The translations under genes were made by a program, and so were the position numbers. Positions 1 through 34,255 of a stretch of DNA of 34,255 bases are shown piece after piece. The notes under the pieces are model-generated. The model made no database searches. It was not told where the DNA came from and was given only the letters and a program-made list of their open reading frames with translations. The DNA is taken from assembly GCF_012034385.1 (NCBI RefSeq), contig NZ_JAAVJB010000033.1:1-34255 (forward strand), written 5' to 3'. Numbering within the stretch: the first letter of the stretch is position 1; each line of letters starts with the position of its first letter. This stretch comes from Streptomyces spiramenti (GTDB lineage: Bacteria > Actinomycetota > Actinomycetes > Streptomycetales > Streptomycetaceae).

Positions 1-120
1 CTCGCCGACCGTTGGCTCGACAAGGGGGAGGTCGGCTCCGACCTGCTCGACACGCTCTTCCCGCGGGCGTCGCGGAGTGAGCACGGAGACCGGGAGGCTG
101 GTGAGGGCGCCGGCCCGGGC
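1..120 (+). CDS. 3' end of an unidentified gene, cut by the window edge
   Basis: The first frame opens at base 1 and reads as ordinary coding sequence (LADRWLDKGEVGSDLLDTLF), with G or C in nearly every third codon position for about 28 codons. No family is recognised. The frame runs on without a stop into GC-rich DNA, while a TGA in another frame lies at 78-80, so the true end cannot be fixed; a small frame error near 75 is possible. A strong hairpin at 176-216 suggests the transcript ends before it and converges on ppa. The end coordinate given is arbitrary. Confidence 0.35.
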
Positions 121-175
121 GCCGCGTACCGCCACCGGGGGAGACGGGCCCCGGGAACGGGGGCCCCGGGAACGA

Positions 176-216
176 CGACGGGGGCACCGTGTCGCGTGGA
201 CACGGCGCCCCCGTCG
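176..216. terminator. bidirectional intrinsic-type terminator hairpin
   Basis: Two stacked helices are visible. CGACGGGGGC (176-185) pairs perfectly with GCCCCCGTCG (207-216). Inside, CCGTGTC (187-193) pairs with GACACGG (199-205), leaving a 5-base loop and one A/C mismatch. It sits between the partial gene at the left edge and the convergent ppa, so it probably serves both. There is no T-run, as is usual in Streptomyces. Confidence 0.8.
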
Positions 217-279
217 GGCGCAGCGGTGCACGGCCGCCGCCGGGCGGCGGACCGTGCGGGCGGGCCGAGGCCCGCGCGA

Positions 280-774
280 TCAGTGCTTGTCGCCGGAGTC
301 GACCAGGCGCTTGTAGGAGCGCTCGATCTCGGCCTCGGCCTCGACGCGGCCGACCCAGTCGGCCCCCTCGACGGACTTGCCGGGCTCCAGGTCCTTGTAG
401 ACCTCGAAGAAGTGCTGGATCTCCAGCCGGTCGAACTCGCTGACGTGGTGGATGTCGCGCAGGTGCTCCATCCGCGGGTCCGAGGCGGGCACGCACAGCA
501 GCTTGTCGTCGCCGCCGGCCTCGTCGGTCATGCGGAACATGCCGATGGCGCGGCAGCGGATCAGGCAGCCGGGGAAGGTCGGCTCGTCGAGCAGGACCAG
601 GGCGTCCAGCGGGTCGCCGTCCTCGCCGAGGGTGTTGTCCACGAATCCGTAGTCCGCCGGGTAGACCGTCGAGGTGAAGAGATGGCGGTCGAGCCGGATC
701 TTGCCGGTCTCGTGGTCCACCTCGTACTTGTTCCGCGAACCCTTCGGGATCTCGATGGTGACGTCGAACTCCAC
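280..774 (-). CDS. ppa: inorganic pyrophosphatase (family I)
   Basis: A 164-residue soluble pyrophosphatase that hydrolyses pyrophosphate to phosphate in the cytoplasm and pulls biosynthetic reactions forward. The start [18 protein letters not shown] is the family N-terminus, with the substrate Lys/Arg/Glu cluster. The metal-binding signature DGDPLDAL follows at about residues 52-59, and the C-terminal YK (in ERSYKRL) is also typical. Length is normal for actinobacterial family I enzymes. The start is GTG at 774, chosen because AAGGAG lies 7 bases upstream. Its divergent neighbour is a dacB-like fragment; ppa beside dacB is an arrangement known in Streptomyces chromosomes (from memory). Confidence 0.97.
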
Positions 775-862
775 GGGGAGGCTCCTTAGACTTCTGGGCG
801 GTCGATCAGGTGGTTAAGTGTCCCCCACGCAAGGGTGTGCGTGCGAAAGGGGCTGGTGGAGG

Positions 863-1075
863 GTGCACATTCCGGTACGGGGGGCCGCCGCGCGGCGCCA
901 CCGGGACACCTGGCGGCTGACCGCGGTCTCCGCCGTCGCCGGTCTGATGGCAGCGGCGGCCACCGTCTCGCTCGCCGGCCCCTGGGACGCGGGGCAGCGC
1001 ACGGGGGAGCGCGCCGCCGCCGTACCGGGGGAGCAGTTCGACCTCACCGACGACCCCGGCTCCGGCGACGGTGCG
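863..1075 (+). pseudogene. dacB: truncated N-terminus of a dacB-like D-Ala-D-Ala carboxypeptidase
   Basis: From GTG at 863 the frame encodes a basic stretch, a hydrophobic segment (about residues 20-38, AVSAVAGLMAAAATVSLAG) and a polar linker. This is what the membrane-anchored start of the Streptomyces penicillin-binding carboxypeptidase beside ppa looks like. After about 70 codons, near 1,072, the coding sense is lost: the same bases are the last codons of the exporter on the other strand. The open frame continues to 1324 only as an antisense shadow. The catalytic SxxK, SxN and KTG boxes are all missing. The dacB identity rests on context and N-terminal character, not on a catalytic motif. 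A deletion or rearrangement is the simplest explanation; an assembly join is the alternative. Confidence 0.6.
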
Positions 1076-2770
1076 TCAGAAGCCGCGGGTACGTTTCGCG
1101 CCACGGCGGCCGAAGGGCGTCACCATGCCGGGGGTCCCGATGAACAGTCGGGCGATCTCGTTGCCGAGGTTCACCCCGATGGCGATGGCGAGCGCGATGC
1201 TGGCCGCGCGCAGCAGTTGCTGGCCGCCGGTGGCGATGTCGCCCTGGGCCAGGCCCAGCAGACCGAAGTAGGTCGCCCCACCGGGCAGCAGTGGGCCGAT
1301 CGCGGCCGTCACGTAGGGCAGTGACGAGGTCAGCCGGTACCGCGCCAGCAGTTGTCCGAAGAGACCGACGAGGCCGGCGGCGACCAGGGTGGCGGCGAAC
1401 GGCGACAGGTCGGCGGTGTCCCGCATGGAGGCGACGATGAGCCAGGCGACGCCACCGTTGAGGGTGGCGATGACGACGGTGCTCTTGTCCTGCTGGAGCA
1501 TCACGCAGAACGCCAGCGCGAGCAGCATGGCCGCGGCGAGCTGCACTGCGGGCCGGATCTTCGCTTCGACGGTCTCGGGGTCGAGGCTGACGCCGGAGAC
1601 CTCGCCGATGTAGAGGACCGACAGCACGCCGAGCACGATGCCGGCGATGAGGAAGAAGACCTCCAGCATGCGGGCGGCGGCGGTGATGTAGTAACCCGTC
1701 AGGCCGTCCTGGACGCTGGCCACCAGGGCTCTACCGGGGATCAGGGCGAACAGACCGCCGGTGATGACCGCAGCCGCCTGGATGAGTCCCTGCTGGCCAG
1801 GGTGGACGGCGGCGAGCGAGACCCCTATGGCTGCGGGCGCCATCGCGGCGGCGACGAACTGATAGAACTCCGGGAGCCCTCGGCTCGCCAGCACCCAGGC
1901 CATGCGGTCGCCGAGAATGGCGCCGCTGACCGCGAGGACGAAGACGAGGACCCCGCCGCCGACCAGGGTGGACGCGGCGCCCGCCAGCAGTCCGGCGGCG
2001 AGCGAGAGCTGCATCTTGCTGTAGGGGTGGCGGTTGCGTCGGATGGTCGCCAGCCGGCCGTACGCCTCCTCCAGCGTGATCGTGCCGCTGTTGATGTCGT
2101 CGACCAGCCGGAAGACGGCGGCGAGCCGGTTGTAGTCGGTGCCGCGGCGGCGGACGGTGCGGCTGAGCGAGACCGGCGCGTCCACGAGGGACGGCTGGTG
2201 GGTGATGCCGATGAGGGTGAAGGTGACCGTCGCCTCGCAGCGGTCGAGGCCGTAGGCGTGCGCGATGGCGAACATCGCGGTCTCGACGTCCTCGGCGCCC
2301 TCGCCGCTGGCGAGCAGCAGCTCACCGATACGGAGCGTCAGGTCCAGGACGCGGGGCACCGGCAGCGGAGGGGTCTCCTCGTCGCCCTCGGGCGCGGCCT
2401 GCGGTTCCGGCGCGGGCCGTTCGGAGAGCGGCAGCCGGACCATGGTGCGCATCCGGTCGTGCCAGGGCAGCCCCTTCGCCAGCAGCGGGGAGCGGATGCC
2501 GTTGGCGGGGGTCGACGCCCAGTCGGCGTTGTACCGGAACTCGCTGCGCGGTTCGGTCGGCGGGGCGGTGGTGAGCCCTTCGGGAACGATGAACCCCGAG
2601 GTCTGCTGCGCCTGCTCCGACGGGTTCATCCCCTTGGGGAGGGAGAACTCCGAGCCCTGCTGACTCTGTTCGACGGATGGCAGCTCCAGCCCCTCGGGCA
2701 CCGCGAACTCGGAGGTGTGGTGCTCCTCGTCGGGTGGCCGCAGCACGGGCATGAGCTGCGGCGTCGTCAT
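1076..2770 (-). CDS. threonine/serine exporter, ThrE family membrane protein
   Basis: About 564 residues from ATG at 2770 (MTTPQLMPVLRPP). The first ~120 residues are soluble and contain three copies of a short motif, SEFAVPEGL, SEFSLPKGM and SGFIVPEGL, followed by RSPLLAKGLPWHDRM. Then comes the ThrE N-terminal domain (old DUF1212: RVLDLTLRIGELLLASGEGAE, with the conserved E-D-V-E region), about five membrane segments, and a second five-segment ThrE_2-like half. Corynebacterium ThrE exports threonine and serine by proton exchange; the substrate here is inferred. The open frame extends upstream to 3385 through low-complexity Gly/Ser/Thr/Arg sequence. Because the ribosome site before 2770 is weak (GACGAG), a longer N-terminus cannot be excluded. 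Its stop overlaps the end of the dacB fragment. Confidence 0.85.
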   Translation of the reverse strand: MTTPQLMPVLRPPDEEHHTSEFAVPEGLELPSVEQSQQGSEFSLPKGMNPSEQAQQTSGFIVPEGLTTAPPTEPRSEFRYNADWASTPANGIRSPLLAKGLPWHDRMRTMVRLPLSERPAPEPQAAPEGDEETPPLPVPRVLDLTLRIGELLLASGEGAEDVETAMFAIAHAYGLDRCEATVTFTLIGITHQPSLVDAPVSLSRTVRRRGTDYNRLAAVFRLVDDINSGTITLEEAYGRLATIRRNRHPYSKMQLSLAAGLLAGAASTLVGGGVLVFVLAVSGAILGDRMAWVLASRGLPEFYQFVAAAMAPAAIGVSLAAVHPGQQGLIQAAAVITGGLFALIPGRALVASVQDGLTGYYITAAARMLEVFFLIAGIVLGVLSVLYIGEVSGVSLDPETVEAKIRPAVQLAAAMLLALAFCVMLQQDKSTVVIATLNGGVAWLIVASMRDTADLSPFAATLVAAGLVGLFGQLLARYRLTSSLPYVTAAIGPLLPGGATYFGLLGLAQGDIATGGQQLLRAASIALAIAIGVNLGNEIARLFIGTPGMVTPFGRRGAKRTRGF

Positions 2771-3507
2771 CTCGTCGCGCTCGTCCCAGGGGGCGTGGTA
2801 GGGGCCGCCCCCGCCGCTGCCGGTGGTGGAGCCGGACGCCTCGGCAGGGCCGGACGAGCCGCCGGAGGTGTCCTCGTCGTCCGGGCGGGCAGACGCAGAA
2901 CCGTTACCTCCGGTCGCAGAACCGTTACTCCCGGTATCCGCGCGCTCGTCCTCCGCCCGGACCGCGGCGCCCGGGCGGTTGCCGCCGGATCGGTCGGACC
3001 GGGCGTCAGTTCGGCGTTGACGCTCGTCAGTGCGATCTGCTGAACCGTTCGTGCGCCCGTGCCGACTCCTCTCGGCACCGTCTCCGGGGGTCCTCCCGGA
3101 TGTCCGGTCGTCTGCGCGACGCTGTCCGTTCCTCCCGGTGTTCTCACCAGGCGGCTTCTGCTCCCCGGCCACGTGTTTCGCTGCTCCTTCGGTCCGGCTG
3201 GCGCCGGTCGCGGTGGTCCGGCCCGTCGAGCATGGCGCCGACGCACCGGGGCGACCGCCGCCCGTCCGCGGCACTCGTGCCCGCCTGGCGGTCGCGGCCG
3301 GCGTCGACTGTGCGCGAGTCGCGGCGCTCCGCCCCCGCGAGGTGCCGCGTCCGGGGCCGCGACCACCTCGGACGCGAACTCCCAAACACCCGATGAGGGC
3401 CCATTCTCGTGAAGCATAGGATGAGGGGAGCCGCGGTGCCCGGGGGCCACCCCGTGCGCGGCCACATCCTCGGTTACCTCATCTACCGCTGAGTGGAGAC
3501 CATGGCC
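2771..3507. other. divergent intergenic stretch, possible N-terminal extension of the exporter
   Basis: About 740 bases lie between the exporter and the DUF368 gene. On the minus strand the exporter frame stays open to 3385 and encodes Gly/Ser/Thr/Asn/Arg-rich sequence (for example GSNGSATGGNGSASA) with imperfect short repeats. It may be a disordered extension or a long untranslated leader. No separate gene is supported. Confidence 0.4.
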
Positions 3508-4470
3508 ATGACCTCGGAGGCCCCCTCGGAGGCCACGACCCCGGAGAAGAGCCCGGACAGCCGCGTGTTCAACGGTTTCCGCGGCTCCCTGATCGGTGTG
3601 GCCGAGGCGCTGCCCGGTATCAGTGGCGGCACCGTCGCTCTCATCGTGGGTGTGTTCGAGCGCCTCATCGGCGCCGCCAGCCAGCTGACCACCGCGGTGC
3701 GGCTGCTGGTGACGGGCCAGGGCTGGCGCCGCACCATGGTGGAGGTCAAGCGGGTCGACTGGGGCCTGCTCATCCCCCTGATGATCGGCATGGTCGCCGG
3801 CCTGCTGCTGAGCGCCCGGCTCCTCGCGCCGCTGGTCACCGACCACACGCAGTACGCGTACGCCCTGTTCTTCGGTCTGGTCATGGCCTCGCTGTGGATC
3901 CCCTACAGCGGTTCCGGCCAGCGGTGGAGCGGCGCCAACTACGGTGTCGCCCTGGTCTTCGCCGGTCTGGCGTTCTGGCTGACCTCGCTCTCCGTGGCGG
4001 GTGCCGCCGACAACCCGCTGGTGGTGATCGGCTCCGGCGCGATCGCGGTCACGGCGCTGATCCTGCCGGGACTCTCCGGCTCGTTCCTGCTGCTCGCCCT
4101 CGGCATGTACGAGCCGACGATGGACGCGCTCAACAACCGCGATTTCGCGTACATCGGCACCTTCGCTCTCGGCATGCTGATCGGCCTCGCGGTGGCCGTG
4201 AAGACGCTGCGCTGGCTGCTGGAGAACTACCACCACATGACACTGGTGGTCCTCACCGGTGTCATGGCGGGCGCGCTGCGCGCGCTGTGGCCCTGGCAGG
4301 GCCCGGAGGACGACCGGTCGCTGCACGCGCCGACGACGGACGTGCCGCAGACCGTGGGGCTGATGGTCCTCGGCTTCGTGGTCGTCACCGTGGTGCTGGT
4401 CATCGCGCACCGCAAGGAGAACCCGACCCGCGGCCGTGGTCGCCACGCGAGGACGTCCGCGCGCCACTGA
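3508..4470 (+). CDS. DUF368 (PopT-type) polyprenyl-phosphate transporter
   Basis: About 320 residues with 8-9 hydrophobic segments. The signature FRGSLIGVAEALPGISGGTV is followed near residue 185 by a second, related loop ALILPGLSGSFLL, giving the internal pseudo-repeat typical of DUF368. This family (PopT in Vibrio and Staphylococcus) returns undecaprenyl phosphate across the membrane for reuse in peptidoglycan and teichoic acid synthesis; that function is established for homologues and inferred here. Start codons GTG 3493, ATG 3502 and ATG 3508 are all in frame. The last is preferred because GGAG (3495-3498) sits 9 bases before it. The C-terminus is a basic tail. A strong terminator follows at 4532. 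Confidence 0.88.
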   Translation: MTSEAPSEATTPEKSPDSRVFNGFRGSLIGVAEALPGISGGTVALIVGVFERLIGAASQLTTAVRLLVTGQGWRRTMVEVKRVDWGLLIPLMIGMVAGLLLSARLLAPLVTDHTQYAYALFFGLVMASLWIPYSGSGQRWSGANYGVALVFAGLAFWLTSLSVAGAADNPLVVIGSGAIAVTALILPGLSGSFLLLALGMYEPTMDALNNRDFAYIGTFALGMLIGLAVAVKTLRWLLENYHHMTLVVLTGVMAGALRALWPWQGPEDDRSLHAPTTDVPQTVGLMVLGFVVVTVVLVIAHRKENPTRGRGRHARTSARH

Positions 4471-4531
4471 CCGCCGCCGGCGGACGGGGAGCGAGCGGCA
4501 GCGGCGCGACCCGATCCGTGATCGACATCAT

Positions 4532-4569
4532 GACTCCGCCCGTCCCGCTACTGCGGGGTGGGCGGAGTC
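4532..4569. terminator. strong hairpin terminator
   Basis: GACTCCGCCC (4532-4541) pairs with GGGCGGAGTC (4560-4569). The helix continues through two G-T wobbles and CCCGC/GCGGG, closing on a 4-base loop (4549-4552). The 17-pair stem lies between the DUF368 gene and the convergent DinB gene. Confidence 0.85.
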
Positions 4570-4677
4570 GTGTGCGGGGGGCGAAGGCCGGGGCGGTGCC
4601 GGCGGGGCGATGGTGCGTGCTGCGGGCAGCCGGGCGCTGCCGGTACGCGACGGCGGCCGGGGGCGGACGCCGACTGG

Positions 4678-5250
4678 TCACTGTTCCAGCATCGACCAGT
4701 CGGGCTCCGGGGCGGCTCCCGTCTCGAAGACGAGCTGGAACGCGCCCTTGCCGTCGACCGCCTCGCGGATGATGTCCGCGTGGCCGGCGTGGCGGGCGTC
4801 CTCCTCGATCAGGTGCAGCAGCCCCCAGCGCCAGGAGCGCGTCCCTCCCGGGTCCCAGGGCGCGGGCGGCTGGTCGAACATCTCGTCCAGCGACGGCAGC
4901 GCCCGCACGGTCTCCTCGGTCCGGCGCGCCACCTCGTCGGAGAGGACCAGCAGGCCGGGGACGGTCTCGTCGGGGCCGAGGCCGAAGCTGTCCTCCCAGC
5001 GGCGGCGCGTCTCCGGGTCGCGGGGGTCGGCCGGGTGGCCGCTCATCATCGTGATCCAGTCCTGCTCGCCGACGGTCACGTGCTTCAGCAGGCCGGCGAC
5101 CGACAGGACGCTCGGGGTCGGGGTGCTGGTGGCCTGCTCGTGGGTCAGGCCGTAGACGGCTCTGCGCAGCCCGCCGCGCTGCGCGTCGAGGTAGGAGAGC
5201 AGCGCGGCGCGCTCGTCGCCACGGGCCTCGGGTTCCACCACGGTGGGCAT
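4678..5250 (-). CDS. DinB-fold (DUF664) protein
   Basis: A 190-residue four-helix-bundle protein of the DinB/DUF664 superfamily, which includes mycothiol- and bacillithiol-dependent transferases and many uncharacterised Streptomyces proteins. The expected metal ligands are visible: a His in LLKHVTVGEQDW (about residue 57) and the pair in LLHLIEEDARHAGHAD (about 140-150). That spacing makes a zinc or nickel site likely. The substrate is unknown; a thiol-dependent detoxification role is inference. Start ATG at 5250 is preferred over GTG 5259 because GAGG lies 8 bases upstream of the ATG. It converges on the DUF368 gene. Confidence 0.85.
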   Translation of the reverse strand: MPTVVEPEARGDERAALLSYLDAQRGGLRRAVYGLTHEQATSTPTPSVLSVAGLLKHVTVGEQDWITMMSGHPADPRDPETRRRWEDSFGLGPDETVPGLLVLSDEVARRTEETVRALPSLDEMFDQPPAPWDPGGTRSWRWGLLHLIEEDARHAGHADIIREAVDGKGAFQLVFETGAAPEPDWSMLEQ

Positions 5251-5327
5251 GCGGGTCACCTCGTCCGCTCGGTGGTGCTGCGGGCGCCGGCGGCGTCCGC
5301 CCGACTCCTTCGAGCGTAGGCCGGATG

Positions 5328-5366
5328 CACCCCGCCCGCGCCTCCGGCGAAGGCGCGGGCGGGGTG
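5328..5366. terminator. perfect 16-bp hairpin terminator
   Basis: CACCCCGCCCGCGCCT (5328-5343) is exactly complementary to AGGCGCGGGCGGGGTG (5351-5366), with a 7-base loop. It lies about 85 bases past the stop of the MerR gene and before the DinB gene on the same strand, so it should insulate the two. Confidence 0.88.
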
Positions 5367-5450
5367 GCGGTGGGGGCTCGCGGGCCGGACGGTGCGGGCG
5401 CCGGGTGGTGCAGACCCGGGGCCGCGGCGGGCGCCCGCGGACGGCGCCGC

Positions 5451-6233
5451 TCAGGCGGTGTGTCGGGCGGCGTTGCGGGCGGCGTTGGCGACGATGGCGT
5501 CACGCAGGTAGCGGGCCAAGCCGGGGGCGACGGCGTCGTAGGTGGCGGTGAACCGCTCGTCCGAGACGTACATCTCCCCCAGGCAGGCGTGCAGCTCGTA
5601 CCCGCACTCGTAGAAACTGCCGCAGATCTGCTGCCGGTGCTCCTCCGCCAGCGCCATCCCCTGCGGGGAGTCGGCGGCGACGCCGTCGGCGAGCGCGGCG
5701 GCGATCCGCTGGTTGAGCGCGTCGGTCTCCGCCTTGATCCGCGCCCAGTCCTCCTTGGTGTAGGAGCCGGTGCGCCGCTGGGACTCCTCCCAGGCGGCGG
5801 TGTCGCCCCAGCGCTGCTCGGCCTCGGTCTCGTACTCCTCGGAGTAGGACTCACCGAAGACCTCGAACTTCTCCTCCGGCGTGAGCTGGATTCCCATCTT
5901 CTTCGCCTCCATGGCGTGTTCCACTGCGGCGGCCATGCGTTGCAGCCGCTCGATCCGGTCCGTCAGCAACCGGTGCCGTCGTCGCAGCTCCGCGACGGGG
6001 TCGATCCCGGGGTCGTCCAGCAGCGGTGCGATCTCCTCCAGCGGGAAGCCGAGCTCCCGGTAGAAGAGGATCTGCTGGAGGCGGTCGAGGTCGGTGTCGT
6101 CGTAGCGGCGGTGGCCGGCCCTCGACCGGCCGCCGGGGCGCAGCAGCCCGATCTCGTCGTAGTGGTGCAGGGTGCGCACCGTGACGCCCGCCAGTTCGGC
6201 GACGCGTCCCACGGACAGTGCCCGCTCCGTCAT
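5451..6233 (-). CDS. MerR-family regulator with TipAS domain (TipA-like)
   Basis: 260 residues from ATG at 6233, with GGAGGAGAGG directly upstream. Residues 5-72 are a MerR winged helix (SVGRVAELAGVTVRTLHHYD, then GHRRYDDTDLDRLQQI). A dimerising helix follows at about 78-112. Residues 130-255 are a TipAS antibiotic-binding domain: WARIKAETDALNQ, HRQQICGSFYECGYELHACL, then MYVSDERFTATYD. In Streptomyces TipAL this domain binds thiopeptide antibiotics, one of them covalently through a cysteine. Three cysteines lie in the matching region (about 204, 210, 217), but which would align is inference. The gene probably senses a cyclic thiopeptide-like ligand and activates its own promoter (see 6427-6457). 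Confidence 0.92.
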   Translation of the reverse strand: MTERALSVGRVAELAGVTVRTLHHYDEIGLLRPGGRSRAGHRRYDDTDLDRLQQILFYRELGFPLEEIAPLLDDPGIDPVAELRRRHRLLTDRIERLQRMAAAVEHAMEAKKMGIQLTPEEKFEVFGESYSEEYETEAEQRWGDTAAWEESQRRTGSYTKEDWARIKAETDALNQRIAAALADGVAADSPQGMALAEEHRQQICGSFYECGYELHACLGEMYVSDERFTATYDAVAPGLARYLRDAIVANAARNAARHTA

Positions 6234-6426
6234 CCTCTCCTCCTCCGTTCCTGCTGCCGATGCCGCTGCCCGTCGCCGGTGGCCGTCCGCCGTCGGCCCG
6301 CGTCTGCCGACGCGGCGCCTGCGGCCAGGGTGGCACCGGTTCCGCTGCTGCTCACAGCCCCGGTGCGGGGCGCGGGCGCGGCGTCGGGCCGCGTCGCGCA
6401 CCGCCTCACGGTCGCTGACGTCGTCC

Positions 6427-6442
6427 ACGGTGCCGCCTCACG

Positions 6443-6457
<15 letters not shown>
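6427..6457 (-). promoter_or_regulatory. MerR-type promoter with 19-bp spacer and 17-bp palindrome
   Basis: Reading leftward, TTGCAC (6457-6452) is followed by a 19-base spacer and CACCGT (6432-6427). The palindrome CCTCACGT-C-ACGTGAGG (6436-6452) fills the spacer. A dyad inside an overlong 19-bp spacer is the hallmark of promoters activated by MerR proteins. The promoter points at the TipA-like gene about 190 bases away and overlaps the last codon and stop of lysR. The -10 match is weak, as expected for an activated promoter. Confidence 0.65.
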
Positions 6458-8846
<2,389 letters not shown>

Positions 8847-8935
8847 GCACCCGGACGGGGCGAGGCGCGGGGCGGACGGTGCGGGGGGGCGGTGAGCAGC
8901 GCGGCGGGCGGTCCGGTCGAACGGGGGCGGACCGG

Positions 8936-9007
8936 CCGCCGCGCACGCCCTCGGACAGCCCGCCGCGCACCCTGCCGGACACCCCGCCGCGCATGTCCGG
9001 TCACCGA
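8936..9007. repeat. 24-bp imperfect tandem repeat
   Basis: Three consecutive units begin CCGCCGCGCA at 8936, 8960 and 8984, each followed by a variable part ending near CGGACA. The period is exactly 24 bases. It lies between dgdA and icd, about 100 bases before the icd start. The stretch 8847-9060 holds no gene. Confidence 0.6.
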
Positions 9008-9068
9008 CGGCGAGATCCGCCCCCACCCGGCAGGGGCACCTTCGCGCCCGGCGCCGCTCCGAGATATC

Positions 9069-11328
<2,260 letters not shown>

Positions 11329-11394
11329 CGCGGGTGGGGTGAGGCGGGGCCGGGGGTTGCTCTCCGGCCCCGCCGCCCCGCTCCCCGCACCACC

Positions 11395-11445
11395 GCCGAC
11401 GGCGGGGGAGGCACCCCGACAGGGTCCGCCTCCCCCGCCGTCGGC
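11395..11445 (+). terminator. icd terminator
   Basis: An 18-base perfect inverted repeat: arms 11395-11412 (starting GCCGACGGCGGGG) and 11428-11445, with a 15-base loop. It ends 60 bases before the leader of the first CRISPR array, so icd transcription should not run into it. Confidence 0.85.
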
Positions 11446-11502
11446 GCGTGCGGGCGGGGGTGCGGGCGGGGCGCTGCCGAAGGCAGCGGACGCGGGCGCG
11501 TC

Positions 11503-11585
11503 GACTCTGACAAGATGCCGCCATGACCTCCGCGACCGCAGGCAAAGGATTTGCAAAGCCCCTCTAACACCCCAGGTCGCGAAGG
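11503..11585 (+). promoter_or_regulatory. leader of CRISPR array 1
   Basis: The ~83 bases before the first repeat are nearly the same as those before array 2 (16741-16823). Shared blocks are CAAGATGCCG, GGCAAAGGATTTGCAAAGCC and AGGTCGCGAAGG, the last touching the repeat. GCAAA-GGA-TTTGC is a small dyad. Leaders carry the crRNA promoter and the spacer-integration signal, and conservation this close to repeat 1 marks 11586 as the acquiring end. Confidence 0.8.
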
Positions 11586-12413
11586 GTGTTCCCCGCGCAG
11601 GCGGGGGTGGTCCGCTCAACCCGGCGGACGCCGCGCGCCTCGGTGCGTGTTCCCCGCGCAGGCGGGGGTGGTCCGGAGCGCCTGGCCGAGTCGGAGACAT
11701 ACGTGGAGTGTTCCCCGCGCAGGCGGGGGTGGTCCGAACAGCGACAACGCCAGGGCCTGGTACGGACACGTGTTCCCCGCGCAGGCGGGGGTGGTCCGCC
11801 CCACTGGGCCGTGCCCACCGCGCCGCCCTCGTGTTCCCCGCGCAGGCGGGGGTGGTCCGACCGCCGCAGCGGCAGCGGTCGGGTTTCCCGTGTGTTCCCC
11901 GCGCAGGCGGGGGTGGTCCGGCGTGCGGCGTGCGGCGACGGGACGCTGGCGTCCATCGCGTGTTCCCCGCGCAGGCGGGGTGGTCCGGAGGCAGCGTGCC
12001 CCGACTCCGAGTGCTGCCGGTGTTCCCCGCGCAGGCGGGGTGGTCCCGCCATTCCGGGGCCCACCAGTGGGACGGTCGCGTATTCCCCGCGCAGGCGGGG
12101 GTGGTCCGTACCGGGCCCGCGTGCTGCGTGTCCCCAGCAAGTGTTCCCCGCGCAGGCGGGGGTGGTCCGGCAGCCCGGGAGGACTACGAGGACGAGCCGC
12201 AGTGTTCCCCGCGCAGGCGGGGGTGGTCCGTTGGCCTTCACCCGGGCGTACCGGTTGGCGTTGTTCTCCCCGCGCAGGCGGGGGTGGTCCTGCCGGTGGG
12301 GGGTCGCGAGTCCGCGACCCCCAGTTCTCCCCGCGCAGGCGGGGGTGGTCCGCTGGGGTACCAGTTCGCCGGGTCGATCCGTCGGTTCTCCCCGCGCAGG
12401 CGGGGGTGGTCCG
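11586..12413 (+). CRISPR. type I-E-like CRISPR array 1: 14 repeats, 13 spacers
   Basis: The 29-bp repeat begins GTGTTCCCCGCGCAGGCGGG and ends GTGGTCCG; the hairpin is CCCCGC-GCAG-GCGGGG. Repeats start at 11586, 11647, 11708, 11770, 11831, 11892, 11960, 12020, 12080, 12141, 12202, 12263, 12324 and 12385. Spacers are 32 bp except the third (33) and sixth (39). Repeats 7 and 8 lack one G of the GGGGG run. Repeat 9 starts GTATT, and the last three start GTTCTCC. A degenerate fifteenth unit with a core CTCCCCGC is traceable at about 12446-12466. Decay at the right end and the leader at left give a + orientation. Repeat length, hairpin and 61-bp period fit type I-E. No cas gene is adjacent. Confidence 0.98.
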
Positions 12414-12630
12414 CACCTCCGGTCGGGACGGCTTCCGGTGCGCCGAACGCTCCCCGCCTGGCAGTCGCTGACTCATGAGTCGCGGCATACGTTTCCGCGC
12501 AGGGCTTGGCGACGCGCAGTACCAAGGCTGTCGGCGCGATACCACGGGTTGACCGTTCGCCGAAGTGGACAGGCTGTCCGTGTTGAACGGGGGCCGATTA
12601 CGCACACGAAAGATCGGCAAGGAGGTCGCT
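12414..12630. other. gap between array 1 and the HAD gene
   Basis: Holds the last 32-bp spacer-like stretch, the degenerate final repeat, and a perfect 12-bp palindrome GACTCATGAGTC (12470-12481). TTGACC at 12549 could be a -35 element for the HAD gene, but no good -10 follows. No gene is supported. Confidence 0.5.
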
Positions 12631-13263
12631 TTGCCAGTCCCATACCGTGGTCTGATCCTCGACTTCGGCGGCGTGCTCACGACGCGAATGCGATTGAACG
12701 GGCGGGCGTTCGAGCGAGCAGAGGGGTTGACCCCGGGCGCGTATTCTGCGGCGCTTACTGAACATCCCGACGGCGTTGCGGTCTACGCCGCGCTGGAGGT
12801 CGGTGAGGCAACGCAGGAAGACTGGAACCGAGTCATCGGCGGCATCCTCGGCATCGACTCGACCGACCTGATGCGGCGCGCTCTGGCCAATCTGCACCCG
12901 GAGCCTCAGATTGTCGCCGCCGCGAAACGCGCTCGCACGGCCGGGATCAAGGTGGCCATGCTCAGCAACTCGTTCGGCATCGAGCCCTACAACCCGTACG
13001 AAGACAAGGGCATCTGGACAGACTTCTTCGATGCTGTGATCTTGTCGGAGCTGGAAGGCGTGCGAAAGCCGTCGCCGCTCATCTACCAGCGGGCGCTAGC
13101 AGCACTTGGTCTGAGCGGTCCCGAGTGCGTGTTCGTTGACGACCACGCACACAATCTGCCGCCCGCCGAGGCCCTGGGCATCCGCACCGTGCACCACACG
13201 ACTGATCCCACGGGTACGGCCGCCATCCTCGACTCGCTTCTTCCCGACCCGGCCCCTGCCTGA
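12631..13263 (+). CDS. HAD-superfamily hydrolase (HAD-IA type)
   Basis: 210 residues from TTG at 12631, chosen because AAGGAGGT ends 5 bases before it. Motif I is LILDFGGVLT with nucleophile Asp11; the usual second Asp is Gly13, a form common in the epoxide-hydrolase-N/YihX-like branch. Motif II is MLSNS (Ser112/Ser114), motif III is the Lys146 of GVRKPSPLIY, and motif IV is VFVDDHAHN (Asp170, Asp171). It is therefore probably a small-molecule phosphatase or dehalogenase, with unknown substrate. Codon use is more relaxed than in icd (more A/T in third positions), which fits an accessory gene between the two CRISPR arrays. Confidence 0.88.
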   Translation: MPVPYRGLILDFGGVLTTRMRLNGRAFERAEGLTPGAYSAALTEHPDGVAVYAALEVGEATQEDWNRVIGGILGIDSTDLMRRALANLHPEPQIVAAAKRARTAGIKVAMLSNSFGIEPYNPYEDKGIWTDFFDAVILSELEGVRKPSPLIYQRALAALGLSGPECVFVDDHAHNLPPAEALGIRTVHHTTDPTGTAAILDSLLPDPAPA

Positions 13264-13277
13264 ATCAACGCGGGCGC

Positions 13278-13306
13278 GTGCTCCCGACGCGAGCGGGGGT
13301 GGACCG
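13278..13306 (+). repeat. solitary degenerate CRISPR repeat
   Basis: A 29-base match to the array-2 repeat with mismatches at positions 4, 9, 10 and 26 only. It keeps the central GCGAGCGGGGGTGG but has a broken stem (CCCGAC against GCGGGG). No second repeat lies 61 bases away on either side. It starts 15 bases after the HAD stop codon. Confidence 0.75.
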
Positions 13307-13344
13307 TCCGGCGCCCCGGTAGCAGAACGCGTCCTCACGTGGTG

Positions 13345-13649
13345 CTACTGGTGCGGTGCGTGCCTGGTTCCGGTCGGCCCTGCAGTGTCTTCCTCAGCCG
13401 CGGTGAGGATGAGCCGTCCCTCGACTCCTGCTTCGACGACCTTGACCAGTACCGTGCTCGCGTCGTCAAAACGCAGGGTGAAGTGCGGATCGAGCTGCAT
13501 CAGGAGCTCAAATCTCTCCCTGTCGTCCGCGGCCATGGGAGGTTCGAGAGTCGCCTCGGACGTCCAGGTGTCTCCGGCGGCACGGACCGCGACCTCCACA
13601 CGCAGCCCGCCCAGACAGGTCGATCGATTGACCACCACTCAAGCGTCAC
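13345..13649 (-). pseudogene. small conserved-looking protein, probably frameshifted
   Basis: The open frame 13638-13345 gives 97 residues whose main part is clearly protein-like (RVEVAVRAAGDTWTSEATLE, DDRERFELLMQLDPHFTLRF). A better start exists in another frame: GAGGG six bases before GTG at 13649, reading VTLEWWSID. Between the two frames stand two exact 4-base tandem duplications, ATCG-ATCG and GGGC-GGGC (about 13609-13632). Removing one copy of each joins the halves as ...WWSIDLSGLRVEVAV.... The gene may thus be broken, or translated from GTG 13638 with a replaced N-terminus. Function unknown. It is divergent from the HTH/TPR regulator at 13860. Confidence 0.55.
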
Positions 13650-13814
13650 GGTGCCCTCGTAGCTGTCCAAGGTCCAAGTATCGCAGGGGAGCTGGCAGAT
13701 CTTGGATCAGAACAGTGGGGCAGAGCTTGCGGGTAGCTTCCTCGACTCGCAGGCGAGGGGCGGTCGGACCGAGGGGTGCCCCCTCAAGGGGACGACATAC
13801 GCGAAAACCCCGCC

Positions 13815-13820
13815 CTATGC
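13815..13820 (+). promoter_or_regulatory. probable -10 element of the HTH/TPR gene
   Basis: TATGCT lies about 40 bases before the start codon of the regulator in a 210-base divergent region. The -35 is unclear (GACATA about 17-18 bases upstream is a weak match). The surrounding sequence is rich in A and C (CCAACCAAAACC), unlike the average of the window. Confidence 0.4.
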
Positions 13821-13859
13821 TGGCAGGCGCCAACCAAAACCAGTAGGACGGGGAATGTC

Positions 13860-15089
13860 GTGCCTGACTCTACCCTGCCCGGCGACCGCCTCAAAAGAGC
13901 GCGGATGAGCCGCGGCTACACCCAGGAAGACCTCGCCAACCGCGCCGAGCTCTCGCTGTCATTGATCAAGAAGGCCGAGCGGGGCGGCACCCTGCGCTTG
14001 GAGACGTACCACCGGATCGCGCGCGCCCTCGGCGTGCGTACCTCCGCGCTGCTGGAGGAAAGCGGCCCGCCTCATGCTCGGCGCCGTGCCGACGACCAGG
14101 ACCGGCTGGATCTGGTGCCGCTGCGTCGCGCAATCGCTCCCCCTGAAACGCCGTCGGGCCGGCTGCTGTGGCAGGACGACAGTGCGCCCGAGGTCCAGCG
14201 ACTGCGAACCACCGCGTCGGCACTGAACTCGGCGTACCACGCAAACGACTACGGCCGGGTCGCCGAACTACTCCCACCGCTCCTCCTGTCGGCACACCTC
14301 GCCGTGGCGCACTTCTCGGGTACCGGAGAGGCAGCGGACGCCCTACGCGTCCGCGCAGACCTGCTGACCCAGGCCGGGCGGTTTCTTACGCAGCTCAGGT
14401 CATTCGACCTGGCACACATGGCGCTGCGGGAGGCGTTGCGCGACGCGCGGACAGCAGGCACCCCCCTGCTCGGTGGCGCGGCCACCTACATCCAGGGGTG
14501 GGCGCTCATCCGCGAGGGCCGCCTCGACGAGGCGGAGGCGCTGACTTCCCAGGCCGCGGAGGAGATCGAGCCTCGCATCTCCCGAGCCAGCCGAGACGAG
14601 CTGGCGGTATGGGGCCGACTGTGGGACAAGGCCGCTGCAGCTGCCGCTCGCAACAATCGGCCGAACGAGGCCCGGGAGATGCTGCGACTGACCCGCTCCG
14701 CCGGTGCTGCGGTCGGAGAGCGCGGTGGCGGGGAACGCTACGCGACAGGGAAGTTGACCGCGGCGTCAGTGCTGTTCGCCACCGCGGAGGCAGCAGCGGT
14801 CGCCGAACACCCTAAGCGGGTACTGCTGCTCTCCGAGCGGATCACCCGCACCGGGCAGGCACCGACGAGCAACATGCTGAACCGGCACCTGCTGGACGTG
14901 GCGCACTCGCACATGATGCTGCGAGAGCGGAGAGAGGCCGAGGGCATCCTGTCGGGCCTGGCAAAACAGGCGCCGGACTGGTTGCGGCATCAACAAATGG
15001 CGGCGGAGACGTTCGCGGATGTGCTGGCTTCGTCAGGCCGTTTGACGAGCCGCCAGCGCGAGTTGGCGGCCTTCTTCGACACTCCCTAA
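13860..15089 (+). CDS. XRE-family HTH regulator with TPR-like C-terminal domain
   Basis: 409 residues from GTG at 13860. Residues 8-65 are a Cro/CI helix-turn-helix (GDRLKRARMSRGYTQEDLAN, then SLSLIKKAERGGT). The rest is helical and repetitive (AYHANDYGRVAELLPPLL, GWALIREGRLDEAEAL, EAREMLRL, REAEGILSGLA), the TPR-like sensor half common to large Streptomyces regulators. These bind DNA as dimers and may sense a peptide or small molecule; the ligand is unknown. GGGGA lies a few bases upstream. A hairpin terminator follows, then tiny genes including a member of the MPEPIPWP family. It is divergent from the frameshifted small gene. Confidence 0.88.
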   Translation: MPDSTLPGDRLKRARMSRGYTQEDLANRAELSLSLIKKAERGGTLRLETYHRIARALGVRTSALLEESGPPHARRRADDQDRLDLVPLRRAIAPPETPSGRLLWQDDSAPEVQRLRTTASALNSAYHANDYGRVAELLPPLLLSAHLAVAHFSGTGEAADALRVRADLLTQAGRFLTQLRSFDLAHMALREALRDARTAGTPLLGGAATYIQGWALIREGRLDEAEALTSQAAEEIEPRISRASRDELAVWGRLWDKAAAAAARNNRPNEAREMLRLTRSAGAAVGERGGGERYATGKLTAASVLFATAEAAAVAEHPKRVLLLSERITRTGQAPTSNMLNRHLLDVAHSHMMLRERREAEGILSGLAKQAPDWLRHQQMAAETFADVLASSGRLTSRQRELAAFFDTP

Positions 15090-15106
15090 GTCACCTCAGG
15101 GATCAC

Positions 15107-15153
15107 GGGGCGTGCACTCTCGGTCGCAGTGGCGAACCGAAAGTGCACGCCCC
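15107..15153 (+). terminator. terminator of the HTH/TPR gene
   Basis: GGGGCGTGCACT (15107-15118) pairs perfectly with AGTGCACGCCCC (15142-15153). The helix resumes inside with CGGT/ACCG around an 11-base loop, and GTCTCTGTT follows. Confidence 0.8.
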
Positions 15154-15222
15154 GTCTCTGTTACGACGCGTAAACGGATCGTAGCGTTCTTGGGGTACCC
15201 ACCGACCGAGGAGCCCGCCGAA

Positions 15223-15361
15223 ATGCCCGAGCCCATCCCGTGGCCTTTACGACGCCCCCGAGCACACGCGCAAGCAGGTCCCGCCGCCCTGCGCCACGGG
15301 CCACAGGTCCGCTCAGCTGAGCTGCCCGTGCAGGTCCGTGTCGGCACGGACCGTCGCATGA
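15223..15361 (+). pseudogene. frameshifted member of the MPEPIPWP small-protein family
   Basis: ATG at 15223 has GAGGAG about 9 bases upstream and encodes MPEPIPWP, the exact start of the tiny protein at 22614-22489. The next bases match that family only after a one-base shift: YDAPEHTRKQVPPPCATGH resembles GTPEHIRRPIPPLCPTCNRI. Restoring one base after 15245 would give about 46 residues ending at TGA 15359-15361. In this copy the second Cys of CxxC is Gly. Without a shift the frame is open to 15807 but loses the resemblance. It may be a decayed copy, or a sequencing error may have broken it. Confidence 0.45.
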
Positions 15362-15597
15362 GTGGGGCCGTGCCCCCCTCGTGCGAGCAGCGGCGGACTC
15401 TCACCGGCCGGACACCCTCGGGCGCCAACGCTACGTGGGCTGCAACCGTCGGCCTGAGTCACTCAGTGCGCGGAGAACGCCGTGCCGGGGACGTGCGCCC
15501 CGGCGCCCACGCCAGCCTCAAGAAGCGCCACCCCAGCGGTATATCGACCACGCGTAGCACCAGGGACCGCATGGACATCGACGACGGGGTGATCAGC

Positions 15598-15807
15598 ATG
15601 GAAGCGCGCACCAGTGCGCAGCTCAACCGGAGGCAGAGCCTTACCGACGCTGCGGCGGGCGTGTATCGATCTGCTCCGTGCCACATCGGTCAGCATGCCG
15701 AGTGCCCCGATGCCCTACCGCAGGGCGCGGAGACCAACTCGCACCGGGACGACAGCCCGCCCGGCGTGACGTTCGAACGGTGCGTCTGCACGTGCTCGCA
15801 CGCCTGA
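15598..15807 (+). CDS. small Cys/His-rich protein, unknown function
   Basis: About 69 residues from ATG 15598 (another ATG at 15571 is possible). The C-terminal half has a C/H pattern suggestive of metal binding: APCHIGQHAECPDA and later FERCVCTCSHA. No family is recognised. GGGG about 8 bases upstream is a modest ribosome site. It overlaps the next gene by 28 bases, so coupled translation is likely. The open frame continues upstream to 15112, but that part has no coding character of its own. Confidence 0.45.
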   Translation: MEARTSAQLNRRQSLTDAAAGVYRSAPCHIGQHAECPDALPQGAETNSHRDDSPPGVTFERCVCTCSHA

Positions 15808-16091
15808 GGTCACGGCAGCGACCGGTCTGCCGCCACCTGCCTCCCGTCCTCAGTCCGGTCGTGCTGCCGGCCGAGGCGGTGCACGTCGGTGACGTGGTCA
15901 TCACCGGAGGCCGAGCACAGCGAGTCCTCGACGCACGGCGCACCTACGCCGGCGTTCAACTCGGCGGCCGGACCTGGCGCATCGGAGTACCGCACGGCGC
16001 TCGGATGACGGTCGTCCGCGCCATGACGCTCTCGCCGCCGGTCACGCCGGAGCGGGCTCGCCGGCCCTGGTGGCGGCGCCTCCGCCGCTGA
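15780..16091 (+). CDS. small basic protein with SH3-like beta segment
   Basis: About 103 residues from GTG 15780 (GTG 15792 also possible), starting inside the end of the previous gene. The middle reads VLPAEAVHVGDVVITGGRAQ, then VQLGGRTWRIGVPHGARM, an alternating beta pattern like small SH3/KOW-type domains often found in Streptomyces regulatory clusters. The end is very basic (RRPWWRRLRR). No ribosome site is evident, which fits translational coupling. Function unknown. Confidence 0.5.
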   Translation: MRLHVLARLRSRQRPVCRHLPPVLSPVVLPAEAVHVGDVVITGGRAQRVLDARRTYAGVQLGGRTWRIGVPHGARMTVVRAMTLSPPVTPERARRPWWRRLRR

Positions 16092-16249
16092 CCCCACCCG
16101 CATCCGAGCCGTCGCCGCAGCTCCTCCACCCCGCCCCCGGCTACTAGCTAGGGCGGCCACATTCCCGCGCCGGCCGAGGTGACCACCACCCGGCTCCCCC
16201 GCTGCCCCTCGGCCGGCGCGGCACCACCCGACGCCGGCCCGCCCGTCAC

Positions 16250-16576
16250 GACGACGACCCCGCCCCAGCCCCGCTTGCCTCTCTGCGGAATTCGCCACTC
16301 ACGCTCGACCGCCTGCCCGCACCCGCCTCCCAGGAGACCGAACTTCCCCCAAGCCGCCCCCACACCACGAAGGGGTCCCTCGATCTGGGCGCCGCCACGC
16401 GAGTCCTACTCTCCGATTCCGCGCCTCCCGCCAGCCACCGACGATCCGCCGTCCCCACGAGCGGCGGACTCAGCCCAGACTGGCCTGACTTGGGTGCCAC
16501 AGTCCTCCACAGCGGGCTCGACGGCAACTCCGCCGATGCCATGGATCACGACGACAGCGACGACCTCACGAAGTGA
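16250..16576 (+). pseudogene. possible remnant of an unidentified coding sequence
   Basis: In the 730-base gap before array 2, one frame ending at TGA 16574-16576 reads as plausible protein for about 100 codons: SPLTLDRLPAPAS, GSLDLGAATRVLL, GLSPDWPDLGATV, DAMDHDDSDDLTK. G/C in third positions is fairly high. No convincing start codon or ribosome site was found, and no family is recognised. It could be the tail of a gene whose front was lost. Long Pro/Thr-rich frames over the same bases look like artefacts. The rest of 16092-16740 holds nothing clear. Confidence 0.3.
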
Positions 16577-16740
16577 CCGCCGGAAAGCCCCCGTGTACGC
16601 CACCGGGCCCCCCGGGCCACGCGTGCTTCCTGACCTGCTCCCTGGAGCGCAGCACTGATCTGAACTCAACACGCGAGGCGCCCCGTTTGCGGCGAACGGC
16701 GCGCACCGCCCGCGGAGTGAAGCGCCGCGGACTGCCCAGC

Positions 16741-16823
16741 GCCTCTGGCAAGATGCCGGTATGACCCGATCGACCGATGGCAAAGGATTTGCAAAGCCCT
16801 CCTAACGCCCTAGGTCGCGAAGG
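16741..16823 (+). promoter_or_regulatory. leader of CRISPR array 2
   Basis: Aligned with the array-1 leader it keeps CAAGATGCCG, GGCAAAGGATTTGCAAAGCC and AGGTCGCGAAGG, with scattered substitutions between. Similarity stops upstream of about 16741, which defines a functional leader near 80 bases. Confidence 0.8.
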
Positions 16824-18560
16824 GTGTTCCCCGCGCGAGCGGGGGTGGTCCGGACCCGCGATGAACTCGATCACGACACAGGCCGTGTTCCCCGCGCGAG
16901 CGGGGGTGGTCCGCTGCGTGCCGGTGAGGAGCGCAGCAGTCATGTGTGTTCCCCGCGCGAGCGGGGGTGGTCCGGCCGTCAAGGTCGACAACGGCTGGCG
17001 GCTCTCGTGTTCCCCGCGCGAGCGGGGGTGGTCCGCCGGTGCAGGACAACGTGGGCGCGATCCTGCTGTGTTCCCCGCGCGAGCGGGGGTGGTCCGCATC
17101 AGTGAGAACGACCAACCTTCACTGAGACGTGTTCCCCGCGCGAGCGGGGGTGGTCCGAGCCGGGTGAACCGGTCGCGGACGTCGTCGGGGTGTTCCCCGC
17201 GCGAGCGGGGGTGGTCCGCAGTACCAGAGCGCGTCGGAGTTCCGGGGGTGGTGTTCCCCGCGCGAGCGGGGGTGGTCCGTCCGCGGCCACCGCCACTGGA
17301 ACTCGGACCACGTGTTCCCCGCGCGAGCGGGGGTGGTCCGACCGAGCTCGGTCGTCTCGATCTCCCGCACCAGTGTTCCCCGCGCGAGCGGGGGTGGTCC
17401 GACCGCGCAGCCTACGAGGCGACCGGTGTCTCGGTGTTCCCCGCGCGAGCGGGGGTGGTCCGCTGGTGTTGCACCGCCGGCGGACCTTTACGTCGCGTTC
17501 CCCGCGCGAGCGGGGGTGGTCCGACAGTGTCCAGCCTGCTGCGCTGGCTCACCTAGTGTTCCCCGCGCGAGCGGGGGTGGTCCGGCACAAATGCAAATGG
17601 CCCCGCTCCCTTGTCTGTGTTCCCCGCGCGAGCGGGGGTGGTCCGGCAGTGACCAAAGCATCCGGGTCCAACCCGCGGTGTTCCCCGCGCGAGCGGGGGT
17701 GGTCCGGCCCGCATCGCGATCCAGGGCGTGTCCGGCTCGTGTTCCCCGCGCGAGCGGGGGTGGTCCGACCACCACCGGTCACCGGGTCTACCTCCACATG
17801 TGTTCCCCGCGCGAGCGGGGGTGGTCCGGCGTCGACCTGCCGTCCCTCGGTGCCGCCCGTGTGTTCCCCGCGCGAGCGGGGGTGGTCCGCCGATCAGGGC
17901 GAGGGCGAGGCCGCCGATGACGTGTTCCCCGCGCGAGCGGGGGTGGTCCGCCCGCCGACTTCCCCCGCCTCGACGAGCAGGCGTGTTCCCCGCGCGAGCG
18001 GGGGTGGTCCGTGCGGTCACCTCACGGTCGACGCCCGCAGCGAGTGTTCCCCGCGCGAACGGGGGTGGTCCCGTGCAGGAGTCACTCCGGGCGCTGGCCG
18101 AGCTGTGTTCCCCGCGCGAGCGGGGGTGGTCCGATGATCCGAGTCCGGCGCGCGGTCGACGTCCTGTGTTCCCCGCGCGAGCGGGGGTGGTCCGGCGATC
18201 TCGCCCCGCTCATTCATCGTCAGATCGTGTTCCCCGCGCGAGCGGGGGTGGTCCGCTCCGGGGCATGAAGGCGGCGCGGTTCCGGTCGTGTTCCCCGCGC
18301 GAGCGGGGGTGGTCCGGCGCCGCGGCGTCCCACGCAGCAGGGACAGGCGTGTTCCCCGCGCGAGCGGGGGTGGTCCGTCGCGCCCCACGGGAGAACCAGC
18401 CATCGCAGCGTGTTCCCCGCGCGAGCGGGGGTGGTCCGTGCGGTTCGCCTGCCTGTTCCGGTGACCAGTCGTGTTCCCCGCGCGAGCGGGGGTGGTCCGC
18501 GGCGTGCAGCACGGCCAGGGGGTGAGCGATGGTGTTCCCCGCGCAAGCGGGGGCAACAAG
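16824..18560 (+). CRISPR. type I-E-like CRISPR array 2: 29 repeats, 28 spacers
   Basis: The 29-bp repeat begins GTGTTCCCCGCGCGAGCGGG and ends GTGGTCCG, with hairpin CCCCGC-GCGA-GCGGGG. Repeats start at 16824 and every 61 bases to 18532 without exception, so all 28 spacers are 32 bp. Variants: repeat 12 (17495) starts GCGTT. Repeat 21 (18044) has GCGAAC and ends CCC. The last (18532) has GCAAGC and a replaced 3' end (GGGGGCAACAAG). Regular spacing and intact repeats make this array look younger or more active than array 1. No cas gene occurs within the window; processing and interference would need genes elsewhere. Confidence 0.98.
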
Positions 18561-18617
18561 TGAGCTTCCCCGCCGCGGGGGCCTCAGCCCGCCCCCGCCC
18601 CCACCGGCGGCGGCCGG

Positions 18618-19376
18618 TCAGAGGAGGGCGCCGCCGGAGACCTCGATGCGTTGGGCGGTGACCCAGCGCAGGCCGCCGGTGGCCAGGGTGGCGATGGCGT
18701 CGCCGATTTCCTCGGGTTCGCCGACGCGGCCGAAGGCGGTCTGTCCGGCGAGCACTTGGCGCATCTCGGCGTTGTCCCGCATCGCTCCCCCGTTGAAGTC
18801 GGTGGCGGTCGGCCCGGGGGCGATGGAGTTGACGCGGATTCCGCGCGCGCCGAGTTCGCCGGCGAGGGTGCGGCTGAGGGCTTCGACGGCAGCCTTCGAG
18901 GCGGAGTAGACCGAGGTTGCGGGGCTGGTGTGGCGGGTCAGCGACGTCGAGACGTTGATGACGCTGCCGCCCTGGGCCAGCAGGGGCGCGACCGCCTGGG
19001 TGAGGAAGAACGTCCCCCGGACGTTGGTGCCCATCACGGCGTCGAAGTCCTCGACCGTGACCGCCTCCAGCGGCCCGAAGACCCCCACTCCCGCGTTGTT
19101 GACCAGGACGTCGAGCCGCGAGGCGCCCCAGCGCTCCAGCTGCTCACTCAACTCGGAGGTGAAGGACGGGAAGGAGTCGACGTCACGGATGTCGAGCCGG
19201 AGCGCAGCAGCCGTTCCGCCCGCCGCCTGCACCTGCTTCACCGTCTTCTCCGCCTCGGCCGGGTCGCCACGGTGGGTGACGAGGACCCGCAGTCCGCGGG
19301 TGGCCAGGGCGATGGCGGCTGCGCGGCCCAGGCCGCGGTTGGCACCGGTTACCAGTGCGATCTTGTCGGTGGTCAT
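18618..19376 (-). CDS. short-chain dehydrogenase/reductase (SDR)
   Basis: 252 residues, cytoplasmic NAD(P)H-dependent oxidoreductase of the classical SDR type. TGANRGLG (10-17) binds the cofactor, LDIRD (about 61-65) contacts the adenine, NNAG is at 93-96, the catalytic Ser is in INVSTS (143 or 145), and YSASK gives Tyr157 and Lys161. The C-terminus (GGLRWVTAQRIEVSGGALL) is typical of FabG-like members. Arg35/Arg after the third strand suggests NADPH preference, an inference. Start ATG 19376 has GGGAG about 6 bases upstream. It is divergent from a TetR gene with two shared operators, so its substrate is probably related to the TetR ligand. Confidence 0.92.
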   Translation of the reverse strand: MTTDKIALVTGANRGLGRAAAIALATRGLRVLVTHRGDPAEAEKTVKQVQAAGGTAAALRLDIRDVDSFPSFTSELSEQLERWGASRLDVLVNNAGVGVFGPLEAVTVEDFDAVMGTNVRGTFFLTQAVAPLLAQGGSVINVSTSLTRHTSPATSVYSASKAAVEALSRTLAGELGARGIRVNSIAPGPTATDFNGGAMRDNAEMRQVLAGQTAFGRVGEPEEIGDAIATLATGGLRWVTAQRIEVSGGALL

Positions 19377-19431
19377 GAGCTGCTCCCTCACCGAGCGGCT
19401 GCCGGAGTCAGTCGGCACCGCGGATGCGATG

Positions 19432-19447
19432 CGAGTCACTCGACTCG
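19432..19447. promoter_or_regulatory. TetR operator A
   Basis: CGAGTCACTCGACTCG, an inverted repeat with one mismatch between arms; it extends to GCGAGTC-ACTC-GACTCGC. It lies 56 bases before the SDR start and matches operator B in 13 of 16 positions. Confidence 0.7.
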
Positions 19448-19482
19448 CCTTTCACTCATCACGGTAGGGGCACCGCGAGAGA

Positions 19483-19498
19483 CGAGTCAAGTGACTCG
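19483..19498. promoter_or_regulatory. TetR operator B
   Basis: CGAGTCA-AG-TGACTCG, perfect 7-base arms. It overlaps the likely -35 region of the TetR gene and lies 51 bp centre to centre from operator A. Autorepression together with repression of the SDR gene is the expected logic. Confidence 0.75.
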
Positions 19499-19525
19499 CC
19501 TCGGGACTGCGGCATACTGGGACGC

Positions 19526-20152
19526 ATGGCAGCAGAGCTCTCCGCACACCACCGCAGGCTCGCCCGGCAGAAGCGCGAGGCGATCACCACCGCCGCCGCG
19601 GCGCTGTTCCTGGAGCGCGGCTACGACGGCACCTCGCTGGCGCGGATCGCGGAGGCCGCCGAGGTCTCGAAGTCCACCCTGTTCAAGCAGTTCCCCACCA
19701 AGGCGGCCCTCTTCGAGGCCATCGTCACCGAGTCCTGGAAACGCGACGACGCCGACGCCGTCGACCAGCCGCGGAGCGGGGACCTCCGCGCCGGGCTGAC
19801 AGCCGTCGGCCACCGCTACGCCGAGCTGATCGGCCGGCCGACGATGGCGGCGCTGTTCCGGATCGTCATCGCCGAACTGCCTCGCTTCCCCGAGCTGGGG
19901 CAGATGCAGTTCCAACTCGGCAAGCTGCCCTACTTCATCTCCGTGCAGCGCTACTTGGAGGCCGAGCACGAGGCCGGCAACGCCGACGTCCCCGACGCCG
20001 AGAGCGCGGCGAACCAGTTCCTCGGGATGATCGCCAACTACGTGCTGTGGCCCCGGATGCTGCTGACCGACTGGAACCCCACCACCGACGAGGTCGACAC
20101 CGCCGTCGACGAGGCCGTCCGCACCATGCTCGCCCGGTACGCCCGGGACTGA
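19526..20152 (+). CDS. TetR-family regulator
   Basis: 208 residues. The N-terminal helix-turn-helix (AITTAAAALFLERGYDGTSL, then AEAAEVSKSTLFKQFPTKAA) is canonical. The C-terminal ligand domain contains RPTMAALFRIVIAELPRFP and a closing NYVLWPRMLLTDWNP, as in the AcrR-like group with TetR_C_33-type tails. It should repress itself and the divergent SDR through the two CGAGTCA-type dyads and release on binding a small hydrophobic ligand. ATG at 19526 has no good ribosome site; CATACT (19513-19518) ends 7 bases before it, so the message is probably leaderless. Confidence 0.92.
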   Translation: MAAELSAHHRRLARQKREAITTAAAALFLERGYDGTSLARIAEAAEVSKSTLFKQFPTKAALFEAIVTESWKRDDADAVDQPRSGDLRAGLTAVGHRYAELIGRPTMAALFRIVIAELPRFPELGQMQFQLGKLPYFISVQRYLEAEHEAGNADVPDAESAANQFLGMIANYVLWPRMLLTDWNPTTDEVDTAVDEAVRTMLARYARD

Positions 20153-20153
20153 T

Positions 20154-20179
20154 CTGCCGGTCCGAGCCGAGGCCGGCAG
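20154..20179 (+). terminator. hairpin just after the TetR gene
   Basis: CTGCCGG (20154-20160) and CCGGCAG (20173-20179) with a 12-base loop, starting one base after the stop codon. A modest stem, possibly the terminator. Confidence 0.5.
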
Positions 20180-20354
20180 GCGGACGCCGTCGTGGAGGTC
20201 GATCACCTCCACAACGGCACCACCCGACCGCCCACCTCGGTGGGCTGCCAGGTGGACACGCAGGCATCTCCGCGCGCCCGTCAGAGCCGGGGCACGAGCC
20301 CGAACGCCCAGCCGCCAACGCGGCCGCTTCCGCCTCGCGGGGTGCTTCGCTGAG

Positions 20355-20397
20355 GGGGCCGGCGGGTCAGGGCCGGGGCAGGCGGGTCGCCGGCCCC
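20355..20397 (-). terminator. terminator of the small-gene operon
   Basis: GGGGCCGGC (20355-20363) pairs with GCCGGCCCC (20389-20397). It starts 5 bases past the stop of the minus-strand gene 20403-20570, so it probably ends that operon. The stretch 20180-20354 shows nothing else. Confidence 0.6.
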
Positions 20398-20402
20398 GCT
20401 GA

Positions 20403-20570
20403 TCACCGCTCGGGTGCCGGCTGCGGGGTCGCTTCCGCATCGGGCCGCCCGGCGTGCTCGGCGCAGGCCCACATCGTGTAGCCGGGCCCGGACATCTGCT
20501 CCACCACGGCGACCATGGCCAGTTCCCCTTCCGGTTCGCGACCGGCGTCCACGCACTGCGGGCAGATCAC
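20403..20570 (-). CDS. 55-residue Cys-rich protein, putative zinc-binding
   Basis: GTG at 20570 overlaps the TGA of the preceding gene (GTGA), a classic translational coupling. The protein starts VICPQCVDAGREPEGELAMV, continues with a hydrophobic VVEQMSGPGYTMWACAEHA and ends in a Pro/Glu-rich tail. CPxC plus CAEH makes a CxxC...CxxH metal site, probably zinc. Similar tiny proteins occur in Streptomyces regulator clusters (from memory). Role unknown; its operon partners are the DUF7848-like and MPEPIAWP proteins upstream. The gene was found by reading the minus strand, because it is short. Confidence 0.7.
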   Translation of the reverse strand: MICPQCVDAGREPEGELAMVAVVEQMSGPGYTMWACAEHAGRPDAEATPQPAPER

Positions 20571-20830
20571 GGCAACCACCGCCCTGGGGTCAGCTGGTAC
20601 GGCCTGGAGATGTCCTCCGCGTACTCAAGATGCCTCGGGTGGTCGCGGACAGGGTCGTGCGGCCGGCGCATCGCCTCTTCCGATCCGGGCGACCCCGGCC
20701 CGGCGGCACCGCATGTGGTGCATCGTGCTCGGTGGAGTTGCGGCAACGAGCCGTCGAGAGCACCAGGGGACAGCGCGTACGCGCGCATCCGATAGACCCT
20801 GCCGCTCAGGGGGGGCACCCGCCGAGTCAC
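20567..20830 (-). CDS. small DUF7848-like protein
   Basis: Up to 87 residues from GTG 20830; ATG 20788 (MRAYALSPG) is an alternative. Features: HRARCTTCGAAGPGS with a CxxC, an acidic-basic helix with HDPVRDHPRH, and the ending EYAEDISRPYQLTPG. A cysteine pair plus a closing RPY-x-x-x-PG resembles the small DUF7848 proteins of Streptomyces (recalled, not searched). It overlaps the next gene by 4 bases and, in another frame, the tail of the gene before it. Function unknown. Confidence 0.6.
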   Translation of the reverse strand: MTRRVPPLSGRVYRMRAYALSPGALDGSLPQLHRARCTTCGAAGPGSPGSEEAMRRPHDPVRDHPRHLEYAEDISRPYQLTPGRWLP

Positions 20831-20963
20831 CTAGCGGTTCGACCGCCTCGGGCAGGGAGGTGGCACCGGTCGGGTGCAGTCGCGCACAGGTCCGGCACGG
20901 TCCGGGAACCGGGCGCCGCAGGTGGTCCGGCGTTCCCTCGGGCCATGCGATCGGCTCGGGCAT
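20625..20963 (-). CDS. MPEPIAWP-family small CxxC protein (long open frame)
   Basis: ATG at 20963 has GAGGAG a few bases upstream. The first ~32 residues, MPEPIAWPEGTPDHLRRPVP then GPCRTCARLHPTG, are unmistakably the same family as the 41-residue protein at 22489-22614. After about residue 45 the resemblance has run out, yet the frame stays open to 20625 through the start of the DUF7848-like gene, giving 112 residues. A lost stop or a small indel near 20835 is likely, because the natural product should be near 45 residues. It is divergent from the NsdA-like gene, 110 bases away. CPxC/CRTC suggests metal binding. Confidence 0.6.
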   Translation of the reverse strand: MPEPIAWPEGTPDHLRRPVPGPCRTCARLHPTGATSLPEAVEPLGDSAGAPPERQGLSDARVRAVPWCSRRLVAATPPSTMHHMRCRRAGVARIGRGDAPAARPCPRPPEAS

Positions 20964-21073
20964 GATCAGCTCCTCAGTGGGGATTCACCCGATTTAACCG
21001 ATCCGGATACTGACAGCGATACCGTGAGAACGCGGAGAGACCGTGAACGCCATGAACGCTGTCGGGAGTCGCC

Positions 21074-22411
21074 ATGGCCAGATCCACTCGCGTGCCCAAC
21101 GCACGGCTCGCGGACCTCATCGACCAGGCTCGCTGGACGCGCACCCAACTCGCCCGGGCGGTCAACCGCGTGGGGCGGGAGCACGGCCAGGAGCTCACGT
21201 ACGACCAGTCGGCCGTCTCGCACTGGATCGCGGGAACGGTGCCGCGTGCGGCCGTACGGCCCCTCGTCTGCGAGGCGCTGTCGCGCCGGCTCCGCCGACC
21301 GGTCAGCGCAGTGGAGGCCGGCTTTCCGCCGTCAGCCGGAAGCACCTGGGGCGGGCTGGTCGAGGAGCTGATCGACATAGGGACCGCCGACAGCGACCCG
21401 GGCCGCCGTCCGGCCCTCGCCGCGGGCGTCTTCGAAGCCGCGGCGATGCCACCGGAGTTCGCCGAACTTGCCGCCCGCTCCCACGCCGTCTCGTCGGGAC
21501 GCACCAGTCGGATCGGGGCGGCCGAGGTCGAGACCGTGCGGCTGATGACGGAGCGGATCGCGGACATCCTCGATGAGCTGGGCGAGGGGCACGCCCGGCC
21601 CATGGCCGCCGCTTTCCTGGCGAACACCGTCGGCCCGTACCTGCGGGCGGGTGCCACGGAGGACACGAGCCGGGCGATGCGCTCGGCTGCCGCTGATCTC
21701 GTCTACCTCACCGGCTGGATGGCCATGTACGGCGATGCCCATCGTCTCGGGCAGCGCTACTACGTGAAGGCCCTCGAACTCGCAGCCGCCGCGGACGACC
21801 ACGTCACCTACTGCCGGACTCTGCGCGGTATGAGCCTCCAGGCGACCAGCCTGCACCACGGTCACCTGGCGCTCACGCTGGCGGATTCCGCCGCCGAAGC
21901 CGCCCCGGTCGCCTCACCGCGGTTGACCGCGTTCCTGAGGGGGCAGCAGGCGCACGCCGCCGCGATGACCGGTGACCGTCGGCATGCCCTCGACCGCCTG
22001 GCCGCCGCCGAGGCCGCACTGTCACGCGCCGACGAGCAGCGCGAGCACATCGGAGGATACGACCGCACCGCCTATCTGTTCCACGTCGGCCAGGTCCGCG
22101 AGCAACTGGCCGATCTGCCGGGGAGTATCCGGGCGATCGAGGAGTCGATCAGGGTGCAGCAGCCGCAGGAACGCCAAGGCCGGATGCACGCTCACGCCGT
22201 GCTGGCGAAGCGGCAACTCAGGCTCGGACATCTCGACGCGGCCTGCGCCAGTTGGACGCACTTCCTCGACCACTACCAGCGCGTCAGCACCGGACGGGGC
22301 GACAAGCACCTCCGCGAGCTGCGGGCGGCGGTCCGGCCGCATCGCGCCGCCCGCCCGGTGCGGCAGCTACTGGACCAGGCGACGGAGGTCGCGGCGGCGA
22401 AGGCCGCCTGA
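21074..22411 (+). CDS. NsdA-like TPR regulatory protein
   Basis: 445 residues from ATG 21074 with GGGAG 5 bases upstream. The start RVPNARLADLIDQARWTRTQ, then YDQSAVSHWIAGTVPR, is a divergent helix-turn-helix found in the NsdA group of Streptomyces regulators, in which NsdA represses sporulation and antibiotic production. The rest is TPR-like: AADLVYLTGWMAMYGD, RYYVKALELAAAADD, then LPGSIRAIEESIRVQ and LDAACASWTHFL. Membership is recalled from the N-terminal pattern; whether this paralogue controls development is inference. It is divergent from the small-gene operon at 20963-20403. GATACT (about 21005) is a possible -10. Confidence 0.8.
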   Translation: MARSTRVPNARLADLIDQARWTRTQLARAVNRVGREHGQELTYDQSAVSHWIAGTVPRAAVRPLVCEALSRRLRRPVSAVEAGFPPSAGSTWGGLVEELIDIGTADSDPGRRPALAAGVFEAAAMPPEFAELAARSHAVSSGRTSRIGAAEVETVRLMTERIADILDELGEGHARPMAAAFLANTVGPYLRAGATEDTSRAMRSAAADLVYLTGWMAMYGDAHRLGQRYYVKALELAAAADDHVTYCRTLRGMSLQATSLHHGHLALTLADSAAEAAPVASPRLTAFLRGQQAHAAAMTGDRRHALDRLAAAEAALSRADEQREHIGGYDRTAYLFHVGQVREQLADLPGSIRAIEESIRVQQPQERQGRMHAHAVLAKRQLRLGHLDAACASWTHFLDHYQRVSTGRGDKHLRELRAAVRPHRAARPVRQLLDQATEVAAAKAA

Positions 22412-22488
22412 GACCAGGAAGCTTCTGCCCCCGAGCGGCGGAGCGGGCGACAGCCGCCGCCGACAGCCGCCGCCATCATGGGTCGGCG

Positions 22489-22614
22489 TCAGTCGTCGGC
22501 GGGGTCGGGGTGGGGGGCCGGTGGGTGGATGCGGTTGCAGGTCGGACAGAGCGGCGGAATGGGACGCCGGATGTGCTCCGGGGTTCCCTCCGGCCAGGGA
22601 ATCGGCTCGGGCAT
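22489..22614 (-). CDS. MPEPIPWP-family small CxxC protein, intact copy
   Basis: 41 residues from ATG 22614 (another ATG at 22617), with GGGAG 5 bases upstream: MPEPIPWPEGTPEHIRRPIP, then PLCPTCNRIHPP and a Pro/Asp tail, stop TGA at 22489-22491. This is the cleanest of three relatives in the window and defines the family: an invariant MPEPI-x-WPEGTP start, an EH/DH-(I/L)RRP motif, and a CxxC followed by a conserved R-(I/L)-H-P. The CxxC plus His could bind zinc. It lies on the same strand as, and 136 bases downstream of, the HTH/TPR gene at 22750. No function is known to me. Confidence 0.75.
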   Translation of the reverse strand: MPEPIPWPEGTPEHIRRPIPPLCPTCNRIHPPAPHPDPADD

Positions 22615-22674
22615 CATCACTCCCGTGACAGCAGGAACACGTAAGGTCACCAGAGTGGCGGGTGGCGGCCGGGC

Positions 22675-22699
22675 GGTGTTTCACAGTTTGTGAAACACC
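22675..22699. promoter_or_regulatory. perfect 11-bp inverted repeat between HTH/TPR gene and small CxxC gene
   Basis: GGTGTTTCACA (22675-22685) and TGTGAAACACC (22689-22699) flank GTT. It lies 50 bases after the regulator stop and 60 bases before the small gene start. It could be an operator for the small gene or a short terminator; its AT-rich stem and lack of a T-run favour an operator. Confidence 0.55.
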
Positions 22700-22749
22700 T
22701 TCCTCTTGACCGCAGTTGTCGCCTTCTGTTCGCAACCGGGCTTGTTCTG

Positions 22750-23964
22750 TCAGACGCCCATCCAGCGGGCCATCGCGCCGACGCCCTCGCGGTCGGCGGC
22801 GCGGCGCAGCGCGCGGACGGTGTCCCGTGCCTGGGGATGGAACCGCACCTGTTGCGGCGCGGCGGCGCGCGCCTGGCGCAGCGACTCGTACGCCCCGGCG
22901 CGGTCCCCCGTCCACAACTGGGCGCGGCTGATGTCGATCAGGTGGTGGCTGACCCGGTCCGGGTACCGCCGTGCGAACCCGGCGTCGAGGTGGACGTCGG
23001 CCGCCAGGCGCAGCGCCCGGCCGTACTCCCCCACCTCGACCTCCAGCGCCACCTGGTGGACCAGTGCGTTGGAAGGGCCGTACGAGAGTAGGTAGTTGGT
23101 GGTCTCGCCGCCGAGGCGGCGCGCGGTCGCCCACGCCTCGTCCCAGTGCGCGCGGGCGGCGTCCGCCGCCGCCTTCACGCCCGGTGCGGTGCGCGCGGCG
23201 AGGATCGTGGCCCGCAGCCGGAGGTTGCCCTGCACGCACAGCGCGGGCGTCTCACCCCGGTCGGCCGCCGGCGCCACGTCAGCGAGGCACTGCTCCATGA
23301 GGCGCAGCCCGATGTCGTGCCGCCCGGTGGAGAAGCAGGACTGCGCCCGCAGGAAACCGGTCAGCATCACGAGATACGGATCGCCGGACCTCTCAGCGCT
23401 GGACACCATCCGCGCCAGGATGATGTTGGACAGGTCGAGGTGGCCCAGCTTGTGGGTCGCGTCGTGGACGCAGCGGTAGGCGAACGCCAGCGCCCGGTGC
23501 AGGCGTTCCAGCTCGCGGCCCTCCAAGTGGTGCGAATGATGCACGAGTTCCTCGATGAGTGGTGGCGTCCCGCTGAGGACGGTGAGGTAGTCGGCGCCGC
23601 GGCGGATGTCGTTCATGCGCTGCACGTCCCGGTGCACCTCGCGCAGTGGCCGGGGCGCCGTCTGGGGTTCCAGCGGCACGTCCCAGTTCTCCAGCGCGGC
23701 CCGGACCGCGGCCAACGGCGCCTCGTACCTGGCGTCGCGCTGGTCGTCCTGAAAGGGCTGACCCATCAGCGTGCTGGCCTCGATGTGGAGGGCGCGCGCC
23801 ACCGCCGCGACGAGGGCGGGCGACGCGGGGCGGTTCCCGGACTCGACCTTCGACAGCAGGCTGTAGGAGACGGAGGCCCGCTGCGCCAGCCCGCGCCCGG
23901 TGAGGTGCGCCAACCGGCGCTGCTCGGCGATCCGGGCGCCGATGTGCAAGTCGCCGTCGCGCAT
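22750..23964 (-). CDS. XRE-family HTH regulator with TPR-like domain
   Basis: 404 residues from ATG 23964, preferred over ATG 23976 because GGGGAG sits 4 bases before it. Residues 5-62 are a Cro/CI helix-turn-helix (ARIAEQRRLAHLTGRGLAQR, then SYSLLSKVESGNRPAS). The rest is all-helical TPR-like (ELERLHRALAFAYRCVHDAT, AWATARRLGGETTNYLL, AGAYESLRQARAAA). This is a common Streptomyces architecture resembling peptide-responsive regulators; no ligand is known. Downstream on the same strand comes the intact MPEPIPWP protein, with an 11-bp inverted repeat between them. Confidence 0.88.
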   Translation of the reverse strand: MRDGDLHIGARIAEQRRLAHLTGRGLAQRASVSYSLLSKVESGNRPASPALVAAVARALHIEASTLMGQPFQDDQRDARYEAPLAAVRAALENWDVPLEPQTAPRPLREVHRDVQRMNDIRRGADYLTVLSGTPPLIEELVHHSHHLEGRELERLHRALAFAYRCVHDATHKLGHLDLSNIILARMVSSAERSGDPYLVMLTGFLRAQSCFSTGRHDIGLRLMEQCLADVAPAADRGETPALCVQGNLRLRATILAARTAPGVKAAADAARAHWDEAWATARRLGGETTNYLLSYGPSNALVHQVALEVEVGEYGRALRLAADVHLDAGFARRYPDRVSHHLIDISRAQLWTGDRAGAYESLRQARAAAPQQVRFHPQARDTVRALRRAADREGVGAMARWMGV

Positions 23965-24463
23965 TCTGCTCCCCATCCACTCGTCCTGACTTCGACCTCC
24001 AGGACGGTACCCAGCGGCAACTCCCGAACTCTCGAACAGCGTTGTACCGGGAGGTGTGGCCCGGCGGCCGATGTGCGCACCGTGCGTCCCGTGGCACGAC
24101 GGGTTCCCCTCCGGGCTTCCCGCGCCCGGCGCGCAGGGGCGCGGCCTCGGCGCGGGAGCGGGGAGTCCGCCGACCTACCCGAGCGGCGTCGGCGAACCGG
24201 TTGACCCGGCCACCGCCGGGTGGCGACGGGCGGCTGCGCACGAGCCCGCCCGGTCGGGCGCTACTCGCGCGCCCGGCGTGCGCGCCCCGGGCGCGGTATC
24301 GCCGGAAGTGGCCGGAGAAGTTCGCTCCGGCGGCGTGATCTCTGGGGTCCCCAGAGTGGCGCGCCGCCCACCGGGTAGCAGGACTCCTGGTGCCGTCCGG
24401 ACCGCCCCTGCCGGCGGGCCCGAGCGGCGAGGAAGAGTGACGGATACGGTGAGGAGTTTCCCT
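23965..24463. other. 500-base divergent gap with a 17-bp palindrome
   Basis: Between the HTH/TPR gene and the small membrane protein. The only clear element is CTCTGGGG-T-CCCCAGAG (24340-24356), a perfect 8-1-8 palindrome about 108 bases before the start of the membrane protein, a candidate operator. Open frames across the gap have no coding character. Confidence 0.5.
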
Positions 24464-24769
24464 GTGGCCAGCGACACCACCCCCGCCGCCCGGCGACGGC
24501 GGCGCATCGACAGTCGAGCGGCGCTGCGTTCCCTGATGGTGACGCTGCTGGCGGTCATGCTGACCCTGGGCGCCGCCGGCGCGCTGGTCACCGGAACCGG
24601 GCGGGGGGTCGGCGAGGAGGTCTCGGCCGCCGCGACCGCTCCCCCGGCGGGCACCCTCTACTACGCGGCGGGCGCGGTGCTGCTGGCAGCCGCCCTCGCC
24701 TACGGCATCGCCCGCTACCTCGGCCGCCGACGGATCACGCTGCTCGGCACGGCCACCGGCCGTAGCTGA
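24464..24769 (+). CDS. small two-helix membrane protein, unknown
   Basis: About 101 residues from GTG 24464, chosen because GAGGAG lies 7 bases before it; GTG 24437 in frame is the alternative. A very basic N-terminus (ARRRRRIDSR) precedes membrane helix 1 (LMVTLLAVMLTLGAAGALV). A loop of about 25 residues follows, then helix 2 (YYAAGAVLLAAALAYGIARY) and a short basic tail. By the positive-inside rule both ends are cytoplasmic. No family is recognised. A terminator follows 13 bases after the stop, so it is a one-gene unit. Confidence 0.65.
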   Translation: MASDTTPAARRRRRIDSRAALRSLMVTLLAVMLTLGAAGALVTGTGRGVGEEVSAAATAPPAGTLYYAAGAVLLAAALAYGIARYLGRRRITLLGTATGRS

Positions 24770-24782
24770 CCGAGTCGGGTCC

Positions 24783-24806
24783 GCGCGGTCCCTTGCCGGA
24801 CCGCGC
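24783..24806 (+). terminator. terminator of the small membrane protein gene
   Basis: GCGCGGTCC (24783-24791) pairs with GGACCGCGC (24798-24806) around CTTGCC. Confidence 0.75.
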
Positions 24807-24978
24807 ACCGCAGCGTCCGACAACCGCAGCGACCGGCTCGTGCCGGTACGGGCGGACGGCATGGGCGGTCGGCACCGGACGGGGGGCGGAGTGGGCGGGG
24901 CGGCCCGGGTGACGGTCGGCCGCGCTGTCGGCGCGGCACATCGTGGGGGGGCGTGGGGTGGTCTCCCGCGCCCCCTGT

Positions 24979-25007
24979 TTGCCGTCCCGGGCGGGGCGGC
25001 TCAGGAT
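24979..25007 (+). promoter_or_regulatory. promoter of the DUF4440 gene, predicted leaderless
   Basis: TTGCCG (24979-24984), a 17-base spacer and CAGGAT (25002-25007) form a good Streptomyces vegetative promoter. The GTG start at 25014 lies exactly where transcription should begin. Confidence 0.6.
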
Positions 25008-25013
25008 GGCCGT

Positions 25014-25520
25014 GTGAGACGTGAGGTGGAACCGCGAACCGGCGGCGCGGACCACGGCGACGCCGTCGCCGCTGCTGTGGCGGCTGAGCTGGAGCTGTTG
25101 CGCCCCGAGGTGCGGCGGTCGCGCGAGCGGGTCGCCGCGCTGCTCGACCCCGAGTTCACGGAGGTCGGCGCGTCCGGGCGTCGCTACGACCGTGCGGCGA
25201 TGCTTGACGCACTTCCCCGGATGCCGGAGCTGCCGGGCGGCAGCGCGGTGACCGCCGAGCCGGACGCGAAGGCCGCGACGGCCGGCGCGGGCGCGACCGA
25301 CGCGACCGACGCGACCGACGCGACGGACGACCCGGACGGCGGCGGGGACGGTCCGCGCGGCATGACGGGCGTGGAGCTGGCGCCCGGACTGGTGCACCTC
25401 ACCTACGAGACCGTCTACGCGGGCCGCCGCGCCCGCCGCAGTTCGGTGTGGCGCAGGCGGGACGAATCGGCCGGCTGGCGGATGTACTACCACCAGGGCA
25501 CGCCGGTCCCCGAGGGCTGA
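25014..25520 (+). CDS. DUF4440 / NTF2-like domain protein
   Basis: About 168 residues from GTG 25014 (GTG 25026 also possible). The N-terminal part AAELELLRPEVRRSRERVAA, LLDPEFTEVGASGRRYDRAA is the SnoaL/DUF4440 half-barrel start; the C-terminal part LVHLTYETVYAGRRARRSSV with WRRRDESAGWRMYYHQGTPV completes it. Members are small dimeric proteins with a ligand pocket; this one's ligand is unknown. Between the halves is an inserted loop coded by four near-perfect 9-bp repeats (GCGACCGAC, about 25294-25329), giving alternating Ala-Thr-Asp, then a Gly/Asp-rich linker. That insert is unusual for so compact a fold and should be surface-exposed. Confidence 0.8.
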   Translation: MRREVEPRTGGADHGDAVAAAVAAELELLRPEVRRSRERVAALLDPEFTEVGASGRRYDRAAMLDALPRMPELPGGSAVTAEPDAKAATAGAGATDATDATDATDDPDGGGDGPRGMTGVELAPGLVHLTYETVYAGRRARRSSVWRRRDESAGWRMYYHQGTPVPEG

Positions 25521-25526
25521 CCGGCC

Positions 25527-25584
25527 GAGCGGGGCGCCCCCGGGCGCCACGGTCACCTGCACGCAGGCCCGCCCCGCCCCGCTC
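25527..25584. terminator. long-loop hairpin between convergent genes
   Basis: GAGCGGGGCG (25527-25536) is complementary to CGCCCCGCTC (25575-25584), with smaller helices possible in the 38-base loop. It lies in the 72 bases between the DUF4440 and ABC ATPase stops. Confidence 0.5.
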
Positions 25585-25592
25585 CGCTCAGC

Positions 25593-26351
25593 TCAGCTGT
25601 AGTAGACGGCCACCGGGCGGCCGTCCACCTCCAGGACGGAGACGGGAGTGTCGAAGACGTCCGTCAGCACCTCGTCGCGCATGATCTCCGGGATGGTCCC
25701 CGTGGTGACGATCTCGCCGTCGCGCAGCGCCATGATGCGGTCGGAGTGGGCGGCGGCGAAGTTGATGTCGTGGATGATCAGCACGATGGTCCGGCCGAGT
25801 TCGTCGGCAGCGCGCCGGAGTTGGCGCATCATGAGCACGGAGTGCTTCATGTCGAGGTTGTTCAGCGGTTCGTCGAGCAGCACGTAGTCGGTGTCCTGGG
25901 CGAGGACCATGGCGACGTAGGCGCGCTGCCGCTGGCCGCCGGAGAGCTGGTCGAGGTAGCGGTCGGCGAGCTGCGTGAGGCTGAGGAACTCCAGCGCCTC
26001 GCCGACGTGCCGGTGGTCGTCCTCGGTGAGCCGCCCCTGCGAGTGCGGGAACCGGCCGAAGGCCACGAGCTCGCGGACGCGCAGCCGGGCGGTGAACTGG
26101 TTCTCCTGCCGCAGGATGGACAACTGCTGTGCCATCTCACGGGACTTGGTGGTGAAGACGTCCCGGCCCTCGATGGTGACCCGGCCGCCGGTGGGGTCGA
26201 GCAGCCGGCCCATCATCGTGAGCAGGGTGGACTTCCCCGCGCCGTTGGGACCGACGATCGAGGTGATGCCGCCCTTCTCGATGGCGCCGGTGACCGGACC
26301 GAGCACGGTGTCGCCCTGGTATGCCTTGTGGAGGTCGCTGAACTGGATCAC
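25593..26351 (-). CDS. iron-siderophore ABC transporter, ATP-binding protein
   Basis: 252 residues of the FecE/FepC/YclP class that powers ferric-siderophore import at the inner face of the membrane. Walker A is GPNGAGKST (about 34-42), the Q-loop is LRQENQF, the signature is LSGGQRQRA, Walker B is DYVLLDEP and the switch His is in IIHDINFAAAHSD. FTARLRVRELVAFGRFPHSQ is the coupling region typical of siderophore ATPases. Its ATG (26351) overlaps the permease stop (ATGA), so it is translationally coupled as the last gene of the four-gene operon. The closest remembered pattern is the YclNOPQ (petrobactin/catecholate) group; the ligand itself cannot be read from sequence. Confidence 0.95.
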   Translation of the reverse strand: MIQFSDLHKAYQGDTVLGPVTGAIEKGGITSIVGPNGAGKSTLLTMMGRLLDPTGGRVTIEGRDVFTTKSREMAQQLSILRQENQFTARLRVRELVAFGRFPHSQGRLTEDDHRHVGEALEFLSLTQLADRYLDQLSGGQRQRAYVAMVLAQDTDYVLLDEPLNNLDMKHSVLMMRQLRRAADELGRTIVLIIHDINFAAAHSDRIMALRDGEIVTTGTIPEIMRDEVLTDVFDTPVSVLEVDGRPVAVYYS

Positions 26352-27436
26352 AGGGTGCCCTTCCGCAGGAGCAGGACGAGGAAGACGATGCCGCCGACGA
26401 ACTCGATGATCACCGTGAGGAATCCGGCGGCGTAGAACACGTGCTGCATCAGGAACTGGCCCGCGACGAGGGTGAACAGCCCGAGCAGGAACGCCATCGG
26501 CAGGACGTGGCGGTGTTCGTGGGTTCCGGTGAGCTGGTAGGCGAGGGTCGCGACGAGGAACCCGAAGAAGGTCATGGGCCCGGCCAGCGCGGTGGCGAAA
26601 GCGACGAGCACGGCGACCAGCACCAGCAGCACGGTGAGTTCGCGTTTGTGGTCCACGCCGAGACCGACCGAGGTGTCGCGGCCGAGGAGCAGGGTGTCGA
26701 GCCGGTGGCGGCGGTGCCAGACGACCGCGCCGACCACCAGGCAGACGGCGAAGGCGAGCGGCAGGTAGCTGCCGTCGCTGTTGCTCATCCGGCCGAAGAG
26801 CCGGACCGACAGCATGTCGTAGTCGGTCGGGGAGAGGAGCCGTTGCAGGAACGACGAGAGGCTCTCGAAGGCGAGACCCAGGACGACGCCGACGAGGAGC
26901 AGCAGGTGCAGGTTGGCGAACCTGCCCGCGAAGAGCCAGCGGTAGAGCAGCACCGCGAAGAGCACCATCAGCACGGTCTGTACGACGAGTTTGGGCAGCC
27001 CGTCGGTCCTGGCGAGGGCGGAGCCGCCGAAGACGAAGACCATCGCGGTCTGCATCATCACGTACAGCGAGTCGAACCCCATGATCGACGGGGTGAGGAT
27101 GCGGTTGCTGGTGACGGTCTGGAAGACGACGGTGGCGATGGCGTGCGCGAAGGCGACGACGACCATGGTGCCGAGCGTCGTCAGGCGACGGTCGAAGGCG
27201 AACTGGAAGCTGCCGCGGATGAACAGCAGCAGGTAGCAGACGGCGGCGACCACGACGAGGACGCCGACGATCGCCACGCGGGCACCGGGCGGTGGCGCGG
27301 TGAACCGGGGCAGTCGGGGACGGCGCCGGCAGCGCGAGGGCGGCGGCTCTCCCCGGTCGCCCCGGCGGGAAGCGGGGGCGACGCGCCCGGTCGCCGACTG
27401 CGGCTCGGCGGGCGGCGGTTGTTCAGAAACTGGCAT
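26348..27436 (-). CDS. iron-siderophore ABC permease (FecCD type), second
   Basis: 362 residues from ATG 27436 with GAGG 7 bases upstream. The first ~50 residues are a Pro/Arg-rich cytoplasmic tail unusual for FecCD permeases. They are followed by about nine membrane segments with the hallmarks TLGTMVVVAFAHAIATVVFQ, TPSIMGFDSLYVMMQT, LLGRDTSVGLGVDHK (ATPase-coupling loop) and LAGPMTFFGFLVATLAYQL. It resembles the YclO-like branch. It pairs with the permease at 27423-28397, with which it overlaps by 14 bases, to form the heterodimeric channel. Confidence 0.93.
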   Translation of the reverse strand: MPVSEQPPPAEPQSATGRVAPASRRGDRGEPPPSRCRRRPRLPRFTAPPPGARVAIVGVLVVVAAVCYLLLFIRGSFQFAFDRRLTTLGTMVVVAFAHAIATVVFQTVTSNRILTPSIMGFDSLYVMMQTAMVFVFGGSALARTDGLPKLVVQTVLMVLFAVLLYRWLFAGRFANLHLLLLVGVVLGLAFESLSSFLQRLLSPTDYDMLSVRLFGRMSNSDGSYLPLAFAVCLVVGAVVWHRRHRLDTLLLGRDTSVGLGVDHKRELTVLLVLVAVLVAFATALAGPMTFFGFLVATLAYQLTGTHEHRHVLPMAFLLGLFTLVAGQFLMQHVFYAAGFLTVIIEFVGGIVFLVLLLRKGTL

Positions 27437-28397
27437 GGCGGCGCTGCCTCAGGACAAGTGCGATGAAGACGGCGGCGCCGATCGCGCCGAGGACGACGGA
27501 GACGGGGATCTCCATGGGGGCGACGACGGTCCGGCCGACGAGGTCGCAGGCGAGGATCAGCGCGGCTCCCAGCGCGGCGACCCACGGCAGGTTGCCGCGG
27601 ACGTTGTCGCCGCGCAGCATCGAGACGATGTTGGGGACGATCAGTCCGAGGAACGGCAGGAAGCCGACGACGACCGAGGTGACGCCGGTCGCGACGGCCA
27701 CCAGCACGGTCGCCAGCAGCACGACCCGCTCGTAGTTGACGCCGATGTTCTTCGCGACGTCGGCGCCCAGCCCGGCGACCGTCAGCCGGTCCGCGAGCAG
27801 GAACACCGCCAGGGTGATGATGCCGACGACCCACAGCGGTTCGTAGTGGCCGCGGACGATGCCGCTGAACCCGCCCGAGCGCCAGGCCGACATGGACTGG
27901 AGCAGGTTGAAGGTGGCGGCGAGGTAGACGGTGACGGCGGAGACGACAGCGCCGAGCATGATGCCGATGAGCGGGACGATCAGCGAGGAGCGAAGCGCGA
28001 CGCGCCGCAGCACGCCGAGGAAGACCAGTGAGCCGATCATCGCGAAGAAGCTCGCGACGATCATGCGGGTCAGCGGCGCGGCGCCGGGTGTGACGATCAG
28101 CGTGACCAGGATGCCGAGTCCGGCCCACTGCGCGGTGCCGGTGGTGGTGGGCTCCACGAACCGGTTCTGGGTGACCATCTGCATGATGAGTCCGGACACG
28201 CTCATCGCGACACCGGCGAGGACCAGCGCCAGGGTGCGCGGTACGCGCGAGATGAGGAACATCTCGCGGGCGGCCGGGTCCTCGATCAGTCGGCTGATGG
28301 TGATGTCGTAGCCGCCGGTCATCAGTGAGGCGGCGAGGAGTGCGAGAAGCACAACGACGACGCCGGTCCGCAGCAGGACCGGCCGGGCGGTCTTCAC
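27423..28397 (-). CDS. iron-siderophore ABC permease (FecCD type), first
   Basis: 324 residues from GTG 28397, chosen because AGGAG lies about 7 bases upstream; the much longer open frame upstream is a shadow of the binding-protein gene. Conserved FecCD segments: LISRVPRTLALVLAGVAMSV, SGLIMQMVTQNRFVEPTTTG, the coupling loop GLGADVAKNIGVNYER, and VVGFLPFLGLIVPNIVSMLR. Nine or so transmembrane helices. Second gene of the operon, 128 bases after the binding-protein gene and separated from it by a hairpin (28426-28468). Confidence 0.95.
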   Translation of the reverse strand: MKTARPVLLRTGVVVVLLALLAASLMTGGYDITISRLIEDPAAREMFLISRVPRTLALVLAGVAMSVSGLIMQMVTQNRFVEPTTTGTAQWAGLGILVTLIVTPGAAPLTRMIVASFFAMIGSLVFLGVLRRVALRSSLIVPLIGIMLGAVVSAVTVYLAATFNLLQSMSAWRSGGFSGIVRGHYEPLWVVGIITLAVFLLADRLTVAGLGADVAKNIGVNYERVVLLATVLVAVATGVTSVVVGFLPFLGLIVPNIVSMLRGDNVRGNLPWVAALGAALILACDLVGRTVVAPMEIPVSVVLGAIGAAVFIALVLRQRRHASF

Positions 28398-28425
28398 GAC
28401 CGTCTCCTTTCGTGGCCGTCGCACG

Positions 28426-28468
28426 GCCGTCGGCCGGGTGGGCGTGGCTGCCTCGCCCGGCCGACGGC
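28426..28468 (-). terminator. intercistronic hairpin in the siderophore operon
   Basis: GCCGTCGGCCGGG (28426-28438) is perfectly complementary to CCCGGCCGACGGC (28456-28468) with a 17-base loop. It lies between the binding-protein stop and the first permease. Such stems usually stop part of the transcription or protect the upstream mRNA, raising binding protein over permease. Confidence 0.7.
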
Positions 28469-28525
28469 TGTGTTTCGGCGGCTGCGGCGGTGCGACGGGT
28501 GGCGTCGCGTGCCGCGTCCGGCCGG

Positions 28526-29530
28526 TCAGGCGGTGCCGGTGAAGGCTTCCTCGATCTGGCGGTAGACCTCGGTGTAGGCGTGGATGCCCTCGGTCACGTA
28601 GAACGGCGTGGGGAGGATGATGATCTGGTCCTCCTGCACGAACGTGGTGTCGGCCCATGCCTCCTGGCTGTCGATGAGCTCCCGGGCGGGGCTGGCGCCC
28701 TCGGTGCCGGTGGCGGCGTCGAAGTCGAAGGCGATCAGCCACTCGGGGTCGAACTGGGCGACGGTCTCGGGCGCGAGGCCGGAGTCGTTGTGGTGGGCGC
28801 CGGAGTCGAGGTCCTCGTCCGCGAAGACGTCGCTGAGGTCGAGCGGGGCGATGATGCGGCCGATGCGGCCGGCGCCGTTGTCGATGTTCCCGCCGCCCGC
28901 GGCGCCGAGGAAGACGGTCTCGCCCGAGGTGGCTTCGGTGGCCGCGGCGACCGCGGCGTCGAACTCCTCGATGATGGCGGCGGCTTCGTCCTGCTTGTTG
29001 AAGATCTCGCCGAGGATCTCGGTCTGGTTCTTCAGCCCCTCGACCCACGCCTCGGGGGACTCCTGGCCCGGGGTGATCTCGATGGTGGTGGCGATCTTCT
29101 CCAGGTCGTCGGTGTACTCGGAGAAGCGGTAGCCGCCGATGATGAGGTCCGGCTCGGCCTCGCTGACGGCCTCCAGCTGCGGCTCGTGGTGAAGGCCGGC
29201 GTCGAGGATCGAGTCGTCGCCGTGCCAGTCCTGCACCTCGGGGATGTTGGCGATCAACGGCTTGGGTACGGCGACGGGTTCGACACCGAACGCCTTCAGG
29301 GTCTGCATCGAGGTGTTGTCGAGGGCGACGACGCGCTGGGGCTCGACGGGGACCTCGATGGAACCGTTGGTCGCCTCGACGGTGATGGTGGTGGACTCGC
29401 CGGCGCTGTCGCTGCCCGCGTCCCCGTCCGAGCCGGAGTCGTCGCTGCCGCAGGCGGAGAGCAGCAGCGCGGCGGCGACCGCTCCGGACGTGACGGCGAC
29501 CTTCGACCTACCCAGCACGAATCGAGACAT
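28526..29530 (-). CDS. iron-siderophore binding lipoprotein (FecB/FatB type)
   Basis: 334 residues from ATG 29530. A basic start, a hydrophobic stretch and the lipobox LLLSAC near residue 25-30 mark a lipoprotein anchored outside the membrane. A Ser/Asp/Gly linker follows, then the two-lobed binding domain: PQRVVALDNTSMQTLKAFGV, EAEPDLIIGGYRFSEYTDDL, then ETVAQFDPEWLIAFDFDA and ILPTPFYVTEGIHAYTEVY. It captures a ferric siderophore and passes it to the two permeases. First gene of the operon, with an iron box 45 bases upstream of its start. No biosynthesis genes are nearby, so a foreign siderophore is possible. Confidence 0.95.
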   Translation of the reverse strand: MSRFVLGRSKVAVTSGAVAAALLLSACGSDDSGSDGDAGSDSAGESTTITVEATNGSIEVPVEPQRVVALDNTSMQTLKAFGVEPVAVPKPLIANIPEVQDWHGDDSILDAGLHHEPQLEAVSEAEPDLIIGGYRFSEYTDDLEKIATTIEITPGQESPEAWVEGLKNQTEILGEIFNKQDEAAAIIEEFDAAVAAATEATSGETVFLGAAGGGNIDNGAGRIGRIIAPLDLSDVFADEDLDSGAHHNDSGLAPETVAQFDPEWLIAFDFDAATGTEGASPARELIDSQEAWADTTFVQEDQIIILPTPFYVTEGIHAYTEVYRQIEEAFTGTA

Positions 29531-29574
29531 ACCCAACCAATCAGAGACAAGAAGCAGCGCCGACCGGCGCGAAC

Positions 29575-29593
29575 TTAGGTTAGGCTAACCATA
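29575..29593 (-). promoter_or_regulatory. iron box (DmdR/IdeR-type operator)
   Basis: TTAGGTTAGGCTAACCATA closely matches the 19-bp actinobacterial iron box, with the central GGTTAGGCTAACC intact. It lies 45-63 bases before the start of the binding-protein gene. Iron-loaded DmdR1/IdeR should repress the operon here and release it in iron starvation. Confidence 0.92.
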
Positions 29594-29996
29594 CTTTCGG
29601 GTCAACATCTCCACAGCTCCGCCACGGGCGCCCCGGGCACCACCGACGGGACGTGAGCACCGCACCGGCCCGTCCGGGATCGACTCAACCGGGTTACTGG
29701 AAGCGTGAGTTGGCTGCACCGCGCGACACGGGAGGGCGCGAGAAGGACCCCGGGACACGATCCGGCCACGGTCCGCACGACCGGAGCAGTACGGGAGGAC
29801 CACCGCCCCTGCGGTGCACGACCCTCCACGGAGGAGCGCGGCGCGGAACGGTGCGGCGACAACGCAGGGGCGGGCGCTGGAAGCGCGGCGGCGCGGGGAG
29901 GTGCCCCGGCGCGGGGAAGTCCGACGGCTCGGCGCGTGCGGCTGCGCACGGGGAGACCCGGACAGCCCCGGGAGCGGGGCCGCGCGGACGTACGTC
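29594..29996. other. 400-base stretch without a supported gene
   Basis: Between the iron box and the end of the aldehyde dehydrogenase gene. Open frames exist on both strands but their translations are Arg/Pro/Gly-rich and featureless. No terminator or other element stands out. Confidence 0.5.
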
Positions 29997-31469
29997 TCAG
30001 AGCGGGTAGGTGCCGTGCCCGTGACGGACGGAGATCCACTTGGCGGTGGTGAACGCGTCGACCATCGCCTCGCCGTTGAGCCTGCCGAGACCCGACCGCT
30101 TCTCGCTGCCGAACGGCACCAGCGGCTCGTCGGCGAGGGTGGCGTCGTTGACGTGCACGACACCCGACTCGATCCGCTGCGCCACCCGCAGGCCGCGGCG
30201 GACGTCACGGGTGAAGACCGCACCGCTCAGCCCGTTGGTGGTGGAGTTGGCGACCCGGACGGCCTCGTCCTCCCCTGTGAACCCGCGCACCACCACCACC
30301 GGACCGAAGATCTCCCGGTGCAGCAGCGCCGCTCCGGCGGGCACGTCGGTCAGCACCGTGGGCGGCAGCAGGTTCCCCGCCCGCGCGCCGCCGACCAGCA
30401 TCCTGGCCCCCGCCGCGACCGCCGCCCTGACGTCCACGTCGAGCCGCTCCGCGTCCCTCGCCGCCATCAGCGGCCCCACCTGGACCCCCGGGTCCCGCGG
30501 GTCCCCGGCGCGCAGCGCCGTCACCCGGGCCAGCAACCGCTCCGTGAACGGCTCCAGGACCGCCCGGTCCACCAGGACGCGGGAGGCGGACATGCAGAGC
30601 CGCCCGGCGTCGAGGAACCGACTGAAGACGGCGGCCTCGGCCGCCCGGTCGAGGTCGGCGTCGTCCAGGACGAGGAGGGAACTGGTGCCGCCCGTCTCCA
30701 GCACGGCGCGCTTGAGGTTGCGGCCGGCGACGGCAGCGACGTGGCGCCCGCTCTCCTCGGAGCCGGTGAAGCAGACCACCTGCGGCACGCGGTGCTCGAT
30801 CAACGCGTCGCCGACCTCCGCCACATCGGTGGTGAGGACGCTCAACAGCCCCGGCGGCAGCCCCGCCTCCTCCAGCAGCCGGGCGATGACCACGCCGCCG
30901 CAGACCGGGGCCGCCTGGTGCGGCTTGAGGACCACCGCGTTGCCGAGCGCCAGCGCGGCGGCGACGGGCTTGAGCGCGAGCAGCAGCGGGAACGTGGAGG
31001 GGCCGATGACGCAGACGGTGCCGCACGGCACCCGCGTCACGTGGTTCTCCTTGCCGTCGACCGTGGAGGGCACCACACGCCCCTCGGAACGCAGGGGGAG
31101 TTGAGCCACCTCGTCGAGGAAGTCGCGCGCCAGCGCGACCTCGTGGGCCGCCCGCCACCGGGTCGCGCCGAGTTCGGTGGTCATGGCGTCGAGGATCTCC
31201 GCCTCGCGCTCGCCCAGGACCTTCGCCGCCCGCAGCAGCACCGCCCGGCGCTCGTGGGGTCCGGTGACGGCCCAGTCGCGCTGCGCCTGCTCGGCGGCCA
31301 GGTAGGCGGTGTCCACCTCGACGGCGGTGGCGACGGTGATGCTGGTCAGCTTCGCGCCCGTCCAGGGGTCGAAGTCCACGACATCCCACCCGCCGGTGCC
31401 CGTTCGCCAGGCACCCGCGAGGAACTGCTGCGCGGCGAACGGCTCCACCCACGCGGGAAACGGCGACAT
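29997..31469 (-). CDS. aldehyde dehydrogenase-superfamily protein with altered active site
   Basis: 490 residues, full ALDH length, from ATG 31469. Cofactor Lys182 (VVLKPHQAAP), the FTGSEESG loop, general base Glu258 (LETGG), nucleophile Cys292 (LCMSASR) and REIFGPVVVV are present. Two departures are visible. The segment normally written PWNFPL is PSTFPL, so the catalytic oxyanion Asn is Thr159. The usual N-x-GQ-x-C is DAGRLC. The first change should weaken or alter aldehyde oxidation, as the Asn stabilises the thiohemiacetal. The closest type by pattern is the benzaldehyde/vanillin dehydrogenase group. It ends 29 codons' worth of bases after the whiJ-like gene stop on the same strand (56-base gap), so the two may be co-transcribed. 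Confidence 0.85.
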   Translation of the reverse strand: MSPFPAWVEPFAAQQFLAGAWRTGTGGWDVVDFDPWTGAKLTSITVATAVEVDTAYLAAEQAQRDWAVTGPHERRAVLLRAAKVLGEREAEILDAMTTELGATRWRAAHEVALARDFLDEVAQLPLRSEGRVVPSTVDGKENHVTRVPCGTVCVIGPSTFPLLLALKPVAAALALGNAVVLKPHQAAPVCGGVVIARLLEEAGLPPGLLSVLTTDVAEVGDALIEHRVPQVVCFTGSEESGRHVAAVAGRNLKRAVLETGGTSSLLVLDDADLDRAAEAAVFSRFLDAGRLCMSASRVLVDRAVLEPFTERLLARVTALRAGDPRDPGVQVGPLMAARDAERLDVDVRAAVAAGARMLVGGARAGNLLPPTVLTDVPAGAALLHREIFGPVVVVRGFTGEDEAVRVANSTTNGLSGAVFTRDVRRGLRVAQRIESGVVHVNDATLADEPLVPFGSEKRSGLGRLNGEAMVDAFTTAKWISVRHGHGTYPL

Positions 31470-31525
31470 GATGCCCCCAGCACAGCTACGGCTCAAGGAT
31501 GGCGCGACGCCATCTGCCGCCGATA

Positions 31526-32425
31526 CTAGAGCTGTTGGGCGATCTCGTGGAGCAGGCGACGCGTCGCCGCCGGGTCGAGCGCGGCACCGCTGAGCCCGTC
31601 GAACGCCCGGCGGTAGGCGGTGGTGTCCTCGGGCTTGTCCAGGTAGAGGGCGCTGGTGAGTTCCTCGACGTACGCGACGTCCGCGATCTCCGCCTCCGCG
31701 AACGAGAGCAGGACGAACGCCCCGGCGACCCCGGCGTGTCCGCCGTGGGAGAAGGGGATCACGCCGAGGGTGACGTTGTCGCGCTCCGACAGCTGCACCA
31801 GCAGCGCGAGTTGGGCCCGCATCACCTCGGACCCGCCGTAGGCGCGTCGGAGCGCGGCCTCGTCGAGGACGCAGTGCAACTGCGGTGCGTTCTCCGACAG
31901 CAGCAGCTTCTGGCGGCCCATGCGCAGCCCGACCCGCCGGTCCACCTCCGCACGCGACAGCTCCGGGAAGTTGCTGGTGACGACGGCGTGGGCGTACTCC
32001 TCGGACTGGAGCAGCCCGGGAATGAACTGGACCTCGTAGGTGCGGATGTCGTTGGCGGCCTCTTCCAGGCCGACGAAGGTCGGGAACCAGCCGGGCAGCA
32101 CGTCGTGGTAGCTGTGCCACCAGCCGGCGAGGCCGGAGGTGCGGGCCATGGAGAGCAGCGGCTCGCGTTCCGTCTCGTCGGTGACGCCGTAGAGGGTGAG
32201 CAGGTCGGCGACGTCGCGCGGCTTGAAGCTGACGCGGCCGAGCTCCATGCGGCTGATCTTGGACTCGGAGGCGCGGATCGAGTAGCCCGCCGCCTCCCGG
32301 GTGACGCCCCGCGACTCCCGCAGCCGACGCAGCTGCGCGCCGAGCAGGATGCGGCGGACCATGGGGCCACCGGCCTCGGCACCGCTCGGCGGTTCACCGG
32401 ATGCCGACGACGGCTGCGTACTCAT
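31526..32425 (-). CDS. WhiJ-like XRE regulator with DUF5753
   Basis: 299 residues from ATG 32425 with AAGGA 9 bases upstream. Residues 25-85 are a helix-turn-helix (LGAQLRRLRESRGVTREAAG, then ASESKISRMELGRVSF). The rest is DUF5753 (about 105-295), with the typical WWHSYHDVLPGWFPTFVGLE, QFIPGLLQSEEYAHAVV and YVEELTSALYLDKPED. In S. coelicolor, WhiJ and its many paralogues are encoded with an AbaA-type HATPase and a DUF397 protein and act on sporulation or antibiotic timing; the same three classes occur here (32693, 33470). The exact developmental role of this set is unknown. Confidence 0.93.
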   Translation of the reverse strand: MSTQPSSASGEPPSGAEAGGPMVRRILLGAQLRRLRESRGVTREAAGYSIRASESKISRMELGRVSFKPRDVADLLTLYGVTDETEREPLLSMARTSGLAGWWHSYHDVLPGWFPTFVGLEEAANDIRTYEVQFIPGLLQSEEYAHAVVTSNFPELSRAEVDRRVGLRMGRQKLLLSENAPQLHCVLDEAALRRAYGGSEVMRAQLALLVQLSERDNVTLGVIPFSHGGHAGVAGAFVLLSFAEAEIADVAYVEELTSALYLDKPEDTTAYRRAFDGLSGAALDPAATRRLLHEIAQQL

Positions 32426-32519
32426 GTGCTCAGGTCCTTCCACGTTCCGACATGCCGAAGTGTGCCATCTCCGAGCTTCGTTGTGTGCTTGCTCGGTTAC
32501 ACAGCATCGATTTTTGTCC

Positions 32520-32547
32520 GTGCACGTGCATCTGCCCTTGCATTTGC
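32520..32547 (+). promoter_or_regulatory. two-part motif, copy 1, in the whiJ-like/HATPase intergenic region
   Basis: GTGCACGTGCAT (32520-32531), seven bases, then TGCATTTGC (32539-32547). The same arrangement with the same 7-base spacing occurs upstream of the DUF397 gene. Contains the palindrome TGCACGTGCA. Confidence 0.75.
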
Positions 32548-32564
32548 GCGGGACGTTGGGAAGC

Positions 32565-32729
32565 ATGACTGATACGCACTGCGCGTCGGTGCGTCCGTAC
32601 GACCTTGCCGGATTCACGGGGGTGGCCGGGGGCACGCACGCCCTGGCGCAGTCCGGTGGATATCGCCACGTGAACGCCAGGAGTGCCGCGCCATGGGTAC
32701 CGAAGGAGTCTCCGTTCTCGCTCAGTTAG
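32565..32729 (+). CDS. possible 54-codon open frame before the HATPase gene
   Basis: ATG 32565 follows TTGGGAAGC, 18 bases after the two-part motif, and the frame overlaps the HATPase start by 37 bases. The peptide (MTDTHCASVRPYDLAGFTGV and so on) resembles nothing known to me. It may be a leader peptide coupling translation, or simply untranslated leader. Confidence 0.25.
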   Translation: MTDTHCASVRPYDLAGFTGVAGGTHALAQSGGYRHVNARSAAPWVPKESPFSLS

Positions 32730-33172
32730 AGCGGCGCGCCCCGCTCATCGACCCCGGAAGCCTCGCCGGAGCCGCCTCCCTGCGACTGCCGGGCCGCCTC
32801 GAATCGGTCCGCTCGGCCCGCACGTTCACCCGCGACACCCTCGCGTTCTGGCGGCTGACCGAGCAGTTCGACCCCGTCGGACTCGTCGTCTCCGAGCTCG
32901 TCACCAACGCACTGCGCCACGGCGCGGAGCCGCACGCGCTCCAGCCGGGAGACTCCCCTGTCGAGCTGGAACTGCTGTGCAGCTCACGGCGGTTGGTCTG
33001 CGCGGTCCACGACCGGAGCACCGGCGAGCCACGGGTCAACGAGGCCGGCTTCTCCGACGAGGGAGGCCGCGGCCTCCAACTGGTGGAGTGCTTCAGCGAC
33101 GGCTGGGGCTGGCGCACCCGCGGCAGCGGGCTGCTCGGGAAGGTCGTCTGGGCGAGCTTCCGGCTCGGCTGA
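32693..33172 (+). CDS. AbaA-type HATPase (anti-sigma-like ATP-binding protein)
   Basis: 159 residues from ATG 32693 with AGGAG 7 bases upstream. A GHKL ATPase of the RsbW-like group: the N-box is VVSELVTNALRHG with the Mg-binding Asn, the G1-like box is VHDRSTGEPR and the G2 box is GGRGLQLV. The start RLESVRSARTFTRDTLAFW is typical of Streptomyces HATPase_c_2 proteins. In WhiJ/AbaA-type loci this partner accompanies the XRE and DUF397 proteins; it may bind a sigma or anti-sigma-antagonist partner. It is divergent from the XRE gene. Confidence 0.92.
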   Translation: MGTEGVSVLAQLERRAPLIDPGSLAGAASLRLPGRLESVRSARTFTRDTLAFWRLTEQFDPVGLVVSELVTNALRHGAEPHALQPGDSPVELELLCSSRRLVCAVHDRSTGEPRVNEAGFSDEGGRGLQLVECFSDGWGWRTRGSGLLGKVVWASFRLG

Positions 33173-33178
33173 TGGCCT

Positions 33179-33201
33179 GCGCCCGGCGGCCCGCCGGGCG
33201 C
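33179..33201 (+). terminator. terminator of the HATPase gene
   Basis: GCGCCCGGC (33179-33187) pairs with GCCGGGCGC (33193-33201) around 5 bases. A second stem, GCGCGAG/CTCGCGC, follows at about 33199-33224. Confidence 0.75.
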
Positions 33202-33399
33202 GAGAGGGGCCGGGCCCTCGCGCCCTGAGGCTCGCGAACCCGGCCGAAACGGTTCGAACATGTCGCGCCACTACTACCGCGGGCGTGCGACGGGCGCGGA
33301 CCGGCGGAACACGAGAGCCGCCGGGTGAGCGCGCGGCCGGGGGCCGCGACACACGGAACACCGGGCGCCTCGTGGTCGGTTCTTCCTGGTCAGAGCTCT

Positions 33400-33416
33400 G
33401 TCACCCCTGGGGTGAC
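33400..33416. promoter_or_regulatory. 17-bp palindrome between HATPase and DUF397 genes
   Basis: GTCACCCC-T-GGGGTGAC, perfect 8-1-8. A related GGGTGACCCC occurs at about 33451-33460. It could be the DUF397 terminator or a binding site; the rest of 33225-33469 shows nothing more. Confidence 0.45.
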
Positions 33417-33469
33417 CTCCGCCACACGGGGCGGTGGGTCATCGCGCCGTAGGGTGACCCCACTCGCCG

Positions 33470-33706
33470 TCAGACGAGCAGGTGGTCGAACTCCCCGTCC
33501 TTGGCGCCGAGCAGCATGGCCTCGACCTCGGCGCGGGTGTAGACGATCTGCGGTCCGTCAGGGAAACGGGAGTTGCGCATCGCGATCTCGCCGCCCGGCA
33601 GGCGGGCGAACTCGGCACAGTTGCCCTGTCCGTTGCTGTAGCTGCTCTTGATCCAGGCGGCGTCGCGCAACTGGTGCGCGAGCGGGGCGTCATACGTCTC
33701 GGCCAC
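33470..33706 (-). CDS. DUF397 protein (AbaA/WhiJ-cluster partner)
   Basis: 78 residues from GTG 33706 with GGGGAG 6 bases upstream. The DUF397 core is complete: AAWIKSSYSNGQGNCAEFAR, then EIAMRNSRFPDGPQIVYT and the closing EVEAMLLGAKDGEFDHLL. DUF397 proteins are small partners, possibly antitoxin-like or co-regulators, of XRE-DUF5753 proteins in Streptomyces, where dozens of such pairs exist. The two-part motif shared with the XRE/HATPase promoter lies about 90 bases upstream on the same strand, which ties its control to that of the other two genes. Confidence 0.95.
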   Translation of the reverse strand: MAETYDAPLAHQLRDAAWIKSSYSNGQGNCAEFARLPGGEIAMRNSRFPDGPQIVYTRAEVEAMLLGAKDGEFDHLLV

Positions 33707-33795
33707 GGGTCACTCCCCTGGTCAGGCGGAAGGTCCACGGGCCCTCGGAGCGGTTCCGGGGGCTCAACTTCTCGGGATCATAACCCCGTTCAGGT

Positions 33796-33823
33796 GCAGA
33801 TGCACGGTCGTATGCACGTGCAC
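33796..33823 (-). promoter_or_regulatory. two-part motif, copy 2, upstream of the DUF397 gene
   Basis: On the minus strand GTGCACGTGCAT (33823-33812), seven bases, then TGCATCTGC (33804-33796). It is identical to copy 1 except for one base of the right half, with the same spacing, and points toward the DUF397 gene. Confidence 0.75.
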
Positions 33824-34117
33824 GACCCCGGGTCGCGACACCGTCACAGTCGGTGCGAAATGGGGCAAGACACTCGGTCACCCTGCGTGACTCCCATCCG
33901 ATCGCGCCCCGACGGCCACCCGGCTCTCATCCCCACCCCGCGCCGGGACGCCCGGCCGGCACGCGAGTCCGGACGCCGCGCCCCTGCCGCATCCCCGTCC
34001 CCACACCCACCGCCGTCCGACGCGCCACCGGGTCGCCGCGCGGCGCCGTGCCCCCTGGCGCGGAGCGCCCCCGTCGATACTCTGGGACGGGGACGAACGG
34101 GACCAAGGACGGACCAC

Positions 34118-34225
34118 ATGCGCACACCGAACGCCTACCGCCGCCCGGACGCGCACCACCTCCCGGCGCCGGGGGTGGTGGTGGGGGCTGCGGACGGTTG
34201 CTCGTTGGACATGCCCGCAGGGTAG
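34118..34225 (+). CDS. 35-residue putative peptide, unknown
   Basis: Signals are good for so short a frame: GATACT (34076-34081) as -10, AAGGA about 10 bases before ATG 34118, and a TAG stop at 34223-34225. The peptide starts MRTPNAYRRPDAHHLPAPGV, then VVGAADGCSLDMPAG. A charged front and a small-residue back with one Cys would suit a RiPP precursor or a signalling peptide, but no leader motif is recognised and the window ends 30 bases later. The stretch 33824-34075 shows no gene. Confidence 0.4.
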   Translation: MRTPNAYRRPDAHHLPAPGVVVGAADGCSLDMPAG

Positions 34226-34255
34226 GCGCCCGGTGGGCACGGGGTCGCTGGACAG

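Follow-up and report, generated by a model that had tools for sequence, protein, structure and literature searches.

Why does a very short protein with a CxxC motif recur beside regulatory genes in Streptomyces spiramenti, and what does it do there? In the window (the whole stretch of 34,255 nucleotides that we analyzed), the earlier note had pointed out three relatives of the MPEPI type, and all three are as it described. Copy A (22489..22614, minus strand; MPEPIPWPEGTPEHIRRPIPPLCPTCNRIHPPAPHPDPADD) is an intact protein of 41 residues. Copy B (20625..20963, minus strand) has an intact core of 34 residues, across which it is 65% identical to copy A, followed by a shifted tail; having lost its own stop, it reads on to 112 residues in total. 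The third copy (15223..15306, plus strand) begins with MPEPIPWP, is frame-shifted, and has lost its second cysteine: it is a pseudogene, and in S. lonarensis it is also broken and has decayed further. Contig C18 of this genome has a fourth copy, and S. otsuchiensis has another locus of the family. Proteins of this family have 41 to 73 residues.

Each copy in the window had also been said to lie beside a different HTH/TPR regulator. The adjacency holds, but two of the three regulators belong together: those at 13860..15089 (plus strand), 133 bases from the decayed copy, and at 22750..23976 (minus strand), 135 bases from copy A, match one PHROG (phrog_5823). Only the TPR-like regulator at 21074..22411 (plus strand), which is divergent from copy B across a gap of 110 bp, is unrelated to the others. 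It belongs to the NsdA family (NCBIfam NsdA_fam_reg, 394.5 bits versus a cutoff of 75) but is neither NsdA nor NsdB itself (52.3 and 56.7 bits versus 830 and 700). The 22750 and C18 regulators are 35% identical over their length, and the S. otsuchiensis regulator is weakly related. None of these five regulators matches DUF5753. Their matches to TPR families in Pfam are weak, and the structure model of the 22750 regulator is TPR-like.

Every one of the seven intact copies that we found, from four species and four locus types, has an HTH/TPR or NsdA-type regulator at a distance of 94-135 bp; either the small gene is next in line behind this regulator, or the two are directly divergent. Given 61 matches to HTH_31 (46 over the cutoff) among 4,842 genes (a published count, which we took for this genome), the chance that all four copies would lie beside such a match is about 4e-7; it rises to about 6e-4 when the two regulator families are taken as the only independent cases. 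This model is rough, as HTH_31 does not match the NsdA-like regulator. The pairing might instead reflect mere common descent, with blocks duplicated and the small gene having no function in the module. The relatedness of several of the regulators (22750 with C18, 22750 with 13860, and weakly the one from S. otsuchiensis) fits this idea, but copy B is divergent from an unrelated regulator, and the dN/dS of the core between locus types is 0.15-0.47, which implies that the product is under selection. We consider this explanation improbable.

Purifying selection on the CxxC, to which the earlier note had tied its proposal, is supported by these comparisons: both the core and the CxxC are conserved. 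Copy A differs from its counterparts in S. lonarensis and S. bohaiensis by just one synonymous change across 38 codons. H14, C23, and C26 are present in all four locus types and H30 in three; S. otsuchiensis has M30 instead, so the four-ligand motif is incomplete there, and further cysteine and histidine residues are nearby. Judging from these residues, a zinc knuckle (H14, C23, C26, H30) is plausible. Copy A had no family match in Pfam, NCBIfam, PADLOC, or PHROGs, the C18 and S. otsuchiensis proteins had none in Pfam or NCBIfam, and a structure model of the small protein (pLDDT 77, pTM 0.30) had no structural match. Among the papers listed by our literature searches, there was no prior report of the protein, which might still have been published.

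The idea that the pairing is general across Streptomyces was not supported: we found the family in just four species, all of them related. Across 392 Streptomyces genomes, the start pattern occurred eight times (four in this genome, three in two relatives, and one spurious), and a reversed control pattern had no occurrence among the matches listed. The spurious match, in genome G176, is antisense to another gene, which we take to resemble glycerol-3-phosphate dehydrogenase. All 83 of the regulator relatives that we fetched from other Streptomyces lacked the family; this count is for a five-core profile against six-frame translations of the fetched loci, which are a subset of the search matches, and some of which reach contig ends. 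These loci, none with a divergent homologue, belong to the 22750 family (27 loci; best E about 0.55), the NsdA-like family (28 loci; best E 0.32), and the 13860 family (28 loci; best E 0.14). tBLASTn gave weak matches in 7 further genomes (E 0.001-0.01), and a profile search gave many (E 5e-4 to 0.05; a total of 90 of the 392 genomes had matches at E <= 0.05). From these weak matches we inspected the 7 from tBLASTn and 27 profile matches with fetched loci, and none of them combined an MPEPI-WP-like start with a CxxC; the best-looking one (L029) had no regulator neighbor among the frames listed. The MPEPI-type protein was also absent from the plasmid, phage, and IMG/VR viral-contig collections that we searched.

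The earlier note's suggestion of a functional module was supported, and strengthened by two kinds of en-bloc variation. First, the NsdA-like gene, copy B, and a DUF7848 gene (20567..20830, minus strand), which is the second gene, after copy B, are jointly present or jointly absent. Second, on C18, the regulator and the small gene are the only convincing genes of a 1,840-bp block, whose counterpart in S. lonarensis is a block of 1,597 bp with an XRE-DUF5753 regulator (an HTH plus DUF5753), a DUF397 gene, and another small frame. The flanks of the two blocks are about 96% identical. Because one allele has replaced the other between such similar flanks, regulator and small gene form an exchangeable module that belongs, broadly, to the same type as WhiJ/DUF397/AbaA-IosA. 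According to PMC10294661, WhiJ and BldB (DUF397) in those modules accompany a variable cargo, AbaA or IosA, in one slot; WhiJ9 binds the intergenic DNA, and IosA is a sporulation inhibitor whose activation needs the neighboring WhiJ9. The resemblance lies in an HTH regulator beside small genes, in the exchangeable content of the slot, and in the XRE-DUF5753/DUF397 block being an allele of our module at C18. The modules described here differ in having HTH-TPR or NsdA-type regulators without DUF5753 and an unrelated proline-rich CxxC protein, with no DUF397 in the small proteins scanned (copy A, C18, and S. otsuchiensis).

The slot has varied contents. In S. lonarensis, the orthologue of copy B is a frame of 52 residues whose stop overlaps the start of the DUF7848 gene behind it (ATGA). 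Two other loci have homologous "third" genes after the small gene, again with a stop/start overlap; the third gene had no match in Pfam (E <= 0.1), PADLOC, or PHROGs, and none in plasmids. Behind copy A, which is convergent with the NsdA-like gene, no gene follows directly on the same strand. Other small genes often occupy this slot next to regulator relatives and in phages, so it resembles a cargo slot. Among five NsdA-divergent frames that we scanned, two had HATPase_c_2 and one had DUF6415; DUF6415 also fills the slot in three of nine plasmid relatives that we viewed, and DUF7848 does so in two phages (Hank144 and Paedore), while other relatives have further unnamed frames. Literature searches gave no match for DUF7848 and nothing related for DUF6415. 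The Streptomyces phages Hank144, Paedore, Vash, and Ponzi have related regulators, with one to three small genes either behind them or divergent from them (and an integrase close by in Hank144, Paedore, and Vash), but they differ in that no MPEPI-type protein was found in the phage collections searched.

Our main reading, to which we give a probability of about 0.5, is that the small gene is regulator-controlled cargo of a regulator-plus-cargo module. We favor a cargo that binds a conserved component of the cell over a co-regulator that binds the TPR domain, because the core is kept beside two unrelated regulator families and because one regulator was conserved after its small gene died. Specifically, the 13860 regulator differs between two species at just 18 of 1,227 positions, and the small gene is dead in both; this regulator may have been retained for other genes behind it. 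Also, the four locus types share 17 of 31 core residues without change, although the regulators they are paired with have 24-35% identity or are unrelated; a target common to all suits this pattern better than the regulators themselves do.

The most serious rival is that the small protein is a co-regulator: it would bind its neighbor's TPR domain and alter DNA binding, as DUF397/BldB may modulate WhiJ-type regulators. A single core would then have to bind two unrelated regulator families, which argues somewhat against it, as do the persistence of the 13860 regulator and the 83 fetched regulator relatives that lack the small gene. At C18, it is the regulator, rather than the downstream gene, whose replacement the small gene follows, as would also be expected of a co-regulator. 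That downstream gene was found at 12-14 places in each of three genomes, and the small-gene start pattern is at only one of them. Two further points for a co-regulator are that the replaced block in the S. lonarensis allele contains DUF397 and that Scr1 function requires Scr2, a DUF397 protein (PMC10364602). Overall, we regard a co-regulator as a real but distinctly less probable alternative to cargo; an antagonist of the TPR domain, as the earlier note suggested, is possible.

Could the small gene instead encode a propeptide, with the HTH/TPR protein sensing the product made from it, as in the RRNPP pairs PlcR-PapR, ComR-ComS, and Rap-Phr? Those pairs also combine an HTH + TPR receptor with a tiny neighboring gene. 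The receptor length, gene size, and spacing fall within the ranges given for such pairs in PMC10075063 (a receptor of 250-500 residues with an HTH and peptide-binding TPR, a propeptide of 10-100 residues, and a gap of -60 to 400 bp), and there is a loose resemblance of fold: in Foldseek, the 22750 model matched PlcR with PapR and DNA best (E 3e-4, TM 0.31 over the query), and ComR and PrgX were also found. But TPR folds are widely alike. In a second look with VIA-align, LGN came first and Rap and NprR were listed; PlcR, ComR, and PrgX were not among the best 50 matches, which excludes nothing. Also, unlike in RRNPP pairs, none of the four small proteins has a basic-then-hydrophobic export signal as judged by hydropathy (the highest mean over 11 residues was 0.39), and it is the N-terminus that is conserved and the C-terminus that varies. 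This explanation seems very unlikely. We set aside a RiPP leader, which the conserved front and variable tail might suggest, as we noticed no maturation gene beside the pairs.

Similarly doubtful is a toxin-antitoxin system, with the small protein as toxin and the regulator as repressing antitoxin. Small size, adjacency, joint movement, and the decay of a small gene while its regulator survived would all suit such a system, but the small proteins that we scanned (copy A, C18, and S. otsuchiensis) match no family, and the regulators' weak matches to antitoxin models span the HTH only. According to PMC10364602, the fourteen XRE/DUF397 pairs of S. coelicolor that were tested did not act like type II toxin-antitoxin systems.

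Returning to the cargo reading, the regulator would bind the intergenic DNA and switch the small gene, together with a second gene where one is coupled to it, on a signal read by its TPR domain. Between the 22750 regulator and copy A is a perfect 11-bp inverted repeat with a 3-base loop (22675..22699, minus strand), a candidate operator or terminator. It is identical across three species, and an equally good repeat arose in 1 of 200 shuffles. Its 17-base core pattern has only one match in the window with up to 3 mismatches allowed, and we did not find the palindrome at the promoter of its own regulator. Between the 13860 regulator and the decayed copy is a terminator-like 20-base inverted repeat with one mismatch and an 11-base loop (15105..15155, plus strand; equally good in 0 of 200 shuffles). 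The repeats differ between loci, the one at C18 is weak, and we found none between the NsdA-like gene and copy B; thus, we saw no shared operator. The small protein would be cytoplasmic and would probably bind one metal ion via H14, C23, C26, and H30, and its conserved MPEPI-WP-TPEHIRRP surface may dock on some component that the cells of these bacteria have in common. It would be comparable to IosA in role but not in sequence.

Modules of a regulator plus a small gene are numerous in Streptomyces, and some influence sporulation and antibiotics. Pairs of the XRE-DUF397 type, for example Scr1/Scr2, affect antibiotic production and differentiation (PMC10364602); they share with our pairs a regulator and a tiny downstream gene, but the C-terminal domain of the regulator and the small protein are different here. 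More speculatively, and with less confidence than we would give even a co-regulator, HTH/TPR and NsdA-type regulators may each have an exchangeable small partner. This clade's own partner would be a metal-binding core of 31 residues that fits two unrelated TPR regulator families and the slots of WhiJ/DUF397, and cassettes would be traded over a fixed downstream gene, rewiring development.

The pair is a new version of regulator-plus-small-gene modules that are already known to affect Streptomyces development. The protein is very short and its core sharply conserved; together with a natural swap (two alleles at one locus in sister species), this makes the pair a clean, testable case, which bears on how such modules are exchanged and on what the small partner contributes.

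The earlier note described three relatives of a tiny CxxC protein, which we call the MPEPI protein, and its description of all three was borne out. Copy A, at 22489-22614 on the minus strand, is an intact frame (MPEPIPWPEGTPEHIRRPIPPLCPTCNRIHPPAPHPDPADD); in S. lonarensis and S. bohaiensis it has two extra residues near its end. Copy B (20963, minus strand), which was said to have kept its front and lost its stop, retains a 34-residue core at 65% identity, after which the frame extends to 112 residues. In S. lonarensis, copy B ends after 52 residues, with a stop codon that overlaps the start codon of a DUF7848 gene (assigned by scanning the window's copy of that gene), and a 1-base length difference near the tail accompanies the loss of the stop in the window. 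The copy at 15223 (plus strand) has the start followed by a shifted frame, as claimed, and one cysteine is also missing; its S. lonarensis orthologue is likewise broken, with more of the core lost. An additional copy lies on another contig of this genome, C18 (5890-6042), 96 bases past another HTH/TPR regulator.

The proposed pairing with regulators also holds: an HTH/TPR or NsdA-type regulator adjoins the small gene in all seven intact occurrences (A, the core of B, and C18 in this genome; A and B in S. lonarensis; A in S. bohaiensis; and one in S. otsuchiensis), which represent four locus types, and at both decayed copies. The copies are not fully independent, because some pairs share descent, but pairing through chance is unlikely. 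Relatedness is weak to moderate among the regulators of the A, C18, S. otsuchiensis, and 15223 loci. Two of the HTH/TPR regulators were tested against PHROGs, and both hit phrog_5823 (22750 with E = 1.7e-67, 13860 with E = 4.8e-94); the only PHROG match of the NsdA-like regulator (21074) is phrog_10886.

The small protein is under purifying selection, as the note had proposed to check. Across 38 codons, copy A has no amino acid changes and one synonymous change relative to S. lonarensis; without constraint, the synonymous rate of the neighboring regulator would predict about 22 amino acid changes. Copy B has a single amino acid change within its first 34 codons (position 6, a site that differs between locus types as well) and four within the following 14. 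Between locus types, dN/dS is 0.15-0.47 over 31 codons. In the decayed copy, 10 of 84 bases differ, and in the 13860 regulator, 18 of 1,227 differ. Synonymous changes were also below expectation, with the neighboring regulator genes as the reference (1 versus 7.2 for copy A, 22489-22614, and 0 versus 5.2 for copy B, 20820-20963), which perhaps reflects a second constraint at the DNA or RNA level.

Regulator and small gene can be replaced together. On both sides of the pair, C18 and S. lonarensis contig C447 share 96% identity (1-4221 and 6062-7696 versus 6596-10797 and 12395-14028). The segment between these flanks measures 1,840 bases in this genome; it encodes the regulator (4609-5793) and the small protein (5890-6042) and takes in the 11 opening codons of the gene that follows, the "third" gene. 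The remaining frames of at least 45 residues in it are either short or overlapping with the regulator gene, and generally show lower third-position GC. In S. lonarensis, the segment measures 1,597 bases and encodes an XRE-DUF5753 regulator in divergent orientation and a DUF397 protein, plus two further frames, one of 25 residues and one of 62 that is Arg/Leu-rich. A 42-base stretch within the two blocks remains alike, and in both genomes there is overlap between a small frame and the start of the third gene, which is retained. S. bohaiensis has the S. lonarensis-like block and the same downstream gene (91%) with a different upstream flank, so the two-flank comparison is with S. lonarensis only. 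S. bohaiensis also lacks 20177-22486 (the DUF7848 gene, copy B, and the NsdA-like gene) and has about 1.6 kb of other DNA there; collinearity resumes at 22487. Near the window's end there are also genes for an XRE-DUF5753 regulator (31526-32635) and a DUF397 protein (33470-33706).

The family is narrowly distributed. The tBLASTn survey that the note suggested, across 392 Streptomyces genomes, gave confident matches in just three (this genome, S. lonarensis, and S. bohaiensis); the other 7 of the 10 matching genomes had E values of 0.001-0.01. Searching these genomes with a profile added only matches with E of 5e-4 or worse, and the 27 with fetched loci were rejected as family members on reading each sequence. 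The protein was absent from 60 relatives searched, and plasmids, phages, and viral contigs gave no match. Scanning 84,980 species genomes for MPEPI[PEA]WP or [GD]TP[ED]H[IL]RRP, motifs that would miss more divergent relatives, turned up three loci, which belong to S. lonarensis, S. bohaiensis, and S. otsuchiensis. Outside the clade, none of the 83 regulator relatives scanned (27, 28, and 28 in three scans) had an MPEPI protein beside it.

Other small genes often occupy this slot. Outside-clade relatives of the NsdA-like regulator have varied frames on the opposite strand, starting mostly some 70-210 bases away; among five that were scanned, two contain HATPase_c_2 and one DUF6415. A mechanical list places a short frame downstream of 20 of 28 outside-clade relatives of the 13860 regulator. 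Small genes follow or diverge from phage relatives, among which the Thermobifida phage annotation, made up of overlapping frames, is little informative. Nine plasmid relatives of the C18 regulator (from 45 records) were viewed: DUF6415 lies behind three, a recombinase behind one, and a transposase behind one, and for the other four the annotation shows no gene in about the next 1 kb.

The third gene occurs in at least 14 places in this genome (13 plus one from a further search), at least 12 in S. lonarensis, and at least 13 in S. bohaiensis, which are lower bounds since 13 candidates were scored per genome. It lies within the fetched 3 kb at 10 of 30 fetched HTH_31 loci of this genome, C18 included. 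In eight closely read loci, another short frame lies upstream of it, often with an ending that by eye resembles IDAHLKELG. Its family (L017 6029-6805 and L129-L132, all fetched loci) has no Pfam match and is often divergent from HTH regulators. One further genome has a 52% relative, and the other Streptomyces searched have weak relatives only; the family is a lineage-specific expansion in three related Streptomyces.

Several other features lie near these loci. After the decayed copy come a small cysteine-containing frame (15598-15807) and a small frame with VGDVVITGG (about 15840-16091), which by eye resembles both C18's fourth gene and a small gene in phage Hank144. Two CRISPR arrays with 29-base repeats, which we take to be type I-E-like, flank the 13860 regulator and the decayed gene; the array at 16822-18553 was read directly, and the one at about 11586-12416 was inferred from matches to an S. 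bohaiensis array. The closest outside relative of the 22750 regulator (62%) is followed, downstream of position 2694 of its locus (L055), by a frame containing SYTHLTLPTI, presumably a translated sequencing adapter, so this contig may be chimeric there.

The small protein is proline-rich and has no hydrophobic stretch. Each of the four locus types has H14, C23, and C26, and three have H30; the S. otsuchiensis protein has M30, as well as additional C20, H25, H36, and C38. TPEHLRAP is repeated near the end of the C18 protein. The structural model contains one short helix (pLDDT 77, pTM 0.30) and matched no solved structure. The model of the 22750 regulator, from a shallow alignment, is all helical (pLDDT 74.5, pTM 0.58). 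Its best Foldseek match is PlcR, a loose one (TM 0.31 over the query), and a second comparison matched the TPR domains of LGN, Rap, and NprR with Z of about 13-18, values at which nonspecific matches between helical repeats can occur.

Of the regulator-plus-small-gene modules we found, WhiJ/BldB/AbaA-IosA is the best studied, and the MPEPI module is of this kind. According to PMC10294661, WhiJ9 binds the iosA-whiJ9 gap, the activation of iosA seen without BldB needs WhiJ9, and IosA is a sporulation inhibitor. AbaA, described there with a HATPase_c domain, is the same kind of gene as we found beside NsdA relatives. The module of regulator and small gene is real and belongs among such Streptomyces modules. 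We favor the small protein as putative cargo, which the regulator would switch, over a co-regulator that would bind the TPR domain. The chief reasons are the conservation of its core beside regulators that are unrelated to each other and the survival of the 13860 regulator after its own small gene decayed.
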